This document shows, one piece after another, positions 1 to 64,000 of a stretch of 64,000 nt of DNA. Positions within the stretch are counted from its first letter, which is position 1. Every line of letters begins with the position of its first letter. A program made the position numbers and the translations under genes. Origin of the DNA: a virus; IMG/VR virus record IMGVR_UViG_3300031950_000001, positions 1 to 64,000 of that record; one strand, given 5' to 3'. Below the pieces are notes generated by a model. It was not told where the DNA came from. It was given only the letters and a program-made list of their open reading frames with translations, and did not search any database.

Positions 1-1071
1 GACGCCGAAATCACCGAAGGCTTCACAGACCGGGTAGCCGAATTCTTGGCCAAGGTCCCCCAGGATTGGGAAGGCATTATGCTGGGCGGCCAGCACCATA
101 CCTCTCCGAAAGAGACTGGCATTCCCGGCGTGGTCCGGGTCCAGTATGCCCAACGGACCCATGCCTATATCGCCCGGCCAAGTTACATGAAAGCCCTTCA
201 GCAGCGGTGGGGCAATTGCACCGTCCATATCGACTGGGCCATGAAAGACTGGCAGCATACCCGAATTGTGTATGCTCCTGATCCCTGGCTCATTGGGCAA
301 GCCGGAGGGCGATCCGACATCCGGGGCGCCGTAAAACCCAGGGAATGGTGGTCATCGGCAGCCCCACCTGCCCCCAGTACCAGCAAACTTCCGCCTGGAC
401 CGAAACCGGTGATTCTTTTGCGGGCAAGCCGTCCAGTTGCCGAACAGCTTCAGCGGTTCGGCTGGCATGGCGGATATAGCCGGGATCGACAAACCGGCTA
501 CGACAGCGGCCTAAAAGACATTGCCCGGCAATCCAAAGAAGTAAGACCCCGCCGTCTCCGGGAGTGGATTCAATTGGTCGGTCGTGAAGCCGACGACGCC
601 TACGCCCTCTGTACCATTTGGCACCCAGAAATCACCATCGAAGATGTTCGGGCTGCCCATTCGGGTCCAATCCTGGAAATCCAGGTCGAACAGGACAACG
701 TCGAAGCCGCCGTGGAAGCAGCGTTCGATCAGCTGCCATCCGAGTGGCGGGAATACTTGGAAACTAACCCGGCTCCCAATCAACCGCCGGTGGTCTTGCT
801 CAACGCCCCGGAGGAAACGGCCCACGAGCTCCAGGAGAAACATCGCTGGCTTTGCGCCCGGCTTCCCGAACCGCTTCCCGAAGCCAATCAACTTCAGCGT
901 TGGATCGCCCGACTCCGCCGACAGGCCGCCCAAGAGGGCAAAGCCCTTGCCCTTTACGGCCTATCCGTGTTCGATCTACCCCCCTTAAAAATCCCCACCG
1001 AACCCATCACCGCCCATACGGCAGAAGAAGCCATGGGACAGTTCTTAATGGAAGGGAAAAACTATGGTTAA
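1..1071 (+). CDS. Glycosyltransferase-like protein, 5' end outside window
   Basis: The frame is open from the first base, so the true start lies upstream and the product is at least 357 residues. The N-terminal part has features I associate with family 25-like and related phage glycosyltransferases: a D-W-x-x-I-M-L-G-G segment, a T-H-A-Y-I-A-R motif, and a later P-W-L-I-G-Q-x-G-G-x-S-D-I stretch. The last 200 residues are not recognised. The stop overlaps the next glycosyltransferase by 8 bases, suggesting translational coupling in a glycan-modification operon. The acceptor (phage DNA, virion protein or host surface) cannot be told from sequence. The family assignment is from memory of motifs only. 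Confidence 0.5.
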   Translation, partial: DAEITEGFTDRVAEFLAKVPQDWEGIMLGGQHHTSPKETGIPGVVRVQYAQRTHAYIARPSYMKALQQRWGNCTVHIDWAMKDWQHTRIVYAPDPWLIGQAGGRSDIRGAVKPREWWSSAAPPAPSTSKLPPGPKPVILLRASRPVAEQLQRFGWHGGYSRDRQTGYDSGLKDIARQSKEVRPRRLREWIQLVGREADDAYALCTIWHPEITIEDVRAAHSGPILEIQVEQDNVEAAVEAAFDQLPSEWREYLETNPAPNQPPVVLLNAPEETAHELQEKHRWLCARLPEPLPEANQLQRWIARLRRQAAQEGKALALYGLSVFDLPPLKIPTEPITAHTAEEAMGQFLMEGKNYG

Positions 1072-1639
1072 TATCTATTGCTATTGGGAAGGGGAAAAGC
1101 CACCGTATATCCAAGTTTGTGAGGACCTTTTGCGAGCCTACCATCCGAATTTAGTGGTGGTGGATCCGCCAACTCTCCATACCATGAAATTCCCCCGCGA
1201 TGTATGGGATGCAATCCGCAACTGGAACGTAGCGAACCGCTCCGATGTCATTCGTTGCTGGCTTCTCAAGCAATTTGGGGGCATGTGGTGTGATATTGAC
1301 TGCATACCGGTTCACTCGTTTTCCGTATTTCTGCAGATTGCTCAAACTACACCTGCAGGAGTAGCAGCGTACGCTTCGACAGATAACACGATTGGGGTCG
1401 GGTTTATCGCAGCCCGGCCTGGCAGCGAAGCTATCGAACGATGGTGGCAAGCGATTCTCCGGGTTTTTCAGGAACAACGACACCCCCGTTGGTTGGAAGT
1501 AAGCACAGAGCCGTTCACTCGTATTGTGTCCGAAATTGGCCGTGATCAATTTGCATTATGGCCGCTGGCACACATTTCCCCAGTGGTCTGGCGTGACACG
1601 GAACGTTTTTTAATGGAGGTTAAAGCTGTTTTCAAATAA
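1064..1639 (+). CDS. GT32-like glycosyltransferase, 3' end altered by mobile element
   Basis: A 191-residue protein with the GGMWCDIDC motif near residue 75, the D-x-D metal/nucleotide-sugar site typical of GT32-type enzymes that transfer a sugar from an activated donor. The N-terminal YCYWEGEKPPYI segment fits the usual start of such domains. The last residues (from about 1615) are encoded by the left end of an inserted TnpB-related element, so the natural C-terminus is lost or replaced. Most of the catalytic domain seems present, so activity is possible. It overlaps the upstream gene by 8 bases. Confidence 0.65.
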   Translation: MVNIYCYWEGEKPPYIQVCEDLLRAYHPNLVVVDPPTLHTMKFPRDVWDAIRNWNVANRSDVIRCWLLKQFGGMWCDIDCIPVHSFSVFLQIAQTTPAGVAAYASTDNTIGVGFIAARPGSEAIERWWQAILRVFQEQRHPRWLEVSTEPFTRIVSEIGRDQFALWPLAHISPVVWRDTERFLMEVKAVFK

Positions 1640-2066
1640 CTAACTATACCGCTACAAACATACCAATAACACTTGACAAGAGACAAAGATGCGATATACT
1701 AATTGGTAAGGATTACCTGCTGGTCGACAGTGAAATAATCGAGGTTGACCGTCGTTCGGTATAGACACGGGCGTCAAGGCGTTAGCCGTTCTCTCAGATG
1801 GAAAGCGGTACGAGAACCAAGTACTGCTACGCTCAAGACTGAGAAGTTGTCGACGCTACATCGACGGATATTTGAACGCCGCTCGGAACATTGAGCGGGA
1901 AGCGTTACGTTTGATCAACAGAGGCCGGAGTGGGTTCACGGACTCTCTAAACGGACGTGGACAGGACGTAAGACCCTTCGGGGCAGTCCTGGATGAAACG
2001 TCAAAATTGGCTGAAGAAAGGCAGCCTTCCATTCCTGCCGTGGTTTAGGCAGGTTTGGTAAACCAG
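1615..2066 (+). mobile_element. Mini IS605/TnpB-type element, copy 1
   Basis: A 452-bp segment essentially identical to 36693-37144. It holds a strong promoter, then a decayed TnpB reading frame. The recognisable TnpB pieces are GIDTGVKALAVLSDGKRYEN (N-terminal part of the catalytic fold, here V-G-I-D-type Asp) joined directly to YLNAARNIEREALRLI (C-terminal Asp region), so the middle of the nuclease is missing. The right end carries two small hairpins, CTGCCG..GGCAG and TTTGGTAAACCAG, as expected of IS200/IS605 right ends. No TnpA is present, so this is a non-autonomous relic. It separates or replaces parts of two glycosyltransferase genes. Confidence 0.75.
1673..1700 (+). promoter_or_regulatory. 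Sigma70-like promoter inside the mini-TnpB element
   Basis: TTGACA at 1673-1678 and TATACT at 1695-1700 are separated by 16 bp, a near-consensus housekeeping promoter. It faces the truncated tnpB frame and the downstream glycosyltransferase remnant, so the element may drive 2067-4396. Confidence 0.6.
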
Positions 2067-2627
2067 ATTACCATTCCCATTGTACCTTGGAAAGACCCCT
2101 TCTGGGAGAAACTCAACCTAGATCGACACCTAGCGATGTATGAGCGAGTCGTCTTTGTCGATCGGGACGCCATTATCAGTGAGCGGCGCCCCAATCTCTT
2201 TGACATTGTGCCTGTCGAGTCGTTCGGAGTTGTCCCATCTGAGCAGGACGGCCATTGCTTTCTGGAGCACATTGCGCAACATATGGCGCCGCTTTGTCGA
2301 TTACTGGGGATCGACATGGACTATACACGGGAATATTACAATTCGGGCGTGATGGTTTTCAGTCCACAACGCCATCAAGCCGTGTTTGAGCTCAGCCGGT
2401 CGATCCATCCGTTGCCTTCCCATCGGGGATGGGTAACGATTGATCAAGGCCTTTTAAGTGCAGCATTGAAATATCTTGGAGTTCCGGTTTGCCGGCTAGC
2501 GCCGACGTTTAATCGCATCGGCGAAAAACTTTGGAACCGCTGGCAGCCTGTCATGGATGATTTTATCTGGCATTTTTGCGGCCCCAAAAACTGGGAACAT
2601 ATGAGTCAGACCAGTTGGCGAATATGA
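2067..2627 (+). pseudogene. GT8-like glycosyltransferase lacking its N-terminus
   Basis: The frame enters from the mini-TnpB right end; the only upstream start is a TTG at 2055 inside the element. The residual 187 residues contain VVFVDRDAIISERRPNLFD, resembling the GT8 D-x-D site, and YYNSGVMVFSP, resembling the GT8 N-S-G-V motif. A normal GT8 enzyme would have several dozen more residues before the D-x-D region, so the insertion appears to have removed them. It may be translated as a fusion from the TTG, but function is doubtful. Confidence 0.55.
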
Positions 2628-2743
2628 CAATACCCACCATTTTGACATTAGAGATCGATTTTTTTCGATGCGGCTCCAACAGTGCTCTGTGATTTCGAGG
2701 TATCCGAAAACGCTATTAGAACTTCGATCCGGGAACCTGAGCT

Positions 2744-4396
2744 ATGAAGCTTGCGGCTTTGTGCATCACATATAACCGCCCCCATCTATTGGGGGAGCTT
2801 ATTCAGTGCTTCTTAGCACAGGACTATCCTAAGGAGCTCCGGGAGCTTATTATTCTCGATGATGCCGGTCAGTATGACAATCAGGAAGGTAATGGCTGGC
2901 GTCTTATTTCGATTCCTAGAAGATTCCATACCCTCGGCGAAAAACGGAATGCGTGTGCCGCCTTGGCTAGCCCCGATGTAGAGGGATTTTTAGTTGCCGA
3001 TGATGACGATATTTATCTTCCGCATTGGTTTTCGGCGTGTGCCCGCGCCCTAAAAGAGGGCGATTTTTGTAGGCCTAGTCTAGTACTGACTCTCGAAGGG
3101 GATAAGTTCGTTGCGAAATCGACGGCTGGTGGGGTATTCCATCCCGGATGGGCGTATAGGAAATCGGCCTTTTATCGTGTTGGCGGCTATCGCGACATCA
3201 ATGCCGGGGAAGATCAGGATTTTGGACGTCGACTTCTTGCCAGCGGGGTCAAAGTCGTCGATCCGTGCCAATACTATCCTCCTTATCTTTATTACCGGTG
3301 GGATATTTCCAATACCTATCACGCTACCTCTGCGTCCTATGATGCATTAGGACGAATGAAAATCGAAAAATGCCATCGCATCGAGATTAAATGGTCTAAA
3401 CCCTGGAGCAAACTGCCTATTATTCTTCCAGGCGGACAACGAATCAATCAACCCACCATCCGCGACGTACACGCATATCATGTGTCCGCAGGGCCGAAAC
3501 GCGTCGATCTTATTAGGCCCATATTGCATCCTGATAATAGCGGTCCCATTATGGGGATGTATGCTCTGCAAAAGCTTCTGCGAAGGAAGATCGAATCAGG
3601 CTTAAAGTGGTTGTCTATTGTAACAAACCCCTCCAGCAAGCAAGTACTGCCGTGGTTTTGGTGGGTAGGCGATAGGGATAAAGCGTCGAAGTGGATTGAT
3701 TTGGGGCTGCCGTTTGTCCAGGGTCCAAATGCACTATTTATCCGCGCCCGTACTCCCAGAATCGATTCGTTGGAGTGTAAGCTACTAGATTCCTCGTTAT
3801 GTAAGATGACGTTTTGTCATAGCGAGTGGTATCGTGATCTCATCCTAAAACAACGAGGTCCTGAGAATACGTCTCCAATCGTACTTTGGCCGTATCCTGT
3901 AGATGTTTGGCCGGAAGGCCCGCTTCTTCCGGAATACGATCTTTTAATCTATGTCAAAAATTTTGTCCCTCCCGGACTACCCGAATTTCTAGCCGAGCGA
4001 TTTCCTAATAGCAAAATTATTCAATACGGACATTACCAAAGAGAAGAGCTCTTTGAGATCGCCCGACGTTCTAAAGCATGTGCGTATCTCGCGGAAGACG
4101 AATCCGGCGGGATTGCTACGGCTGAGATATTTCTGTCTGGGTGTCCTATTGTAGGCGTGAAAACAGGTGCGCCGTTCATTATCGATGGTCTTACCGGTCT
4201 TTTTGTCGAAAAGCTGCCTAATCCTAGTCCGCAAAATGACGAGCAGAAGGAGCTTCTGGGGGATTATCTCTTCGCCATACGGAAGGCTCAGGAGTTCGAT
4301 CGTAAAACCGTTCGCGATGCCGCAGCCGAGAAATTTGATAATGAGAAAATTGTGAAGACCATTCTTGACGCCCTAGAGCTGGCGCGATCTTCATGA
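2744..4396 (+). CDS. Two-domain glycosyltransferase (GT2-like plus GT4-like)
   Basis: A 550-residue protein. The N-terminal half begins KLAALCITYNRPHLL and has the acidic DDDD stretch near residue 86, the pattern of a GT-A family 2 transferase. The C-terminal half (about 330-550) has a GT-B layout ending with ESGGIATAEIFLSGCPIVG near residue 453, the E-x7-E-like donor site of GT4 enzymes. Two transferases fused in one chain suggest sequential addition of two sugars. The stop overlaps the radical SAM gene by 4 bases, so the two are probably coupled. The acceptor is unknown. Confidence 0.75.
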   Translation: MKLAALCITYNRPHLLGELIQCFLAQDYPKELRELIILDDAGQYDNQEGNGWRLISIPRRFHTLGEKRNACAALASPDVEGFLVADDDDIYLPHWFSACARALKEGDFCRPSLVLTLEGDKFVAKSTAGGVFHPGWAYRKSAFYRVGGYRDINAGEDQDFGRRLLASGVKVVDPCQYYPPYLYYRWDISNTYHATSASYDALGRMKIEKCHRIEIKWSKPWSKLPIILPGGQRINQPTIRDVHAYHVSAGPKRVDLIRPILHPDNSGPIMGMYALQKLLRRKIESGLKWLSIVTNPSSKQVLPWFWWVGDRDKASKWIDLGLPFVQGPNALFIRARTPRIDSLECKLLDSSLCKMTFCHSEWYRDLILKQRGPENTSPIVLWPYPVDVWPEGPLLPEYDLLIYVKNFVPPGLPEFLAERFPNSKIIQYGHYQREELFEIARRSKACAYLAEDESGGIATAEIFLSGCPIVGVKTGAPFIIDGLTGLFVEKLPNPSPQNDEQKELLGDYLFAIRKAQEFDRKTVRDAAAEKFDNEKIVKTILDALELARSS

Positions 4397-5112
4397 CCGA
4401 TTGGACGCCCAAAACCGGAAAAGCCGAATGGCATCTTACTTATAGATGCAATCTGCGGTGCGTCGGTTGCAATCGGCTCACCCACTTGTTTCCCAATCTC
4501 GATATTCCGGATATGACTCTAGATGACGCAGCACGATTCTGTAGAGAAGGTCCGAAATTCGGGTTTCATACAATCATCATTATCGGCGGCGAACCAACGC
4601 TTCATCCCGATTTTTTAAGTTTTGTGAAATTAGCCCGGAAGCATTTTCCGACGGTTCAACTGTTTTCGAACGAGTATACCGAAGATACCCGGCTTTTGGT
4701 AAAATGGGCCGTTGCCCAAGGAGTCATAAAAGTTCATTCAGCGAAGACCACATCATGTGTCCATCATATTTTGGATCAATGTGTCGCCCCCGTCGATTGC
4801 GGTATTCAGCGCGAGCCTTGCCGGTTTTGTTCGTGCTATCCTGGTGCTTGCGGCATTTCTGTTGATTCGCTCGGTTATACGATGTGCTGTTGTGGGGGTG
4901 CTGTTGATACAGCGCTCGGACTAAACGCTCGCGCAAAACAATTAAGTCAGCTTTTTAATAACGATTTTGCAAAACGGCAATTGGACGCGATGTGCTCGAG
5001 ATGTGGCTTTGATATGGGCATCTATACGCAACACGGTCATCTTGTCGAACGTCATTGTGGTGTTCCGATGTCAAAAACATGGATCGAGGCATGGAAAAAA
5101 CGCGGCATTTAA
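4393..5112 (+). CDS. Radical SAM protein with Cys-rich C-terminal half
   Basis: A 239-residue protein with C-N-L-R-C-V-G-C (Cys 19, 23, 26), the CX3CX2C motif that binds the 4Fe-4S cluster and S-adenosylmethionine in radical SAM enzymes, and a GGEPTLHPDF motif near residue 66. The second half has many cysteines (CRFCSCYPGAC, YTMCCCGG, CSRCGF), likely binding auxiliary iron-sulphur clusters as in SPASM-type enzymes. It overlaps the upstream glycosyltransferase by 4 bases, so it may modify a sugar, peptide or nucleotide in the same pathway. The substrate cannot be inferred. Confidence 0.8.
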   Translation: MTDWTPKTGKAEWHLTYRCNLRCVGCNRLTHLFPNLDIPDMTLDDAARFCREGPKFGFHTIIIIGGEPTLHPDFLSFVKLARKHFPTVQLFSNEYTEDTRLLVKWAVAQGVIKVHSAKTTSCVHHILDQCVAPVDCGIQREPCRFCSCYPGACGISVDSLGYTMCCCGGAVDTALGLNARAKQLSQLFNNDFAKRQLDAMCSRCGFDMGIYTQHGHLVERHCGVPMSKTWIEAWKKRGI

Positions 5113-5180
5113 AGATGGGAAGGATTTTTAGTTAAGAGCACTTGAATTTTTTAACTGTTAATTGGTAGACTAAAAGACGA

Positions 5181-5284
5181 AAGGCCGGCCAGAGTAACAA
5201 GGCTATCGTTTTGGAGGGACGGTCCCTCCAGCCGATCGAACCACAAAGCCCGATCCTTTTGCCCTGCTCTGGCCGGCCTTTTTT
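5181..5284 (+). terminator. Large palindromic terminator or small RNA before csrA
   Basis: AAGGCCGGCCAGAG (5181-5194) pairs perfectly with CTCTGGCCGGCCTT (5267-5280), followed by a T-run. The 70-nt loop has its own hairpin, GGAGGGAC/GTCCCTCC (5213-5229). The outer stem would terminate transcription after the radical SAM gene. The exposed GGA motifs directly upstream of csrA could make it a CsrA-binding RNA, but that is inference. Confidence 0.6.
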
Positions 5285-5387
5285 GTTTAACTCTTTACGA
5301 CAAAGGAGAAGCGTATGACGAATTGAAAAAGTTACAATGACGGCAATGGACAGGGTAAGAAAGGTTTTTTGACAAGGAGGAGTTGCT

Positions 5388-5618
5388 GTGCTCATGCTCA
5401 GCCGTAGGACCAATCAGTCGATCATCTTAAAGGTTGGTGACATCCGTATCGAGGTTCTCGTTGCCGAAATTGAGGCCGGTAGGTACGGCCGTCGAGGAGG
5501 CCTGGTCAAGCTGGGAATAGACGCCCCTAAAGACACCGTCGTTATCTACCGAAAAGAGCTCGAAGAAAGGAATAGCAAGCCTTCGGAGCCGCAGCCAGCC
5601 AGCGAACCTGCGACTTAA
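5388..5618 (+). CDS. csrA: CsrA-family RNA-binding regulator
   Basis: A 76-residue protein starting MLMLSRRTNQSIILKVGD, the CsrA/RsmA N-terminal strand (M-L-x-L-[ST]-R), then I-x-V-L-V-A-E-I and VKLGIDAPKDTVVIYRKEL, matching the R-L-G-I-x-A-P/E-x-I-x-V-x-R-x-E-[IV] core that contacts GGA motifs in RNA. The GTG at 5388 is chosen because it restores the canonical M-L-x-L-S-R-R and lies 6 bases after AAGGAGG. A proline/serine-rich tail follows. CsrA dimers block ribosome binding or stabilise mRNAs. Here it sits next to a region of heavily structured small transcripts. Confidence 0.9.
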   Translation: MLMLSRRTNQSIILKVGDIRIEVLVAEIEAGRYGRRGGLVKLGIDAPKDTVVIYRKELEERNSKPSEPQPASEPAT

Positions 5619-5640
5619 TTTAAAAAAGACAATAACAAAT

Positions 5641-5684
5641 AAGCCGGGACTGGCAAGACTCTTGCTCGTCCCGGCTTATTTTTT
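5641..5684. terminator. Terminator between csrA and convergent genes
   Basis: AAGCCGGGAC (5641-5650) pairs with GTCCCGGCTT (5668-5677), with an inner GCAAG/CTTGC pairing and a T-run at 5679-5684. It lies between csrA and the convergent gene ending at 5687 and may serve both strands. Confidence 0.8.
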
Positions 5685-5686
5685 AG

Positions 5687-6403
5687 CTATTTCTCTTTTT
5701 CAGCTTCCACCATGTTTTTAAAGCTCATGAACGTGGCTTTGTCCTGCGCGTACGCCGTCATCATGGCAATGGCATATTCAGCCGCCTTATCCATCTTATA
5801 CCTCTGCGCGCAGTCGATAAATCGCTGAAACTCTTCAAGCGTGTCCAAATCGGCTCTATCGGCTTTGGCTTTCGCAACAGCGTAAATGGCGTCCATCATC
5901 GCCTTATCATTCCGCCACCGGTTCATGACATCATAGTTATTCTCGACATCGTACATGTAGTTAATTATCTTCGGCACCAGGATATATTGTTCTGCGTCGC
6001 ACAATTCTTTAACGAACGTTTTGACCTTCTCGGCAAACATCAAGCTATAGCCTATTCTCAATAGGCAAATATCGGCCGTAGCAACGGCCACTTCATAAAC
6101 CGACGGCGGTCGATACGTGAGTATATCAAATACCCCCGTTGCCATAGCCGTTACAATACGGCTAAAGTCGGTTACCCGACTTTGCCAGAAATCGTTCGTC
6201 ATGACGTTGATAGCCGCCATAAGCCGATTCATCATCCCCTCGCCTACGGGATGGCCTAGTATCTCTTCTAGTTCGGCCTTAATGGCCGCATATTCCCCGT
6301 CCAGAACATTAGGCCCGTACTTTTCGGCTAACGCCAGATAAAGCATGGGAGGGGTGGCTTCCGGGTCTTCGAAAATGGCAACAATCTTAGCGTCGTTTGG
6401 CAT
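5687..6403 (-). CDS. Unknown protein, 238 aa
   Basis: Not recognised. It starts at MPNDAKIVAIFEDPEA; an in-frame upstream start would extend into the preceding gene and has no better ribosome site, while AAAGG precedes 6403. The protein looks soluble and mostly helical, with repeated short helices and no signal peptide. It follows the 6420-6809 gene by 16 bases on the minus strand, so the two form an operon transcribed away from the small-gene array. Confidence 0.65.
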   Translation of the reverse strand: MPNDAKIVAIFEDPEATPPMLYLALAEKYGPNVLDGEYAAIKAELEEILGHPVGEGMMNRLMAAINVMTNDFWQSRVTDFSRIVTAMATGVFDILTYRPPSVYEVAVATADICLLRIGYSLMFAEKVKTFVKELCDAEQYILVPKIINYMYDVENNYDVMNRWRNDKAMMDAIYAVAKAKADRADLDTLEEFQRFIDCAQRYKMDKAAEYAIAMMTAYAQDKATFMSFKNMVEAEKEK

Positions 6404-6419
6404 GGAAGGGAAACCTTTC

Positions 6420-6809
6420 TTAGAAGACTTTGAGCTCCAAGAGCCTCGTAATACCGTTAATATCAAAGAGCCTTGCCTCTAAAGTGGGCGGAATCTCGTC
6501 GGCAAATTCGTTGTCATGAATATCATACCACTTTTGGGGTACGCCGTTTACAAATAAGGTAGCCCATCGATTGTCTGCAATGCCCAATTTAACATCGGCC
6601 TTTTTGTCGAGAGCCTCAAGAATGGCGTCTTTGAACTTTTTAAAGATAATCTTAACCGCCGTTTCGTCATATCGGGAGGCAATAAAGACAAGCGAGATGA
6701 GGACGGATTTTTCGGTTTCCGTGAGTTTGGAATAGTCTTCGTTAAAGCCCAAAAGAATGCAAATCTCCACAAGCTGCTTACGTTTGATGGGAATAAGCCG
6801 CTTTTGCAT
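6420..6809 (-). CDS. Unknown small basic/helical protein, 129 aa
   Basis: Not recognised. The start at 6809 (MQKRLIPIKRKQLVEICILL) is preceded by AAAGGAG at suitable distance; an upstream in-frame ATG adds ten residues without an independent ribosome site. It reads as a compact helical protein with a basic N-terminus. It is the first gene of a two-gene minus-strand operon whose promoter must lie between 6810 and 6935, next to a copy of the recurrent palindrome. Confidence 0.6.
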   Translation of the reverse strand: MQKRLIPIKRKQLVEICILLGFNEDYSKLTETEKSVLISLVFIASRYDETAVKIIFKKFKDAILEALDKKADVKLGIADNRWATLFVNGVPQKWYDIHDNEFADEIPPTLEARLFDINGITRLLELKVF

Positions 6810-6911
6810 TGAGGGGTCTCCTTTGGGGGATACTTTCATTATACTGGAGACCGAACTGGAATTGGGCTGGAGGATTTGGTCTATTGGCAGTATGGATTGG
6901 CCGTTCGTACG

Positions 6912-6935
6912 AAATTTGATTCCGGAATCAAATTT
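6912..6935. repeat. Recurrent palindrome (perfect), divergent intergenic region
   Basis: The core TTTGATTCCGGAATCAAA lies at 6915-6932 and symmetry extends three bases on each side. It sits between the divergent 6809 gene and the first small-gene cassette. Confidence 0.9.
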
Positions 6936-6938
6936 GGG

Positions 6939-6975
6939 GCTAAAGAATCGGGAATTTCATGGCATTTAAGCATGA
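6939..6975 (+). promoter_or_regulatory. Array-type bipartite promoter motif
   Basis: GCTAAAGA (6939) and GGCATTTA (6961) start 22 bases apart, the same pitch as at many later cassettes. It is followed at once by a structured leader. Confidence 0.55.
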
Positions 6976-7070
6976 GCTGGGCGACCAGCCTTTACCACCT
7001 CGGCCAACCCCGCCTGGCCGGGTGGTAAGGACCGGAAAAGGCGGGGAACCTCCTAAAAAGGAGGAGGAAC

Positions 7071-7301
7071 ATGTTTATCATCATCATGGACGGTCGCGGC
7101 CGCTACTGGGCTTGCAGCCCAGTTAGCGACCGCGAGGCCGACCTTTGGCGGCTTGTCGGCCGGCCGCCAAAGGTCGGCCAGATCCTGGAGGCTCCGCAAG
7201 GGGCCTCCAGGATGCTGAAACGGCTCGGGTACACCCGGGTCAACCGGGTACCCGAGCCGTTGAGACCCGATCACCTATGGGCCCTTGAGGCCCTAGGGTG
7301 A
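7071..7301 (+). CDS. Unknown 76-aa protein encoded by a chain of perfect hairpins
   Basis: The ATG follows an excellent GGAGGAGG ribosome site, part of which can pair with an upstream CCTCCT. The product (MFIIIMDGRGRYWACSP...) is not recognised. The coding sequence is almost wholly made of back-to-back hairpins: 7092-7131, a 16-bp perfect stem 7137-7152/7163-7178, 7185-7210, an 11-bp stem 7221-7231/7249-7259, and 7268-7304, whose 3' arm contains the stop codon. Either the mRNA fold is selected together with the peptide, or the transcript is a structural RNA and the frame is incidental. Confidence 0.5.
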   Translation: MFIIIMDGRGRYWACSPVSDREADLWRLVGRPPKVGQILEAPQGASRMLKRLGYTRVNRVPEPLRPDHLWALEALG

Positions 7302-7308
7302 TCGGGGG

Positions 7309-7359
7309 CCGGAGGCGGGGGAATGGCCGGCACAAAGAAACCCCCGCCTCCGGTTTTTT
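7309..7359 (+). terminator. Terminator of the 76-aa cassette
   Basis: CCGGAGGCGGGGG (7309-7321) pairs perfectly with CCCCCGCCTCCGG (7341-7353), followed by TTTTTT and the AGCTA signature shared by other terminators in this array. Confidence 0.9.
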
Positions 7360-7473
7360 AGCTATTTCTGTTTTTTATCCGTCGGGAACCGGCGGCGGAC
7401 ATCGTCGTCCTTATGGTCTGCGAAAGCATCTTTCTTTTTTAGAGTTGATAAGTTTAGAATCCTGGCTTTGTAG

Positions 7474-7479
7474 TATAAT
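7474..7479 (+). promoter_or_regulatory. TATAAT box before a structured RNA
   Basis: A consensus TATAAT lies about 24 bases upstream of the folded segment starting at 7503. No good -35 box at standard spacing is visible, so this is a partial promoter prediction. Confidence 0.4.
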
Positions 7480-7494
7480 TTATTTCTCATCGCT

Positions 7495-7677
7495 TTTCCC
7501 AGCCCCGACCGCTCTCGGGTTCAGCCCTTCGCCGGGCTAAGATTATTGCCTGTCGTGGCTGAGCTGCTGCCCGTCCACAGGAAGACTGGCTCCGGGCTGG
7601 CGGTTAACCGCAGAGAGCCGTCGGGGCACTGCAAGGGGAGGAAGGTCTGCCGGCCCCTTCCTCCCCCGCTTTTTTTT
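7495..7677 (+). ncRNA. Structured non-coding RNA with long-range stem
   Basis: There is no credible reading frame. CCCCGAC and GCTCTC (7503-7509, 7511-7516) pair with GAGAGC and GTCGGGG (7613-7618, 7620-7626), closing a domain of roughly 90 bases with internal hairpins AGCCC/GGGCT and CCTGT/ACAGG and the palindrome GCGGTTAACCGC. It ends with a strong terminator: GGGGAGGAAGG pairing with CCTTCCTCCCC, then eight T. The long stem interrupted by a single mismatch is compatible with a regulatory RNA, but it matches no family I know. Confidence 0.6.
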
Positions 7678-7680
7678 AAC

Positions 7681-7717
7681 CTAAAAGTTCCGTTCGATTT
7701 GTGGCATTTAAATATGG
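7681..7717 (+). promoter_or_regulatory. Array-type promoter motif
   Basis: CTAAAAG (7681) and GGCATTTAAATATGG (7703) have a pitch within one base of the other cassettes. An 11-bp perfect hairpin (AAATCTAGCCC/GGGCTAGATTT) follows in the leader. Confidence 0.5.
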
Positions 7718-7802
7718 AGCTCAAAATCTAGCCCATATTGGGCTAGATTTGGGCTTCTTTTTACTTTTTTTTTTTTCTTTCGCTACAAAAAAAAGACGGT
7801 TT

Positions 7803-7859
7803 AGCCTTGCCCGATTTTTTCCCGCCAATCGGGAGTAAGGCTTGTTAGTGAACGGCGGG
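7803..7859 (+). promoter_or_regulatory. Pseudoknot leader (copy 1)
   Basis: AGCCTT..CCGAT (7803-7815) pairs with ATCGG..AAGGCT (7828-7842). The loop sequence CCCGCC (7821-7826) can pair with downstream GGCGGG (7854-7859), giving an H-type pseudoknot. Because GGCGGG is followed by a T-run, the same pairing could act as a terminator, so this may be an attenuator or riboswitch. The ribosome site AAGGAGG of the 7892 gene follows directly. Confidence 0.6.
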
Positions 7860-7891
7860 GTGTTTTTTAGTTTTTTTTAAGGAGGTGTGTT

Positions 7892-8686
7892 ATGAAGTTA
7901 CGTGTCCAGTTCAACGATCAGGCCAAGGCTTATCCAGCATTGCTGACGGATCACGAGAAGGAATTTGTACCAGCGTTCGTAAAATTTATTTTCTGGAACG
8001 ACGAGGGGGTACAGATTCGACCAGCCCCTGATGATGGGCTGCATCTGTTACCCCATAAGATTGCGAATCTAAAACGCCATGTCAATTTATCTTCATGGAG
8101 TTATAGTGTTGCTGAACACGGACTCGTCGTTTTAAGCTGGGATCCGGTCAGCAAATCTAAGTGCCATCAGGTAAAGCTCCCGTCCCGTATGGCACTATAT
8201 GACGTGATTCAAGAGCTCAATCCTCCGGCATATGCCCGGAAAGGAGCTCAGCAATTAGTGGAGCAATATAAGGAAGAGGGCCATCAAACAGTTGAATGGT
8301 ATGTTGCCGATGGCCTTGATACAGCCCTCATATTAAAGAAGAAAGGAGATACGGATTTATTAGCCCAAATATACGATTCTGAGGTTGACGAAAACCCGGC
8401 CATTCGGCTCAATAACATCGGCCTTTGGCCGGTTCGCGAAATGACAATAACGAAATTATTCAGTTATGAAACAATCGAACCGCCTTTGTACGACGAAATT
8501 GTCAATAGACGATTCAAAGGGCGGGAGTTTTGCACCCTGTTCTGGCTCCGATGGAACGGAGTCAAAAATGGGGTGATTACACGAGATACGAAAGTATTAG
8601 CATATTTAGCCGAGCATCAACAGCAATCAGGGGACACGGAGGTCGTCATACCTGAAGGCTGGTATATGATTAAACCCATTGCGTAA
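7892..8686 (+). CDS. Unknown 264-aa protein, paralogue of 8852-9646
   Basis: Not recognised. It starts MKLRVQFNDQAKAYPALL after AAGGAGG. It is soluble, without membrane segments, and about two-thirds identical to the equally long neighbour. Conserved stretches shared by both include AFVKFIFW, DDG.HLLPH, LKRHVNLSSWSY, QELNPPAYAR, RFKGREF.TLFWLRWNGVK and TKVLAYL. The pseudoknot leader suggests expression control by RNA structure. Its place next to ring-nuclease-like genes hints at a host-takeover or counter-defence role, which is inference only. Confidence 0.75.
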   Translation: MKLRVQFNDQAKAYPALLTDHEKEFVPAFVKFIFWNDEGVQIRPAPDDGLHLLPHKIANLKRHVNLSSWSYSVAEHGLVVLSWDPVSKSKCHQVKLPSRMALYDVIQELNPPAYARKGAQQLVEQYKEEGHQTVEWYVADGLDTALILKKKGDTDLLAQIYDSEVDENPAIRLNNIGLWPVREMTITKLFSYETIEPPLYDEIVNRRFKGREFCTLFWLRWNGVKNGVITRDTKVLAYLAEHQQQSGDTEVVIPEGWYMIKPIA

Positions 8687-8733
8687 CGAAAAATTCATCC
8701 TGCTGAGGTTAAAACTACTTAGATAGATATCCT

Positions 8734-8781
8734 GGGAAGACCTGTCTCTCTCACTGAGGGGCAGGTCTTCCCTCTTTTTTT
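8734..8781 (+). terminator. Terminator after first 264-aa paralogue
   Basis: GGGAAGACCTG (8734-8744) pairs with CAGGTCTTCCC (8762-8772), followed by a T-rich run and TTTTTTTAG. Confidence 0.9.
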
Positions 8782-8851
8782 AGAGATGGTTAGGGTACGT
8801 GTATACTTGGTAGTTTTTTGTAACCTTTTTTTCCTTTTAAGGAGGTACTTT

Positions 8852-9646
8852 ATGAAGTTACGCTTAGAGCTCAACGACCAAAACATTGCTTACCCTGCGC
8901 TGTTGACCAATCATGATCAAGATTTTGTTCCTGCTTTTGTAAAATTTATCTTTTGGGATGACGAGGGGGTCCAGATTCGACCGGCCCCCGATGATGGTAG
9001 GCATTTATTGCCCCACCAAGTTTTGGACTTTAAACGTCATGTTAATCTATCATCGTGGAGCTACATGGTAGCCGAACAAGGACTCGTCATTTTGACGTGG
9101 GACCCGATCAGCAAGTCAGGATGTCATAGTGTTAAGGTCCCGGATAAGGCGGTCCAATATGACATCGTTCAGGAGCTCAACCCGCCAGCGTATGCCCGTC
9201 AAGGGGCTCAGCAGCTGGTGGAGCGATATAAAGAAGAGGGCTATCAAACAGTTGAATGGCGTGTTGCAGGCGGCCTTGATACGGCCCTCATTTTAAGGAA
9301 AAAGGATACTCCGGCTTTATTCGCCGCCATAAACGTTTTTGAAACCGATCAAGATCCGGCCATTAGACTCGATAACATCGGCCTTTGGCCGGTCCATGAG
9401 ATGGACGTGCGAAAACTATATCGCCTCGAAACACTCACACCGCCCTGGTATGAAAACGTTGAGAGCCGCCGGTTCAAGGGGCGGGAGTTTAGTACCCTAT
9501 TCTGGCTCCGATGGAACGGAGTCAAAGATGGGGTGATCACAAAAGAGACAAAAGTATTAGCCTATTTGATGGCGCAACAGAAGCATTCAGGCCGCACGGA
9601 GGTCAGCATACCTGAAGGCATGTATGTAATTAAGCCGCTAACATAA
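8852..9646 (+). CDS. Unknown 264-aa protein, paralogue of 7892-8686
   Basis: The start at 8852 (MKLRLELNDQNIAYPALL) follows AAGGAGG and gives exactly the same length as the paralogue; an earlier GTG would add a spurious hydrophobic extension. The same conserved blocks are present, including DEGVQIRPAPDDG and GREFSTLFWLRWNGVK. The pair is a tandem duplication that has diverged. No catalytic motif is evident. It lacks the pseudoknot leader of its neighbour, so the two copies may be expressed differently. Confidence 0.75.
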   Translation: MKLRLELNDQNIAYPALLTNHDQDFVPAFVKFIFWDDEGVQIRPAPDDGRHLLPHQVLDFKRHVNLSSWSYMVAEQGLVILTWDPISKSGCHSVKVPDKAVQYDIVQELNPPAYARQGAQQLVERYKEEGYQTVEWRVAGGLDTALILRKKDTPALFAAINVFETDQDPAIRLDNIGLWPVHEMDVRKLYRLETLTPPWYENVESRRFKGREFSTLFWLRWNGVKDGVITKETKVLAYLMAQQKHSGRTEVSIPEGMYVIKPLT

Positions 9647-9682
9647 GAAGTCAATCCCCTGGGGTCAAAAAATAACCAATCC

Positions 9683-9729
9683 GAGGGAAGACCCTCCCTC
9701 CCTGAGGGAGATCGTCTTCCCTCTTTTTT
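9683..9729 (+). terminator. Terminator after second 264-aa paralogue
   Basis: GAGGGAAGAC (9683-9692) pairs with GTCTTCCCTC (9714-9723), with an inner CCCTC/GAGGG pairing, then TTTTTTAGCTA. Confidence 0.9.
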
Positions 9730-9765
9730 AGCTATTCCAGCTTAAAATATAATAGCTTCAAGCTG

Positions 9766-9817
9766 CTACGACTTCTTTTACTCGCCGAACGTAGGACCGG
9801 CTTCGATTAGTGCGGGT
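9766..9817 (+). promoter_or_regulatory. Pseudoknot leader (copy 2)
   Basis: CTACG (9766-9770) pairs with CGTAG (9790-9794). The loop ACTCGC (9780-9785) can pair with GCGGGT (9812-9817) including one G-U pair. A TATAAT box lies just upstream at 9748-9753. The arrangement matches the other pseudoknot leaders although the sequences differ. Confidence 0.5.
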
Positions 9818-9842
9818 TTATGCTTTTTCGGAAAGGTCGGTT

Positions 9843-10157
9843 ATGGTCTTTGTAATTAGCTCACCCGTTCTAACAATGCATGGTATCTATTACTTCAAGT
9901 CAATCGATCTTGAGGAGGCCAAACAACTTCTCTCGGGGGAATTCGTATCTGCTATTAGCAACCGAACCGCTGCTAAGGTACTTAGCCATTTGCTTGGGAT
10001 TTACATCCCAGCCCGTAAGGGTAAGATTGGTATGGCCCCCGGTGATAAGGCTGTTGTTTTCCGGCTCCGAACCCCTCTCCCCAAGAACTGGGTTCCTAGC
10101 CAAGGGAAGATGGCAGACATTTTGTATGATCTTGATCTATTAGTCCGGACGAACTAG
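9843..10157 (+). CDS. AcrIII-1/DUF1874-like protein with degenerate active site
   Basis: A 104-residue protein (MVFVISSPVLTMHGIYYF) that aligns without gaps to the 10375-10689 protein and to the DUF1874 / viral ring-nuclease family (I-S-S-P-V-L-T, E-E-A-K-x-L-L, PGDKAVVFRL). That family cleaves cyclic tetra-adenylate and blocks type III CRISPR signalling. Here the catalytic His position is Asn40 (SAISNRTAA in place of SAxGHxATA), and the R and E of the paralogue's TRLPEG are Pro78 and Lys81. It may therefore bind but not cut the messenger, or act on another ligand. The start at 9843 gives the same length as the paralogue. Confidence 0.8.
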   Translation: MVFVISSPVLTMHGIYYFKSIDLEEAKQLLSGEFVSAISNRTAAKVLSHLLGIYIPARKGKIGMAPGDKAVVFRLRTPLPKNWVPSQGKMADILYDLDLLVRTN

Positions 10158-10191
10158 GTGCCATTTACTGCGAGCTCTTTCCCTTCCTGAG

Positions 10192-10219
10192 CCCCGGCGA
10201 AAACCGGGGACTTTTTTTT
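10192..10219 (+). terminator. Terminator after degenerate ring-nuclease gene
   Basis: CCCCGG and CCGGGG are separated by a short purine loop and followed by eight T. Confidence 0.85.
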
Positions 10220-10230
10220 GTCGGAACCAC

Positions 10231-10268
10231 GCTAAAAAAAAGTCGCCAAATACGGCATTTAAATATGG
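10231..10268 (+). promoter_or_regulatory. Array-type promoter motif
   Basis: GCTAAAAA (10231) precedes GGCATTTAAATATGG (10254) at the array pitch within one base. GGCCTGG/CCAGGCC forms the first leader hairpin. Confidence 0.55.
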
Positions 10269-10287
10269 CCTGGGCGTCCAGGCCGCT

Positions 10288-10345
10288 GCTCCGATTTTTT
10301 TACCCGCCGAAAGTCGGAGCTGCGATGCGAAGAAAAAGGGCGGGT
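10288..10345 (+). promoter_or_regulatory. Pseudoknot leader (copy 3)
   Basis: GCTCCGA (10288-10294) pairs with TCGGAGC (10314-10320). Loop ACCCGCC (10302-10308) pairs with GGCGGGT (10339-10345). Nine T follow, so the second stem could also terminate transcription just before the ribosome site of the ring-nuclease gene. Confidence 0.65.
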
Positions 10346-10374
10346 GATTTTTTTTTCGTTTAAGGAGTTTTTTT

Positions 10375-10689
10375 ATGTTATTTGTACTCAACACCCCGGT
10401 TCTCACTAGCCACGGTATCTTCAAATTCGCCCCACTGTCTGTTGATGAGGCCAAAGCGCTGCTTGCTGGGGGCTTTCAATCCGCGGTTGGCCACGCGGCC
10501 ACCGCGGAAGTAATGACCGGTCTATTGGGGATTCAAATCCCCGTAGACCGGGGCCAAATTTTTATGCAGCCCGGCGACCGGGCTGTCGTGTTTCGGTTAT
10601 TGACCCGGCTACCGGAGGGCCGGGTCCTGAACCGGGAGGAGCTGGAGGCCCTCCCGTATGAAATTGGGCTCTTGACCCGGCTGGATTAG
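10375..10689 (+). CDS. AcrIII-1/DUF1874 viral ring nuclease (anti-type III CRISPR)
   Basis: A 104-residue protein with the family hallmarks: LNTPVLTSHGIFKF, D-E-A-K-A-L-L, SAVGHAATAEVMTGLLG with His40, and VVFRLLTRLPEGRVLN with Arg78 and Glu81. The 38-residue spacing from His to Arg is what I recall for SIRV1 gp29 (His47, Arg85, Glu88), where the His is needed to cleave cyclic tetra-adenylate. This enzyme would switch off type III CRISPR ancillary nucleases. The coding region contains strong hairpins (for example 10517-10524 with 10544-10551). The leader is a pseudoknot. Confidence 0.88.
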   Translation: MLFVLNTPVLTSHGIFKFAPLSVDEAKALLAGGFQSAVGHAATAEVMTGLLGIQIPVDRGQIFMQPGDRAVVFRLLTRLPEGRVLNREELEALPYEIGLLTRLD

Positions 10690-10709
10690 GATTCCAGACC
10701 GGGTCAGTA

Positions 10710-10823
10710 GGGGAGGCCTTCTCGTTTTTTCCCTCGGACGAGAAGGCCTCCCCAAAAAAAGAAGAGGAATCCCTTCCCGTTCTCCCCTCGACCGGGAAGG
10801 GCGGCCTCTTCTTTTTTTTTTTT
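10710..10823 (+). terminator. Double terminator hairpin after ring-nuclease gene
   Basis: GGGGAGGCCTTCTCG (10710-10724) pairs perfectly with 10739-10753. A second hairpin, GAAGAGG/CCTCTTC (10761-10767 with 10805-10811) with an inner CCCTTCCCG/CGGGAAGGG pairing, is followed by twelve T and AGCTA. Confidence 0.9.
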
Positions 10824-10851
10824 AGCTATAGATAGCCGACAAACAGGGCAA

Positions 10852-10887
10852 TTAAAGTATTATATTAATAAGGGCATTTAATATTGG
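10852..10887 (+). promoter_or_regulatory. Array-type promoter motif
   Basis: TTAAAG (10852) and GGCATTTAATATTGG (10873) keep the array pitch. GGAGCCTAA/TTAGGCTCC forms the first leader hairpin. Confidence 0.5.
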
Positions 10888-10907
10888 GAGCCTAATGGTT
10901 AGGCTCC

Positions 10908-10958
10908 GGCCTCAATTTTTTACCCCGCCGGAAATTGAGGCCATACGTAAATGGCGGG
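10908..10958 (+). promoter_or_regulatory. Pseudoknot leader (copy 4)
   Basis: GGCCTCAATTT (10908-10918) pairs perfectly with AAATTGAGGCC (10932-10942). Loop CCCGCC (10924-10929) pairs with GGCGGG (10953-10958). A T-run and AAGGAAGG follow. Confidence 0.65.
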
Positions 10959-10987
10959 TTGGCCACTTTTTTAAGGAAGGGTTCGCT

Positions 10988-11134
10988 ATGGCATTTTACG
11001 TTTTGCTTGGTCTCGTTGTTGGCGGCACTATTGCCGCCGCGATGGGCGGTAACCCCGCGGCCGCAATCCGCGGGGCTATCGCGTTTACGATTCTGAGCTG
11101 GCTCGCGTTCTCAGCAACGCGACGCCGGCTCTAA
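10988..11134 (+). CDS. Two-helix mini membrane protein, 48 aa
   Basis: The start at 10988 (MAFYVLLGLVVGGTIAAAMG) follows AAGGAAGGG; longer frames run back through the leader structure. There are two hydrophobic helices (about 3-20 and 27-42) split by a short GGNPAAA turn, and a basic RRRL tail. The coding sequence is rich in hairpins, for example CCCCGCGG/CCGCGGGG and TCGCGTT/AACGCGA. The topology matches at least eight other mini proteins in this array. A holin-like or membrane-modulating role is possible but unproven. Confidence 0.7.
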   Translation: MAFYVLLGLVVGGTIAAAMGGNPAAAIRGAIAFTILSWLAFSATRRRL

Positions 11135-11178
11135 AAGTTATATTATTTTCGCGTTAAAAAAATTAAAAAATCTCGGAC

Positions 11179-11214
11179 GAAAGCCCTCTCCCCCGCTGAG
11201 AGGGCTTTCATTTT
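11179..11214 (+). terminator. Terminator after 48-aa gene
   Basis: GAAAGCCCTCT (11179-11189) pairs perfectly with AGAGGGCTTTC (11199-11209), followed by ATTTT. Confidence 0.85.
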
Positions 11215-11233
11215 AGCCGTTCTTTCGTTAAAT

Positions 11234-11251
11234 TTTGATTCCGGAATCAAA
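11234..11251. repeat. Recurrent palindrome (perfect)
   Basis: TTTGATTCCGGAATCAAA lies between the terminator at 11179-11214 and the pseudoknot leader of the 11406 gene. Confidence 0.9.
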
Positions 11252-11315
11252 TTTTTTTCGCGGGTATCCGATCCAGCAGTTAATTATTTTAGCCTTCAGG
11301 CTTTCCCTAATATAA

Positions 11316-11376
11316 CGCCTTTGTCCGGCTTCTTCCTCGCCGGTCGGATAAAGGCGCGTTGGCACTTGGCGAGGAA
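11316..11376 (+). promoter_or_regulatory. Pseudoknot leader (copy 5, covariant)
   Basis: CGCCTTTGTCCG (11316-11327) pairs with CGGATAAAGGCG (11345-11356) with one G-U pair. Loop TTCCTCGCC (11333-11341) pairs perfectly with GGCGAGGAA (11368-11376). The loop helix has a different sequence from the other copies yet stays complementary. A following CTTTC/GAAAG hairpin partly covers the ribosome site. Confidence 0.7.
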
Positions 11377-11405
11377 CGTCTTTCTTTGAAGAAAGGAGTT
11401 TGGTA

Positions 11406-11822
11406 ATGGCGTCCCAAGTTTTAGCCAGTCCCAAAGGTGCGCAGGTCATCGAACAGACTTTGGACAAGTATATGACCCAATTTGGGACGGAGATGTCGTA
11501 TTTTGAGGACGACGGCCAGTATTTTATCTTGGGTCCGAAGTCGATCTGTCGTGGTAGCCACATTCTTATTTCAGTCGGCTGTAAGGGTGGAAACATCATC
11601 CTTTCCACCGACGAGCCGTTGAAACGGCTCAAGAAGTCGTCCCTTTATAAGGAATGCCAAACCATGATCGAGATCATATTGGCGAAGCTTAAGGTACGGC
11701 AGAAGGGCGACATGCTAGTTGTTGCTACAAAGCCGGATAACTTCAGCAACGGACTCTCTCGAATGCTTCGAGCCGTTATATTCTTGGACTTACTCGAATC
11801 GTTGAAACCTTACTTCAATTAG
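11406..11822 (+). CDS. Unknown protein, 138 aa
   Basis: Not recognised. The ATG at 11406 lies 5 bases after GAAAGGAG. It reads as a small mixed alpha/beta soluble protein (QVIEQTLDKYMTQFG, QYFILGPKSICRG, ILISVGCKGGNIILS) without membrane segments. The pseudoknot leader suggests RNA-level control. A mini membrane protein follows after 16 bases, making this one of the few two-gene units in the array. Confidence 0.7.
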   Translation: MASQVLASPKGAQVIEQTLDKYMTQFGTEMSYFEDDGQYFILGPKSICRGSHILISVGCKGGNIILSTDEPLKRLKKSSLYKECQTMIEIILAKLKVRQKGDMLVVATKPDNFSNGLSRMLRAVIFLDLLESLKPYFN

Positions 11823-11838
11823 TAGAAAGGAGGCGAAA

Positions 11839-12015
11839 ATGAGTCGTAAAGGTGAGCGCGTTAAAGAGTTTCTATTTCGGTTTTCGATTGGTTTTTTGTC
11901 AGCCAATGTCTATCTCGCACTTGCACGCGATGATTGGCCCCTTGCCTCGACAATAATTCTGATAATAGCATGGGCGATTGGATACAAATACTGGAAGAAA
12001 GCCGAGTGCAAGTAG
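11839..12015 (+). CDS. Two-helix mini membrane protein, 58 aa
   Basis: ATG 11839 follows AAAGGAGG. The basic N-terminus (MSRKGERVKEF) is followed by two hydrophobic helices separated by ARDDWP, then a YKYWKKAECK tail. It has the same layout as the other array mini proteins but lacks the dense hairpins in its coding sequence. It sits 16 bases after the 138-aa gene and is probably co-transcribed with it. Confidence 0.7.
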   Translation: MSRKGERVKEFLFRFSIGFLSANVYLALARDDWPLASTIILIIAWAIGYKYWKKAECK

Positions 12016-12028
12016 AACCCTAAAAAAA

Positions 12029-12079
12029 GGGCCGGGTTTGGTCAGCCAAAACTGCCAGACCCGGCCCCTGTGTTTTTTT
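12029..12079 (+). terminator. Terminator after 58-aa gene
   Basis: GGGCCGGGT (12029-12037) pairs with ACCCGGCCC (12059-12067), with an inner TTGG/CCAA pairing, then a T-run at 12073-12079. Confidence 0.85.
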
Positions 12080-12099
12080 AGAACGAAGGAGTCGCAAAA

Positions 12100-12240
12100 A
12101 TGCGAATTTTGCTTGTTGGGGTTGCGTGTTTGTTAAGCGGAATTATTGGTGCGCTTTACTGCTTCGAGCTGTGGCACATGGTGCTATTAGGGCTGGCTAC
12201 GCTTGCTGCAATTAGCTTTGCGATTACTAAAGTTGATTAA
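12100..12240 (+). CDS. Two-helix mini membrane protein, 46 aa
   Basis: ATG 12100 follows GAAGGAG by 9 bases. MRILLVGVACLLSGIIGALY forms the first helix, CFELWHM the turn, and MVLLGLATLAAISFAI the second. The N-terminus could be mistaken for a signal peptide, but the second helix and a short tail fit the array mini-protein plan. It is the only member with an acidic tail (KVD). Confidence 0.65.
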   Translation: MRILLVGVACLLSGIIGALYCFELWHMVLLGLATLAAISFAITKVD

Positions 12241-12285
12241 CCTTATAAACTTTGTCGTCTTGTAGTCTAATGAGCTTGCAAAAAT

Positions 12286-12303
12286 TTTGATTCCGGAATC
12301 AAA
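12286..12303. repeat. Recurrent palindrome (perfect core)
   Basis: TTTGATTCCGGAATCAAA lies 45 bases after the 12240 stop and just before the next promoter motif. Confidence 0.9.
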
Positions 12304-12313
12304 AACAGCCGGA

Positions 12314-12347
12314 GCTAAATCTTTTACCGTTTTAAGGCGTTTAATGA
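12314..12347 (+). promoter_or_regulatory. Array-type promoter motif
   Basis: GCTAAATC (12314) and GGCGTTTA (12336) start exactly 22 bases apart. Confidence 0.5.
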
Positions 12348-12348
12348 C

Positions 12349-12498
12349 GGTGATCGCGATCCCTCCTCTCCTACCGCTGGGAGAGGACGGGAATCGTGAT
12401 CACTACGCAGGTCAAGGGGAGCACACCGGTCTACCTGCGAGTATGCGGGTTACCGAGAACCCCAGCCATTACCAGCAACCGGTATGGACTTTTTTTTG
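12349..12498 (+). ncRNA. Structured RNA family, member A (short; leader of 54-aa gene)
   Basis: GTGATC..CGATCCC pairs with GGGAATCGTGATCAC around an inner CCTCTCC/GGAGAGG stem; this first domain is nearly identical to member B. GCAGGT/ACCTGC follows, and a terminator-like CCATTACC/GGTATGG hairpin ends in GGAC plus eight T. The T-run is immediately upstream of the ribosome site of the 12515 gene, so this copy may be an attenuating leader rather than a separate RNA. Confidence 0.6.
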
Positions 12499-12514
12499 AA
12501 AGGGAGAGTGGAAA

Positions 12515-12679
12515 ATGGTGGACATTGGTTTGTGGTTTCTGATGTTGGCCGGTGCGGCCGCTACCCGCGAGTTCATTGCGGATGGCGACCTTGCCATGGC
12601 ACATGCAACAACCGTCGCCATGATCGTTATGGCGTTTGTTGCACTAATTTATCGACTGATCCGCAAAGAAGGCTCCTAG
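12515..12679 (+). CDS. Two-helix mini membrane protein, 54 aa
   Basis: ATG 12515 follows AAAGGGAG. MVDIGLWFLMLAGAAATREF begins the first helix, the turn is IADGDLAMAH, the second helix is VAMIVMAFVALIY, and the tail is basic (RLIRKEGS). A GGCGAC/GTCGCC stem spans the middle of the gene. Expression probably requires readthrough of the structured RNA member A ahead of it. Confidence 0.65.
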   Translation: MVDIGLWFLMLAGAAATREFIADGDLAMAHATTVAMIVMAFVALIYRLIRKEGS

Positions 12680-12696
12680 CCCTACCCCATGAATAA

Positions 12697-12867
12697 GGCG
12701 ATTTCGAGGGTGCTGAAAGCCTAAACCCTTATTGGCAACGCGGCGTGCGCAAGCTGCAAGCGCACCGCGGTAAAGACGGCACGATTTATTTCACGCTGCC
12801 TGCAGAAGCAATGGTCGACTTTGAAAAAGGCTCCACTTCGGCCGAAGCTAAATCTTTTGCCATTTAA
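12697..12867 (+). pseudogene. Possible AbrB-like fragment without a start
   Basis: An open frame with no usable start or ribosome site contains VRKLQAHRGKDGTIYFTLPA, which resembles the swapped-hairpin core of SpoVT/AbrB DNA-binding proteins (R-K-L-Q...Y-x-T-L-P). It ends inside the next promoter motif. It looks like the 3' remnant of a transcription-factor or antitoxin gene overwritten by the RNA cassette. Confidence 0.3.
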
Positions 12868-12883
12868 AGGCATTTAATGACGG
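12847..12883 (+). promoter_or_regulatory. Array-type promoter motif
   Basis: GCTAAATC (12847) and GGCATTTA (12869) start exactly 22 bases apart, directly before RNA member B. Confidence 0.55.
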
Positions 12884-12890
12884 TGATCGC

Positions 12891-13090
12891 GATCCCACCT
12901 CTCCTACCGCGGGGAGAGGGCGGGAATCGTGATCACTACGCAGGTCATCCGCCGCTCCGGAGGGAGTGGCGGATGAGTGGCGTCCGAAGTCGCCGCCGAA
13001 AGGTACCCGGCGGCGGCTGAGGTCAATACGGGCCACGGCCGGGCCCGGAAACCCGTCTATCCTTGGCCGGATGGATCGGGACTTTTTTTA
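12891..13090 (+). ncRNA. Structured RNA family, member B
   Basis: A roughly 200-nt RNA with no reading frame. Its stems are GTGATC-CGATCCC with its complement around CTCTCC/GGAGAG, CATCCGCC/GGCGGATG, CGCCGCC/GGCGGCG, and a final CCCGTC..ATCGGG terminator ending in GGAC plus T-run and AGCTA. It shares the unpaired blocks GTGGCG-Y-CCGAA and GAGGTCA-like (TGAGGTCA) with members C and D, while the flanking stems differ in sequence but stay paired. Confidence 0.7.
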
Positions 13091-13139
13091 GCTAGCGTGG
13101 TAAGGATCATAGGCACTCATTTTTTAGGACTGGCCGACG

Positions 13140-13174
13140 GCTAAAGATTCGCCGATATTGCGGCATTTACATAT
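13140..13174 (+). promoter_or_regulatory. Array-type promoter motif
   Basis: GCTAAAGA (13140) and GGCATTTA (13162) start exactly 22 bases apart. Confidence 0.6.
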
Positions 13175-13389
13175 GGCCCGGGCGTCTAATGCTCCTTGGG
13201 GCGCCCGGGCCGTTTGTAAAAGGAGGTTTTTTAAAAGCTCTTTGAAACGGGTCGCGACCCCGGCGACCTAAAATAATCGGAGGGGCGCCCCTCTGCGGAG
13301 GGGCTGGCTGTCAGGTCTCGCCCACACCTGACGGCCCATAGTCGAAATCCAGCCCTGGCAAGGCTGGGAGCGATTATGAAGTTTTTTTT
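13175..13389 (+). ncRNA. Structured non-coding RNA F (multibranch)
   Basis: A leader hairpin GGCCCGGGCG/CGCCCGGGCC (13175-13184 with 13202-13211) is followed by AAAGGAGG but no plausible start codon. ATAATCG (13273-13279) pairs with CGATTAT (13371-13377), closing a multibranch domain with CCCCTC/GAGGGG, CGTCAGGTG-type and CCAGCC-type hairpins, then eight T. It may be a mini-gene cassette that lost its reading frame or a genuine RNA gene. Confidence 0.55.
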
Positions 13390-13415
13390 AGCCATTGACA
13401 ACGCTGCTTAACCCA

Positions 13416-13446
13416 CCTAAAGATTTGTCAGTTTTAAGGCATTTAA
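13416..13446 (+). promoter_or_regulatory. Array-type promoter motif
   Basis: CCTAAAGA (13416) and GGCATTTA (13438) start exactly 22 bases apart. Confidence 0.55.
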
Positions 13447-13448
13447 TT

Positions 13449-13723
13449 GTGTGGCGCCGCACAACCGTCTTCCTCCCCTGCCGCTGAGGTGGGGGTCGTG
13501 GCGGCTCCCGGGGTTTTCCGGACACCCCGTGGAGGAACCCGGACGAGGGGGGAAACGCGGCGCCTGCGCAGTCCGTCCATACAGTCGGTCCGGACGACTG
13601 TTGGACGGGTGGCGCCCGAAGCATCCGTCGCAACGCGACGGGTGCAGAGGTCATCTACCGGACTCGTGAGAGCACCGGGAAACTCGCTCTGGTCTCCCCG
13701 TCGGCCGAGCGAGACTTTTTTTT
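13449..13723 (+). ncRNA. Structured RNA family, member C
   Basis: A 275-nt RNA. TCCGTCC pairs with GGACGGG around CAGTCG/CGACTG. GTGGCGCCCGAA is followed by GCATCCGTCG with CGACGGGTGC, then AGAGGTCA. GGAGGAACCCGGACGAGG precedes these, as in member D. A CTCGCTC/GAGCGAG terminator with GAC plus eight T and AGCTA ends it. Overlapping frames on both strands are by-products of the GC-rich stems and have no ribosome site. Confidence 0.7.
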
Positions 13724-13793
13724 AGCTAGCGAGCCCTTTTTTGGTCAATGCCCTATTAAGGGATTTTTTTTACGTTTCCGCACAGAAAAAAAA

Positions 13794-13880
13794 AGATAAT
13801 TTTGCAGTTCGGCTCGTGCTTAAATATAGACAGGACCGTCCATGTTTTTTCCGGAGCGGTCCGGAAGGCGATTCTGTCCT
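13794..13880 (+). promoter_or_regulatory. Array promoter variant and two-tier leader hairpin
   Basis: AAAGAT and TGCTTAAATATAG keep roughly the array pitch. The leader stem GACAGGACCGTCC (13829-13841) pairs with GGCGATTCTGTC (13867-13878), with CCGGA/TCCGG inside. Confidence 0.45.
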
Positions 13881-13912
13881 GGGGTCTTCCTTTTTTTAGG
13901 AGGAAACAAAAA

Positions 13913-14062
13913 ATGGACGACACCGATCTATGGGGTCTGACGGGATTCCTAGCCGCGTTAGGCTGCTACGGGGCCCTCAACGACATTGTGCCTCTAGCTA
14001 TAGCCGCGACGCTAATCATCATCATCGTGGCCATGTTTAAGCTATTCAAGAAAAATAAATAG
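13913..14062 (+). CDS. Two-helix mini membrane protein, 49 aa
   Basis: ATG 13913 follows AGGAGG. MDDTDLWGLTGFLAALGCYG forms an acidic start and helix one, ALNDIV the turn, AIAATLIIIIVAMF helix two, and KLFKKNK the basic tail. The tail-in-cytoplasm orientation predicted by the positive-inside rule gives both termini inside. The leader hairpin class is shared with the 14567, 14921, 15565 and 17251 genes. Confidence 0.7.
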   Translation: MDDTDLWGLTGFLAALGCYGALNDIVPLAIAATLIIIIVAMFKLFKKNK

Positions 14063-14097
14063 AAAAAAATTCGTCAATTTTTTAAGGCATTTAATAA

Positions 14098-14368
14098 CGG
14101 GAGCCGCGATCCCGCATCGTTCCCGTCCGGCCAAACGGGAACGTGGCGGCTCCTTCGGACAATAGGGCGGTCCGAAGGAGGAACCGGACGAGGAGGAACT
14201 ACGCGGCTCCATTGCGCAGATCATCCCTTGTTTCGTCGCCCTACGAACAAGGGGTGAGTGGCGCCCGAACCTCGCGGCATCGAGGGGTGCTGCGAGGCGA
14301 GGTCAGTACTGGCTCGGCCGGGCCAGGAAACCTGTCAGCTTCCTCGTCGGCTGAACAGGACTTTTTTA
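14098..14368 (+). ncRNA. Structured RNA family, member D
   Basis: A 271-nt RNA preceded by GGCATTTA (14086). GGAGCCGC pairs with GCGGCTCC around GTTCCCGT/ACGGGAAC. CCTTCGGAC pairs with GTCCGAAGG. CCCTTGTT..CGT pairs with ACG..AACAAGGG. GTGGCGCCCGAA is followed by CCTCGCGGCA/TGCTGCGAGG and then GAGGTCAGTAC. The terminator pairs CCTGTCAGC with GCTGAACAGG and ends GGAC plus T-run and AGCTA. Stem sequences differ from B and C while pairing is kept, which supports a conserved RNA fold. Confidence 0.75.
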
Positions 14369-14482
14369 GCTATCTAGCAGAATTTTCTTGTGTAGCCTTT
14401 TTTTGGCTATTTGGGTATTTTCCCCTTTCTGTTTCCAAGATCGAAAGCCGCTACATACGGCTGTTAGCATTGATAGCTAAAA

Positions 14483-14529
14483 ACGGGACCGCAAGGGTTT
14501 TTTCCGGATGACCGGAAAGGCGGTTCCGT
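14483..14529 (+). promoter_or_regulatory. Two-tier leader hairpin
   Basis: ACGGGACCGC (14483-14492) pairs with GCGGTTCCGT (14520-14529) around TTTCCGG/CCGGAAA, the same leader plan as four other mini-protein genes. Confidence 0.6.
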
Positions 14530-14566
14530 CTTTTTGTTTCTCTTTTTTTAGAAAGGAGAGTAAAAG

Positions 14567-14731
14567 ATGAGGATGGGGGTGGAGTGTGTCAAGGCTATTG
14601 CATACGGGCTTGTATTTTACGCACTGACGCTTTTATGCGTCTGGACGGCCGTAATGTCCTATTGGCCTCTTACGATTATCACCGGCATGGGACTGGCTGG
14701 GGTTACCTACAAAATTGCAAAGACACCCTAA
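14567..14731 (+). CDS. Two-helix mini membrane protein, 54 aa
   Basis: ATG 14567 follows GAAAGGAG. Helix one spans about 6-30 (AIAYGLVFYALTLLCVWTAV), the turn is MSYWP, and helix two is LTIITGMGLAGVTY followed by the tail KIAKTP. It is a member of the array mini-protein family by length and topology. Confidence 0.65.
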   Translation: MRMGVECVKAIAYGLVFYALTLLCVWTAVMSYWPLTIITGMGLAGVTYKIAKTP

Positions 14732-14809
14732 GTTTCCACCTTTATGAGGCCGTCCTGAATATGTAGGTTCAAGAGCGAAAAGCTGGGGTCGCTTAATTGG
14801 CCGAAATCG

Positions 14810-14844
14810 GCTAAAGATTAGCCGATTTCTTGGCATTTACAAAT
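14810..14844 (+). promoter_or_regulatory. Array-type promoter motif
   Basis: GCTAAAGA (14810) and GGCATTTA (14832) start exactly 22 bases apart. A perfect hairpin, AAATCGGCTAA/TTAGCCGATTT, spans the upstream box. Confidence 0.6.
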
Positions 14845-14892
14845 GGACGGGACCGCCAGGGTTTCCGGAGCGGTCCGGAGGCGGTTCCGTCC
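14845..14892 (+). promoter_or_regulatory. Two-tier leader hairpin
   Basis: GGACGGGACCGCC (14845-14857) pairs with GGCGGTTCCGTCC (14880-14892) around CCGGA/TCCGG. Confidence 0.65.
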
Positions 14893-14920
14893 TGGTCCCT
14901 TTTAAGAAAGGGGAAACAAA

Positions 14921-15073
14921 ATGAGGGACTACATCCTAGCCGGTGTTTGGATTGCCGCGTTCGTGGCCGCCCTAGCGGCCGCGACGCAATGCTGGGTTGA
15001 AGGAAACTGGACTGCCGCGATCGCGGTGGCAGTCATTTTCGGCGGCCTCACCTACTATATAGAAACGAGGTGA
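14921..15073 (+). CDS. Two-helix mini membrane protein, 50 aa, hairpin-saturated
   Basis: ATG 14921 follows AGAAAGGGG. MRDYILAGVWIAAFVAALAA forms helix one, the turn is WVEGNW, helix two is AAIAVAVIFGGLTYY, and the tail IETR is short. The coding sequence is built from hairpins: 14961-14970 with 14975-14984 extended by ATTGC/GCAAT, an ACTGCC/GGCAGT stem, and 15044-15052 with 15069-15077, whose 3' arm contains the stop codon. Confidence 0.7.
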   Translation: MRDYILAGVWIAAFVAALAAATQCWVEGNWTAAIAVAVIFGGLTYYIETR

Positions 15074-15080
15074 GGCCCCA

Positions 15081-15123
15081 CACCACCCCCTGAACAAGGA
15101 GGTTCAGGGTGGTGGGTTTTTTT
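15081..15123 (+). terminator. Terminator of 50-aa gene
   Basis: CCACC and CTGAAC (5' arm) pair with GTTCAG and GGTGG, followed by TTTTTTTAG. A near-identical terminator ends the 15565 and 17251 cassettes. Confidence 0.85.
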
Positions 15124-15124
15124 A

Positions 15125-15337
15125 GTTATTAGTTAGTATCCTTGTCCCGAGCTTCCCATCCAGGTATTCAAACACCCTTTTCCAATTCCCCCAGATCATG
15201 TCATCATCAACTAGTTCATGCAACCGCTTTCTTGCTGACTCTATAATAAAAACCCTTAAATCTTCCTCATATGCCAATTTCGTAGCGTAATAGGCCATTT
15301 CGTCTAAATCATTTGCTAGAAACCCTGTTACTCGATT
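15125..15337 (-). pseudogene. Duplicated 3' fragment of the GT4 glycosyltransferase gene
   Basis: On the minus strand this encodes TGFLANDLDEMAYYATKLAY to the C-terminus, almost identical to the end of the 15774-16841 gene, and it ends in the same LTNN. The fragment stops at its 5' side exactly where RNA-family sequence (GAGGTCAGTAC, read on the plus strand) begins, so it arose by duplication and recombination rather than simple decay. Confidence 0.75.
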
Positions 15338-15412
15338 GAGGTCAGTACGAGCCACGATCATACCAGGAAAAAAACCTGTCAGCTTCCTCGTCGTCTGAAG
15401 AGGACTTTTTTT
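15338..15412 (+). ncRNA. Structured RNA family, member E (3' remnant)
   Basis: Only the last third is present: GAGGTCAGTAC, CCAGGAAA, ACCTGTCAGCTTCCTCGTCG and AGGAC plus T-run, matching member D. The 5' part has been replaced by the duplicated glycosyltransferase fragment, and no promoter is visible. Confidence 0.65.
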
Positions 15413-15459
15413 AAACTAGTATGGTCAGAAGCAACCCCCATCTTGAGGATTGGCCAACG

Positions 15460-15494
15460 GCTAAAGATTAGCCGCTTTCGCGGCATTTACAAAT
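15460..15494 (+). promoter_or_regulatory. Array-type promoter motif
   Basis: GCTAAAGA (15460) and GGCATTTA (15482) start exactly 22 bases apart. Confidence 0.6.
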
Positions 15495-15541
15495 GGACGG
15501 GACCGCCAGGGTTTCCGGGCGGCCGGAAGGCGGTCTCGTCC
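15495..15541 (+). promoter_or_regulatory. Two-tier leader hairpin
   Basis: GGACGGGACCGCC (15495-15507) pairs with GGCGGTCTCGTCC (15529-15541) around CCGG/CCGG. The inner stem differs from the 14845 copy but stays paired. Confidence 0.65.
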
Positions 15542-15564
15542 TGGGCTCCGAAAAGGAGGGAGAA

Positions 15565-15720
15565 ATGAGCAACATTTCGGTCCTGATTGTACTGCTCGTA
15601 CTTTCCATCGGCGCCGTCGCAACGACGGCGCCGATGGGACAGTTTTCCGCCGGGCTGATGACCGCGTCCGCGGTCATCAGCTTGGCGGCGCTCGGCGAGG
15701 CTGTAGCGCGAAAGCTATAG
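15565..15720 (+). CDS. Two-helix mini membrane protein, 51 aa, hairpin-saturated
   Basis: ATG 15565 follows AAAGGAGGG. MSNISVLIVLLVLSIGAVA forms helix one, TTAPMGQFS the turn, AGLMTASAVISLAALGEA helix two and VARKL the tail. The coding sequence includes a 14-bp perfect stem (15606-15619 with 15623-15636, three-base loop), a 9-bp perfect stem (15657-15665 with 15670-15678) and a 15-bp stem (15693-15707 with 15714-15728) containing the stop codon. Confidence 0.7.
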   Translation: MSNISVLIVLLVLSIGAVATTAPMGQFSAGLMTASAVISLAALGEAVARKL

Positions 15721-15732
15721 CCTCGCCGGTGA

Positions 15733-15775
15733 ACCCACCCCCTGAACAAGGAGGTTCAGGGTGGTGGGTTTTTTT
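15733..15775 (+). terminator. Terminator of 51-aa gene
   Basis: CCACCCCCTGAAC pairs with GTTCAGGGTGG, followed by TTTTTTTAG. It overlaps the stop of the convergent glycosyltransferase gene. Confidence 0.85.
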
Positions 15776-16841
15776 AGTTATTCGTCAGTATTCTTGTCCC
15801 GAACTTCCCATCCACGTATTCAAACACCCTCTTCCAATTCCCCCATATTACATTATCATCAACCAATTCATGCAATCGCTTTCTTGCCGACTCTATGATG
15901 AAGACCCTTAAATCTTCCTCGTATGCCAATTTCGTAGCGTAATAAGCCATTTCGTCTAGATCGTTCGCTAGAAACCCTGTTACTCCGTGTACGATCATCT
16001 CTTTCCAGCCCCAGTCGTTATGGGCTACTATAGCCACTCCTGTTGCCATAGCCTCTAGTCCAGCCCTTGACCAGTTTTCGTTTGCCTGGTCGCTGGCTTG
16101 TATCATACAGTGCAATTGGGACAAGAATTGCTGCGCTGTCTCAGCTCGGCTGGGTAGTACGGTAGCCCACGCGGGGGGTTTTCCTACTTTACGTTCTACT
16201 TCCTTGCTCCAAGCCATTATCCTTGCATGTATGGGGTGGATGATCCGTTCGTATAATCTCCAAGTCCCGCGATGGTACTTATCGGGTGCAGGTCGGCTAA
16301 TTCTTCCTACGACGAATGTTTCTCCTCTTTTATGTCGTAGGGGATTAAAGGGCCATTCATCTAATGCGAACGCTGCTCGTACTAAGAAGCCTTGTTCGTC
16401 GGTAACGCCGTATTCTTTTAGCTGAGGCATAAGAAGGTTTTGTTGAAACTGGCTCTGGAAGACATAGGCATCGAAGGGTTTTTGCATTCGGCTATAATGC
16501 CGCCGCTCTTCATCGAAGAGCCAGCACATGCAGCCTACCCAGATGATTTTGCAATCCATGCGTCGTAGGAGGTCTGCCGAGCGTAGGAATTCGCTGTTGC
16601 AGAAGGAAATAACAGGGGCGCCCCTAAGCTCGTTGAGGTCGAGGAGACGCGTAGGGCCGCTTACTTGAAGAGTTTGGCAGCCTATAGAATCGCACTTTGT
16701 GCGATATTCAGGCAGGGGCGCCCCCCACGTGGGGATGAGGGTGACTTCAAGTCCAAACTTCCTCCAGAGCTTAAGAGTGTGCCAGCACTCGGTATTAGCC
16801 CCACCAACATCGCCGGGATAACCAATGACAAAGATGCCCAT
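15774..16841 (-). CDS. GT4-like glycosyltransferase, 355 aa
   Basis: The start MGIFVIGYPGDVGGANTECW gives a classic GT-B opening with the glycine-rich G-D-V-G-G-A-N loop; upstream in-frame codons derive from a palindrome copy and were not used. The C-terminal half has EAMATGVAIVAHNDWGWKEM and GVTGFLAND, the donor-site region of GT4 enzymes. It lies alone on the minus strand inside the array and ends in a terminator shared with the convergent cassette. A 3' fragment is duplicated at 15125-15337. The acceptor is unknown. Confidence 0.8.
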   Translation of the reverse strand: MGIFVIGYPGDVGGANTECWHTLKLWRKFGLEVTLIPTWGAPLPEYRTKCDSIGCQTLQVSGPTRLLDLNELRGAPVISFCNSEFLRSADLLRRMDCKIIWVGCMCWLFDEERRHYSRMQKPFDAYVFQSQFQQNLLMPQLKEYGVTDEQGFLVRAAFALDEWPFNPLRHKRGETFVVGRISRPAPDKYHRGTWRLYERIIHPIHARIMAWSKEVERKVGKPPAWATVLPSRAETAQQFLSQLHCMIQASDQANENWSRAGLEAMATGVAIVAHNDWGWKEMIVHGVTGFLANDLDEMAYYATKLAYEEDLRVFIIESARKRLHELVDDNVIWGNWKRVFEYVDGKFGTRILTNN

Positions 16842-16887
16842 AACGTCAAAACGAAGAAGACGGACAATAAGGGTACCTTCTCGAAAT

Positions 16888-16905
16888 TTTGATTCTGGAA
16901 TCAAT
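16888..16905. repeat. Recurrent palindrome (degenerate)
   Basis: TTTGATTCTGGAATCAAT has two changes from the consensus. It lies about 45 bases upstream of the minus-strand glycosyltransferase start. The following 16906-17141 stretch shows no gene or clear structure. Confidence 0.7.
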
Positions 16906-17141
16906 TATAACATTAGACGGTCTCTTTTTTACTGGCTAAATTATCTTTGGCCAAAGAAAGAAATAGAAAACGGTGGATGCCGTAATTCGCGCCTTTAACC
17001 TTATCACTACTTTTTTTTATAGTGTTGGACCTAATAAAAGACGTCTACAAGACAGTGGCTAATTCCTCTTGATCGCGATTCAACTCGTGGCTGCCGTCAG
17101 CTTTGGTTGGTTGCCGTGCTCCCAGGACTAGCCTTAATTTA

Positions 17142-17176
17142 GCTAAAGATTCGCCGGTTTCGCGGCATTTACAAAT
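17142..17176 (+). promoter_or_regulatory. Array-type promoter motif
   Basis: GCTAAAGA (17142) and GGCATTTA (17164) start exactly 22 bases apart. Confidence 0.6.
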
Positions 17177-17223
17177 GGACGGGACCGCCAGGTTTCCGGA
17201 GCGGTCCGGAGGCGGTTCCCGTC
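17177..17223 (+). promoter_or_regulatory. Two-tier leader hairpin
   Basis: GGACGGGACCGCC (17177-17189) pairs with GGCGGTTCCCGTC (17211-17223) around CCGGA/TCCGG. Confidence 0.6.
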
Positions 17224-17250
17224 AGGGTCGCCTTTAAAAGGAGAACAGAC

Positions 17251-17415
17251 ATGAGGCAACTGATGTTGGCCTTGGTCGGGTGTTGTGCCATCTTGGCCGC
17301 ATGGGCGGCCAAGAGTGGTACGTCCGAGACCGCGCACGTGGCCGCGATTTTCGCGGCCACGGGCGTGGCCACGATGCTCCTTGCCGAGGGGATCAGCGAG
17401 CTGCGCAAACGCTGA
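17251..17415 (+). CDS. Two-helix mini membrane protein, 54 aa, hairpin-saturated
   Basis: ATG 17251 follows AAAAGGAG. MRQLMLALVGCCAILAAWAA forms helix one, KSGTSETAH the turn, VAAIFATGVATMLLAEG helix two and SELRKR a basic tail. Perfect stems in the coding region are 17292-17300 with 17305-17313, 17338-17347 with 17351-17360 (three-base loop), and 17388-17398 with 17410-17420, again spanning the stop codon. Confidence 0.7.
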   Translation: MRQLMLALVGCCAILAAWAAKSGTSETAHVAAIFAATGVATMLLAEGISELRKR

Positions 17416-17424
17416 TCCCCCCGG

Positions 17425-17467
17425 CCCACCCCCTGAACAAGGAGGTTCAGGTGTGGTGGGTTTTTTT
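17425..17467 (+). terminator. Terminator of 54-aa gene
   Basis: CCACCCCCTGAAC pairs with GTTCAG plus GTGG, followed by seven T. It is homologous to those at 15081 and 15733. Confidence 0.85.
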
Positions 17468-17544
17468 AGGTAGTTTATAAGGAAAGGGGGTGTGGGATCG
17501 GTTGATCCCATCCCCCCTAAAAGAATATCCCCGCCGTCAATTTT

Positions 17545-17784
17545 TTGGGGCATTTAAATATGGAGATCCAAATTTAGCCCGAATATTAACTTCGTTTTTT
17601 TACTTATTTTTTTTCTTTAGCTACAAAAGACGGTTTTAGCCTTGCCCGATTTTTTCCGTGCCAGTCGAGGCAAAGGCTTGGTTCAATGGACGATGGGTAG
17701 AAGGTCAGTAGATACCCCAGACCGCCTTTCGGTGCGGCCACCCTGAGTCCTTAGAGACTCAGGGTGTGATGGGGGATTTTTTTT
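17545..17784 (+). other. Decayed cassette: promoter, broken pseudoknot leader, terminator
   Basis: GGCATTTAAATATGG (17549) and a leader resembling that of the 7892 gene are present. AGCCTT/AAGGCT (17638-17643 with 17673-17678) is kept, but the loop is no longer CCCGCC and no GGCGGG follows. There is no gene. A terminator (CCCTGAGTC/GACTCAGGG plus eight T, AGC) closes it at 17738-17784. Confidence 0.6.
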
Positions 17785-17813
17785 AGCTATTCGGCAATCG
17801 AGGTTCAGAAAAA

Positions 17814-17831
17814 TTTGATTCCGGAATCAAA
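17814..17831. repeat. Recurrent palindrome (perfect)
   Basis: TTTGATTCCGGAATCAAA lies four bases beyond the stop of the minus-strand gene 17836-18108. Confidence 0.9.
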
Positions 17832-17835
17832 TTTT

Positions 17836-18108
17836 TTACCATGCGTTGGGGACGCAATGGATTTGCCGACGGTATACGATCTTTGTATTCGGTTTCGTAG
17901 GCATAACGATTGGACTACCGTCTTCGGCATCAAACGGCGCCGGACCTTTCGTTTTAGGTCCGATAGCGCAATTGAAATATCCTCCCTCCTTCGCTACATT
18001 AAGTGCGAAGTTAAGGGCTGAAGAGTCTACGAGCTCTTCCCGGCTGTCGGACTCCAAGGTAATCATCAACCCGTCCTCGTCCATTTTCACACTGGCAACT
18101 TTGAGCAT
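17836..18108 (-). CDS. Unknown protein, 90 aa
   Basis: Not recognised. MLKVASVKMDEDGLMITLES begins a small beta-rich protein; AAGGAG lies 9 bases before the ATG. It follows the 18115-18459 gene by 6 bases in a two-gene minus-strand operon. Three short hydrophobic strands and a G-G-Y-F-N-C-A-I-G-P segment are the only notable features. Confidence 0.65.
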   Translation of the reverse strand: MLKVASVKMDEDGLMITLESDSREELVDSSALNFALNVAKEGGYFNCAIGPKTKGPAPFDAEDGSPIVMPTKPNTKIVYRRQIHCVPNAW

Positions 18109-18114
18109 CTTACC

Positions 18115-18459
18115 TCACTCCTTCTTCTTTTTGGGGATACGGATACGCCTTAAAACGGGACTACCTCTTTCGTTATTATATCGTACTGCAATCTCATCGG
18201 CTCCTAGTTCCTGTCCTATTTTGACCAAAATCTCATCCTTCCATTCCGTTCCTATCCGGTGCATGACGTCATTCCAAAACTTATTTGCAGCCAAAGCGTC
18301 ATCCTGGGTCAAGCATTTCGTATATGCCACTCCAGGAGCATAGCCAATCAGATCAGCCAACTGTTTATCATATTGCCGAAGCTTACGCTTTGGCATCGAG
18401 ATAAGGATGGCAGGTGTTAGCAGCACAGATCGTGGCATCGTCTTGGGTTCCCGTTTCAT
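18115..18459 (-). CDS. Unknown basic protein, 114 aa
   Basis: Not recognised. It reads MKREPKTMPRSVLL... with a highly basic C-terminus (RRIRIPKKKKE), suggesting nucleic-acid contact. The exact start is uncertain because the ribosome site AAAGGG almost abuts the first ATG; ATGs eight and 22 codons further in are alternatives. It is the first gene of a minus-strand pair with a promoter and operator-like dyad upstream. Confidence 0.6.
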   Translation of the reverse strand: MKREPKTMPRSVLLTPAILISMPKRKLRQYDKQLADLIGYAPGVAYTKCLTQDDALAANKFWNDVMHRIGTEWKDEILVKIGQELGADEIAVRYNNERGSPVLRRIRIPKKKKE

Positions 18460-18486
18460 ACCCTTTTATTCCACAAAACGTCCCTT

Positions 18487-18512
18487 TCGTACGTATGTAC
18501 GATCAATTATAA
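18487..18512 (-). promoter_or_regulatory. TATAAT box with overlapping operator-like dyad
   Basis: On the minus strand TATAAT (18512-18507) is followed by TCGTAC-N4-GTACGA (18502-18487), a perfect inverted repeat over the expected transcription start. The layout is that of an autoregulated promoter for the 18459 operon. The -35 region is weak. Confidence 0.5.
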
Positions 18513-18600
18513 TACATCTTAGATAGCGTCGCATGTTTATTCTCGCGTAATCCGGATAAGTGATTCTAACATAAAAGCCCTACACCCCAATATCCCCGTT

Positions 18601-18618
18601 TTTGATTCCGGAGTCAAA
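18601..18618. repeat. Recurrent palindrome (one mismatch)
   Basis: TTTGATTCCGGAGTCAAA lies in the divergent region, 55 bases before a second, perfect copy. Confidence 0.8.
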
Positions 18619-18655
18619 TTGTGCGCGTATTACGGATTTGTCGATTCGTATGAAA

Positions 18656-18673
18656 TTTGATTCCGGAATCAAA
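18656..18673. repeat. Recurrent palindrome (perfect)
   Basis: TTTGATTCCGGAATCAAA is about 115 bases upstream of the acetyltransferase start. It translates as M-I-P-E-S-N in one frame, which creates a false upstream start. Confidence 0.9.
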
Positions 18674-18788
18674 TTTTTGTACGACGAATACTCCTTATAA
18701 ACTCATAAAACAGAGCATACCGAGACAGTTAAAGGCGCTTTGTCTCCCTTTTTTGTCGCGTGATATTTTTGCTTGTTGGGATCGAGGG

Positions 18789-19301
18789 ATGTCTCCTTCA
18801 TTTCTACATTATTTGAAATCTATGCCTTACCGGCCTGGCGCACTTTCCAATCTCATTCCCGAGGGGCAGATCGTGCTACGGCCTCTCCTGTTTCACGGAG
18901 ACCTGATCGGGATTTTGGAGGTATATCACGAGTGCTTTGGACGGCTTCCGCCGATTATGCCCATGCGGCGGGCGCTTCTGAAACATAGGTGGCTCTTGGC
19001 CTGTGTTTCTCATAACCATGAGCTTAAAATTATAGGGTTCATGATTTTTGCGGTTCGACGGCGCCGCAAGCAGGTGCATGTTTTACGGATTGCCGTTACG
19101 AAGCAGTTTCGTCGGCACGGAATTGCGTCCCAGATGCTACAGGACCTAATAGCCCACGCCAAGGGCTATTCCATATATGCCAAAGTGCCAGAAAAGAACC
19201 TTGCTGCCCTTGAGCTTTTTAAGAAGCTTGGATTCAATTCCCGTCTTATTCGTTGTCCGGAGAAAGATCAAGATACGATCCTTTTCTTCCGTCACGGGTA
19301 A
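18789..19301 (+). CDS. GNAT-family N-acetyltransferase, 170 aa
   Basis: VHVLRIAVTKQFRRHGIASQ contains the acetyl-CoA binding Q/R-x-x-G-[IL]-[AG] loop of GNAT enzymes, followed by KVPEKNLAALELFKKLGF, the typical motif B region (N-x-x-A-x-x-x-Y/F-x-K-x-G-F). ATG 18789 is preferred since earlier codons run into a palindrome copy; a weaker alternative is 18822. The substrate (protein N-terminus, lysine, aminoglycoside or small molecule) is unknown. Confidence 0.75.
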   Translation: MSPSFLHYLKSMPYRPGALSNLIPEGQIVLRPLLFHGDLIGILEVYHECFGRLPPIMPMRRALLKHRWLLACVSHNHELKIIGFMIFAVRRRRKQVHVLRIAVTKQFRRHGIASQMLQDLIAHAKGYSIYAKVPEKNLAALELFKKLGFNSRLIRCPEKDQDTILFFRHG

Positions 19302-19312
19302 GGGGTGTTAAA

Positions 19313-19780
19313 ATGGGTAAGATTTATAAGTATAAAACGGTAGAGTTTTGGCCTGAGCGTGGAAGGATTATGGTTATTGACACCGAGAAGGCTGCCGAGG
19401 CCAAGGACGAGCTCTGGACCTACATAACAAGCGTCGATCCCGTAGAGTTTTACAAACGGGCAATCGCTATTTATGTCATGTGCGAAGACACACCACTTGA
19501 TCGTCAGCAAGCAAGTCGGCTTTTAGAGGACGCCAGGGAAGCGTGCATTACGGCCTTACGTCAGGATGAGAATCGTCCTAAACTATTAGAGATGCGCAAG
19601 CGTGCCATGATGGCGTGGCGTCAGGAGCGTGAAAACGAGCGTCGTCAACTCATTCTTCCACCGGGAGCAGAGGTCGCACAGCAATGGACGTTCAAAAAAG
19701 AATCTCCAAAGAAAATCCTTGTCAGCGGATACGAAATTATTCCAAAAGAGCCGCCGCCGAAAAACGAGCCCGCGCAGTAA
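19313..19780 (+). CDS. Unknown protein, 155 aa
   Basis: Not recognised. ATG 19313 (MGKIYKYKTVEFWPERGR) follows AAGGGGTG. The N-terminus is beta-like, then helical and highly charged (RKRAMMAWRQERENERRQ). It begins a run of four closely spaced genes leading to the RNA polymerase gene, so it may belong to the same transcription unit. Confidence 0.65.
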   Translation: MGKIYKYKTVEFWPERGRIMVIDTEKAAEAKDELWTYITSVDPVEFYKRAIAIYVMCEDTPLDRQQASRLLEDAREACITALRQDENRPKLLEMRKRAMMAWRQERENERRQLILPPGAEVAQQWTFKKESPKKILVSGYEIIPKEPPPKNEPAQ

Positions 19781-19800
19781 AAGGCAATCAGACCGGCAAT

Positions 19801-20097
19801 ATGAATGCTGACCCGTCGATGATGCAGAAAGAGGCCGGTTTCTGGGATTTTCTTGCGTGGGGCACTAAAACGGGATTTTTCTATGTTCTTGTGCCGGCTC
19901 TTTTTGGCATGGGGTTCACAAGCGCGTATCTATTACTCGATGGCACGAAGCGTCTTACATCGGGGTTCGCAAAATCTTCGGATGCGTGGGCAAGAGACAT
20001 GACGATTAAAAGCATCTGCGATGAACTTGGCGAAGAGTTCGAGTTTGCGGCGCGTCAGGCCGAAGAAGAGAAAAAGAAACGTCAAAGCCACTCTTAA
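19801..20097 (+). CDS. Unknown membrane-associated protein, 98 aa
   Basis: ATG 19801 (MNADPSMMQKEAGFWDFLAW) is preferred over a long upstream start overlapping the previous gene. One clear hydrophobic segment (FFYVLVPALFGMGFTSAYLL) is followed by a charged helical tail EEEKKKRQ. A Q-K-E-A motif near the N-terminus fits the K-x-A pattern seen in other tagged proteins. Function is unknown. Confidence 0.6.
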   Translation: MNADPSMMQKEAGFWDFLAWGTKTGFFYVLVPALFGMGFTSAYLLLDGTKRLTSGFAKSSDAWARDMTIKSICDELGEEFEFAARQAEEEKKKRQSHS

Positions 20098-20103
20098 TGT
20101 TCC

Positions 20104-20505
20104 ATGTCGAATATCAACCCCATGTTTTCGGGTCAGCGTCCCGCCGCAATCATGAAATATTGCGGCGAGCAAGACCCGCGTCATAAAGGCTTTCTTGTGT
20201 GGACGTACATGCCGTTCGGGCTTCCTCTCCGATTAAAAACCGGTCAACCGATTCCCAAGCTTGAGTCTGAAGAACTCTTTCAATTTAGTACGATTGTTGT
20301 CGACTGGTGGCATGATCTCTTCGATATGTCCAAGGAGTCCGACCGTCAAGCCTATCAATGGGTACAAGACCGTATTGCCAACGGATGGTTCGTGCAGGTC
20401 TTCGTTGAACGGAAATGGAGTGACGAAACGAAGAATTACCACATTTACCTCGAATGGGTCCAACTTTATTCGGAGCTAACAAAAGATGTCTCGCAATTCG
20501 TCTAA
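20104..20505 (+). CDS. Unknown protein, 133 aa
   Basis: Not recognised. It is rich in aromatic residues (FLVWTYMPFG, VVDWWHDLF, WVQDRIANGWFVQVFVERKW), suggesting a compact beta/alpha domain. It starts 6 bases after the previous stop and its end overlaps the next gene by 20 bases. Confidence 0.65.
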   Translation: MSNINPMFSGQRPAAIMKYCGEQDPRHKGFLVWTYMPFGLPLRLKTGQPIPKLESEELFQFSTIVVDWWHDLFDMSKESDRQAYQWVQDRIANGWFVQVFVERKWSDETKNYHIYLEWVQLYSELTKDVSQFV

Positions 20506-21571
20506 CAAAAATTTGATTCCGGAATCAAATTCTAGGTTCGTTTACGTCGAAGTCCCGAGAGCCGAACTTGAGAATGCGGTTCGTGATATTATCCGCTTTG
20601 CCCTAGAGAAAGCCGCCCAAACCCCTCCAGCGGCCCAGTCTCCTGCAGAAGCAATGGGCGTGTCTGAGGGAAGTCTTTTCTTTGGGACAACGGCTTGGCT
20701 CGTTCTTTTGGGAGCTATGTCGCTTTCGGCGATAGGAAGTGTGATTACGGCCGCCAAACTACGAAATAGAATCGCCAATGCTATTGATAGAGTCCGACAG
20801 CAGCGGCGTTATGGCGGTATTCCTAAAGAGGAATGGATCCGGTTGCACAAGGAAATTCGCTTTCCCGAAATTAAAGAAGGTCAAGAAAAGGTTAACATTC
20901 CTCTTCCTGTTCAATTCACCGCCCAAACTGCGGATATCGTTGCTGGGTTTATTCCAAGCACGACGCTTCAATATGCTGCCGCCGCGACTGTGTTATCGTT
21001 AATGTATTGGGTTGGATGCTGGGCTGGTGGCTTAATTGGTGATTTAGTGGCCAATAAGAATCTCACGAAAGATATTTCCGGCGAAGTTGCCGAATCCAAA
21101 CGAAAAATGCTCAATTCTCTGAAACGGTTAATTAAAGCCAAAATCCCGGAACCGTTCTCGCGAGCCGTTTCTGTCGATAATCCTACAGGGCTTCAGCTTG
21201 TCAAACAGGGCGCATTTGAAAAGACAGCTTTAATTAGTGAACTGGCGGAGTTTCTCACAAAAGTGCCTCCAATCATCTATGGAGCGCTATACCTTGTTGG
21301 TTTCCTCGCCGGAACGGTAACATATCCCTCGCTCGAAAAAGCCCATTCCGCATCCCCAGATCCCGAACAAGCAGCCGTTGCCAAAGCCCTAAGTATTCTT
21401 TCGGGATCATCTTATCCTGTTGAACTCGATCCGGCAGAAATCAAAGAAATCTTTAAGTACCAGCAGCCTGAGAAAGAAGTTGGGCGTTCTGCAATTCCTA
21501 TGGGGCTTGCAAAAGTGGCTCCGGAAAGCGATAAAAAACGTCAACGGCCTGGAATTAGCCTAATGTATTAA
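20486..21571 (+). CDS. Unknown membrane protein with a palindrome in its 5' coding end
   Basis: A 361-residue protein. ATG 20486 has GGAG 8-9 bases upstream, so codons 9-16 (N-L-I-P-E-S-N) are encoded by a copy of the recurrent palindrome, in one of the two frames it leaves open. Hydrophobic helices lie near residues 65-90 (TAWLVLLGAMSLSAIGS) and 160-190 (VLSLMYWVGCWAGGLIGDLV), with another at 265-280. Charged regions between them suggest peripheral loops. It ends 2 bases before the polymerase gene and is probably co-translated with it. Confidence 0.65.
   Translation: MSRNSSNKNLIPESNSRFVYVEVPRAELENAVRDIIRFALEKAAQTPPAAQSPAEAMGVSEGSLFFGTTAWLVLLGAMSLSAIGSVITAAKLRNRIANAIDRVRQQRRYGGIPKEEWIRLHKEIRFPEIKEGQEKVNIPLPVQFTAQTADIVAGFIPSTTLQYAAAATVLSLMYWVGCWAGGLIGDLVANKNLTKDISGEVAESKRKMLNSLKRLIKAKIPEPFSRAVSVDNPTGLQLVKQGAFEKTALISELAEFLTKVPPIIYGALYLVGFLAGTVTYPSLEKAHSASPDPEQAAVAKALSILSGSSYPVELDPAEIKEIFKYQQPEKEVGRSAIPMGLAKVAPESDKKRQRPGISLMY
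20512..20529. repeat. Recurrent palindrome (perfect, inside a coding region)
   Basis: TTTGATTCCGGAATCAAA lies 7 bases after the 20505 stop but within the first 15 codons of the 20486 gene. Confidence 0.9.
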
Positions 21572-21573
21572 TC

Positions 21574-24500
21574 ATGACAACGCCCGAACTTATCGACATA
21601 AGCGACGTTAAGACCATACGCCAGAGGATCTTCGACTCTGTGCGTAACGCGTTTTTATCAACTCCGGCTTATACGCAAGGGCCGTGGTCTATTGAAATCT
21701 CGGACGTCGACTATAAAGACTCGGAACCCGAAGAGGAGCTTCTTAGTCCTTTTTCACACAAAAAGGCTATCGTAACAAACGCAACCCTTGCTAGGGACCT
21801 TTACGGAACCATCAAGATCACGACTCCCGACGGCGTTATCAAAAAACGTACCCTTCTTGCCAAGGTTCCCTATCTTACCGACCGGGGCGTCTTTATTATT
21901 AATGGCGTTGAATACGCCATTACAAACCAGCAGCGCTTAAAGCCGGGTGTTTACGTACGGTTCCGTCAAACTGGGGAGCCTGAGGCTTTCATTAACCTTC
22001 CTGGGCATAAGACCCACCGCTACGTCCTTGATCCCAGAACGGGTATTTTCTACATTCAAGCCGGACAAGCCACATTCCGTCTTTATCCCATTCTTAAGGC
22101 GATGGGCGTTACCGACGAGGAAATACGTAACGCCTGGGGTGCTGACCTCTTTGCGCGCAATGCCGTCGAAAAATCAGACGACCTTCGGCGATTTGCAACA
22201 AGAATGTTCGGCTCTCCCGACGTCGATATTAGCCGAGAATTTACCCAAGTCCCGGTCGCAGCCGATGTGATGCGGCGTAATCTCGGTCTGATTCAAAACT
22301 ACCTTGATAAGCGCGCTGCGCTGGCCTCAACCGTCAAGATGATTCAGCTATTGCAAGGCCAAGCCAAAGAAGATGACCGGGACTCGATTGCCAATCAGCA
22401 GTTCCTGGGACCAGAGGATATCTTTGCCGACGGCGTGCCTATGAAAATGCGCCTTATTTTGCGCAATATCCTCTGGAAGGCCATGCGCAATCCCAAAAAA
22501 GAAATCATTCCCCCTCGACCGGCCCAGGCAATTATCGATCATGTTATCCGCGCCTCGGGTCTTATGTCGGCTCCTGCGGAGATCAACCCCGTCGAAATCT
22601 TGGACCACCTTTTCAAAGTAACCCGAATGGGGGAGGGCGGTATCGGTGCTACGGAAGCAATTCCATATTCGGCACGCGACGTCCATGCTACGCAATTCGG
22701 CTTTATCGATCCTGTTACTACGCCCGAATCCCTAAGAGTGGGGGTAGATACGCGGTTTACCGTTACTGCCAAGCGTGGTGCCGACGGTCTCCTCTATATT
22801 CCTGCCGTCGATGTAAAGACCGGAAAGAAGACCTGGCTAAACTCCGAGCAAACCGAAGACGTTACGATTGCCTTCCCAGGAGAACTTGAGACGGGCAGGA
22901 AGTTTGTTCGAGCCATTCATAAAGGCTCCGAAGCCATTGTTCCGCGCGATCAAGTAACGCATTATATTAAGGACGCTACGCACATCTTTGGTCCTTTGGC
23001 GTCCTTAATCCCTATGAAAAGCGCTTGCTTCCCGCAACGGGTTGCCATGGGAAGCCGTTTTATTACGCAAGCGCTTCCTCTTATTAATAGAGAAGTCCCC
23101 CTCGTTCAGTCCGTCGATGCTGAAGGCACACCTTTCGTTGCCAAATTTGGTCCGTATGCCGGTGCTGTTAAAAGCCCGTGCAAAGGAGTTGTGAGAAAGG
23201 TTACGCCCGACTTTATCGAAGTTTATGATTCTGACGCTAAAAAGACACGTAAGATTTGGATTCACAACAACACGCCCTATGCCCGGCAAACCGCCCTTTA
23301 TAACGAGCCTTTAGTAAAACCCGGCGATGTCATAAAACCGGGTCAACTATTGGCTTATAGCAATTTCACGGATCAAAACGGCAACCTTGCCATGGGCGTA
23401 AACGCCAAGATTGCCTATATGGCGACAGGCGATACGTATGAAGACGCCTTTGTCATCTCCGAATCCTTTGCCAAACGACTCACGGCTGAGAACCTATTCG
23501 TCTACGAACATAAACCCAGCGAAGGTTCTGGAAAACCCTTCTATGTCTCCCTTTTCCCCAATAAACTTACTTCCGAGGCCCTAGAACGATACACGGAAGA
23601 AGGGGTTGCCAAGCCTGGTACTGTTTTGTCAAAGGGCGATCCCATCGTTCTTAGCGTCAAAATGCTTCCCATTACAACCGCCAGGGCGTCCCATCGTATG
23701 TTTGTGGATGATAGCATCACATGGGATTATGACTCGCCTGGTATCGTGATTGCAGCAGGTAAGACCAAGGATGGTTATATCGCTATGGTAAAGTCCTTGT
23801 TTGAGACCCAACAAGGGGATAAGATCGCAGGCCAATATGGCAATAAAGGCGTTGTCATCATAAAGCCCGATAGCCAGATGCCGATCGGCGAAGACGGTAA
23901 GCCGGTCGATATCGTCGCGTCGCCGTTTATTATCTCTCGAGCCAATATTGGCCAAATCTACGAAGCACTCTTAGGTAAGGTTGCCAAAAAGCTGGGGCGG
24001 CCTATTTATGTCAAGGACTTCGAGAACGCCGACAAATTGCATCAGTACGTTACGGAGATGCTCAAAAAGCACGGGGTAAAGGATACCGAAGTCCTTACCG
24101 ATCCTGCTACCGGCAGGAAAATCCGGGCGCTTACCGGTTACGGCTACATCCTTCGGCTCTGCCATATTGCCGAAGATAAGCTTCAGGCCGTTGATGAAGC
24201 CATTGCGTCCAGCGTTGAAGATATTCCAACGGTAGGGGAAACAGGTAAAGCAAAACGACTCGGTCTATTAGAGCTTAATGCTCTATTGGCGCATGGCGCA
24301 TATGACACCATTACCGATGCCGCGCTCATCCGAGGACAGGCCAACGATGAAGCATGGCGCCAGTTTATGACTGGCTATAACCTTCCGCAGCCTAAAGTAC
24401 CCCACATTTGGCATAAGTTCGTAGCCCTATTAAGAGGGGCAGGCATTAATCCTATTCAAGAGCGGTCTGGAATTAGGCTTCTGGCGCTACGGGATAAGGA

Positions 24501-25935
24501 TATTGATACCCTGGCTGGTAAGCGCTATATCCAGAACTCCGAAACGGTTCGCGTCTTTAGCGACGGATTCCGGACGGTTCAAGGTGGGCTTTTCGATGAT
24601 GGGCTTACAGGCGGGCTAGCCGGAACGCGATGGGCGGCTATTAAACTACCGGAGCCTGTTCCCAATCCCGTTATGCTGGAACTGTTAGGGCGGCTCATCG
24701 GGGTTAGCGAAAAAGACTTTATTAGCATGTGGGCAGGAGAAATCCCTATCCCAGAGCGCTACCGGACCGGCAAAGAGCCTATCACTGGTCCCCAAGCCGT
24801 CCTTAATCTATTTAAAAACTATAACGTCAGCCGCGAAATTGAACGAACGAAAGAAGAGCTCCAAGTTGCGGCTCCGTCAAAACGCGCTTCGCTTATCAAA
24901 AAGCTCAATTACCTAGAAGGACTCAAGAAGTTTGGTATTCATCCTTCGGAGCTCTTCTGGACCAAGGTCCCGGTTACCCCGCCCATCTTCCGTCCTATTT
25001 CGATGATTAAGGACGGTACCCTTATCGTTAATGATGCCAACTATCTCTATAAAGAGCTCCTGGATTTCATTTCGGCTTATAGCGAGATTGCAGGAGAACT
25101 CAGCCAACTGACCGATGAGCGGAAAACACTTATTAATATATTAAGAGGTCTAGCCGGTCTTGATGATCCCCATAACTACGCTCTCAAACGACAAGGGATT
25201 AAAGGACTGCTGGCTACGGTTGTCGGCCCTAGTCCCAAGGCCGGCATCATGCAGCGTAAGATGCTGGGTATCAGCGCTACGCTAGCCGGTCGGGCGGTTA
25301 TTACGCCGAATAGCTCATTAGACATTGATGAGATCGGGTTGCCCGAAGACGCGGCTTGGGTGGCGTATAAGCCGTTTATCATTCGCGACCTGATGCGTCG
25401 AGGACTACCCGATAGCGTTCTTCGGAATGTTCCGCCGGCTCTTCGGCAATCTCCCTTCCTTGTGGCCAATCTGCTTGTCAAGGAAAAGCATCCATATGCC
25501 CGAGAATCCCTCCAACGGGTTATTGAGCAACGCCCGGTTGTCGTAAACCGTGCGCCTGTGCTGCATAAATACGGGATTATGGCGTTTAAGCCCGTACTTA
25601 CGCAAGGAAAGACCATTGAGATAAGCCCGCTTATTACTCAAGCTTTTGGGGCGGACTTTGACGGGGATACAATGCAATTCCATGTTCCGGCGTCAGACGA
25701 TGCCGTAAAAGAAGCATTTACGAAGCTACTACCGTCAAAGAACCTCTTTAAGGCAGCAACCCTGACGGAGCCGGTTTATACCCCTCAACAGGACTATCTC
25801 ATTGGTCTTTGGTATGCGCGCCGCGTCGATAAAAATAAACCGGTTAAGGTATTTTCGACGAAGCAAGACGCACTCGCTGCATTTGCAAGGGGCGAAGTCG
25901 CTATCGATCAGCCGATCAAGATTCTCGAAAGCTAA
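21574..25935 (+). CDS. Phage RNA polymerase: fused beta and N-terminal beta-prime
   Basis: A 1453-residue chain with beta-subunit motifs first: VPYLTDRGVFIINGVEYAI, DPVTTPESLRVG, and GDKIAGQYGNKGVV near residue 748. It then passes directly into beta-prime: GGLFDDGLTGG..WAAIKLPEPV near 1000-1030, TPPIFRPISMIKDG, GRAVITPNSSLDIDEIGLP, RPVVVNRAPVLHKYGIMAF, and the catalytic ADFDGD at residues 1360-1365 that holds the active-site Mg. The beta-prime zinc-ribbon cysteines are missing. It ends just before the bridge helix, which is encoded at 39239-41089, 13 kb downstream. No sigma factor is seen nearby. It could be a virion polymerase or act after early transcription. Confidence 0.95.
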   Translation: MTTPELIDISDVKTIRQRIFDSVRNAFLSTPAYTQGPWSIEISDVDYKDSEPEEELLSPFSHKKAIVTNATLARDLYGTIKITTPDGVIKKRTLLAKVPYLTDRGVFIINGVEYAITNQQRLKPGVYVRFRQTGEPEAFINLPGHKTHRYVLDPRTGIFYIQAGQATFRLYPILKAMGVTDEEIRNAWGADLFARNAVEKSDDLRRFATRMFGSPDVDISREFTQVPVAADVMRRNLGLIQNYLDKRAALASTVKMIQLLQGQAKEDDRDSIANQQFLGPEDIFADGVPMKMRLILRNILWKAMRNPKKEIIPPRPAQAIIDHVIRASGLMSAPAEINPVEILDHLFKVTRMGEGGIGATEAIPYSARDVHATQFGFIDPVTTPESLRVGVDTRFTVTAKRGADGLLYIPAVDVKTGKKTWLNSEQTEDVTIAFPGELETGRKFVRAIHKGSEAIVPRDQVTHYIKDATHIFGPLASLIPMKSACFPQRVAMGSRFITQALPLINREVPLVQSVDAEGTPFVAKFGPYAGAVKSPCKGVVRKVTPDFIEVYDSDAKKTRKIWIHNNTPYARQTALYNEPLVKPGDVIKPGQLLAYSNFTDQNGNLAMGVNAKIAYMATGDTYEDAFVISESFAKRLTAENLFVYEHKPSEGSGKPFYVSLFPNKLTSEALERYTEEGVAKPGTVLSKGDPIVLSVKMLPITTARASHRMFVDDSITWDYDSPGIVIAAGKTKDGYIAMVKSLFETQQGDKIAGQYGNKGVVIIKPDSQMPIGEDGKPVDIVASPFIISRANIGQIYEALLGKVAKKLGRPIYVKDFENADKLHQYVTEMLKKHGVKDTEVLTDPATGRKIRALTGYGYILRLCHIAEDKLQAVDEAIASSVEDIPTVGETGKAKRLGLLELNALLAHGAYDTITDAALIRGQANDEAWRQFMTGYNLPQPKVPHIWHKFVALLRGAGINPIQERSGIRLLALRDKDIDTLAGKRYIQNSETVRVFSDGFRTVQGGLFDDGLTGGLAGTRWAAIKLPEPVPNPVMLELLGRLIGVSEKDFISMWAGEIPIPERYRTGKEPITGPQAVLNLFKNYNVSREIERTKEELQVAAPSKRASLIKKLNYLEGLKKFGIHPSELFWTKVPVTPPIFRPISMIKDGTLIVNDANYLYKELLDFISAYSEIAGELSQLTDERKTLINILRGLAGLDDPHNYALKRQGIKGLLATVVGPSPKAGIMQRKMLGISATLAGRAVITPNSSLDIDEIGLPEDAAWVAYKPFIIRDLMRRGLPDSVLRNVPPALRQSPFLVANLLVKEKHPYARESLQRVIEQRPVVVNRAPVLHKYGIMAFKPVLTQGKTIEISPLITQAFGADFDGDTMQFHVPASDDAVKEAFTKLLPSKNLFKAATLTEPVYTPQQDYLIGLWYARRVDKNKPVKVFSTKQDALAAFARGEVAIDQPIKILES

Positions 25936-25942
25936 CGAAAAA

Positions 25943-25960
25943 TTTGATTCCGGAATCAAA
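25943..25960. repeat. Recurrent palindrome (perfect)
   Basis: TTTGATTCCGGAATCAAA begins 8 bases after the polymerase stop and is flanked by A and T runs. Confidence 0.9.
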
Positions 25961-26075
25961 TTTTTGTGTATTCTCGTCCTTCGTGTATTAGCGTGGTGCT
26001 CTCCGGTATTGTTGGTCGATCTGTTAAAATAGAAGAATGATAGACGTAGAGTCTTTAGGCGATTAGGGAAGACCG

Positions 26076-26273
26076 ATGTTGATATACGACTTTAAAAGCG
26101 GGAAGATGGTAAAGTTTGCAATGCCGGACTTGACGATGCGGCAGTTGCGCGCGCTACAGAGGCATGCGACGCGTGCATTAAAACGCATTGCACTTGCGAC
26201 CACAGTCGATATGTTCCTTGCAAGGAGCCGTCGTCGAAAAGGTTCGTCTTCGCTGCGACGGCGTGGTCTGTAA
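26076..26273 (+). CDS. Tag-family I small basic protein, 65 aa
   Basis: MLIYDFKSGKMVKFAMPD is a variant of the N-terminal tag MLILDFRTGKMTKLA found in at least ten genes between here and 38.9 kb. The rest is strongly basic and helical (RQLRALQRHATRALKRIA, RSRRRKGSSSLRRRGL), so it may bind nucleic acid or membranes. It is the first of three tag-related genes immediately after the polymerase gene. Confidence 0.65.
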   Translation: MLIYDFKSGKMVKFAMPDLTMRQLRALQRHATRALKRIALATTVDMFLARSRRRKGSSSLRRRGL

Positions 26274-26290
26274 AACCGCGAAAAAGAACG

Positions 26291-26536
26291 ATGCTAATCT
26301 ATAACTTTCAAAATAACAAGATGGAAAAGGTTGCGATGCCGGACTGGCTGCGTAATACGCTATCGGTGTTTGGGAGAATCGCAGGCCGCGTATTACGCAA
26401 AATTGCCATTGGGGTTGCGATTGCGGTGTTATTAGGAAAAGATCATCATCATACTAGGATTGGCCTGCCTAGTGTCAACAAACTGCCGTCAACCAGCCGA
26501 TTGTTTCGAACGAAAACGATACGTCTTCCTAAATAA
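26291..26536 (+). CDS. Tag-family I small protein, 81 aa
   Basis: MLIYNFQNNKMEKVAMPDWL carries the tag followed by one amphipathic/hydrophobic helix (VLRKIAIGVAIAVLLGK) and a basic tail. It is spaced 17 bases from the preceding paralogue. Function is unknown; virion packaging is inferred from the tag. Confidence 0.65.
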   Translation: MLIYNFQNNKMEKVAMPDWLRNTLSVFGRIAGRVLRKIAIGVAIAVLLGKDHHHTRIGLPSVNKLPSTSRLFRTKTIRLPK

Positions 26537-26616
26537 TAGTTGCTGAAAACGCATCCTTCTATGCCTGCGACGACACAGAAGGATGTGATAAACCGAGAGC
26601 CGGAGAGATAAAAACG

Positions 26617-27255
26617 ATGCTAATCCATGATTTTCAAAAACAAGGTCAGACGGTGAAGGTTGAGATGCCTGAATGGTTAGAGGATGCGGTATATGCGCTC
26701 GGAGCACTGGCGATCGGCGGCAGCCTTGGAGGTTATCACGGGGCGGCCCTAGGATCCGCAGCGAGCGTAATCGCCAGCCTCCGTCGCACGCTCAGACGCG
26801 AACTGGCTAAGGATAATGAAAAAGATGAAAAAGACGAAAACGCGACCGAATCGAAGGAAGAGAGTCGCGCTACTCGTCCGTCTGGCAAACTCGAGAAGTC
26901 GGCGATGCCTCTTTGGCTGCGGGATGTACTATCGATAGTCGGAGCGACGATACTTGGCAGCCTTGGTGGAGGTGCTGCCGGGGCGGCACTCGATTCAGCG
27001 CTGGGCGCGGAAGCGCCGGATTTGACGGCTTTACTTGGTGGTCTAGGCGCTGGAGTCGGGTATACAACGGGTATCACGAGCAGATTGCGTCGAGAGGTTC
27101 GCAACGCGCTCAGGGAGGCACGAGAGCAAGGTAAAAGAAAAACCGAACGCTCGAATGTAGATCGTTCGACTTCTCGGAAGACGGACGAAGACGAAGATGA
27201 GGAAGCCGAAATATCGCTTAAAGGCTTGGCTGACGAACTGAAAAAATATGATTAG
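26617..27255 (+). CDS. Tag-family I protein with two internal repeats, 212 aa
   Basis: MLIHDFQKQGQTVKVEMPEW begins the tag. A first glycine-rich membrane hairpin (ALAIGGSLGGYHGAALGSAA) is followed by a charged linker, then KLEKSAMPLWL, a second tag-like K-x-A-M-P segment with its own glycine-rich hairpin (IVGATILGSLGGGAAGAAL). The tail is very acidic and basic by turns. It looks like an internal fusion of two family units, which suggests the units are modular. Confidence 0.7.
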   Translation: MLIHDFQKQGQTVKVEMPEWLEDAVYALGALAIGGSLGGYHGAALGSAASVIASLRRTLRRELAKDNEKDEKDENATESKEESRATRPSGKLEKSAMPLWLRDVLSIVGATILGSLGGGAAGAALDSALGAEAPDLTALLGGLGAGVGYTTGITSRLRREVRNALREAREQGKRKTERSNVDRSTSRKTDEDEDEEAEISLKGLADELKKYD

Positions 27256-27331
27256 CCAAGTTCCAAATTCAAGAAAAAAATGGAAGTGATTTCCGCTCGG
27301 CAAGCAAGTTTTTTTCGATGAAAGGGGACCT

Positions 27332-28081
27332 TTGATGGCAGACTATGACGTTAATGACATTGCGCGTACGATTATCGCGATGTATCTATCCGACGTGGTA
27401 AAGTCGGACATGGAGAAGAAGGGTTTTGTTCCGGTTAAGGCTGGGCAAGACCCGATGGCGGCATTGATGGGAGGTGGTATGCCTCCTGGCGGAGCTCCGC
27501 CCGGAATGCCGCCTGGTGCTCCTATGGGTGGGCCTCCTGGAGCGCCTCCAATGGGTATGCCGGGTATGGGAGCACCGCCTGGTATGCCACCTGATATGGG
27601 TGGAATGGGCGCTCCTCCTGGCGGCGGCGATCTGGGCGGGCTCATGAGCCTTTTAGGCGGTATGCCACCGCCTCCTCCGCCTTCTGGTACCGAGGAAAAA
27701 ACGAAAGAAGAAGAAACGCCTCCCGAAGGAGAAAAGGGGTTCGGCGAGACTACAGGAAAAGGGGAAGTTACCCCTACCGTCCTATATGCGGAGCTTGTCA
27801 AAGTCAGGAAGCTGTTACTGGGTCTGTATGACAAGTTTAATATTAGTGTGCCTACCGATGCTCTGTCGGACGAGGAAGTTTATCTGGGGAAACCTAATAT
27901 TAAAGAGGAAGTAAGACAATCTCCGAAAGAGCGTGAGCAGACAACACCCGAGATTAGGCCGTTGCCGGAGGGGCCGACGGGGGAACTTGGGCCTACGGGT
28001 GCTGTTCCGCCCGAAACGATCCCACCAGCGCCTACGGTACCACCTGAGGTCAAGAACGCCCTTTTGCAATATCGTAGATAA
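27332..28081 (+). CDS. Pro/Gly/Met-rich low-complexity protein, 249 aa
   Basis: A short folded N-terminus (MMADYDVNDIARTIIAMYLS) with KSDMEKKGFVPVKA is followed by about 80 residues of P-P-G-x and M-G-G repeats, an acidic segment, a short helix (PTVLYAELVKVRKLLLGLYD) and a proline-rich tail. Collagen-like or disordered linkers of this type occur in phage virion proteins. Function is unknown. A K-A-G motif near residue 35 could be a cleavage site. Confidence 0.65.
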   Translation: MMADYDVNDIARTIIAMYLSDVVKSDMEKKGFVPVKAGQDPMAALMGGGMPPGGAPPGMPPGAPMGGPPGAPPMGMPGMGAPPGMPPDMGGMGAPPGGGDLGGLMSLLGGMPPPPPPSGTEEKTKEEETPPEGEKGFGETTGKGEVTPTVLYAELVKVRKLLLGLYDKFNISVPTDALSDEEVYLGKPNIKEEVRQSPKEREQTTPEIRPLPEGPTGELGPTGAVPPETIPPAPTVPPEVKNALLQYRR

Positions 28082-28134
28082 AAAAAGAGACAAGGAGATT
28101 TTAAATTCTAGGAGAAAAAAAAGGAGTATTCGAC

Positions 28135-28722
28135 ATGATCTATACGTACCCTTATACTAGCAAAGTCGCTGGCCAAGATCCAGGAAGTGCTAGCGATGCT
28201 GGTCCAGAGCCAAAGCCAGTACCCGCCGTGCCAGCGCCAGGCCCCACCGGGCCGGCAGCAGCTACTAGCCAGCCACCTGCCGGTCCAGGGCCGGCGTCAG
28301 TTCAGCAAGGCCCCACCGGGCCGGCAGCTACTGACCGGCCGGCTACCAATACAGTGCCAGCCGCAGGTGCGACAGACTCCGCCAGGCAAGCAGCAGGTCA
28401 GACAGGTGCCGAGCAACCGATATTCGACCCTGTGACACTTAACGAGATTGCCGGGTACGCAACACTTCCTATACTTCTTGCGCTGATATCTGCCTTTTTG
28501 ACAGATAAGCCTGCCATTCCGCTTGCCTTAGCCTTAGCTGGACTGGGCGCTGCGTATTATAGCCCGTGGGTAAAGGAAAATATTAATGTAATGAGATTGG
28601 CTGAGGCGCTATTTGGTGGCAATACGTCAAACGTGGATACGGAAGATGGCGCAAAAAATAATGCACCACCAAACACTACCCCGGCGACAAACGATTCAGG
28701 AACGTCTGCACAAGGCGGCTAG
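28135..28722 (+). CDS. Pro/Ala-rich protein with shared two-helix module, 195 aa
   Basis: MIYTYPYTSKVAGQDPGSAS contains K-V-A near residue 10. A disordered PTGPAA-type linker fills residues 20-95. Then comes a membrane-like module, GYATLPILLALISAFLTDKP, also found at the C-termini of the 28843 and 30574 proteins (GGYFTLPALLALLSAIFTDK). The shared module with different N-terminal parts shows domain shuffling in this cluster. Confidence 0.7.
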   Translation: MIYTYPYTSKVAGQDPGSASDAGPEPKPVPAVPAPGPTGPAAATSQPPAGPGPASVQQGPTGPAATDRPATNTVPAAGATDSARQAAGQTGAEQPIFDPVTLNEIAGYATLPILLALISAFLTDKPAIPLALALAGLGAAYYSPWVKENINVMRLAEALFGGNTSNVDTEDGAKNNAPPNTTPATNDSGTSAQGG

Positions 28723-28730
28723 CCTGATAC

Positions 28731-28880
28731 GACATCTTGATTCCAGAATCAAATTGTGTTTCAGGGCGTTAGTTATTCATAGTCGGGCGTTACAAAAAAA
28801 GATTCGGTGCTAATAACCTAAGCAGAACGAAAGGATCAATAAATGGGTCTCGTATTTAACCCGAACAAATTTTCTTCTAC
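28731..28880 (+). repeat. Duplicated upstream flank (with 30462-30610)
   Basis: A palindrome variant (TCTTGATTCCAGAATCAAAT at about 28736), a conserved spacer, the ribosome site GAAAGG and the first codons of the 28843 gene are nearly identical to 30462-30610, so gene and flank were duplicated together. Confidence 0.85.
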
Positions 28881-29691
28881 AAAACGAGCAGCCGTACGAG
28901 ATTTCGTTGGACCTTTTTGGGAGGACTATAAGTATTATTTTGATAAAAAATACGGATGGCTTAATCCATTTCCGGCAATTCGCAGCTGGCTACAGCCTGA
29001 TATATCCACGATGCTTCGGGATCCTCAACAACGACAGGCCTTCCTAAACGCCGTATCAGAAATCGCACAGGATCCTCAGCAACGACGCGCCCTCCAAGAT
29101 ATGCTATCAAAAATCTTACCGGATGTTCAGCAACAACAGCAACAACAGCAACAACAATTCCTCAAACAACGGGTTGAACCGGAAGTAGGAAAAATACTCG
29201 GCGGTTATTTCACACTTCCCGCGTTGCTTGCTTTACTTTCGGCGATTTTTACTGATAAGCCTATCGTTCCGATTCTGCTAGGCTTGGCAGGACTTGGTAT
29301 AGCGCACTTCTTCCCCGAAGTTCGAGAGTACGTTAATGCCGCTAACTGGCTAGAGGCGTTGAAGGCGAAACAGGAAGGGACTGGAACCGAGCAGAAGCAG
29401 ACTACGCCCAAGGAGAAGCCGATTGCAGAGCCCCCGTCCGAGCAGAAGCAGACTACGCCCAAGGAGAAGCCGATTGCAGAGCCCCCGTCCGAGCAGCAGC
29501 CGCCTGAAGAGCCTCCGCCTGGGCCGAAACCGCTTGTAGAGCCTACGCCCCCGACCGAGCAGAAGCCGCCTGAAGAGCCTCCGCCTGGGCCGAAACCGCT
29601 TGTAGAGCCTACGCCCCCGACCGAGCAGAAGCCGCCTGAAGAGCCTCCACCCGGGCCGAAACCGCTTGTAGAGCCTACGCCCCCGACGTAG
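28843..29691 (+). CDS. Tag-family III protein with QDP repeats, 282 aa
   Basis: MGLVFNPNKFSSTKRAA is shared with the 30574 protein and ends with a K-x-A site. Two to three 17-residue units of the type L-x-D-P-Q-Q-R-x follow, then a glutamine run, the two-helix module GGYFTLPALLALLSAIFTDK, and a C-terminal tail of tandem proline-rich repeats (EEPPPGPKPLVEPTPPTEQK). It is a short-repeat paralogue of the 30574 gene. Confidence 0.75.
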   Translation: MGLVFNPNKFSSTKRAAVRDFVGPFWEDYKYYFDKKYGWLNPFPAIRSWLQPDISTMLRDPQQRQAFLNAVSEIAQDPQQRRALQDMLSKILPDVQQQQQQQQQQFLKQRVEPEVGKILGGYFTLPALLALLSAIFTDKPIVPILLGLAGLGIAHFFPEVREYVNAANWLEALKAKQEGTGTEQKQTTPKEKPIAEPPSEQKQTTPKEKPIAEPPSEQQPPEEPPPGPKPLVEPTPPTEQKPPEEPPPGPKPLVEPTPPTEQKPPEEPPPGPKPLVEPTPPT

Positions 29692-29740
29692 CGGCCTGCC
29701 TGACGTGCACCCTGGGCGAATCCGCAAATGATGCCCTAGA

Positions 29741-29870
29741 TCCAGGTCGCGGCCAAATGCAACAATCGAAAAAATGGCGATTTGTCCGTGACCGAAAATG
29801 GTCGCTGCAAATCCTGTTCTTTATGGTTTGAGGAATAAAGCGGCCATGGTTTCAAACCATTAGAGTCATC
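29741..29870 (+). repeat. Duplicated downstream flank (with 31764-31896)
   Basis: About 130 bases following both family III genes are alike, including GCAAATCCTGTTCTTTAT, AATAAAGCGGCCAT and TTTCAAACCATT blocks. The block includes a short inverted repeat (GTGACC/GGTCGC-like). No reading frame is shared. Confidence 0.75.
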
Positions 29871-29871
29871 T

Positions 29872-30097
29872 GTGAGTAAGGCGCGTTCCGCCCATGTCTT
29901 TCGGCATGGGAGGAACGCTGTCTTGATCCTCTTGCAAACCATGATAAACAACGGAACGTGCAATATCGCGGCCAAGTGCCATGCTCAGGTAAGCGGTGCT
30001 AGTCTGAGCGGACAGCCCGTCAACCTGCCTATCGCGGAGAACCGTGTTCCACACGGCTCACCTACAAGCCTCCGGTTTTAGCCGCGGAGTAGTTGAC
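29872..30097 (+). mobile_element. IS605/TnpB right-end remnant
   Basis: Residual coding sequence (CHAQVSGASLSGQPVNLPIA) resembles the extreme C-terminus of some TnpB proteins. A right-end hairpin, CTCCGG/CCGCGGAG then AGTTGAC, ends it. No promoter or catalytic residues remain. Confidence 0.45.
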
Positions 30098-30166
30098 ATC
30101 GTGCTTTTGTAGATGAATGTATAAGGTACGAATTCAGGTTAAATAACGACGAGGAAATGGAGGATT

Positions 30167-30250
30167 ATGGCTCGACGCTGGCTCTTGCGCGAGGCAGTGA
30201 TCAGACACGGAACAGTATTATGTCTTGGATACAAAAAGAGCCAACGGTAG
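30167..30250 (+). CDS. Possible 27-aa peptide
   Basis: ATG 30167 follows TGGAGG by 3-4 bases and encodes MARRWLLREAVIRHGTVLCL plus a short basic tail. It is basic and amphipathic. It lies in the otherwise gene-poor 29692-30573 stretch, which also holds a decayed copy of the family III helix module near 30330-30402 (RRAEALLGK). It may be spurious. Confidence 0.25.
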   Translation: MARRWLLREAVIRHGTVLCLGYKKSQR

Positions 30251-30461
30251 CTTCTAAGTTATGTATCAACTTTCGTCAGCTTTAGCGAAATATACTAGGG
30301 ATCGACCAATGACAGATTGTTTTCAGATGGATAAAGAAGAATATTACTGCAGCGAGACGGGCTGAGGCGTTACTTGGAAAACAAGCAGAATACAAAAGGT
30401 GACCAGAACATGGACACGAAGTAGCTAGAACGCGGCCGGATAGGCTGGTACGGCTCCAGCA

Positions 30462-30610
30462 GACGTCTTGATTCCAGAATCAAATTGTGTTTCAGGCGTT
30501 AATTATTCATAGTCAGGTGTTACAAAAAAAAGATTCGGTACTAATAACCTAAGCAGAACGAAAGGATCAATAAATGGGTCTCGTATTTAACCCGAACAAG
30601 TTTTCGTCTA
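30462..30610 (+). repeat. Duplicated upstream flank (with 28731-28880)
   Basis: This is the second copy of the flank, including the palindrome variant at about 30467-30484 with CCAG in place of CCGG. Confidence 0.85.
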
Positions 30611-31725
30611 CAAAACGAGCAGCCATACTAGGTTTGCCCTTTTGGGAGGACATTAAGTACTATTATGGCACCCCTCAAGGTCGGCGGGAAAGCTATAAAC
30701 CGATTACCAGCTGGCTACAGCCTGATATATCCACGATTCTTCAGGATCCTCAGCAACGACAGGCCATCCAAAATGCGCTATTAAACGCCCTACAGGATCC
30801 TAAACAACAACAAGTCGTCCAAGAAATGATATTAAAAGGCTTACAGGATCCTAAACAACAACAAGTCGTCCAAGACATGATATTAAAAGGCTTACAGGAT
30901 CCTAAACAACAACAAGTCGTCCAAGACATGATATTAAAAGGCTTACAGGATCCTCAGAAACGATACGTCCTCCAAGACATGGTATTAAGCGTCTTACAGG
31001 ATCCTGCGCAACGACGGGCCCTCCAAGGCATGCTGTTAAGAGGCTTACAGGAGCCTCAGCAACAACAAGCCCTCCAAACCATTATATTAAACATCTTACA
31101 GGATCCTCAGCAACAACAAGCCCTCCAAGACATGATATTAAAAGGCTTACAGGATCCTCAGCAACAACAAGTCATACAAGGCATGCTATTAGACATCTTA
31201 CAGGAGCCTAAGCAACGACTGTTCCTCCGAGACATGATATTAAACGCCTTACAGGATCCTAAACAACAACAAGTCGTCCAAGAAATGATATTAAAAGGCT
31301 TACAGGATCCTCAGTACCAACAAGTCGTCCAAGAAATGATATTAAAAGGCTTACAGGATCCTCAGCAACAACAAGCCCTCCAAACCATTATATTAAACAT
31401 CTTACAGGATCCTAAACAACAACAAGTCGTCCAAGACATGATATTAAAAACCATACAGGATCCTAAGCAACGAGAGGCCCTTCGACAACAGTTTAAACAG
31501 GAAACAGGAAGAATACTCGGCGGTTATTTCACACTTCCCGCGTTGCTTGCTTTACTTTCGTCGATTTTTACTGATAAGCCTATCGTTCCGATTCTGCTAG
31601 GCTTGGCGGGACTTGGTATAGCACACTTCTTCCCCGAAGTTCGAGAGAACGTTAATATCGCTAAGTGGCTATCGGCGTTGGAGAAACAGGAAGGGTCTGA
31701 GGCCGGGGAAGGGACGCCTACATAG
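30574..31725 (+). CDS. Tag-family III protein with fifteen 17-residue repeats, 383 aa
   Basis: MGLVFNPNKFSSTKRAA is the tag. From residue 56 there are 15 head-to-tail units of 17 residues, consensus LQDPKQQQVVQDMILKG, encoded by a 51-bp minisatellite at 30739-31503. Each unit should form one amphipathic helix with a D-P cap, giving a solenoid or long helical array. The two-helix membrane module GGYFTLPALLALLSSIFTDK follows. The sibling at 28843 has only two or three units, so copy number varies by recombination. The tail is acidic. Confidence 0.8.
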   Translation: MGLVFNPNKFSSTKRAAILGLPFWEDIKYYYGTPQGRRESYKPITSWLQPDISTILQDPQQRQAIQNALLNALQDPKQQQVVQEMILKGLQDPKQQQVVQDMILKGLQDPKQQQVVQDMILKGLQDPQKRYVLQDMVLSVLQDPAQRRALQGMLLRGLQEPQQQQALQTIILNILQDPQQQQALQDMILKGLQDPQQQQVIQGMLLDILQEPKQRLFLRDMILNALQDPKQQQVVQEMILKGLQDPQYQQVVQEMILKGLQDPQQQQALQTIILNILQDPKQQQVVQDMILKTIQDPKQREALRQQFKQETGRILGGYFTLPALLALLSSIFTDKPIVPILLGLAGLGIAHFFPEVRENVNIAKWLSALEKQEGSEAGEGTPT

Positions 31726-31763
31726 CATGCGCCCGGGACGAAGTCGCCGGAGGAGCCACTAGG

Positions 31764-31896
31764 TCCAGGTGGCGGTCCAATGCACTAATCGAAAAAAACG
31801 GCGATTTGTCTGTGATCAAAAAATCGATCACCGCAAATCCTGTTCTTTATAGCGTGAGGAATAAAGCGGCCATAGTTTCAAACCATTGTAGTCATC
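31764..31896 (+). repeat. Duplicated downstream flank (with 29741-29870)
   Basis: This is the second copy of the 130-base post-gene block. Confidence 0.75.
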
Positions 31897-31904
31897 CCAC
31901 CAGA

Positions 31905-32304
31905 ACACAAGCATCCGCAAGGTCGGTCGGGATAGACGCGGACGAAGACTTTAGCCGTTCTCTCCGATGGCAAGCGGTACGAGAACCAAGTGCTGCTATG
32001 CTCAAGACTGAGAAAGTTGAAGCGTTTGAACCGTGAGTTATCCCGCCGACAAGAGAGTAGAGGAAGAAGTTGGCGACGCTACATCGTCGGATATTTGAAT
32101 ACCGCTAGAAGCATTGAGCGGGAAGCATTACGTTTAATCGACAGATGCCGGAGTGGGTTCACGGACTCTCTAAACGGGCGTGGACGGGAAGGCTCTGGCT
32201 ATCGGGAAACCGATAGTGAAACCGGCCCGAATAAAGCGCCAAAATTGGCCGAAGAAAGGCGGCCTTCCAGACCTGCCGTTGTTTAGGCAGGTTTGGTAAA
32301 CCAG
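31905..32304 (+). mobile_element. Mini IS605/TnpB-type element, copy 2 (diverged)
   Basis: It shares the right end (CTGCCG..GGCAGGTTTGGTAAACCAG) and TnpB pieces with copies 1 and 3 but is diverged and retains a little more of the nuclease (LRKLKRLNRELSRRQES, the R-K-L-x-R-x-x-R-x-L-S-R region). The frame 31990-32286 reads through YLNTARSIEREALRLID and GFTDSLNGRG to a stop at the right end. It lacks the full catalytic fold. Confidence 0.7.
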
Positions 32305-32311
32305 GTGTAAC

Positions 32312-32572
32312 ATGCTGATCGCAGACTTTCGTACCGGTAAAATGACCAAACTGGCCATTGATTGGAAGGGTCTTTTCTCTGTTCTAATGTCGGGCGCGGT
32401 AGGTGGAATTGGCGGACTCGGCGCTGGCGGTCTTATTGACCTACTCCGTGGAGACGGAACGCAGGACTATACCAAAACGCTCGGACTAATCGGTCTGATT
32501 AGCGGTCTTGGTTATGGCGGCGCCAGAAAGCTGCTTGAGTATTTATTTAGTGATCATAAGGAGGAAAAATAA
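32312..32572 (+). CDS. Tag-family I membrane hairpin protein, 86 aa
   Basis: MLIADFRTGKMTKLAIDWKG is the tag, followed by a glycine-rich hairpin: LMSGAVGGIGGLGAGGLIDL, a short turn (RGDGTQDYTK), then LGLIGLISGLGYGGARKLL. This is the minimal form of family I without a C-terminal domain. The glycine zipper pattern suggests tight helix pairing or oligomerisation in a membrane. It starts 8 bases after the TnpB element. Confidence 0.75.
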   Translation: MLIADFRTGKMTKLAIDWKGLFSVLMSGAVGGIGGLGAGGLIDLLRGDGTQDYTKTLGLIGLISGLGYGGARKLLEYLFSDHKEEK

Positions 32573-32575
32573 GGG

Positions 32576-32830
32576 GTGTTGATATTCGACTTTCGTACCG
32601 GCAAAATGACTAAGAGGGCGTTCGACTTTGTCGATTTCGTCGATATTGTCGTGCCTGCGTTGAAAGGAGGCATATATGGGCTTATTGGACTAGTGCTTGG
32701 CGATATTATCGATCAGCACATTGGTACCAGAAATCGATGGGCCACGATTCTTGGTCTTACGGGCTTGATCGCAGGTTTGGGCATTGGAGGGTACAGCCGC
32801 TACTTAGCTCGGCGACACTTAGAGCAATGA
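32576..32830 (+). CDS. Tag-family I membrane hairpin protein, 84 aa
   Basis: The GTG at 32576 restores the family start MLIFDFRTGKMTKRAFDF; a TTG one codon later is the alternative. The hairpin is GGIYGLIGLVLGDIIDQ, GTRNRWATILGLTGLIAGLG. The G-T-x-x-R-W-[AT]-[TK]-I-L-G-L turn is conserved throughout the family. The stop of the preceding gene is 3 bases upstream, so the two are coupled. Confidence 0.7.
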   Translation: MLIFDFRTGKMTKRAFDFVDFVDIVVPALKGGIYGLIGLVLGDIIDQHIGTRNRWATILGLTGLIAGLGIGGYSRYLARRHLEQ

Positions 32831-32910
32831 CGTTCAGACTGGACGGTAGTGCTTAGCTGTGAAGAGCGTAGGTTACTAGATGGCTAAGCTCTTTCCGAGA
32901 TTCGAAAAAA

Positions 32911-34242
32911 ATGTTAATACTCGACTTTCGTACTGGCAAAATGACTAAAATAGCGCTAGACTTTAGCGACGCAGCTTCCGCACTGATATCGGCCGGATTA
33001 CTCGGTCTCGGCGGGGCCGGCCTTGGCTATCTCATTGACATGCGAGCCGGGACCGGAAAGCGATGGACTAAGATTCTTGGCTTGTTAGGCCTGCTGGGCG
33101 GGCTTGGGCTCGGTGCGTACGGCCGATATTTGTATAAAACGGACCAAACATCTCCCAATCAGGACGGTATGGCGGCTAGTCCTCTAGCGGTATCTGGCAG
33201 CACGTCCGATACAGCGCCCGAAGAACAGGCTCGCCGCTTGCCAGCCGACGGTTCGCCACTATCAATCGCACCTACCTCTGACAAGGTACAATCTGACGCC
33301 CCATCGGCTAAAACGCGGCCGACACGCCCGTCTAGCGGCTCATCCGACGCGCCACGAACTTCTTCAGGATCGTCGCGTAGTCCGTCCAACCAGCAACAGC
33401 CCTCTGTTTCTATAAGCTCGTCTGCCGGTTCAGCTGGCACGAAACTGCCTCCTAGCCCGCCAGCTGTACAGCATCCTCAAGGGCTGCATAGCGAGTCATC
33501 CAATAGAGCACAATCTCCGTCAGCGTCGTCTGGTCAGGCATCCGGCACGCCACAAACTTCTTCAAAATCAGCGCCCGGTTCATCTGGTACGGCACAATCT
33601 TCGTTAGGGTCATCCGGTCGCCCATCTGCTGCGCCGCCAACTTCTCCAGGATCATCGAGTGGTCCGTCCGACCAGAAACAGACTTCCGGTTCTACAGGAT
33701 CGTCTGCCGGGTCATCTGGTACGAAACCGTCCTCTACAGGGATCAGGCTTTCCGATGACCTCGCACAGAGGTTAGTAGAAAGAGTAAAGACGTTCCTTAA
33801 AGATACGCGGGGATCGCCTGACGATACGGATAGATATAAGGATCTTGATCAAGCACCTAACGAGATGTGCGTTCGACTTGTGCACACGGGAGTCCAAGGC
33901 GGTCAGGGCGTCTATCAGCCGGATGCCCGAGCCTATCGGGCAGCCGCAGAATTTGCTCGCGGCGACGAACAAAAACAGAGAGCAATTCGTCTCGCGAAGC
34001 GTTTCAGTGCACGGATCCATCTGCTTTTATTGCTCCAGCCCAAGCTTGCGCCTGATATGGCACAAGACATAACTCAGCGTATTAACGATGCTCTAACGGT
34101 GTTGCTAACGTTAAAGCCCGACGCATCAAACGCAGACGAGATCGATAAGTATTTTGCAGACAGGCTGCGCGGTTTGTTTAGTAATGATATTATTAATAAG
34201 GCGCTAACCGATCCCTTTTCGATTTCGCCTGAACCACGTTAA
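32911..34242 (+). CDS. Tag-family I protein with Ser/Pro linker and C-terminal domain, 443 aa
   Basis: MLILDFRTGKMTKIALDF is followed by the conserved hairpin (GLLGLGGAGLGYLIDM..KRWTKILGLLGLLGG). Residues 85-245 are a low-complexity Ser/Pro/Gly linker with repeated SSG and SAGS motifs. Residues 245-443 form a helical domain (LAQRLVERVKTFLKDT, AIRLAKRFSARIHLLL). An orphan fragment of a related C-terminal domain follows in frame after its stop. The design resembles an exported or virion protein with exchangeable C-termini. Confidence 0.75.
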   Translation: MLILDFRTGKMTKIALDFSDAASALISAGLLGLGGAGLGYLIDMRAGTGKRWTKILGLLGLLGGLGLGAYGRYLYKTDQTSPNQDGMAASPLAVSGSTSDTAPEEQARRLPADGSPLSIAPTSDKVQSDAPSAKTRPTRPSSGSSDAPRTSSGSSRSPSNQQQPSVSISSSAGSAGTKLPPSPPAVQHPQGLHSESSNRAQSPSASSGQASGTPQTSSKSAPGSSGTAQSSLGSSGRPSAAPPTSPGSSSGPSDQKQTSGSTGSSAGSSGTKPSSTGIRLSDDLAQRLVERVKTFLKDTRGSPDDTDRYKDLDQAPNEMCVRLVHTGVQGGQGVYQPDARAYRAAAEFARGDEQKQRAIRLAKRFSARIHLLLLLQPKLAPDMAQDITQRINDALTVLLTLKPDASNADEIDKYFADRLRGLFSNDIINKALTDPFSISPEPR

Positions 34243-34440
34243 ACGAAGTCGAAAGCTGTTTTCAAATTTTATCTTCGTCAGTCCCTGATAGCACTGTACG
34301 GTCCAGAACGAAACTTACCGAACGAAGAAGCGGCTGAAAGGGAATTTCAACCAGTGATAGAGTTGTTTAAGCAGACTAACATCGGAGAGATTCAGAGGGC
34401 GCTAGAAAATCCATTTTCCCTTTTAACTGAATCACCCTAG
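34243..34440 (+). pseudogene. Orphan C-terminal module 1 of tag-family I
   Basis: It is open in the same frame directly after the 34242 stop, with no start codon. It encodes FKFYLRQSLIALYGPERN to VIELFKQTNIGEIQRALENP and ends SLLTESP. It resembles the end of the upstream protein (INKALTDPFSISPEP). Two near copies lie at 35295-35495 and 36605-36689, so it is a recurring detached C-terminal module. Confidence 0.65.
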
Positions 34441-34457
34441 AAAAGGGGGTAATTATC

Positions 34458-35285
34458 ATGCGAATCCTTGACTTTCGCGCTGGCAAAATGACGAAACGGG
34501 GGTTAGACCTTGGTGATGTTGGTGATGTTCTTTCCGTGGTAGGACCGGGAGCATTGTTTGGTATCGGTGGTGCAGGGCTTGGTAGTATCATTGATATGCT
34601 AGCCGGCACTAAACGTCGATGGACCACGATTCTTGGCCTGACAGGATTGGCTGGAGGCGTTGGGCTTGGAAGTACAGGTCTATTTAAGTCCTGGTTCGCA
34701 GCAGAACGAGGGCCTGAGTTCCCCAAGAAACTAAGTGACATCCCAGCTTATGCTAAGATCTTCCGCTATATCGTATTTATGCGAGCAGATCCGAGTGCAT
34801 TCAAAGGCTCTGATCATCCTATATTTCGACGCCTCCCTGAGATGGATGGAGAGCAGCTGTATTGCCATCTTACGCAGCTGGGGATTGCTCCGAACACGCT
34901 TCCGGGGTATAGAGCGAATCCGTATGTCCATAACGTGGCGGCAAACCTAGTTTCTCCTACCGACCCGCGACAGTTTGCAATTCTACATGCGGCGCATTTC
35001 AACCTGGAAGTTGTGCCGTTACAACTGTGCTGGAACGAGCTTGATGCAAACCAGCGCAACCGACTATTTTCGTCTCTCGGTGCGTATAGGGAGAAATTGG
35101 CTTTAAACGCCAACGACCCTACAATCAGCAAGGAAGCCGATAACGAGTTTAATAAACTAGTAAAGCAACTTATAGAGTACGGGAAAAAAGAGCATGCAGA
35201 TGCACTACGAATATTGCACCAGCAGCATCAAATGGACGTCCAAGAATTTGCTCAACAAATTCAGCAAGTTAAGCAACGACCGTAA
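34458..35285 (+). CDS. Tag-family I protein, 275 aa
   Basis: MRILDFRAGKMTKRGLDLGD (here the K-x-A alanine is glycine) is followed by the hairpin LFGIGGAGLGSIIDMLAGTK and TILGLTGLAGGVGLGS. The C-terminal domain (about 85-275) is distinct from those of its siblings, helical, with PSAFKGSDHPIFRRLPEMDG and a glutamine-rich end. It sits in tandem with 35511 and 37155. Confidence 0.75.
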   Translation: MRILDFRAGKMTKRGLDLGDVGDVLSVVGPGALFGIGGAGLGSIIDMLAGTKRRWTTILGLTGLAGGVGLGSTGLFKSWFAAERGPEFPKKLSDIPAYAKIFRYIVFMRADPSAFKGSDHPIFRRLPEMDGEQLYCHLTQLGIAPNTLPGYRANPYVHNVAANLVSPTDPRQFAILHAAHFNLEVVPLQLCWNELDANQRNRLFSSLGAYREKLALNANDPTISKEADNEFNKLVKQLIEYGKKEHADALRILHQQHQMDVQEFAQQIQQVKQRP

Positions 35286-35294
35286 TGACATTAA

Positions 35295-35495
35295 AGAACC
35301 CTGATTCATTATCACGATTTCTTTTATCTTCGTCGGTTCCTGATAGCATTGTACGATCCAGAGCGAAATTCACTGAACGAAACAGCGGCCGAGAAGGAAT
35401 TTCAACCAGTGATAGAGTTGTTTAAGCAGGCTAACATAAGAGAGATTCAGAAGGCGCTAGAAAATCCGCTTTCCCTTTTAACTGAATCACCCTAG
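35295..35495 (+). pseudogene. Orphan C-terminal module 2 of tag-family I
   Basis: A start-less frame encodes FFYLRRFLIALYDPERN to FKQANIREIQKALENPLSLL, about 80 percent like module 1. It lies between two intact family genes and ends about 15 bases before the next start. Confidence 0.65.
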
Positions 35496-35510
35496 AAAAG
35501 GGTAATTATC

Positions 35511-36293
35511 ATGCGAATCCTTGACTTTCGTACCGGCAAAATGACGAAACTGGCGTTAGACTTTGGTTATATTCCTGCTATGGCTATACCGGGAGTATTG
35601 TATGGTATCGGTGGTGCAGGGCTAGGTAGTCTCATTGATAGGCTAGCCGGCACTAAACGTCGATGGACCACGATTCTTGGTCTGCTAGGATTGGCCGGAG
35701 GTGCTGGGGCTGGAGGGTTGCTCCGATATCTGGATGAGCGCTCCAATACTCCTGAAGCGCAGATGCGTCGGTTCCTAACGAATGCAACGGCGCCGCCGTC
35801 TGATCAGTTTGTGCAACAGATGAGCGAGACCTTCCCATATATAGTTGAGACTTTCCGAAAGGCCGCTACCGAAAAGAAACCGAGCGATCTGATTCGTGGT
35901 CTTATCTGGCCATTATACGAGGAAGGCGGAATTTGGCTTTATAACCCGAGTGCCAGCGAGTTCCAACTTATCCTCTATTTCGCTTCTAAAACGCGAAACC
36001 ATGAGATGATACTACCTGCAATTGATCTTGCAACGGATATAGCTGCGCAAGGTCGGTTGCTTTCGCGGTATCAGGAATGGATTCCGGAGAATTTACGGCC
36101 AGAGATAGAGAACCACTTTAGGAACTATGTGAATGCGACTATCGACTATGTCGAAGGTAAGACGCCGGATCCGAACGCGCCTAAATTATATCTTGACAAG
36201 TTGGTGAAACTACTCAAGGATACAAATAAAAAAGAGCTTATAGAAATTGCGGATCTGATCAGACAACCACGTAAGGTTCTACAACAACAGTAA
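35511..36293 (+). CDS. Tag-family I protein, 260 aa
   Basis: MRILDFRTGKMTKLALDFGY starts the tag. The hairpin (GVLYGIGGAGLGSLIDRLAG, TILGLLGLAGGAGAGG) is followed by a C-terminal domain with ATDIAAQGRLLSRYQEWIPE and LRPEIENHFRNYVN. That domain is clearly homologous to the one in the 37155 protein but not to those of 34458 or 38106. Confidence 0.78.
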   Translation: MRILDFRTGKMTKLALDFGYIPAMAIPGVLYGIGGAGLGSLIDRLAGTKRRWTTILGLLGLAGGAGAGGLLRYLDERSNTPEAQMRRFLTNATAPPSDQFVQQMSETFPYIVETFRKAATEKKPSDLIRGLIWPLYEEGGIWLYNPSASEFQLILYFASKTRNHEMILPAIDLATDIAAQGRLLSRYQEWIPENLRPEIENHFRNYVNATIDYVEGKTPDPNAPKLYLDKLVKLLKDTNKKELIEIADLIRQPRKVLQQQ

Positions 36294-36325
36294 ACAAGAA
36301 CGGGAATACTGATAACGATCAAAAT

Positions 36326-36343
36326 TTTGATTCCGGAATCAAA
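36326..36343. repeat. Recurrent palindrome (perfect core)
   Basis: TTTGATTCCGGAATCAAA lies 33 bases after the 36293 stop. The palindrome and the next 160 bases are duplicated at 37959-38135. Confidence 0.9.
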
Positions 36344-36502
36344 TTTCGATGATGGTTCCGGAATACGCCAATGGTGCGGGCTGATATAGCCCGTTTTTCG
36401 TGGTCTTGGCCGTGAGAGTATTAGGTCAACCTGATTAAGTTATTCATCTCGGCGCCAAATGCGCACAAATTCATGTTAATACTCGATTTTCGTACCGGCC
36501 GA
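36344..36502 (+). repeat. Duplicated intergenic segment (with 37977-38135)
   Basis: About 160 bases, including a GGGCTGATATAGCCC hairpin plus TTTTT (intact here, mutated in the other copy) and the first ten codons of a family I gene, are nearly identical to 37977-38135. Confidence 0.85.
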
Positions 36503-36607
36503 TATAACAGAATTCAGCCCGAAGGCTACGATCCAGATCCCGTAGACTACCAAGCTGCTAGCCAAGCTGCTATAATAAAATCTGTACCGTCCAAACCGAC
36601 GAAGTGA
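36473..36607 (+). pseudogene. Truncated tag-family I gene, 44 aa
   Basis: It starts MLILDFRTGR like the 38106 gene but diverges after ten codons into an unrelated YNRIQPEGYDPDPVDYQ tail without a membrane hairpin. It then meets orphan module 3. It is the product of a partial duplication. Confidence 0.6.
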
Positions 36608-36689
36608 TAGAGTTGTTTAAGCAGGCTAACGTCGGAGAGATTCAAAGGGCTATAGAAATCCGTTTTCCCTTTTAACTGAATCACCCTAG
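36605..36689 (+). pseudogene. Orphan C-terminal module 3, frameshifted
   Basis: It encodes VIELFKQANVGEIQRAI, then loses one base relative to modules 1 and 2, destroying the frame before SLLTESP. It is immediately followed by the third mini-TnpB element. Confidence 0.6.
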
Positions 36690-36692
36690 AAA

Positions 36693-37144
36693 GGAGGTTA
36701 AAGCTGTTTTCAAATAACTAACTATACCGCTACAAACATACCAATAACACTTGACAAGAGACAAAGATGCGATATACTAATTGGTAAGGATTACCTGCTG
36801 GTCGACAGTGAAATAATCGAGGTTGACCGTCGTTCGGTATAGACACGGGCGTCAAGGCGTTAGCCGTTCTCTCAGATGGAAAGCGGTACGAGAACCAAGT
36901 ACTGCTACGCTCAAGACTGAGAAGTTGTCGACGCTACATCGACGGATATTTGAACGCCGCTCGGAACATTGAGCGGGAAGCGTTACGTTTGATCAACAGA
37001 GGCCGGAGTGGGTTCACGGACTCTCTAAACGGACGTGGACAGGACGTAAGACCCTTCGGGGCAGTCCTGGATGAAACGTCAAAATTGGCTGAAGAAAGGC
37101 AGCCTTCCATTCCTGCCGTGGTTTAGGCAGGTTTGGTAAACCAG
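36693..37144 (+). mobile_element. Mini IS605/TnpB-type element, copy 3
   Basis: A 452-bp segment essentially identical to 1615-2066, including the TTGACA-N16-TATACT promoter (36751-36778), the deleted tnpB frame and the hairpin right end. Near identity over 452 bp across 35 kb implies recent movement or gene conversion. The promoter faces the intact family I gene at 37155. Confidence 0.8.
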
Positions 37145-37154
37145 GGTAACTATC

Positions 37155-37922
37155 ATGTTAATCCTTGACTTTCGCACCGGCAAAATGACGAAACTGGCGT
37201 TAGACTTTGGTGATGTTGCGTCCGTGGCGATACCGGGGGCGTTGTTGGGTCTCGGTGGTGTGGGGCTCGGTAGTCTAATTGATATGCTAGCCGGCACTAA
37301 ACGTCGATGGACCACGATTCTTGGTCTGACAGGACTGGCCGGAGGTGCGGGGCTTGGAGGATTGGGTCGATATCTGTATAAGCGCGATCCTACATATCAG
37401 ACGTTTGTGTTCCTAGATAAGGCATTCACGCCGGCGACTGAGTCGGATGTGCAGAAGAAGTTCGGTAACAACCCAGACGCGATTGCGGCGCACCAAACCC
37501 GAATCAATAACATGACGCCGACCGAACTGATTAATAGTCTTATCGAACCAATGTACAAGGACTTTTGGGGGTATGACCCGGATGTTCTCGATTTCCAAGT
37601 TGCCCGCTATCTCGTTTCTAAACAGGCCGATAACGCGAAATTAACCGCACTTAATATCGCCGTGGATATAGCGGTACGAGGTCGGTTGCTTTCGCGGTAT
37701 CAGAAACGGATTCCGGAGGATTTACGGCCAGAAATAGAGAAACACTTTATGAACTATGCGCGCGAAATGACCAATCAGTTCGCAAGTGCGAATCCAAATT
37801 GGGAAGTGCCTAAATCGCATCTTCAGACGTTGGTAGGGTTACTCGTGGCGACGAATCAAGAAGAGGTCGAAAAACTTGCGAAGCTAGTCGCAAATCCATA
37901 TAGCGTTCGGGATCAATCATAA
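37155..37922 (+). CDS. Tag-family I protein, 255 aa
   Basis: MLILDFRTGKMTKLALDFGD is followed by the hairpin LLGLGGVGLGSLIDMLAGTK and TILGLTGLAGGAGLGG. The C-terminal domain matches 35511 (AVDIAVRGRLLSRYQKRIPE, LRPEIEKHFMNYAR). The start is 10 bases after the mini-TnpB right end, so its expression now probably depends on the element's promoter. Confidence 0.78.
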   Translation: MLILDFRTGKMTKLALDFGDVASVAIPGALLGLGGVGLGSLIDMLAGTKRRWTTILGLTGLAGGAGLGGLGRYLYKRDPTYQTFVFLDKAFTPATESDVQKKFGNNPDAIAAHQTRINNMTPTELINSLIEPMYKDFWGYDPDVLDFQVARYLVSKQADNAKLTALNIAVDIAVRGRLLSRYQKRIPEDLRPEIEKHFMNYAREMTNQFASANPNWEVPKSHLQTLVGLLVATNQEEVEKLAKLVANPYSVRDQS

Positions 37923-37958
37923 AAAAACGAACGGGAATATTGATCGGTATCAAAAAAT

Positions 37959-37976
37959 TTTGATTCCGGAATCAAA
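37959..37976. repeat. Recurrent palindrome (perfect core)
   Basis: TTTGATTCCGGAATCAAA lies 37 bases after the 37922 stop, at the head of the duplicated segment. Confidence 0.9.
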
Positions 37977-38105
37977 TTTCGATGATGGTTCCGGAATACG
38001 CCAATGGTGCAGACCGATATAGCCCGTTTTTCGTGGTCTTGGCCGTGAGAGTATTAGGTCAACCTGATTAAGTTATTCATCTCGGCGCCAAATGCGCACA
38101 AATTC

Positions 38106-38918
38106 ATGTTAATACTCGATTTTCGTACCGGCCGAATGACCAAGTTTGCTTTGGAATGGCGCGGGCCGCTTGTTGATTGGCAAGGACTGGCTCGTGACTG
38201 GGGGTTGATCGGGCTACTGACCCTTGGCGGACTCGGCGTCGGCAGTCTTGTTGATTGGCTTCGCGATCGAAAGCTCTTTAGTGACGTCTCAAAACGAATT
38301 TTGTTGCTAAGCTTAGCGGTGGGATCGGTCGCTACGCTCGGCCGTTTTATGAATCAAAATATTTGGCTATATTTGCGGAAACGGAAACCGCTGGAAGGCC
38401 AAGGAAAAGAAATCGCGGACAAACATATCGAATTTGCCGCAAAATTACTAGAATTGCATAAAAGCGCGGCGAACGGATCAGCACAGATCAAGGACCCAGG
38501 ATTGCCAGTTGATATGACATTGAGTGAGATCGTCCGCGCAGGCAAGACGGGTGATCATCGATTCCTCGACGCGATTCAGAAGGTTTTGCAAAGTACGCGT
38601 TATAACCTGGATCAGGATTATAAAAACGCCGTCGATGATCTACTAAACTCCGTCGCGTTCTGGCATCTAATGCAAGCCATGCTTTCGAAAGTGCCGCCAA
38701 ACCACCCGATACGACAGACAATCAACCAGAAAATGGATCGCTGTATGCTTGATCCGCGCGTCGCGCGACAAGCGGAAGTTGAATCGATGAAGGCCGATCT
38801 TAGCGCCTTACAAATTCCCAATGCGCACGCTACAGTAGAGACGTTATTCTCGAATCCAGATGCGTTTATACAATCATGGCCGCAAATGTCGGCTAAACTC
38901 TTTGAACAGACAAAATAG
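38106..38918 (+). CDS. Tag-family I protein, 270 aa
   Basis: MLILDFRTGRMTKFALEWRG starts the most divergent family I member. The hairpin is GLLTLGGLGVGSLVDWLRDR and a second helix ILLLSLAVGSVATLG. The C-terminal part is a unique helical domain (IEFAAKLLELHKSA, DMTLSEIVRAGKTG). It is the last family I gene before the second polymerase segment. Confidence 0.72.
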   Translation: MLILDFRTGRMTKFALEWRGPLVDWQGLARDWGLIGLLTLGGLGVGSLVDWLRDRKLFSDVSKRILLLSLAVGSVATLGRFMNQNIWLYLRKRKPLEGQGKEIADKHIEFAAKLLELHKSAANGSAQIKDPGLPVDMTLSEIVRAGKTGDHRFLDAIQKVLQSTRYNLDQDYKNAVDDLLNSVAFWHLMQAMLSKVPPNHPIRQTINQKMDRCMLDPRVARQAEVESMKADLSALQIPNAHATVETLFSNPDAFIQSWPQMSAKLFEQTK

Positions 38919-38945
38919 CGGTCGAATCCTGCCGTCTTTGTGAAA

Positions 38946-38963
38946 TTTGATTCCGGAATCAAA
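38946..38963. repeat. Recurrent palindrome (perfect)
   Basis: TTTGATTCCGGAATCAAA lies 28 bases after the 38918 stop and 38 bases before the 39001 gene. Confidence 0.9.
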
Positions 38964-39000
38964 ATCATCGTTGTTTTTAGTTTGACGGGACAAGAAACGT

Positions 39001-39285
39001 ATGCGAATTGTACTCGACAATAAAGAATTTGAATGTAAGAAGTTCGTCGTATTCGACAAGTTTGGCAACGCGGTCGCTGCCGGATATGATCATGCTGATG
39101 TCCTCGTGTTTGATACATGTGCCGGCCCCGATTTTCCGAAAATTCTCTCCATTGTTGGCTATCCAGATCGTCTTCCAACACAGATCATTGATACAAAACC
39201 ATTAATACCGGAGCTTTCTCCTATCAAGCCTGACACAGGTGCCGACCATGCAGGAAACGACCATTGGACAACTCTTAATTTCTAG
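39001..39285 (+). CDS. Unknown protein, 94 aa
   Basis: Not recognised. MRIVLDNKEFECKKFVVFDK reads as a small beta-rich domain. It overlaps the start of the beta-prime C-terminal gene by about 40 bases, indicating translational coupling. Its N-terminus loosely recalls the M-x-I-x-D-F start of family I, but there is no membrane hairpin. Confidence 0.55.
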   Translation: MRIVLDNKEFECKKFVVFDKFGNAVAAGYDHADVLVFDTCAGPDFPKILSIVGYPDRLPTQIIDTKPLIPELSPIKPDTGADHAGNDHWTTLNF

Positions 39286-41089
39286 TACCCTGCCGTCGGA
39301 TATTAAGCTTCCTGACGAAATCACAAAGAAGACGATCAATAGTTTCTATGGGGAGCTTGCTCGCAAATACCCCGATCGCTACGGCGAAATTACGAAAAAG
39401 TTAAATCAAATTGCCGTTCAGGCCCTTTATTCCAATGACGGCGCCTCGTTTAGCCTAGATGATCTTCGACCTCTTCCTTCTTCTTACTCTTATAGACCGG
39501 TTATTCTAAAAGAGATCGAGCAGATCGCGTCCAGCAAATTGCCGGATCGCGAAAAGCGCAAAAAAATCGCCGACGCCATTCTTCGTCATTCGCAAAATCT
39601 CCTTCAACTCACGCAAGACGAGGCCAAAGCCGCGAATAATCGATTCTACGAATATGTCTATTCCGGCGCTCGCGGTAATCCCGCCCAGCTTAAGCGGCTT
39701 ATTACGGGGGATACGGCCTACTTTGACCCCTCTGGAGAGGTAGTACCCTTCCCCGTTTTATCTGCGTATTCGGCAGGAGTACCTCCCGCAGAGTTTTGGG
39801 CTGCCTGCTATGGCGCCAGGAAGGGGCTAGCGGATACAAAGCTGGATGTAGCCAGAAGCGGTTATCTTGCCAAGCTTCTCAACCGTGCTACCCATCGGCT
39901 TGTTGTTATCGGCCACGACGCCAAAACAAAAACTCCTTATCCCATTGGTCTTCCTGTAGAGACTCAAGACCCTGATAATATCGGCGCATTTCTCGCACTT
40001 CCGGCAGGAAGATGGCCTGCCGGTACGGAGATAACACCGGCCGTTTATGAAGATCTAAAACGAGACGGTATCAAAAAGATCGTCGTTCGGAGTCCCATTG
40101 CCAGCCCTGCTGTTGATGGAATCTATGCCGTCGATGCCGGAATCCGCGAACATGGTCGTCTCCCCGAAATCGGTAGCATTCCTGGCATGGCGGCGGCCCA
40201 AGCAATCGGCGAACGACTAGCACAGACGTCCTTGAGCTCGAAGCATCTGGGAGGCGTTGTGAAGTTTAGCGGCTTTAGAGTGCTAGAACAGATGCTTAAT
40301 GTTCCGAAATTCTACGTTGGCGGCGCCATTCATAGCCAGGTCGACGGAAAAGTTCGATCTATAGACAAAAATGAAATTGGTCAATGGCGAATTGTAATCG
40401 GAGAACAAGAACATCTAGCACCTCCGTCCCATAAACCCATCGTCAAAGAGGGCGACGTTGTCGAAGCCGGAGACATACTAACGGAGGGTTTGCCCAACCC
40501 GGCAGAGGTAGTAAAGCACAAAGGGGTTGGCGAAGGACGTAGGGCATTTGTTAAAATGTTTTATGAGGCGATGCGTGACGCTGGTCAGCCGGTCCATCGT
40601 CGTAATGTCGAGCTTTTAGCCCGAGGTCTTATCGATCACGTTATTATAACCCAGCCGTTTGGGGGGTTCTATCTCGATGAAATCGTACCCTATGGCGAGG
40701 TTGCTAAGCGATGGACCCCCCGAAAGGGTAGTGTTCGAGTTCCTGTCGACAGCGCGTTAGGCTACTATCTTGAAGTACCCGTTCTTCACTACACGATAGG
40801 GACAAAGATAAAGCCTTCGGTTATCAAAGAGCTTAAAGAGGCGGGAATCAAAGATATTATCGTTCATAGCGATCCGCCTCCGTTTGAGTCATATATGGTT
40901 CGTGCAGCATCTTCGCTTGAGTTTGATCCCAACTGGATGACACGGTTGTTCGGCTCGAACCAAATTCGGGCCTTATTAAGCGCCGTCCGTCAAGGCGCTA
41001 CAGGTGAAATCTACGGTACTAGCTTTGTTCCTGCAAAAGCAATCGGGATTCCGTTGGGGCAGTGGATACGTGGAGTTGTAAATCGCTAA
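39239..41089 (+). CDS. Phage RNA polymerase: C-terminal half of beta-prime
   Basis: A 616-residue protein (GTG start; ATG at 39248 is equally possible). It opens ETTIGQLL, matching the sequence that follows the catalytic site in bacterial beta-prime. The bridge helix YGARKGLADTKLDVARSGYL lies near residue 190. GMAAAQAIGERLAQTSLSSK near 318 is the trigger-loop region, and VEAGDILTEGLPNPAEVVKH and GFYLDEIVPYGEVAKR match later beta-prime segments. The second zinc site cysteines are absent (RSPIASPAVDGIYAVDAG). It must assemble with the 21574-25935 product to form an active enzyme. Confidence 0.95.
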   Translation: MPTMQETTIGQLLISSTLPSDIKLPDEITKKTINSFYGELARKYPDRYGEITKKLNQIAVQALYSNDGASFSLDDLRPLPSSYSYRPVILKEIEQIASSKLPDREKRKKIADAILRHSQNLLQLTQDEAKAANNRFYEYVYSGARGNPAQLKRLITGDTAYFDPSGEVVPFPVLSAYSAGVPPAEFWAACYGARKGLADTKLDVARSGYLAKLLNRATHRLVVIGHDAKTKTPYPIGLPVETQDPDNIGAFLALPAGRWPAGTEITPAVYEDLKRDGIKKIVVRSPIASPAVDGIYAVDAGIREHGRLPEIGSIPGMAAAQAIGERLAQTSLSSKHLGGVVKFSGFRVLEQMLNVPKFYVGGAIHSQVDGKVRSIDKNEIGQWRIVIGEQEHLAPPSHKPIVKEGDVVEAGDILTEGLPNPAEVVKHKGVGEGRRAFVKMFYEAMRDAGQPVHRRNVELLARGLIDHVIITQPFGGFYLDEIVPYGEVAKRWTPRKGSVRVPVDSALGYYLEVPVLHYTIGTKIKPSVIKELKEAGIKDIIVHSDPPPFESYMVRAASSLEFDPNWMTRLFGSNQIRALLSAVRQGATGEIYGTSFVPAKAIGIPLGQWIRGVVNR

Positions 41090-41093
41090 AAAA

Positions 41094-41111
41094 TTTGATT
41101 CCGGAATCAAA
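41094..41111. repeat. Recurrent palindrome (perfect)
   Basis: TTTGATTCCGGAATCAAA starts 5 bases after the polymerase stop and ends 20 bases before the next start. Confidence 0.9.
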
Positions 41112-41130
41112 TTTTTTCGAGATTTGAGCC

Positions 41131-41985
41131 GTGAATATCAGAAAACTCGACCTTGGGCGATCGAATCGCGCGCTAAACGCCGTGGAAGCCAGGATTCGTT
41201 GCCTTATTAAGACCGCCCAAACATCGGAAGAAAAAGATACGCCTTGGATGAAGCTACTGAACTATCTGCAAAGTAAGCCAATACTGGTACCATTTTTGCG
41301 AATGAAGCTTAACAGTCTTGACATGGAACAAAATGAACGTCAAAAGCTTCTGGATTCTATTGCCAAATATGGACTGTTTAAAGTTGTAGACGAGGAGGTT
41401 CTCAACAGTATGGTTGACGCTCTATACAAGAATAATCAGTTAAAAGATAAATTCGTGAAGGCCGTGCGGGCCAGCGATAGTCTGCCCGAAGGTGCGAAAA
41501 CCGCGTTGTTAGATGCGCTTGAATGGCGCCTGAACCAAATGCGTCAGCAACAAAATCGAACGCAGCCCGCGCAACAAGATATGTTGCAACCTGGTCCGTC
41601 ACAGCCACAGCCAGCGCAAGATGTCGAGAAGCGTCTTCAGTTGATGATGCGTGGTTTCGATACGGATTTCTATTACGATCCCGTCGGATCGTGTTACTGG
41701 CTACGCTATCGTAATGGGCTGTGGATCGGGTTTGTGCCTGCGGTTCCAGATAGCTCAAGACGTCTTACGGTCGTAGAGGATTCGAAACATGTAACTACCT
41801 ATCGCGACAACGCTACAGGCCATCATTGGGTACAACTTCCGAACGACCAATGGTACATAGTTAGTATCCCAATGCGGCAACCTAGCTATACTCAGTTTGA
41901 TCCGCAAAAAGCTTTGGGGCCACTGCCAGGAGCTAAGTCGACTCAACCAAACATCCAACAGCCTGTCCTTACGCAGCCAAAATAA
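41131..41985 (+). CDS. Tag-family II protein, 284 aa
   Basis: The GTG start gives MNIRKLDLGRSNRALNAVEA then RIRCLIKTAQ, a tag shared with 42089 and 43088 (R-S-N-R-x-L-N-A-x-E-A-R-I-R-x-L-I-K-x-A-Q). A helical region and a glutamine/proline linker follow. The C-terminal domain has FYYDPVGSCYWLRYRNGLWI and HHWVQLPNDQWYIV, a small beta domain that may bind a ligand. The tag ends in K-T-A, a candidate protease site. Confidence 0.72.
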   Translation: MNIRKLDLGRSNRALNAVEARIRCLIKTAQTSEEKDTPWMKLLNYLQSKPILVPFLRMKLNSLDMEQNERQKLLDSIAKYGLFKVVDEEVLNSMVDALYKNNQLKDKFVKAVRASDSLPEGAKTALLDALEWRLNQMRQQQNRTQPAQQDMLQPGPSQPQPAQDVEKRLQLMMRGFDTDFYYDPVGSCYWLRYRNGLWIGFVPAVPDSSRRLTVVEDSKHVTTYRDNATGHHWVQLPNDQWYIVSIPMRQPSYTQFDPQKALGPLPGAKSTQPNIQQPVLTQPK

Positions 41986-42052
41986 ACACAAAACCGTCGA
42001 GAAACGTAACGCACGTAACGTCGGGTCGCATTTGATTAAGGAAATTGAAAAA

Positions 42053-42070
42053 TTTGATTCCGGAATCAAA
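42053..42070. repeat. Recurrent palindrome (perfect)
   Basis: TTTGATTCCGGAATCAAA ends 19 bases before the 42089 start. Confidence 0.9.
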
Positions 42071-42088
42071 ATTTTGAGGTCGCTGTCG

Positions 42089-43021
42089 ATGAACGTCCGA
42101 AAGCACTATTTAGGTCGATCGAATCGTAACTTAAACGCACTCGAAGCCAGGATTCGTCTTCTTATTAAGAGGGCCCAACGGTTTGATCTAGACGAAATGC
42201 GGAACACTTTAGTGACACGTCTGGCACAGCAACGTTGGAGAATAACTGACTTCCTCCGTAATCTTGTGGCAAACGACGCAATCAGCAAGGAGGATGCTCA
42301 AAGACTTTTGAACTATCTTACGAATACATATAGATTTTATGGTACTGACCTTGTAAATCGCAAGGTTATTGATGTCATAATGGATTTCATGCAAAGACAA
42401 TCGCCCGAGAGCCAAAGGGCGTTTATCGCCGGTCTGGAGAAGTTGATGTCCAATTTAATTGGCATGCCGCCAAATGAGCAAGAGAACGTGTTAGATATGG
42501 TTCGTCAAGGCATATCGCCCAGCCAGCCGGATCAACAAAGCCTGCTGGATCGACAGGATCAGCCGCAGATCGGGGAGCCTCTCACCATGATTCCGCTTGG
42601 TCAGAATCGATGGCTCTTCCTAAGCAAAAACAGAGCCGATGCGGCTTGGATGGGAGGTCCGAACAAATACTTGACCCCAGTCGATCACCAATATGTGGTT
42701 GAGCTGTTGAAACAACAGCCAAACCTAAGGAAACAAGCCAAGAATGTTATTTTTGAGTATCGTTCGCCATATCACCCTGTATACTTCGTTCGCGAGCAAG
42801 CTACTGGAAAGTCGTTTTCGATACCTTCGGAGGAACAAATTCGCCAATACCTTCCTGGCTACACGCCTCAACAGCCGACTCAGCAAAATATGCAGCCGTT
42901 TGCCCCTAGACCAACTCAGCAAAATACGTCGCCGTTTGCCCCTGAGACGATGCAACCACCTATTCCTGGACGGACTCAACAACGGCCAAATGCTGGAAAA
43001 CGTGGCGCTCCGTCTTATTAG
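42089..43021 (+). CDS. Tag-family II protein, 310 aa
   Basis: MNVRKHYLGRSNRNLNALEA then RIRLLIKRAQ is the tag. The middle is helical (FLRNLVANDAISKEDAQRLL), followed by ENRWLFLSKNRADAAW-like beta segments and a proline/glutamine tail (TQQNMQPFAPRPTQQN). A frame extending upstream through the palindrome exists but has no ribosome site. The tag ends K-R-A-Q as in the 43088 protein. Confidence 0.72.
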   Translation: MNVRKHYLGRSNRNLNALEARIRLLIKRAQRFDLDEMRNTLVTRLAQQRWRITDFLRNLVANDAISKEDAQRLLNYLTNTYRFYGTDLVNRKVIDVIMDFMQRQSPESQRAFIAGLEKLMSNLIGMPPNEQENVLDMVRQGISPSQPDQQSLLDRQDQPQIGEPLTMIPLGQNRWLFLSKNRADAAWMGGPNKYLTPVDHQYVVELLKQQPNLRKQAKNVIFEYRSPYHPVYFVREQATGKSFSIPSEEQIRQYLPGYTPQQPTQQNMQPFAPRPTQQNTSPFAPETMQPPIPGRTQQRPNAGKRGAPSY

Positions 43022-43052
43022 TCACAAAACGATAGTTGAAAAACGAGATTTT

Positions 43053-43070
43053 TTTGATTCCGTAATCAAA
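43053..43070. repeat. Recurrent palindrome (variant CCGTAATC)
   Basis: TTTGATTCCGTAATCAAA has a single change that breaks the central CCGG. It sits 32 bases after the 43021 stop and 18 before the next start. Confidence 0.85.
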
Positions 43071-43087
43071 TCTTGAGGGCTCGACCA

Positions 43088-45376
43088 ATGAACGTCAGAA
43101 ACCTCTATTTCGATCGATTAAATCGTAAATTAAACGCAATCGAGGACAGTATTCGTCTTGTAAAGAGGGCGCAAGGAGCTGACCAGAAGGACCCATGGAA
43201 AATTTTGGATAGCTATCTAAAGGCGCATGAGATGAAGGTAAGGGACCTGCTCGATAAGGTCCAGCAGAAATACGGGCAAACCGGCGCGACAATGCTTCAG
43301 CGATTTCTTGAAAATAACGGGATCAAGCCCGACACTTCCTTATCTTCGGATCTTACGCAGAAAATTCTTAACCTTATACGATCGAAACAAGAGTACAAAT
43401 TCGCTCTTGACGCCGTGCCTGCTATAGTGGATGCGTTGTTGAAGGACATGCCGAAAAATGAACGAAAGATCGTGACAAATGCGGTTAAAGCGCATATATC
43501 CGCTCCGCAGACCAGACAGCCAGCTCAACAGCCAGCTCAACAGAACGCCGCACAGCCAAGTCCGCAGGCTCAACAAACGCAAAAGGCTAGGGAGCGCCTT
43601 GTTCCAGTTCAGCTTTCGCCGGACGGAAAGGGCGGCGTCTATCACGACCCAGAAACGGGCTATTATTGGGCACTTTTTCCAGATGAAAGAAAGGTCTGGG
43701 TCTCCCCAGACGAAATGGCGAAGACGATAAACGCTAGGGAAATGAGCAAAAATCGACCTTGGTTCCAGCAGATTATGTCAAATCCGCACTATACGGATAG
43801 GAGCAAAGTCCTCGAAGATCAAGGAATGACAGAGGACGCAGAGCGAATGTTCAAGTTTCATCTCCAACAATTTGCGCCCAGGAGCTTTGATCCGAATCGG
43901 ACGGCGCTACTACGCGCCCGAGCGGCGGAGTTTGCAGAGGTTCGCGACGGTAAAAAGGTTATAACAGGCAATAGCGTAAAAGCCGCAATAGTGGCAGATT
44001 ACCTAATACAGCGTGGTAGGGGTTTGGCACATGAAGACGAGGTGTTTAGAAATCCTGCTACAGCGGGCTGGCCGACCAATATGCCGCCGCGTACGAAAGA
44101 ACAACAGGCGAAGCGCATAGCCGAATCGGTTACGAGCTCGGTAGAGCGCTTTGAAGATATTCGAAATACGCTTCTTGGTCTGTCACCTGAACTTCGCCTA
44201 CGGGTTTGGAGTTCGCTTCCGAAGGAGACTCGACAGCAACTGCTAAAAGCGTATAGAGACTTGGATTATAAAACATTTGGCCGCGGTTACATCGAGGAAA
44301 GATGGAAGAGAATAAAATCGGATATAGTGAAATGGGGGATTATACCAGTCCCGCCCGAGCAGAAACCGCCAGAAGGGCCCCCGCCCGAGCAGAAGCAGCC
44401 TCCAGCGCCCCCGCCGAATCCGTTCGACGAGCCCCAGCCAGAGCAGAAGCAGCCTCCAGTACCTCCGCCAGAGCAGAAGCAGCCTCCAGTGCCTCCGCCG
44501 ACGCCCGAGCAGAAACCGCCAGAAGGGCCCCCGCCCGAGCGGAAGCAGCCTCCAGCGCCTCCGCCACCTGCTGACCAATCGTATGCCCTAACGTATCCCT
44601 TTGCGCCTCGCGAGCCAGGCACAATTGGATCAGTTGGTGAACAGATTACTGTACCGCCGTCGCTCTTATCGGGGTGGCCAGAGTCGAACAAGCCTGCCTT
44701 TCCGAATTATCCGTATAGAGTAGTAGAATCGAATCCCACTGAAGGGCTTGGTCTGCCTAACGCCTTAACGCAGCCGCAAAAACCCTTATCACAGATATTT
44801 GAGTCTACACTCGGTCCTTTGCCGCCCCCGTCGAACAAGCCTACCGTTCCGAATTACCCGTATCGAGTCGTAGAATCGAATCCCACTGAAGGGCTTGGTC
44901 TGCCTAACGCCTTAACGCAGCCGCAAAAACCCTTATCACAGATATTTGAGTCTACACTCGGTCCTTTGCCGTCTGAGTCGAAGAAGACGCCTGCACCAAC
45001 GTATCCCTTTGCATCTCAAACACCGGGCACAATTGGATCAGTTGGGGAACAGATTACTGTGCCGCCGTCGCTCTTATCGGGGCGGCCTGCGTCGAATGCC
45101 AGCCTATCTGGTCTGCCTGCTGCTGGGCAATCGTCCGCACCAACGTATCCCTTTGCATCTCAAACACCGGGCACAATTGGATCAGTTGGGGAACAGATTA
45201 CTGTGCCGCCGTCGCTCGTATCGGGGTGGCCAGAGTCGAATGCCAGCCCGTTTGGTTCGCCTGCTGCTGGTCGGCCATCCATACCGACGTATCCATATTC
45301 GCCTCTAGAATCGAGTCCACCAGGAACGATTGGTCGACCGAGCGTTATACCACCTGCGCTACCGCTAATTTATTGA
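43088..45376 (+). CDS. Tag-family II protein with long Pro-rich repeats, 762 aa
   Basis: MNVRNLYFDRLNRKLNAIED, SIRLVKRAQ is the tag. Residues 20-140 are helical, then a glutamine linker, a folded helical middle (NPHYTDRSKVLEDQGM, LRLRVWSSLPKETRQQLLKA), a proline-rich stretch of PPEQKQPP units, and about 260 residues of repeats such as PNYPYRVVESNPTEGLGLPN and YPFASQTPGTIGSVGEQITV. The two VVESNPTEG repeats are identical in DNA over about 95 bases, showing recent duplication. Fibre-like or cell-wall-spanning roles are possible. Confidence 0.7.
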   Translation: MNVRNLYFDRLNRKLNAIEDSIRLVKRAQGADQKDPWKILDSYLKAHEMKVRDLLDKVQQKYGQTGATMLQRFLENNGIKPDTSLSSDLTQKILNLIRSKQEYKFALDAVPAIVDALLKDMPKNERKIVTNAVKAHISAPQTRQPAQQPAQQNAAQPSPQAQQTQKARERLVPVQLSPDGKGGVYHDPETGYYWALFPDERKVWVSPDEMAKTINAREMSKNRPWFQQIMSNPHYTDRSKVLEDQGMTEDAERMFKFHLQQFAPRSFDPNRTALLRARAAEFAEVRDGKKVITGNSVKAAIVADYLIQRGRGLAHEDEVFRNPATAGWPTNMPPRTKEQQAKRIAESVTSSVERFEDIRNTLLGLSPELRLRVWSSLPKETRQQLLKAYRDLDYKTFGRGYIEERWKRIKSDIVKWGIIPVPPEQKPPEGPPPEQKQPPAPPPNPFDEPQPEQKQPPVPPPEQKQPPVPPPTPEQKPPEGPPPERKQPPAPPPPADQSYALTYPFAPREPGTIGSVGEQITVPPSLLSGWPESNKPAFPNYPYRVVESNPTEGLGLPNALTQPQKPLSQIFESTLGPLPPPSNKPTVPNYPYRVVESNPTEGLGLPNALTQPQKPLSQIFESTLGPLPSESKKTPAPTYPFASQTPGTIGSVGEQITVPPSLLSGRPASNASLSGLPAAGQSSAPTYPFASQTPGTIGSVGEQITVPPSLVSGWPESNASPFGSPAAGRPSIPTYPYSPLESSPPGTIGRPSVIPPALPLIY

Positions 45377-45416
45377 GTGGGCCGTCACGCACCTGTTTCT
45401 ATGAGGAGGTAGAGCG

Positions 45417-45746
45417 TTGGCTTTTCTAACTTTTTCTTCGGCAAATGACGAATATTTGATTGTTTTCTGGAAAGATGAGTCGACACCTCTATTGGTGTTT
45501 GAAATCGCCTCCGGCAGCGGGATGGTGGCCAAATGCGTTCCCAATTCGGAACCAAACTCATTTGTGATGGATATTATCGGAGGAATAAAGCGAAATAGTC
45601 CGAAATCGATACGCGTAGATATCGATAATGACAACATGAAGTATTATGGTCCTTTGCTGGACGAGTTCATAGAGGAACTGACTGGCGGTGAAATCAAGGC
45701 CGATTCGACAAGCAAAGGTACCAATACTCAGTCCTCTGCTAGTTAA
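45417..45746 (+). CDS. Unknown protein, 109 aa, paralogue of 45789-46139
   Basis: TTG start 6 bases after GAGGAGGT. A small beta-rich domain (FLTFSSANDEYLIVFWKDES, TPLLVFEIASG) ends with IRVDIDNDNMKYYGPLLDEF, IEELTGGEI. The downstream paralogue shares KxxTPLxxFE, GGIKxNSxxxIRVxID and GPxxDExIExLTGxxI. Function is unknown. Confidence 0.65.
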   Translation: MAFLTFSSANDEYLIVFWKDESTPLLVFEIASGSGMVAKCVPNSEPNSFVMDIIGGIKRNSPKSIRVDIDNDNMKYYGPLLDEFIEELTGGEIKADSTSKGTNTQSSAS

Positions 45747-45788
45747 ACGTGAACGGTTTCCGGTGTCTGTTTCTTTAAGGAGTTGGTC

Positions 45789-46139
45789 GTGCTCTTTATC
45801 GACATTTATTCGGAAAAAGACGGGTTTGTCGTTATTATTCGGAAAGATAAGTTGACCCCTCTAGTGGCGTTTGAAACTGACGGCACTAGCTTTGTTGTGC
45901 ACAAGTACGTTTGGGGTCCCGGAAGAAAAAAGATTGAGTTTACGCCGAACGCTTTAGGCGGAATCAAGCTAAATAGCTCACAGGCCATACGAGTCGAGAT
46001 CGATGACGCGAACGTGGTATATATTGGCCCTACTATGGACGAACTCATTGAGGCCCTAACCGGTGTCAAAATTCGACCGAAAGAATCCCAAAATGGAGCT
46101 GATTCTGAAACTTGCAAAGATCGGCGAGCAGATTCATAA
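45789..46139 (+). CDS. Unknown protein, 116 aa, paralogue of 45417-45746
   Basis: GTG 45789 lies 6 bases after AAGGAG; a TTG two codons earlier is too close to that site. It shares the beta-domain pattern of its neighbour (TPLVAFET, GGIKLNSSQAIRVEID, GPTMDELIEALTG). Its 3' end overlaps the next gene by about 45 bases. The pair is a tandem duplication in the virion gene region. Confidence 0.65.
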   Translation: MLFIDIYSEKDGFVVIIRKDKLTPLVAFETDGTSFVVHKYVWGPGRKKIEFTPNALGGIKLNSSQAIRVEIDDANVVYIGPTMDELIEALTGVKIRPKESQNGADSETCKDRRADS

Positions 46140-46323
46140 CGGCAATTCGACGCCGGAAGGTATCGAAGAGTTTTTGGCGCTTTCGGAGGAACGTCTTAAA
46201 GAGCTCCACAAGCAAGTTGCCGAGTTCTATCAGTCTGGAAATCTTGAAGACTGGAAAACCTATTATTTTGCGCGACTTTGTCTTCAATCGATCTTCCGGC
46301 GTCGTTCAGGCCGTCATCCTTAA
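46093..46323 (+). CDS. Unknown helical protein, 76 aa
   Basis: ATG 46093 gives MELILKLAKIGEQIHNGNST, entirely helical and charged, with K-L-A at residues 6-8. It overlaps the preceding gene. It may be a small virion or chaperone component; nothing specific is recognised. Confidence 0.5.
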   Translation: MELILKLAKIGEQIHNGNSTPEGIEEFLALSEERLKELHKQVAEFYQSGNLEDWKTYYFARLCLQSIFRRRSGRHP

Positions 46324-46342
46324 CGCGCCGTTCCACCGTCAA

Positions 46343-46428
46343 AATTTTTGATTCCGGAATCAAAAATTTTTGGTTTATCCCCCTATATAGGGGGTTATCG
46401 CTAAAAATTTGATTCCGGAATCAAATTT
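46343..46428. repeat. Two recurrent palindromes flanking CCCCCTATATAGGGGG
   Basis: The first copy has core 46347-46364 with symmetry extended by matched T and A runs on both arms. The second has core 46408-46425. Between them is a perfect 16-bp palindrome, CCCCCTATATAGGGGG (46379-46394). Three dyads in 86 bases suggest a protein-binding site, an origin-like element or a strong transcription boundary. Confidence 0.85.
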
Positions 46429-46488
46429 CGCGAACCTGTTCGATACAAAAGACGTCGTTATCATGCATCAAAGGACTCGGATTTCCCG

Positions 46489-46523
46489 GATCTGCCGCGG
46501 TTTCGGCAGGTTTGGTAAACCAG
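46489..46523 (+). mobile_element. Solo right end of the mini-TnpB element
   Basis: CTGCCGCGGTTTCGGCAG followed by GTTTGGTAAACCAG matches the right-end hairpins of the three larger copies. No tnpB sequence precedes it. The terminal TTGGTA now serves as a possible -35 box for a TACAAT at 46531-46536. Confidence 0.6.
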
Positions 46524-46566
46524 TACTTCATGTGGTACAATAACTTGGAGAGAGGAGGGCTGCAAA

Positions 46567-47049
46567 ATGGGCGATATTATTAAAGATTTGAAGCAGGCTT
46601 TTATGACCTTTATGGAAATCATGCGTCTAATGGCTGGCTATTTTTTAGCAATGATCTGCAGCCTCCTGCAAACCATTTTTGGCTATCCAAGTCCCGACTC
46701 TCGCCTGAGCTACAACGCATTTTTGCGGAGATATGGAACCGATCCGACACTTTCCGATATTGCCGATATGCTCCTTGCGGGTCTTAGAACGGTGGTTTTA
46801 GCCTTTCTGGCGTTCGTATCCTGGATTGCCTTGACCCTTTTTCATATCTACGCGAATATTCGAGATGCCATTTTAGCGCTACTAAAGCGAAAAACCTATA
46901 AAGCCGAACGGACCGGCGGGGTTATTGTTAATGTAATTGTGAACGTCGTCATTTCGGTAGGTATTATCGTTCTCGGGCTGTTGGGGACATTACTGTACTT
47001 GCTCGTTCGTCTGATCTCCGAGCTCCTCAAAAAGATACGGAAACAGTAA
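46567..47049 (+). CDS. Membrane protein, 160 aa
   Basis: ATG 46567 follows GAGGAGG. Hydrophobic helices occur near residues 18-40 (IMRLMAGYFLAMICSLLQTI), 78-100 (LRTVVLAFLAFVSWIALTLF) and 120-150 (VIVNVIVNVVISVGIIVLGL). A basic end, LLKKIRKQ, follows. A promoter-like TACAAT with extended TG lies upstream. It may be a holin-like or virion membrane protein. The next gene starts 2 bases after its stop. Confidence 0.65.
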   Translation: MGDIIKDLKQAFMTFMEIMRLMAGYFLAMICSLLQTIFGYPSPDSRLSYNAFLRRYGTDPTLSDIADMLLAGLRTVVLAFLAFVSWIALTLFHIYANIRDAILALLKRKTYKAERTGGVIVNVIVNVVISVGIIVLGLLGTLLYLLVRLISELLKKIRKQ

Positions 47050-47051
47050 AC

Positions 47052-49232
47052 ATGAGCAGCTACATGAAAAGCAAAGCTCTGCTTCAGAAACTGGCCGGCC
47101 TGAAAGGCGTTAAACGGGCTGACGACCTTTCGAGCACGAACGAGTTCGAGAAGGCATTCTCGAATCTCGCCCTGGCTGTTACGATGGACCAATTTCCGCA
47201 ACTATCTGAGCGGATTCTTGGTTTCCAGACTATCGAAAAAAGCGAAGACGAGCGCAAAGCCGTCGGCGTACTGGGTCTGGATCTAGGCGGAAAGCTGGCC
47301 CTAGCGCCGTTTTTCTTCAATAAAGGCGAGCTTGTTGGCAGCGAACTTCTGTGGTTGGCGGATGGGAACGTCTTTGTGCCCAAGATTCCTGAATGGATCG
47401 ACCATCTTGTAATGCATCACAATATGCCGATGGGCACCCTTATTTCCGAAAATATCCGCCCGATTCAGCCAACAATGGATTTTCTGCGCTTCCTTCCCAC
47501 AAAAGCGGCAAGCGCAGATTGGCTCGTTAATTACCTGCCCGATATTGCGTATGCGCGACTGCATCCGCCGGGACTTAAGGGCGTCGACCTTGAGGGGGCT
47601 ATCCGTCGCAATCCTGCGCTTGCGAAGGCGTTCATTAAGCTCAGTGAAGCGTGGCCTGCAATTAAGCTCTATAAGCAATACGGTGTCCAGAGACTTCTCA
47701 ATGTTGCTGAAGAGTCGGCCCAGCGGGGTGAATCGGTTCTTTATGAACCGATCAAACGACAACGAGTAAAAACGGCCGCAGTTGAGATTATTACCAATCT
47801 CGACGTAGATGACCCCCGGCTCTCGGTCGAAGATCGCCTGAAAATCAAGAAAGACGGTTATCTCGTCATCGACCGACGGAAATCTTTTGCCAAATATGCA
47901 AAAGTCGAGGACGTTGAAGCCACCGTTCGAGAACAGATTCAAGTAAACGTAACCGAGCCGGGCGTCTATAAAGTATTGTCGGAAAAGGACGGAAAGTTCC
48001 ACCGTGCCCTGGTTATCCCGTATCGTGCCGATCTACGAAACGACCGTGCGCGTAAGCCCGATTTTTACCCGACAAGATACGAAACGGACCGTCTATCTAA
48101 GGTTTACGTGAAGTTTCTCGATGGCGACGAGGAGTACATGTGCCATCCGCAAGACGTAGCCGTTCTTGTGGGAAGCAAGGAGAGCGACGAGGCGTTTCAG
48201 CGAGCGCTTAAGAACAATAGTGTTTCCGCTAAGAAGACGTCGGGCCGTCACCTTATTGTTGATAAATCGGGCAACGTCATCCATGTTTTTCAGTATGATG
48301 ACGAGCTTGTACTCGCCGACGGCGACCGTCCGGGGCAGGAAGTCGTCGTTATCATTACCGAGACGCCTACGGGTAATATTGTGTTCGGCCGTAAGCGGGT
48401 GTTCGTTCCGCCGGATGCGCGGATGATCAATCTTGCCAAAGTCAAACAAAAATCCCCTTCTGGGGGGCCTGATCTCCTCGCTAAACGGGTAGCAAATGGC
48501 GATTTTGATCAACTTACGGTCATTAAATTCAATGACGATCATTTCGCCATCAACGGTCGGCACAAAAACAAGCGGGAAGCCGTTAGTGAGCTTCTCATCG
48601 TTTACGGTCTTAATGAGAAAGGGGCTGAGGAAATCCTCCGTACATCCCGCTCCAGTGGAACTCGGTGGATTGTCTCAAAGACTGCCGAGCAGATTTCGCT
48701 CGATCCCAAGCTTACGCCTGCACCCGGTTTTGTCGAACCTGCTGGCGTTCCTGATATGTTCCTGGGTTCTCAAACCCCTACAAAGCCGGCTCTTTCATAT
48801 ATGGTTTCTGTATCCTCGGTCAGAGGAATTATGCCTGTTCGTCGGCGGGCGAACGAGCCGATCAACCCTGAGCTTGTAAAAGCCGTCCAAGAGGCCGCCC
48901 AAACCGGCCAGAAAGAAGTTTTCGATACAACTACGCTTTCGTCCTTGCTTTCCATTGCCGATGACCGGGAGATTATCGACAAGCATCTTCCCGACGTCCT
49001 CCAGGCGGTTGATGCTCTTGGGCGTATCCTCTTTGCGTTCTATTGGCATAGCGACGAGTTTGAACGGCGCTATGGTCAATATGACGTCGAACGGATCAAG
49101 AATATGCTCTCGGCGCAGTTCAAACAGCTTGGGAAACTGTCGGTTATGCTCAAGGAACAGCAGCAAACGGCAATGACACGCCATATCGATGAGGGTACTG
49201 GTGAATTTGGTTCGGCTAGGGAATTAGGATAA
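47052..49232 (+). CDS. Large unknown virion-associated protein, 726 aa
   Basis: No family is recognised with confidence. The N-terminus MSSYMKSKALLQKLAGLKGV, KRADDLSS holds two K-x-A sites. The protein alternates alpha and beta segments (FFFNKGELVGSELLWLADGN, RHLIVDKSGNVIHVFQYDDE) and ends with a long charged helix. Its size and position just upstream of the capsid genes make a portal, a large structural protein or an injected protein possible, but none of these is shown by motif. Confidence 0.6.
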   Translation: MSSYMKSKALLQKLAGLKGVKRADDLSSTNEFEKAFSNLALAVTMDQFPQLSERILGFQTIEKSEDERKAVGVLGLDLGGKLALAPFFFNKGELVGSELLWLADGNVFVPKIPEWIDHLVMHHNMPMGTLISENIRPIQPTMDFLRFLPTKAASADWLVNYLPDIAYARLHPPGLKGVDLEGAIRRNPALAKAFIKLSEAWPAIKLYKQYGVQRLLNVAEESAQRGESVLYEPIKRQRVKTAAVEIITNLDVDDPRLSVEDRLKIKKDGYLVIDRRKSFAKYAKVEDVEATVREQIQVNVTEPGVYKVLSEKDGKFHRALVIPYRADLRNDRARKPDFYPTRYETDRLSKVYVKFLDGDEEYMCHPQDVAVLVGSKESDEAFQRALKNNSVSAKKTSGRHLIVDKSGNVIHVFQYDDELVLADGDRPGQEVVVIITETPTGNIVFGRKRVFVPPDARMINLAKVKQKSPSGGPDLLAKRVANGDFDQLTVIKFNDDHFAINGRHKNKREAVSELLIVYGLNEKGAEEILRTSRSSGTRWIVSKTAEQISLDPKLTPAPGFVEPAGVPDMFLGSQTPTKPALSYMVSVSSVRGIMPVRRRANEPINPELVKAVQEAAQTGQKEVFDTTTLSSLLSIADDREIIDKHLPDVLQAVDALGRILFAFYWHSDEFERRYGQYDVERIKNMLSAQFKQLGKLSVMLKEQQQTAMTRHIDEGTGEFGSARELG

Positions 49233-49239
49233 GTAGACC

Positions 49240-49647
49240 ATGAAGCTCCATGAAATTCGACGTAGTTCGGTAACAGGGAATGCTCTCGAAGTAGGCCAAG
49301 CGGCATCATCAGTTGTTTTTGCGATACCCGTTCCTGCCGAAGGTATCGTTCGACGCTTTTCTCTTGCTGCCGAAACGACGCAGGATATGCCTACAATTAC
49401 CGGCGTGAATCTCTATGATGATAGTCCGTCCGGGACAAATTCGGCCTTCAATCATGCTAGCAAGGTTATTCCCACCCAAACGTCGGCTCCTGCCCAATAT
49501 ATAGGACAGGCGGCCTATTCGTTAACGTCTCGTCGTGCGCAGTATGGCGGTCAGTTGTACGTCGAAGTTACAGCCGGTTCTAATATCCCGGCAGGGGCTA
49601 AGTTTGCTCTTTCGCTTGTGATTCAAGTCGGTGGCGCAATCATGTAG
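49240..49647 (+). CDS. Beta-rich small virion protein candidate, 135 aa
   Basis: MKLHEIRRSSVTGNALEVGQ begins a protein dominated by beta strands and small residues (FAIPVPAEGIVRRFSLAAET, GQLYVEVTAGSNIPAGAKFA), the look of a jelly-roll or Ig-like capsid decoration or tail protein. It follows the 726-aa gene by 7 bases and precedes the next gene by 4, in a tight virion operon. Confidence 0.55.
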   Translation: MKLHEIRRSSVTGNALEVGQAASSVVFAIPVPAEGIVRRFSLAAETTQDMPTITGVNLYDDSPSGTNSAFNHASKVIPTQTSAPAQYIGQAAYSLTSRRAQYGGQLYVEVTAGSNIPAGAKFALSLVIQVGGAIM

Positions 49648-49651
49648 GCCT

Positions 49652-50422
49652 ATGATCGACAACGAATTCACAAAGTCCCAGCTCTGGAGACCGCCAGATT
49701 GGCGTTGGAAAAGGGCGCAAATGCTGAAGGATGTCGCTAACCTCCCCCGAACGGAGGATAACGACAACTATGTCCTTCTTGCCATCGATTACTTAAGTGG
49801 CAAGCAGACGGCCGAGCAGATCATGGCCGAAAAGATTTACTCAAAAGAGATTCTCGCGTCAGTAAAGTGGGAAGTAGAAGCCAGATTAATCGCCGGTCAG
49901 ACAGATCAAGAAATCGCTTCTCGGTTAGCGACATCCCCAGATGTAATACGGTTTTATGAAGCATGGTTTTATAATATAAGAGATAGACTTGACAACTATA
50001 GTTATATCTTTCAACGACTGATATACCCCATTGTAGAGGTGGTCGACGGTAAGCCATCCAGGGAGGCTGTCTGGAAGTTTTTTGCCTTTTGTGGCGGTTC
50101 CGGCGTTATTGATGAAATTATTTACGACAGCAATATTCTACGTGGCTTGTCGACCAAGAACTTCTGGAAGCAGAATCTTGCGCACACCGTCCTACGTCGG
50201 TTGGCTGTCAAGGCCAAATTTAACGAAGACTTCCTGGATCGTAATGTAGATCGTTTGCTAAGCTCCGTTTCGGAAGAAGGCAAGAAGCGTGAAGGAGACG
50301 AGCTTCACAAGGTTCTTGTCAGTACGATGACGAGTTTGGGGTGGAACTGGGGGGATAAGAAGCTGATCGAACACATGCCGGATGGGCCCAATTTCGAAAA
50401 TACGAATCCGGAGTCAAATTAA
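49652..50422 (+). CDS. Unknown virion-region protein, 256 aa
   Basis: ATG 49652 (MIDNEFTKSQLWRPPDWRWK) is 4 bases after the previous stop. It is helical, with AEQIMAEKIYSKEILASVKW and QEIASRLATSPDVIRFYEAW, the latter resembling a helix-turn-helix (E-I-A-x-x-L-x-x-S-P-D-V-I). A terminase small subunit or assembly factor could look like this, but evidence is weak. Its last codons (NPESN) derive from a degenerate palindrome copy at the stop. Confidence 0.55.
   Translation: MIDNEFTKSQLWRPPDWRWKRAQMLKDVANLPRTEDNDNYVLLAIDYLSGKQTAEQIMAEKIYSKEILASVKWEVEARLIAGQTDQEIASRLATSPDVIRFYEAWFYNIRDRLDNYSYIFQRLIYPIVEVVDGKPSREAVWKFFAFCGGSGVIDEIIYDSNILRGLSTKNFWKQNLAHTVLRRLAVKAKFNEDFLDRNVDRLLSSVSEEGKKREGDELHKVLVSTMTSLGWNWGDKKLIEHMPDGPNFENTNPESN
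50401..50420. repeat. Recurrent palindrome (strongly degenerate)
   Basis: ACGAATCCGGAGTCAAATT keeps the GAATCCGGAGTC centre and the right arm only. It overlaps the stop of the 49652 gene. Confidence 0.5.
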
Positions 50423-50423
50423 G

Positions 50424-51779
50424 ATGTCGGTCAAAAAGCTAACATCCGAAACCAAGGAAAAGATCGCGCATATTACCAGCGAGCTTGTCGACAGCGTCGA
50501 GATGGGCGAAGACCCGAAGGCAGCCGCCATTAAGCTCGCCAAAGCGTACGATCTGACAAAAGATCAAATCCGAATGGTCGTTCGAGCCTATAATACGGCG
50601 GCATCGTTGGCCCAGCTAGAGGAATTTGACAAACGAGCCGAAGTTCCACGCGTCATTAACGCAGAAGCGGTTGTCAAAGCTGTCTTTGGAGGCAAGCGGA
50701 CCAAGGTCGCAAGCCAAGAAGTACAAGAAAAGCCGCAAGTGGTTTCCTCCGACTGGTCTCTTCCCGTACAAGCGGTGGTCCGAACTGATACGCCGATTCG
50801 TACCAGCCGTATCATCAAGTTCGCGACAGTTGACCGTCCTAAGCCGGAACCGAAAGATAACACTCCGTTTCTTGCTCAACAAGCTCGCAAAGAAGCGGCT
50901 GTTGTAAAGCTGGCCGCAGAACGTCGTTTCGTCGACGCGATTCAGCAGCTTGCGGAATATTTTTCCGTAACTGGAGCAATTGATCCGAAAATTGCGGAAC
51001 AGAACGCGGTTGCGGCTTTTGGTAAAGATAGTAAAACGATCATCAAATCAGCCCTTGATTTTGCAGGACTAAAGAAAAAACCCATTTATTCTAATAACCC
51101 TGTTTTTGATCCGCAAAAGCCCCCTTACAATCTAATCAAACAGGCCGTTGATGCCTGCAATGACTATCTGCAGGCCGTTAAGACCGAAAAGCTGGCCGAT
51201 GAAGTTGCTCCAAAGAAGAAAAAGCTCGATCTTGCCAACCTCCGGAAGCCGATCTACGGAACGATCTTTCCCGAACTTGAGCCCGAACGTTGGCAGACCA
51301 TCTTTCCTGAATTAGAGTTTGGAAAGGAGGCCGCAGCCAAGACCGGAATTAATATATCTCCGTTTGGACCGACCGCGCAGACGTTGGCCCTTGGTTTAGG
51401 GGAAGTGTTCGGTCATCCTCGAGAATCGGTTGTTAAACCGACCGACGTTACGATGAATATTGAGGCTACAACATTACGAACAAAGAGCTACCTTATTCAT
51501 TTGATGGCCAATGACCCTGTTATAAGCAAATATCCGCCTGAAGAGGTGGTTAAAGTTTATAACGCCCTTAGTCGTCTAGCGCCGAGAGCAATGCAGCAGC
51601 CGAACGTAATTGTTATGTACCTTCGGATTGCACTACAGTCTGGAGGCTCGTTGGATAATTTCCACACCAATTCGCTTGTGGCGATAAATCGCGAATTAGA
51701 CCGGGTAGCGACGGGAATTTCATCCGGCGCATTTTCGCTCGCCGAACGCGGCACGGGCGAATCAGAGGAGGCCGCATAA
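50424..51779 (+). CDS. Unknown virion-region protein, 451 aa
   Basis: ATG 50424 (MSVKKLTSETKEKIAHITSE) is used rather than a longer start overlapping the previous gene. It contains many K-x-A sites (FDKRAEVP, IKFATVD, VKLAAERR). The C-terminal domain (about 310-451) is helical with TTLRTKSYLIHLMANDPVIS and a QSGGSLDNFHTNSLV segment. It may be a structural or internal protein cleaved at several points. Confidence 0.55.
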   Translation: MSVKKLTSETKEKIAHITSELVDSVEMGEDPKAAAIKLAKAYDLTKDQIRMVVRAYNTAASLAQLEEFDKRAEVPRVINAEAVVKAVFGGKRTKVASQEVQEKPQVVSSDWSLPVQAVVRTDTPIRTSRIIKFATVDRPKPEPKDNTPFLAQQARKEAAVVKLAAERRFVDAIQQLAEYFSVTGAIDPKIAEQNAVAAFGKDSKTIIKSALDFAGLKKKPIYSNNPVFDPQKPPYNLIKQAVDACNDYLQAVKTEKLADEVAPKKKKLDLANLRKPIYGTIFPELEPERWQTIFPELEFGKEAAAKTGINISPFGPTAQTLALGLGEVFGHPRESVVKPTDVTMNIEATTLRTKSYLIHLMANDPVISKYPPEEVVKVYNALSRLAPRAMQQPNVIVMYLRIALQSGGSLDNFHTNSLVAINRELDRVATGISSGAFSLAERGTGESEEAA

Positions 51780-51815
51780 ACAACCCTCCTTTTTTGACCA
51801 GAAAGGTTTAAAACA

Positions 51816-52079
51816 ATGCTCTGCTACGAGGCTATTATGAAGATCGCTGCGTTGCTAAAAGAAGCTCGTAAATCAAAGCATTTTGAGGAAAAGGACTATC
51901 CGGAAAAGGCAAAAGAGATTTATCGTGCTCTGAAACGCGAACACGGCGAAGAGATGCCTGCCGAAGTCAAGGCTCGAATAGCCCTTGCGAGAGCCAAAGG
52001 AAAGAAGCCTGGTAGTAAACCTACAGGACCGATACATTATCGTTGGAGCCGTAGTAAGAAGAAATATGTGTCGAAATAA
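51816..52079 (+). CDS. Small basic protein, 87 aa
   Basis: ATG 51816 follows GAAAGG. MLCYEAIMKIAALLKEARKS is followed by a strongly basic chain ending in RWSRSKKKYVSK, suggesting DNA binding or internal packaging. K-I-A lies at residues 9-11. It is positioned alone between two large virion-region genes. Confidence 0.6.
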   Translation: MLCYEAIMKIAALLKEARKSKHFEEKDYPEKAKEIYRALKREHGEEMPAEVKARIALARAKGKKPGSKPTGPIHYRWSRSKKKYVSK

Positions 52080-52125
52080 CATTTTCGGTTGTCGCGAGCA
52101 ATTTAGCAAAAAATAGGACAAAACG

Positions 52126-53583
52126 ATGGCGACTGATCCTATAAAGCTGATACGGCGACATCGCATAAAACACGCCGCGGAGCCGGCCGGGCCTGCTGAT
52201 CAAAGTGAACCGACGCTACAGGTCGGGCCTCCAGCCCCAAGGAACCTCGGGCCAGAACCGCCGCCTGATGCGCCTGCCTCGGGCGCTGCACCGCCGACGG
52301 GCGTGCGCGGATTTATGGATGCAGTCGTCCCGCCCGCTCTCGCATTAGGTGCGACAGGGATATTAATTGGAACATTATTTGATCGAAAACACGGGCTTTT
52401 TGCAGGAACGACGGCGGCATTAGGGCTTCTGGGAACGGCTATTGGCGCTGGTTGGGGTGCTTTGCAAGCCGGCGGCGGCACCGGCGGCACTGGTGGTCTT
52501 TCAGATGTTATGATACGCGGCATTGGGCGTATGTTTGGCTTCGGCGACCAGTCAGGAGAGCCTTCACAAGGGTGGGGAGAAAGTCTAGCCCCGTGGGTTC
52601 GATGGTTGTCGCCAGTTGGTGGCGGTGGTGTCGGTTTTTTCCTTGGAAGCGGCCTCGGTAGCCGTCTATATAAACGATTCGCCTATCCGCGCGGGCTAAA
52701 GAAATTCAATTTATATATACCCCATCCGACGCACGTACGACGATTTGATTCATTTATCGATATGGTAATAGATACATTGCAAAGTCGCGGGGCCGTACTA
52801 AAGCACGCTATAGATAGGCTTAACAATAAGGCGTCATTACTTGTTGACCAAGCTAAGCAACTAGATCAGCTGTTGCGCGCGCGAATTCAGACTAAGATGA
52901 AAGGGATGTCCGATTTAGCATACCGCGTAACAAGTCAGAAGGAGCCATTATACGAACATGCGATATCGCAAAAAACCGTAGTGCGGCAACAACCCGTATT
53001 CGAGTCGCCTGTGTTAATAACGAACAACGCAACGCTTGTAAGCGACGCTTTGGCGGCAAACAAAGAAGTACGACTCAGAATGGCGACACGCGAGTTCTTG
53101 TCTTGTCTTGGGCCTGGGGATATTAATCCATTAGAGTTCGAAAAGTGTAAAGATGTTCTAAAAGCGATTGCAAAAGACCACGGGCTCGAAGGAAGCGAGA
53201 AAAGAATTTTCGACAGTGCGAGTGATCAAATAGCGGCTGCACGTAGAAGTTGGTTCCGGAACAGGACTGATGCAGAGGCGCTTGAACACGCAAAACAAAG
53301 TATCGACGTTGGTCGCGCCGAAAGGACTGCGCAGAAGCGTCTCAGCAAAGCACTTCGCGCTCTTGAGCAGCAACTCGATGCGACCGCCCGCGATATCAGC
53401 GTGCTTGAGCGGTGTAAGCGACGCTTGCCCAACATAAAGTCTCCGCCAAAATGGCCCGGATGGACAGGTGGCTTGGGTGTGGGGGCGGCAGGCGTGGTGC
53501 TGGGTGAATTCGCTGGTCCGTTGGTGGCAGATTGGCTTATGCCTCCGCATCCCGTGCGCTCTCTACAACAACCTATAGATTAG
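52126..53583 (+). CDS. Membrane-hairpin virion protein candidate, 485 aa
   Basis: MATDPIKLIRRHRIKHAAEP resembles the basic tag ending in K-x-A of family II. A proline/alanine linker is followed by glycine-rich membrane segments (ALALGATGILIGTLFDRKHG, TTAALGLLGTAIGAGWGALQ), another hairpin near 170-190, a long helical region, and a last membrane segment (GLGVGAAGVVLGEFAGPLVA). The design resembles family I proteins at larger scale. Confidence 0.65.
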   Translation: MATDPIKLIRRHRIKHAAEPAGPADQSEPTLQVGPPAPRNLGPEPPPDAPASGAAPPTGVRGFMDAVVPPALALGATGILIGTLFDRKHGLFAGTTAALGLLGTAIGAGWGALQAGGGTGGTGGLSDVMIRGIGRMFGFGDQSGEPSQGWGESLAPWVRWLSPVGGGGVGFFLGSGLGSRLYKRFAYPRGLKKFNLYIPHPTHVRRFDSFIDMVIDTLQSRGAVLKHAIDRLNNKASLLVDQAKQLDQLLRARIQTKMKGMSDLAYRVTSQKEPLYEHAISQKTVVRQQPVFESPVLITNNATLVSDALAANKEVRLRMATREFLSCLGPGDINPLEFEKCKDVLKAIAKDHGLEGSEKRIFDSASDQIAAARRSWFRNRTDAEALEHAKQSIDVGRAERTAQKRLSKALRALEQQLDATARDISVLERCKRRLPNIKSPPKWPGWTGGLGVGAAGVVLGEFAGPLVADWLMPPHPVRSLQQPID

Positions 53584-53591
53584 TTTTCGCG

Positions 53592-53620
53592 TTTACATTG
53601 TGCGCATTCAAGCATAATAT
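53592..53620 (+). promoter_or_regulatory. Sigma70-like promoter before the prohead protease
   Basis: TTTACA (53592-53597) and TAATAT (53615-53620) are separated by 17 bp. The start codon is 110 bases downstream. Confidence 0.5.
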
Positions 53621-53730
53621 ACGAGGCGGGAACGGGCGCTTGCCGTTATCGTTCGTCTTATAACAGCTGCTAGGCGTCGAATCTCTCGGTGGGTAGATTC
53701 TAGTAAATTCGGAAGAGCCGAAAGATACCC

Positions 53731-55137
53731 ATGCTAAAAATCATTCCTCCCAATAGCCAAACCTTTGACGAGCCTCCCGTCTATGCCGTAAAGATGGCGT
53801 CGAAAGGTCTTACGGGAGAGGATCGAAAAAGCTTTGTCAAACGGGCGGCTGCCTATTTTATTGACGTATTACAGAAATCGCCACCAAAATCCGGTGAAGT
53901 GCCTATCCATGTTATCGCCCTCGGCGATGGCGAGCATTTCGGGCCAAATCGTAACGGCGACTATTTCCCGTCGGAAACATGTGAACGCGATCATTCTACT
54001 TTTACCAAATTTGCCTATTTTTACCGTTCTCACATCAATAAAAACCCCCGTCGCAGTTATGGGATCGTAAAGGCTTCTTATTACAACAAGCCAGCAGGTC
54101 GGATTGAACTTCTTGTTTATCTTAATGGTACTAAAGAGGCTGCCGAGCGTAATCAAGGCCTTGTTGCCGATGAGGAGCTTGAACTCCTCCATAAGGGGGA
54201 AGATATCCCCGTCAGCATGGCAACCAGGGTACCTTATGACGTCTGCTCGGGCTGCGGCAATAAAGCCCGGACCCGACTTGAATACTGCACTCCCGCCCGA
54301 TGCGTGAAATATGGCGGACTCCGTAGCAATATTGGTAAAACCTTCGATGACGGCCATACGCTGTGTGCGATAAACCCCGTTTGTGAGTGGTTTGATATTT
54401 CCCACGTCATTCGACCGGCGGATAGGATTGCCTATTCCATTGCGGTTTATTCCGAACTTACCAAGCAGGCTAACGAAGATGGAACAGTCGTTTCTGGGGC
54501 CGAGCTAGCCGAAAAGATAAAGCTTGCCCTTCCGACGTGGTATATCGATGCGCTTCCTTCGCCGATAGTCAGAAAGCAGTACCAAGCCCTTAAAACGCTC
54601 ACTGAGATCGAAAAAACAGCGGCGTTTGACCTCTCCTATGCTACTAAATTGGCCGAAATCTCGAAAATTGCTAAAAGCGGTCATCCGGTGCCCTCAAAAA
54701 ACATTGACAAACAGAACTTCCTTATCTCCTTAGGCCAAATGGGAGTAATGCTCCCCCCGAAAGTATGGGCCGATCTGTTTGGAGCTCCCGATTTTTCGTC
54801 GTATTTGCCCGGGAGTTTCACAAAGCTATCCCAACAGAGCGATGTAGTTTCTATAATAGAAAGTAATCCGTATATTTCGACCCAAAGCGTCAAAGTTGCC
54901 GGTTCCGTTGATATTCGTCCTATCGTTTCCTGTTACTCGATAAAGCCGTTTGAATTCGCGATTAAGACGGCCAGTTATAGCCCCCATTACGTAACCCTGG
55001 AGAAGGAGGCCGATGAGCGATTGGGGCAGGTTTTAGCCAGGGAATACGCCCTATATCAATTGGCCGTTCTTTCAAATTACGTTGATAGTCCAGATTTCCG
55101 GAAAATGGCAGCCATTGCCGTTTCCGTACAGTTTTAA
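53731..55137 (+). CDS. Prohead (capsid maturation) protease, 468 aa
   Basis: HFGPNRNGDYFPSETCERDH, then YRSHINKNPRRSYGIVKASY with the candidate catalytic His, RIELLVYLN, and IPVSMATRVPYDVCSGCGNK with the candidate nucleophile Ser followed by a cysteine cluster. This order matches phage prohead proteases of the herpesvirus-assemblin type, which cut scaffold, capsid and internal proteins during maturation. The C-terminal 200 residues are probably a scaffold-like extension. Its own N-terminus carries VKMASKG and VKRAAAY, possible self-cleavage sites. Confidence 0.8.
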   Translation: MLKIIPPNSQTFDEPPVYAVKMASKGLTGEDRKSFVKRAAAYFIDVLQKSPPKSGEVPIHVIALGDGEHFGPNRNGDYFPSETCERDHSTFTKFAYFYRSHINKNPRRSYGIVKASYYNKPAGRIELLVYLNGTKEAAERNQGLVADEELELLHKGEDIPVSMATRVPYDVCSGCGNKARTRLEYCTPARCVKYGGLRSNIGKTFDDGHTLCAINPVCEWFDISHVIRPADRIAYSIAVYSELTKQANEDGTVVSGAELAEKIKLALPTWYIDALPSPIVRKQYQALKTLTEIEKTAAFDLSYATKLAEISKIAKSGHPVPSKNIDKQNFLISLGQMGVMLPPKVWADLFGAPDFSSYLPGSFTKLSQQSDVVSIIESNPYISTQSVKVAGSVDIRPIVSCYSIKPFEFAIKTASYSPHYVTLEKEADERLGQVLAREYALYQLAVLSNYVDSPDFRKMAAIAVSVQF

Positions 55138-55141
55138 AAAA

Positions 55142-55159
55142 TTTGATTCCGGAATCAAA
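55142..55159. repeat. Recurrent palindrome (perfect)
   Basis: TTTGATTCCGGAATCAAA starts 5 bases after the protease stop and precedes the scaffold gene promoter. Confidence 0.9.
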
Positions 55160-55194
55160 TTTTTAAGAGTAGCTGTGTTGGGTGTTTCTTATAT

Positions 55195-55202
55195 GCTATA
55201 AT
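55195..55202 (+). promoter_or_regulatory. Extended -10 promoter motif before scaffold gene
   Basis: TGCTATAAT-like sequence: an extended -10 (TG-N-TATAAT) centred at 55197-55202. No -35 box at standard spacing. Confidence 0.45.
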
Positions 55203-55251
55203 AAAAAATTGAAAAACGAGCGTTTCGCGGATTTCATTTGGAGGAGCAAAT

Positions 55252-56460
55252 ATGACCAAATCTTTGCAAGAAATCACCGATCTCCTTCGTCAAGTGATTG
55301 AAGGGAAGGTCAAGAAAGCATCGGTTGGTGACGACGCGGATGACAGAACCCGAGAGCATAAGCCCGGCGATTTTGCCGACGAGCTTTTGCAGGAAAACAA
55401 GGAAACGATTCCCTCGGGTACCGCCAGCTATGACGAGGAAGAACCAGTGGACACGGATGAAGACAAAGAAGAGGAAACCACCGAGGGTGCTGAAAACCTT
55501 TTGGCTGGTCCTAGCGGCTATGAAGGTGTTCCGGAACCTGAGGATAAACCTAAAGACGTCTCCACCTCTTCCGGGCTTAGCGTCGAGAAACAGAGTGCAG
55601 TCAAAAAGGCTAGTACTAATGAACTCGCCGAAGCCGCAGTTCATTACGCTGCCCGCATTGCAGGCTTCTTGAAAGAGGCCGCGGAGGATAGTGGTTATCT
55701 TCTCAGCGAGATTTCGCCTACGGTTCTTTCGCGCCTTGTTGCCAGCAAAGTCGTCGAGGAGGCACGAGCTCGGGCGAATCTCGTCGGTGCCATTTTGCAT
55801 AGCGTAAAGCTTGCGCAAGATGCGGCTGAAGAAGAGGAAGAAGGGAAAGAAAAGAAGAAAAAGATGCCCACGGACGAATATGAGGAGACCGAAGAATCTG
55901 AGAACGAGCCCCCAAAAGTCAAAGTAAAAGAGCCCGAGGAAACGCCCGAAGAGACCGCTGAAGAGCCTTCCAACGTTCCCGTTATTCCCGCCGAAGATAT
56001 CGATAGGCTTGTTGATGCTCTTTCGGATCTCGTTCGTGCTGAAGAGGCTGCGGGCCGTTCGGGAGCACCTCGAGGCCTTGAGCCTGGCACTGAGGAAGAA
56101 CCGAGCGAGGAAGACGAAGAAGAAAAGGGTCAAATCCTCGAACGGCTTCTGAGCGAAGCTCCTGCGCCGGCTGCGGAGGAAGAGAAGAAAAAAGAGGAAG
56201 AAATTAAACGCGCCAGCGACGAGGAAATTCTCTCGGCGACTCTAGATGCGCTTCTTGCTCGTGGTGAAAGCCTGACTGATCTGGCTTCTAAAGGCGGCCG
56301 GATTGGATATCAATTGGCGAAATGCGCTGAAGCGCATTTGCGAAGCCGTCGATATGTTCCGCTTTCGCGATTGCCCGCAGAAAAACGGGCTCGTGCTCGT
56401 CGGTTGCGAGACCACGTTGAAGATTTCATTTCCGATCTGTACAATAAAAGTAGGAACTAA
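55252..56460 (+). CDS. Acidic coiled scaffold-like protein, 402 aa
   Basis: MTKSLQEITDLLRQVIEGKV, KKASVGDD starts with an amphipathic helix ending in a K-K-A-S site. The rest is highly acidic and low complexity (EEEEEGKEKKKKMPTDEYEE) with helices and further K-x-A sites (VKKASTN, VKLAQD, IKRASDE). Position between prohead protease and capsid protein, acidity and many candidate protease sites fit an internal scaffold that is degraded during maturation. Confidence 0.65.
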   Translation: MTKSLQEITDLLRQVIEGKVKKASVGDDADDRTREHKPGDFADELLQENKETIPSGTASYDEEEPVDTDEDKEEETTEGAENLLAGPSGYEGVPEPEDKPKDVSTSSGLSVEKQSAVKKASTNELAEAAVHYAARIAGFLKEAAEDSGYLLSEISPTVLSRLVASKVVEEARARANLVGAILHSVKLAQDAAEEEEEGKEKKKKMPTDEYEETEESENEPPKVKVKEPEETPEETAEEPSNVPVIPAEDIDRLVDALSDLVRAEEAAGRSGAPRGLEPGTEEEPSEEDEEEKGQILERLLSEAPAPAAEEEKKKEEEIKRASDEEILSATLDALLARGESLTDLASKGGRIGYQLAKCAEAHLRSRRYVPLSRLPAEKRARARRLRDHVEDFISDLYNKSRN

Positions 56461-56478
56461 GCAGAGGAGACATCAAAT

Positions 56479-56859
56479 ATGGCAGACATTGTAAAATATG
56501 CCGAAGCTCTTCAGCTCGTTGTCCGCGAGCTTGCCAATCGAGCCAGTGGCTACGTCGAAAAGCAAGCTGCCGTGACGAAACGAGTTCCGGAGGTGATTGA
56601 TACCCTTGTCGCGAACTCGTTTATCACGGTTAACCAAAAAGACGTGGCGGCAAAACTCTTAAGCACACACGAAGGTAGCCTCGAAATTATCGAGCGGATG
56701 GCTAAAAAGGCAAGCGTTCGCCAATCTGGCGTTATTGGTGAAGCCGTAGGCGGTAGTTCCAGCACTCCTATCCGCCGAGTGGCCGTGGATCATATTCCTC
56801 GAATTGAGGATCTCCCGGCTGCGCAGGAGTTTGCTCAGCGGATTTTGTCTCGCGCATAA
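56479..56859 (+). CDS. Small helical capsid-module protein, 126 aa
   Basis: ATG 56479 follows GAGGAG. MADIVKYAEALQLVVRELAN, RASGYVEKQAAVTKR is a charged helix with Y-V-E-K-Q-A near residue 30. The rest is helical. It sits between scaffold and capsid genes in one operon and could be a scaffold partner or minor capsid protein. Confidence 0.55.
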   Translation: MADIVKYAEALQLVVRELANRASGYVEKQAAVTKRVPEVIDTLVANSFITVNQKDVAAKLLSTHEGSLEIIERMAKKASVRQSGVIGEAVGGSSSTPIRRVAVDHIPRIEDLPAAQEFAQRILSRA

Positions 56860-56900
56860 CGGTACATTAGACGAAAAACTCTAAGAAGGAGATTAAAACG

Positions 56901-57527
56901 ATGGCTAGACTGATCCTTCAAGCTTACGATCATGCATTGAATGTTGTGCGTGGGTGGAACCCGCCTACTCATTTGCAGAAGGTGGCGCCGGTTGATACCG
57001 CCCTCCTGCAGACGATTAGCACCTGGCCTGCAGGGCGTGTCGGGTTTGTTTCCGGTTCGGGCGCGAATGCGGGTACCGTGACTTTGGCTACGCCGACGAA
57101 CACCGCTGGTAACCCGATGCCTCTCTATCTGTTGCAGGGCGGCCAAGGCTACGATGTGGCGGATACCGGTGTTAACGCCGCCGGCAATCTGGTGCAGGTG
57201 AATACTGCCCCGGGCGGTGTTATTACGGGCCTTGTTGCTACAGGTGGTTTCGAGCTCCAGACCACCGAATACAAAACCGGCCAAGGTGTTAACTACAGTG
57301 TGAATACTCCTCTGACGGTTGCGCTTGATGCCAGTAACATCGGTGGTTTGCTTGCGCCGGGCACTTTCTATACGAACTGGATTTGCGGCGTGGCCTCTGT
57401 GCATTGGGGCTATGACTATCAGACCTACGGACCCGGTCAATATCCGACCAGTCCCGTTGGCGTGAACGCCATGAAACGCAACGTGCTGACGTTCTGGAGT
57501 TACTTCTTGCCGAAGTCCGGAAGCTAA
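56901..57527 (+). CDS. Capsid-module beta protein, 208 aa
   Basis: ATG 56901 follows AAGGAG. It starts MARLILQAYDHALNVVRGWN with QKVAPVD near residue 27. The remainder is beta-rich with glycine and threonine (GTVTLATPTNTAGNPMPLYL, GFELQTTEYKTGQGVNYSVN), like a decoration or minor capsid protein. It directly precedes the probable major capsid gene. Confidence 0.55.
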   Translation: MARLILQAYDHALNVVRGWNPPTHLQKVAPVDTALLQTISTWPAGRVGFVSGSGANAGTVTLATPTNTAGNPMPLYLLQGGQGYDVADTGVNAAGNLVQVNTAPGGVITGLVATGGFELQTTEYKTGQGVNYSVNTPLTVALDASNIGGLLAPGTFYTNWICGVASVHWGYDYQTYGPGQYPTSPVGVNAMKRNVLTFWSYFLPKSGS

Positions 57528-57577
57528 TTCAGTCTGAGCAACTTAACTTCAACTAAGAATATAAGGAGACAGAGACT

Positions 57578-58540
57578 ATGGCAGATACTGTGGTCCAAAC
57601 CGGTGATCCCATTAAGGATTATCGACTTTTGAATGAAGCCTTGTTTAACCAACTGATGGGCGATCCTTATGAGAAGGCTGCCGCCCAGCAGGATCTGGAT
57701 AACTTCGTTCGGTTGATGGCTCGTGAAACCGGCGTTCAACGGCGCTTCCTGCCGTTCGTGCCGATCACCTCGGATCAACTCCATCCGCAAGTCAGCACGG
57801 ACGTTCCGGCAATCGTGCTGTTCAAAGAACCGAACAGCCCTGGCGCCGTGAGTATCGGTTACAATACGAACTCCAGCCAATGGTTCATCCATGGCGATCG
57901 GTACTTACTGACCTTCGCCCGTATCAAAAGCCCGACCTTCATGGGCGACAAGAGCCTCTTGAGCACCTATCAATACGATATCCGTCAAGTGATTGCCGAC
58001 CAAGCTGTCCTTGACGTCATGGCCCAAGAGGACTCTCGCTTCTTTGCCGCCGTGAATACGGTGCTTGGCAACACCGTTAACGGCGCAAGCCCGATGACGG
58101 GTGTTGTCCAGTACGTCGGGTATTCAGGCGGGCTGAACCGTGAAACCTTCGTGAGCTCGCTGCAGATTCTGCCCAGCACCCCCGCCCACTTCGAAACCCA
58201 GACGATTGTGATCAACAACGTTACCGCTAAAGAAATCCGTAAGTGGGACTTCATGGAAATGGGTGGTCAGCGGAGCCAGGAAGTGCTGCTGGGTGGTAAC
58301 CTGTATGATCAGTTCGAGGATATCAAATGGGTTATCACGATTAAGCGCCATCTGGTTCCCGATAACGAATGCTACCTGTTTGCGGATCCGCGAGGCCTCG
58401 GCAAGGCTTATAGCCGCGAAGAACTCACCATGTATGTCGAAGCCAAGGCTTGGCAGATTCTGTGGTTCTCCTATGAAGAAGTTGGCGCGGCGATCGTGAA
58501 CGGCTACTCCGTGGCCCGCGCGAAGTTCAATCATACGTAA
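57578..58540 (+). CDS. Probable major capsid protein, 320 aa
   Basis: ATG 57578 follows AAGGAG. The N-terminal helix has YEKAAAQQDL near residue 31, a plausible maturation cut. Then come FVRLMARETGVQRRFLPFVP, a spacer-helix-like YQYDIRQVIADQAVLDVMAQ, and a C-terminal RHLVPDNECYLFADPRGLGK, followed by the final EEVGAAIVNGYSVARAKF, consistent with an HK97-type fold ending in the P-domain. Codon use here is more regular and GC-richer than the neighbours, as expected for a highly expressed gene. Assigned from position and pattern, not from a search. Confidence 0.7.
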   Translation: MADTVVQTGDPIKDYRLLNEALFNQLMGDPYEKAAAQQDLDNFVRLMARETGVQRRFLPFVPITSDQLHPQVSTDVPAIVLFKEPNSPGAVSIGYNTNSSQWFIHGDRYLLTFARIKSPTFMGDKSLLSTYQYDIRQVIADQAVLDVMAQEDSRFFAAVNTVLGNTVNGASPMTGVVQYVGYSGGLNRETFVSSLQILPSTPAHFETQTIVINNVTAKEIRKWDFMEMGGQRSQEVLLGGNLYDQFEDIKWVITIKRHLVPDNECYLFADPRGLGKAYSREELTMYVEAKAWQILWFSYEEVGAAIVNGYSVARAKFNHT

Positions 58541-58583
58541 TCTCCGTAAAATTCTGAGAAATTGATGTTCGAGGAGAGATAGT

Positions 58584-58850
58584 ATGCCCAGCCAAGAAAA
58601 GATTGCTCAAGCGTTGGGATATATCGAGCAGAACTATGCGGTGCCTGCGTACCTCCGTAGGCTTGCTGAACTCGGTATTATCCCTGAAAACCAAGCGGAA
58701 GTGAATCTCTTGGTTAAGATGGGAGAAGAGGCCGGCGAGCTCTTGCGGAAGTACGGCAACGCCGAAATGGAAAAGTCCGCAGCGGATGAATCCGCCTCGG
58801 TTGACCCTTATCTTTTAGATGCCGTTAAGACCATCTTTGGCCGAGATTAA
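58584..58850 (+). CDS. Unknown small protein, 88 aa
   Basis: ATG 58584 follows GAGGAGAG. Helical, charged, with MEKSAADES near residue 67. It follows the capsid gene by 43 bases and may be a head-completion or decoration factor. Confidence 0.55.
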   Translation: MPSQEKIAQALGYIEQNYAVPAYLRRLAELGIIPENQAEVNLLVKMGEEAGELLRKYGNAEMEKSAADESASVDPYLLDAVKTIFGRD

Positions 58851-58855
58851 CAAAT

Positions 58856-59074
58856 ATGAAAGCCTTTAAGGTACTCCGCGAAGGTGGTGTCCGTATTAAT
58901 GGTCGCTATTTCCCGAAAGATGCCATTGTAACGGGAGATAGCTTAGTCGAAGCCTTTGTCAGATATCCGGGCGGGCTTCTTCGTCGTAATAAACGACGTC
59001 TTGATAAAGTTAAAGCTCTTCTCGAGCAGCTTGAACAAAGCGGCGCAATTACGATTGAAGATGTCGAAGGATAG
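58856..59074 (+). CDS. Unknown small protein, 72 aa
   Basis: MKAFKVLREGGVRINGRYFP begins a compact beta then helical protein with a basic stretch RRNKRRLDKVK. It starts 5 bases after the previous stop. Small proteins with V-x-I-N-G-R-x-F-x-K-G/D starts occur in phage head modules, but I cannot name the family. Confidence 0.55.
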   Translation: MKAFKVLREGGVRINGRYFPKDAIVTGDSLVEAFVRYPGGLLRRNKRRLDKVKALLEQLEQSGAITIEDVEG

Positions 59075-59080
59075 CCAATC

Positions 59081-59569
59081 ATGGCCAAAAAATTAACCGT
59101 TAATAAACCGCTCGATCTTTTTGGTGAGCTTAAATTAGGATCGGGCGACTCTTTTGTTGCTCCGACACGGGAAGCGCTCTATGCGTTACTTGGAGCGTTA
59201 ACGCGCAGCGTTAAACAACTTGGACGTGCTCTTACAGCATTCCAAAAGACGTTAGACACATTAATGTCGGCAGGTGCGATCACCGAGACAAGTTACATGT
59301 TCGAGCCTAATTTTGAGCAGGAACCGCTTTGGGTTGTTGTAGATTGCACGACTTTAGACAAAGTTTATTTGCCGAATGTAGAAGATCTTGCGACATATAG
59401 CGACCGAATTGTGAAACTTACCTCAGAAGATGGTAGCCATAGTTTCTGTGGGCTTGTGACGCAAAGCCAATCGTACGATACTGTTGATGAGCGCCGATAT
59501 ATCGTAGCTCAGCAATTTGAGAGCTGCCATGAGTGCGTGAATGCATCGAATAGTTCTTCGAAATCGTGA
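59081..59569 (+). CDS. Unknown virion-region protein, 162 aa
   Basis: MAKKLTVNKPLDLFGELKLG begins a protein with one amphipathic helix (YALLGALTRSVKQLGRALTA) and a beta-rich C-terminal half (PLWVVVDCTTLDKVYLPNVE). Not recognised. A terminator at 59624-59660 ends this capsid operon. Confidence 0.55.
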   Translation: MAKKLTVNKPLDLFGELKLGSGDSFVAPTREALYALLGALTRSVKQLGRALTAFQKTLDTLMSAGAITETSYMFEPNFEQEPLWVVVDCTTLDKVYLPNVEDLATYSDRIVKLTSEDGSHSFCGLVTQSQSYDTVDERRYIVAQQFESCHECVNASNSSSKS

Positions 59570-59623
59570 TCAGATAATGACGAGTGTTTAGACGACCCGC
59601 GATGCCATTTCTAAATTAAAACG

Positions 59624-59660
59624 GGCCGCGTTTCTCGCAAGGGAGACGCGGCCTTTCTTG
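59624..59660 (+). terminator. Terminator after the capsid operon
   Basis: GGCCGCGTTTCTC (59624-59636) pairs with GGGAGACGCGGCC (59641-59653), then a T-rich run. The 59661-59794 gap also holds a TAGCATTGAAATATGGG (59733-59749) that resembles the array -10-like box. Confidence 0.8.
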
Positions 59661-59794
59661 TTCAAAAAAAGCAAACGGACGCGACGTTCGGTCGTGAAGC
59701 TTGAAGACCTTGTTTCCGTCTACAAAATGTAGTAGCATTGAAATATGGGCGAAAATCGTGTCTTTGTACATAGTTACCAGATGGAGTCGTCGCC

Positions 59795-60562
59795 ATGCCT
59801 AAAATTACCGATCTTAATGTGCTTCCACGTGCCGAACTCAGCTCCAGCGACAAACTGGAAGTTGTTGACGTCAGTGATCATACAATGGCCCCTACGGGGA
59901 CGAATAAGACCATTACGGCCGGAAGCCTTGTAGGAGAACTATTAAACGCCGTTCCAGGCACGATTGTCGCCAATGCGGCGGTTGTAGCCAATTCGTCTGG
60001 TCAGATTGCCCCTGGGGTGGGGCAGACGCAACTTACGACGCTTGCTGTCGAACCAGGCGCCTGGACTTCCGGGAAGGCGCTTGTTGTTGATACAAACGGC
60101 AAGCTGAATTCCGTAAGCTCAAGCCAGTTTCAGACGCTTAACGTTACGGCGGGGTCGTGGACAGCGGGGAAGGCACTCGTTGTTGCAGCAGACGGTAAAA
60201 TAAATTCCGTTTCGTCGAGTCAGTTCCAGGCTCTAAACACAACTCCGGGAGATATTGCGCCAAATAAAGCCGTTGTTCCCGATTCGTACGGTTCGATGGC
60301 ATCGTCGACCGTAAGCATTAACACCGGGAATCCCGGAAGCATTGAGATTTTAAAAGGCGGAACATCGGTTGTTATTACAGGCGATACGATCACCATCGCG
60401 GACGGCACGTCTTCGATCACGGTCACGAAATCTTCGTTTGTAGGGTCTGGATCGCCGCTTATTGTTAAGTGGCAAGGGCTTCCAACCTCCGAAGTCGGTC
60501 TTGAGAATTATCAGCTTTGGATCGATGAGTTGGGCTATCTCAGGATGAAGCTACCCACCTAA
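59795..60562 (+). CDS. Fibre-like repeat protein, 255 aa
   Basis: MPKITDLNVLPRAELSSSDK, LEVVDVS is the usual opening of phage fibre/tip proteins. Two to three repeats of the type AWTSGKALVVDTNGKLNSVS and SWTAGKALVVAADGKINSVS follow, then a threonine-rich beta region. The shape fits a trimeric fibre or appendage attached to the virion. No receptor-binding domain is identifiable. Confidence 0.65.
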   Translation: MPKITDLNVLPRAELSSSDKLEVVDVSDHTMAPTGTNKTITAGSLVGELLNAVPGTIVANAAVVANSSGQIAPGVGQTQLTTLAVEPGAWTSGKALVVDTNGKLNSVSSSQFQTLNVTAGSWTAGKALVVAADGKINSVSSSQFQALNTTPGDIAPNKAVVPDSYGSMASSTVSINTGNPGSIEILKGGTSVVITGDTITIADGTSSITVTKSSFVGSGSPLIVKWQGLPTSEVGLENYQLWIDELGYLRMKLPT

Positions 60563-60564
60563 TT

Positions 60565-60582
60565 TTTGATTCCGGAATCAAA
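60565..60582. repeat. Recurrent palindrome (perfect, extended arms)
   Basis: TTTGATTCCGGAATCAAA with both T and A runs lengthened equally, giving 26-bp symmetry. It starts 3 bases after the 60562 stop. Confidence 0.9.
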
Positions 60583-60638
60583 AATTTCGTAATCGCGTCT
60601 CGACCTCTCTACTATCGCCAATTCCGGAAGCCGAATCT

Positions 60639-60842
60639 ATGAGCATCATAGAGACGCTCAAACGGGCCTTAGACGGCAAAGAGTTTTGGCTACTCGATAT
60701 GTCCAAAGTAGCCGACGACAGGGTTCATCTTGCGAATATTCTTCATCAATTAGAGCTTTCTAAGACCGACGATATGGAGCGGAAGCAGCTGTTCGATCTG
60801 CTCTATATCATTTTCGCCGAAGACCCGTTCCGCAGGAAATAA
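60639..60842 (+). CDS. Unknown small helical protein, 67 aa
   Basis: MSIIETLKRALDGKEFWLLD starts a helical, charged protein ending in EDPFRRK. It precedes the BppU-like gene by 3 bases. Not recognised. Confidence 0.55.
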   Translation: MSIIETLKRALDGKEFWLLDMSKVADDRVHLANILHQLELSKTDDMERKQLFDLLYIIFAEDPFRRK

Positions 60843-60845
60843 ACG

Positions 60846-61664
60846 ATGGCCACTATTCGTGAAGAGATTCCTCAATTCTTAGGGCAGCCGGTTTACTCCA
60901 AAAAGACTGCCTTCCATACCAAGGCAGGTATGGATGCGCCGCTGGAAGCTGTAATACGCGATGATAACGGTAATCCTATCAACCTTGGCCACTCCGGGCC
61001 TTACGGACAGGCCAGTTTAAAAGCCTATTTCCAAGAGGGAAGCCAGCCGGATTGGTTTCCCGATTCTTCCGATGTTACGATCATCGATCGCGATGGCGGA
61101 AGAATTTCTTTTTCGCTTCTCGATCAAGTCAAGAACGTTCCGGGTATCTATAATGTTCTCGTAAAAATCTTCGATAAAGACGACAAGTGGGTCGATTCCC
61201 GGGAATACTTTGTTTATATCGATCCTTCGCCCGATCAGAAACAAAGTACCGAATTCCCCCCGATATCGCGTGTTCGGCTAGCCCTATTTGACACAAGCCC
61301 AATCGAAAATGAGCTCCTTGGCCAGAAGCAGTTTAATCTGACCGATATCTGTATTGCGGCCATCGAAGCCGTTGATGAATGGAATACATCTCCTCCGTTT
61401 ACCCCGCGGCTTATGGTTACTACGAATTCTATTTGGGACTGCTGCAATTTTATTACCGGGGTCAAGCTAAAGCTCTATTCCATGCTTGTCGAGCATTATC
61501 GAAAGAATAGTCTTGCATACCAAGCCGCCGGCATTGCCATTAACGATAGCAAGCTTCAAGAATATAGTGTGGCGTTAGCTGAGGCGCAGCGTAAGTATCT
61601 CGAAGAAGTGATGCGTCTGAAGTATCATCGCAATATGATGAATACCTTCCGCATTATTCCATGA
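60846..61664 (+). CDS. Virion protein with BppU-like N-terminal domain, 272 aa
   Basis: Residues 20-125 (APLEAVIRDDNGNPINLG, VTIIDRDGGRISFSLLDQVK, VPGIYNVLVKIFDKDDKWVD) match the beta-sandwich of phage baseplate upper proteins: D-x-N-G-x-P-x-x-L, then G-x-x-x-F, then V-P-G-x-Y. The C-terminal half is helical (FNLTDICIAAIEAVDEWN), resembling connector or neck adaptors. It likely joins head and tail or forms part of the neck. Confidence 0.6.
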   Translation: MATIREEIPQFLGQPVYSKKTAFHTKAGMDAPLEAVIRDDNGNPINLGHSGPYGQASLKAYFQEGSQPDWFPDSSDVTIIDRDGGRISFSLLDQVKNVPGIYNVLVKIFDKDDKWVDSREYFVYIDPSPDQKQSTEFPPISRVRLALFDTSPIENELLGQKQFNLTDICIAAIEAVDEWNTSPPFTPRLMVTTNSIWDCCNFITGVKLKLYSMLVEHYRKNSLAYQAAGIAINDSKLQEYSVALAEAQRKYLEEVMRLKYHRNMMNTFRIIP

Positions 61665-61676
61665 GACGGAGACGCC

Positions 61677-62951
61677 ATGCTCGTCAAACAAGCTGCCCGA
61701 AAGCTTATAAAAGCCGTTGGCAATATTGCTGCCGAAGATTTGTCGAAGGCAAAGACGAGGGCCGAAGCTCGAAAGCGGCTTCGCGAATTAAGAATTGCCC
61801 TTACATACGGTAAAAGGCCTGTCGAGGTTGCGGCGATCAATATGGTCTTGGATCTTTTCCGAGACATCGTGGATAAATTAGACCCAACCTACATTCGAGA
61901 ATGGTGGGAGGAAACGGAGAAACAATTCCAGGAAGAACAAGAAGAGATGGCGCAATCGGTAGATGTTAAAGAACTGGCCGAACAGCTGCCGGACTATGCC
62001 GCTGCGCCGATAAAGCGATTGGACGACATATGGGCGCGGGTTTATCTGACACATGGTGATGAGCGTCTTATTGACGCATATTTTGTTAAGAAAAGCAAGG
62101 GCAAATATGAAGTCAATCCCAGAGTCAAACAGGCTTTTGCCCATCTGTTGAAGAATTTCGGCTCTAATATCGACAAACTCTATATGGAGGCCACTGGGGT
62201 CGGCCGCGTGATGGGCTTTTTCCAGCGGATTAAAGACGAGCCCATTATTGCGCTCGCACCGACTAAAGGTGTTGCCTTGTTGCAGACGTTGTACCACGAG
62301 CTCGTACACGCTACTGCGCCAAAGTACCTACTCGAATTGCAAAAGCATCCGCATACCAGCACGTTGACTCGAAGCCGAATCAGGCTAATCAATGAAATTT
62401 CTTCCGAAATTGCGACGAGAGCCTTTAATGACTGGGTTCAAGAAAACTATACGCCGGAAGTGCTAGTCGCGATTAAAAACGGCGTCCTCCCAGTGCCCGA
62501 TACGCCAAAATGGAAGGAGTTTGTGAAACGACACAATATCCAGATCGAACCTCCTGCGATACCTCGGCATCCTATTGAAATACTTGCAGGAACCGAAGAG
62601 TCCGAACCGCTTGTTGAAGAGCTTGCCGGGTACAAAGGCGTTGGGCCTATTCGTCGTACGTTATATCGAATTTGGGACGTTCTATATGGGCCGTCATATT
62701 ATCTAGGAGGCTACAAAGTGGGTGCAGTGCAGCCGAATAAAGCCGATCCTCGGGTTGCGCCGGGAGGCATCAATCCTCCTCCTCCTCCTGGTGCGCAATC
62801 GCCGCTTCAACGGGCGCCTACCAATCAGCCTAATAACCCGACACTTGCGAAATGGATGCTCGTTATTAATACGATGAAGAAAATATTGCAGTCGTTACAG
62901 CAGAACACGCCCGGTACGCCGCAAGCACCATCGACTCCAAATGTGGCCTAA
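61677..62951 (+). CDS. HExxH metallopeptidase-like virion-region protein, 424 aa
   Basis: LLQTLYHELVHATAPKYLL near residue 205 contains the zinc-binding H-E-x-x-H motif; NEISSEIATRAFNDW about 30 residues later could supply the third ligand (Glu). The N-terminus is basic and helical with VKQAARKLIKAV. The tail is proline-rich. In a virion it could digest host envelope protein during entry or process virion proteins. Activity is inferred from the motif alone. Confidence 0.6.
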   Translation: MLVKQAARKLIKAVGNIAAEDLSKAKTRAEARKRLRELRIALTYGKRPVEVAAINMVLDLFRDIVDKLDPTYIREWWEETEKQFQEEQEEMAQSVDVKELAEQLPDYAAAPIKRLDDIWARVYLTHGDERLIDAYFVKKSKGKYEVNPRVKQAFAHLLKNFGSNIDKLYMEATGVGRVMGFFQRIKDEPIIALAPTKGVALLQTLYHELVHATAPKYLLELQKHPHTSTLTRSRIRLINEISSEIATRAFNDWVQENYTPEVLVAIKNGVLPVPDTPKWKEFVKRHNIQIEPPAIPRHPIEILAGTEESEPLVEELAGYKGVGPIRRTLYRIWDVLYGPSYYLGGYKVGAVQPNKADPRVAPGGINPPPPPGAQSPLQRAPTNQPNNPTLAKWMLVINTMKKILQSLQQNTPGTPQAPSTPNVA

Positions 62952-63750
62952 TATCCCTCCAAATACACCACCCTTTAAATGGGTCGTCTGCGAAACAGAG
63001 ACAGGATATTGGACAATATCCTGGGACTTAGAGGGACCGTTTTCTGATCCAACACCTTGGAACTTTCAAGTCCAGATCAACAATCTCAATAGTCAAGATA
63101 ACGCTTGGGAAAACATCGGCGATCCTATCCAAGATGGCAACTTCGTTAGGATCGAACAAGGACGGCATTATATTCCGAACGTTACCCCACTGTTTAGGGT
63201 CGTCCTAACCACCCCTTCAGGCCAATACATATCCGGAGCAGTCGCCTCGCTTGGGGAGCTTACCTGGCGTCAGCGTTATATTGCAAAAAAGCTTTATCGA
63301 TTGCTTCGTTTAGAGCGTCCTTCGATGCCTCGAATTCGAGGCCAACTGTTACATCGTCGAATTGTCGGTCAGCCGTGCACATGTTCTGCGGCGGCAGCCT
63401 CCATTAAATCTGCCGTCGATAGCAAATGCCGAATCTGCTTTGGTACGGGGATTGTAGGCGGATTTTGGCGTCCTGCCGATTCTCCGGTGATTTTCATCGG
63501 AGGCCAGCAGATTGCAGCCAAGATGGATCCAAAACTGGGTACGGTAGTAAGCGCGGTTAAGCAAGGGCTTTTTGTCGGCCTTCCTTTTGTTTATCCGAGG
63601 GATGTCTGGGTAGACAGCGTATCCAAGATGAGATATCTTATACGAGAAGCCAACATTACGGCCGAACTTAATGGTATTCCCGTTGTCATTCAGGCCGGAA
63701 TGAGCCTTATTCCGCCCGATAATCCTATTTACGACCTGAAGGTTGCGTAA
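62941..63750 (+). CDS. Neck/tail-completion-like protein with Cys4 motif, 269 aa
   Basis: It overlaps the previous gene by 11 bases. The N-terminal 100 residues form a fibronectin-like beta domain (TGYWTISWDLEGPFSDPTPW). The middle has CTCS...CRICFGTGIVGGFWRP, four cysteines with the C-x-x-C-x-G-T-G-x-x-G-G pattern I associate with neck or tail-completion proteins of large phages. A beta-rich end follows (VYPRDVWVDSVSKMRYLIRE). Probable head-tail connector component. Confidence 0.6.
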   Translation: MWPNIPPNTPPFKWVVCETETGYWTISWDLEGPFSDPTPWNFQVQINNLNSQDNAWENIGDPIQDGNFVRIEQGRHYIPNVTPLFRVVLTTPSGQYISGAVASLGELTWRQRYIAKKLYRLLRLERPSMPRIRGQLLHRRIVGQPCTCSAAAASIKSAVDSKCRICFGTGIVGGFWRPADSPVIFIGGQQIAAKMDPKLGTVVSAVKQGLFVGLPFVYPRDVWVDSVSKMRYLIREANITAELNGIPVVIQAGMSLIPPDNPIYDLKVA

Positions 63751-64000
63751 ATGTCCGAAGACCCTTTTGTCGTAATTCCGTACGAAGAGGTTTGTCGAAA
63801 CGGTCCTTCGCCGTTGTATTTTGATCGGGTCCTAAAGGAACTGCTGGCAGAGCATTTTTCCGATTCGACACGAATCATTTCTCCTTATTTGCGAAATAAA
63901 ATCTACTCGCCGGATTACACCGAGACGCAACTTAGAATCGAACCTTATTATGTATGGACGCCTGAATCAGCCGATCAGACCCCGGCCATCATTCTTACCC
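63751..64000 (+). CDS. Unknown protein, 3' end outside window
   Basis: ATG 63751 directly follows the previous stop (TAA ATG). The visible 83 residues (MSEDPFVVIPYEEVCRNGPS...) are not recognised. Translational coupling places it in the neck/tail module. Confidence 0.6.
   Translation, partial: MSEDPFVVIPYEEVCRNGPSPLYFDRVLKELLAEHFSDSTRIISPYLRNKIYSPDYTETQLRIEPYYVWTPESADQTPAIILT

Follow-up and report, generated by a model that had tools for sequence, protein, structure and literature searches.

Candidate genes for a new family of structured RNAs arranged in tandem in a tailed-phage genome

A new family of structured RNAs, present in tandem as three full copies, one shortened relative and one decayed fragment, is well supported by the analysis of a 64,000-base stretch of viral DNA (positions 1-64000 in a virus record of 144,055 bases; hereafter the window). 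Judged from their sequences, the full copies (copies 2-4) are, with high probability, genuine RNA genes belonging to a lineage-restricted family and specify candidate transcripts. We infer that these copies are independent non-coding RNA genes, each transcribed from its own promoter to a defined end, and that their products act in trans, as a scaffold or sponge, through joining segments that bind a protein; the probability of this reading is put at about 0.5. To our knowledge, apart from tRNA, tmRNA and a small number of large RNAs, few phage non-coding RNAs have been described.

The major head protein encoded at 57578-58540 identifies the genome as that of a tailed phage. It also encodes a multisubunit RNA polymerase, comprising a fused protein of 1453 residues (21574-25935) and a second part of 616 residues (39239-41089). 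The closest relative found, a 135,539-base record (G001), has a polymerase that is 83% identical, and the polymerases of the other relatives show about 42% identity or less. A 25-kb stretch of the window genome gave no match in an annotated phage collection.

Results

Members of the array

All members lie on the plus strand. Copy 2 (12882-13089, T-run 13083-13089) carries its joining blocks at 12977-12988 and 13019-13025, copy 3 (13451-13723, T-run 13716-13723) at 13609-13620 and 13647-13653, and copy 4 (14099-14367, T-run 14362-14367) at 14258-14269 and 14299-14305. Their predicted promoters occupy 12848-12881, 13417-13450 and 14065-14098, with weight matrix scores of 22.6, 22.4 and 27.2, respectively. 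Copy 1 (12349-12497) is a shortened relative without the P2 and P3 blocks, composed of a 5' hairpin, AGGTCA, two hairpins and GGAC-T8, and is preceded by a variant promoter at 12315-12348 (GCTAAAT ... GGCGTTTAATGACGG; score 18.3). From promoter to T-run, copies 1-4 measure 149-273 nt. The promoterless 3' fragment at 15338-15412 runs from GAGGTCA to the T-run, is damaged in P4 and P5, and scores 19.8 bits with covariance model R1.

A preliminary description had counted at least four tandem copies plus a remnant, all with the blocks GTGGCG-Y-CCGAA and GAGGTCA. This holds for copies 2-4, but copy 1 has neither GTGGCG nor CCGAA and of the shared elements the fifth segment retains just GAGGTCA and the terminator, so that three full copies, one shortened relative and one decayed fragment stand in place of four copies with both blocks. 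In the window and in the entire 144,055-base record the two blocks occur jointly only at 12977-13025, 13609-13653 and 14258-14305, with 0 joint occurrences expected in shuffled sequence. The start proposed for copy 2, 12891, is better placed near 12882, whereas the described endings are as found, GGAC or AGAC being followed by T6-T8. The segments had also been said to lack reading frames with ribosome sites, and none that is convincing occurs in copies 2-4. Since, in addition, the differences in block length between copies are mostly not multiples of three and break any frame, protein coding is disfavoured. A GTG frame at 12396 within copy 1 is not credible, as it reads through the T-run of that copy.

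Common fold and compensatory changes

The predicted folds beat those of shuffled sequences in all four copies, with z-scores of -5.4 for copy 1 (12336-12497), -9.3 for copy 2, -4.3 for copy 3 and -5.8 for copy 4. When copies 2-4 are aligned by block, they have a 3' domain of 167 columns in common, with the helices P2, P3, P4 and P5. The order of elements in this part is P2, CCGAA, P3 (10 bp), GAGGUCA, P4, GGAAA, P5 and GACUUU, and P2 consists of 4 bp, an AGN/GUG 3x3 internal loop and at least 7 further bp.

The earlier claim that the stems differ in sequence yet stay complementary is borne out by the alignment of copies 2-4, in which 12 of the 29 pairs are changed on both sides; the mean in shuffled alignments was 4.1, and none of 500 shuffles reached 12. 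These figures derive from three related full sequences of one genome, with the register set by hand, N padding and a structure taken from the same sequences. If the partner strand was slid by 1-3 columns, only 0-3 doubly changed pairs remained, and the fraction of paired cells fell from 95.4% in the true register to 35-44%. Compensatory change is thus above both the shuffled and the slid controls, by which the kinship of the copies is only partly controlled. P3 alone accounts for six doubly changed pairs, with all cells paired. Throughout copies 2-4 the compensatory changes keep the helices, G-U pairs included, and two more such changes were picked out by eye: U-A to C-G beside the AGN/GUG internal loop of P2, and C-G to A-U in the helix that closes the 5' domain in copies 3 and 4. 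With copies 2 and 3 as its sole input, a covariance model detected copy 4 with 93 bits (E 2.5e-25), a check that is only partly blind, as the structure had already been seen in all three, and in which E-values are rough.

The invariant GAGGUC is complementary to the invariant GACUUU at the 3' end. On folding the isolated 3' part of copies 2-4, the same three-way junction of a closing helix, P4 and P5 was obtained each time, and according to these models the 3' end is probably such a junction, closed by GAGGUC-GACUUU and abutting the T-run. The closing helix would explain why the AC that separates P5 from the T-run is conserved; because its sequence never varies, it has no covariation to support it. 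When the full-length RNAs are folded, this closure falls 0.5-3 kcal/mol short of the best fold, in which GG reaches over a GAA/NGA internal loop to pair with the CC of CCGAA. With energies so close, a switch between the two pairings of GAGGUCA is possible.

The shortened copy and the promoterless fragment

Copy 1 and copy 2 share 93% identity across 107 nt spanning the promoter and the 5' hairpin, after which copy 1 continues with AGGTCA and a different 3' part. Its sequence suggests a derivative from which P2 and P3 were deleted between the AGGTCA in P2 and the AGGTCA after P3. The alternative that copy 1 is unrelated beyond the 5' hairpin was dropped, since the sequence around AGGTCA fits the deletion. 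Despite the loss of P2 and P3, copy 1 retains AGGUC and GACUU, the closure of which costs 1.4 kcal/mol.

Compared with copy 4, the fragment at 15338-15412 has two substitutions in P5, the terminator stem, and both break pairs. Its P4-P5 part gives a z-score of +0.2 against shuffles, whereas the same part of copy 4 gives a moderate -1.8. The two sequences serve as a natural control, in which pairing is kept where a promoter is present and lost where it is absent. The fragment borders a 251-nt duplicate (15083-15333 and 15735-15985, 91% identity) that repeats the 3' end of the neighbouring glycosyltransferase gene together with its facing terminator.

A promoter type associated with structured RNAs

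Each full copy is preceded by its own phage-type promoter (GGCATTTAA...TGG), which lies 13 nt before the first helix, and carries a T-run at its 3' end. The array promoter had been attributed to at least three segments; four have it (copies 1-4), copy 1 in the form of the variant GGCGTTTA, and the motif is absent from the fragment at 15338-15412. A weight matrix grown from GGCATTTA sites recognizes about 20 strong sites in the window genome and about 12 in G001, with the consensus wtttgcGGCATTTAAwAwTGGG and, in many cases, a CTAAAG-like box upstream. The core pattern occurs 19 times on the plus strand of the window genome and not at all on the minus strand, compared with 0-2 occurrences in Markov genomes. 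At 15 of 20 sites a stem begins at about base 13-14 of the motif, as against 143 of 600 random positions. In G001, the tmRNA found by ARAGORN begins at base 15 of a promoter of the same type (position 61636 in our orientation), an independent marker of an RNA start which indicates that this promoter type makes structured RNAs. The motif, allowing one mismatch, was present in only one of 28 more distant records, as a single occurrence, which suggests that it is a feature of a small lineage.

Search for relatives

The segments had been described as matching no recognized RNA family, and a search of the window with Rfam 15, which includes GOLLD, ROOL, RNase P, 6S, SRP and tmRNA, gave 0 matches; a permissive search of 12000-16000 yielded only chance-level matches under the gathering scores. 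No match to the array was obtained by blastn against phages and plasmids. Four exact-pattern scans of IMG/VR for the family or the promoter revealed no homologue, although records very near the window genome may lie outside these collection scans. The pattern GTGGCGYCCGAA-gap-GAGGTCA gave 12 IMG/VR matches that were all judged from their sequence to be due to chance and have no model support, the 3' block pattern two matches that are both coding, and the 5' domain pattern 0 matches; the promoter-only pattern TTTWAAGGCATTTAAT hit more than 100 stretches, with no relative recognized among the matches listed. In GTDB genomes, model R1 found no relative among the 80 listed matches to GTGGCGYCCGAA-gap-GAGGTCA. 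The same model detected no homologue in 89 other records, most of them with a related RNA polymerase (G001-G010, Salmonella phage Arash, Vibrio phage D69 and 77 records with a related RNA polymerase), and the weak matches, at 9.8 and 7.9 bits, are confined to the P3 hairpin. In the collections scanned, which were IMG/VR, GTDB, phages and plasmids, the family was found in a single genome and in no second lineage.

Around and upstream of the same glycosyltransferase gene, G001 has a tmRNA (L028 13530-13890 on the minus strand, tag AEQPLAIAA, detected by ARAGORN), two tRNA genes and, each driven by a promoter, at least three further structured RNAs (L016 2240-2455, 3870-4080 and 4935-5135), which were not reported as Rfam matches. 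The RNAs at 3870-4080 and 4935-5135 are paralogues, with 3' ends (GCUCUUUUUUU) that can pair with an upstream A-rich strand, and the latter directly adjoins the glycosyltransferase gene. Kinship of the array with these two paralogues was considered and is not claimed, because the only common string, UCCGAAG, sits in a plain hairpin in one of them.

Other elements in the genome

A second structured-RNA family has two copies, at 13229-13390 in the window and at 79273-79480 of the record (CCTAAAATAATCGGAGGGGCG; ATAGTCG...CGAYTATGAAG), and both copies are preceded by a phage promoter and a 5' hairpin. Its stems GGTCGC/GCGACC and GGCCGC/GCGGCC covary, and a viral pattern search gave no relatives, its 9 matches being judged chance. 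Leaders with a CCCGCC-loop hairpin, GGCGGG, a T-run and a ribosome site occur at 7703-7878, 10254-10356 and 10873-10972 of the window and at 126268-126315 of the record, and are probable pseudoknot attenuators before genes. Small hydrophobic ORFs of 46-58 residues with ribosome sites start at 10988, 11839, 12100, 12515, 13913, 14567, 14921, 15565 and 17251; their products are probably membrane-spanning and have no significant Pfam match. The palindrome TTGATTCCGGAATCAA is present 33 times in the 144-kb record (in the window at 6916, 11235, 12287, 17815, 18657 and 20513, with 27 others) and 0 times in G001, whereas TTGACTCCGGAGTCAA is found 30 times in G001 and 0 times in the window record. As both arms have changed together genome-wide, these palindromes look, as expected for such elements, like putative binding sites of a dimeric protein or hairpins.

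Discussion

According to the explanation that we favour, each of copies 2-4 would be read from its own phage-specific promoter into an RNA of about 210-275 nt that starts with the 5' terminal helix and stops at the T-run. The helices vary freely in sequence around joining segments that stay the same, and these segments are therefore most likely, as far as the sequences indicate, a binding site for a host or phage protein. The RNA would act in trans as a scaffold or sponge, with the number of gene copies raising dosage, and copy 1 would have lost the P2/P3 module and now lead into a small membrane-protein gene. The roles put forward in the preliminary description, as decoys, regulators of host machinery or counter-defence RNAs, are possible. 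A specific counter-defence array, in which varied helices and fixed joining segments would saturate an RNA-binding defence or translation factor of the host, is nevertheless considered unlikely; if true, it would give the host no constant sequence to target.

A different and more doubtful explanation is that the RNAs are cis-acting 5' leaders with a conditional terminator, in the manner of an attenuator or riboswitch, which control the genes for the 46-58-residue membrane proteins, GAGGUCA switching between the CC of CCGAA and GACUUU. The small energy difference between these two pairings is in line with such a switch, and the position of copies 1, 3 and 4 upstream of small membrane-protein genes fits a cis role equally. 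ORF 12515, with its ribosome site, starts 17 nt after copy 1 with no promoter in between, and downstream of copies 3 and 4 come ORFs 13913 and 14567, the promoter motifs of which are degenerate and under the matrix cut-off. However, copy 1 is the only one that directly precedes a gene without its own promoter, which makes a leader role plausible for this copy; after copy 2 comes a further strong promoter and no gene for it to lead, and about 190-200 nt with further hairpins and T-runs separate copies 3 and 4, for which a leader role is possible, from their ORFs. Moreover, the ORFs of the same size at 14921, 15565 and 17251 have a promoter and leader without such an RNA.

The same ORFs come into the proposal that the array encodes RNA-RNA regulators acting in trans like type I antitoxins, with GGAAAC pairing to a GUUUCC loop in the leaders of tiny membrane-protein mRNAs. 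The segment CCCGGAAACCC of copy 2 is fully complementary to the leaders of ORFs 15565 (11 nt) and 14921 (10 nt), and in copy 4 a stretch of about 9 nt is complementary to the ORF 17251 leader. Yet the leaders are homologous, so their matches are not independent, the GGAAAC segment was chosen after the fact and is partly held in P4 and P5, copy 3 pairs weakly, and the tiny proteins match no toxin family; we regard such regulation as quite improbable. Still less can be said for GC-rich inverted repeats that arose by chance or serve as recombination or replication elements at the DNA level and mimic RNA genes. The array region is indeed repeat-rich, but every copy is bounded exactly by a promoter and a T-run, the compensatory changes preserve helices with G-U pairs among them, block lengths break any frame, and the copy without promoter is decaying, all of which makes this explanation very improbable.

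Among known systems, the nearest kind is represented by GOLLD and ROOL, structured non-coding RNAs borne by phages or prophages, often near tRNA islands and without known function; GOLLD is often longer than 800 nt and has a conserved 3' region (PMC12286853). The array likewise consists of phage structured RNAs, and tRNAs and a tmRNA occur close to the syntenic locus of G001, but the array RNAs are 150-275 nt, occur as several tandem paralogues and have no Rfam match; they are not members of these families. A likeness to phage tmRNA is suggested by the G001 tmRNA, which is expressed from the same promoter type near the same locus, and it led us to consider a relation of the array RNAs to tmRNA; this was rejected, as they have no tRNA-like part. 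They also have no tag frame, and the window genome gave no tmRNA match. With type I antitoxins and riboswitch-attenuators the array has in common RNAs that are structured, carry a terminator and lie close to ORFs for small membrane proteins, although copy 2 at least stands alone.

The locus yields exact predicted transcripts and a usable covariance model, as well as a phage promoter. It resembles a slot in which the set of structured RNAs changes, and from the comparison with G001 it seems that such RNAs differ between related phages at roughly the same position, which would make this a site at which RNA-based functions of phages could be sought.
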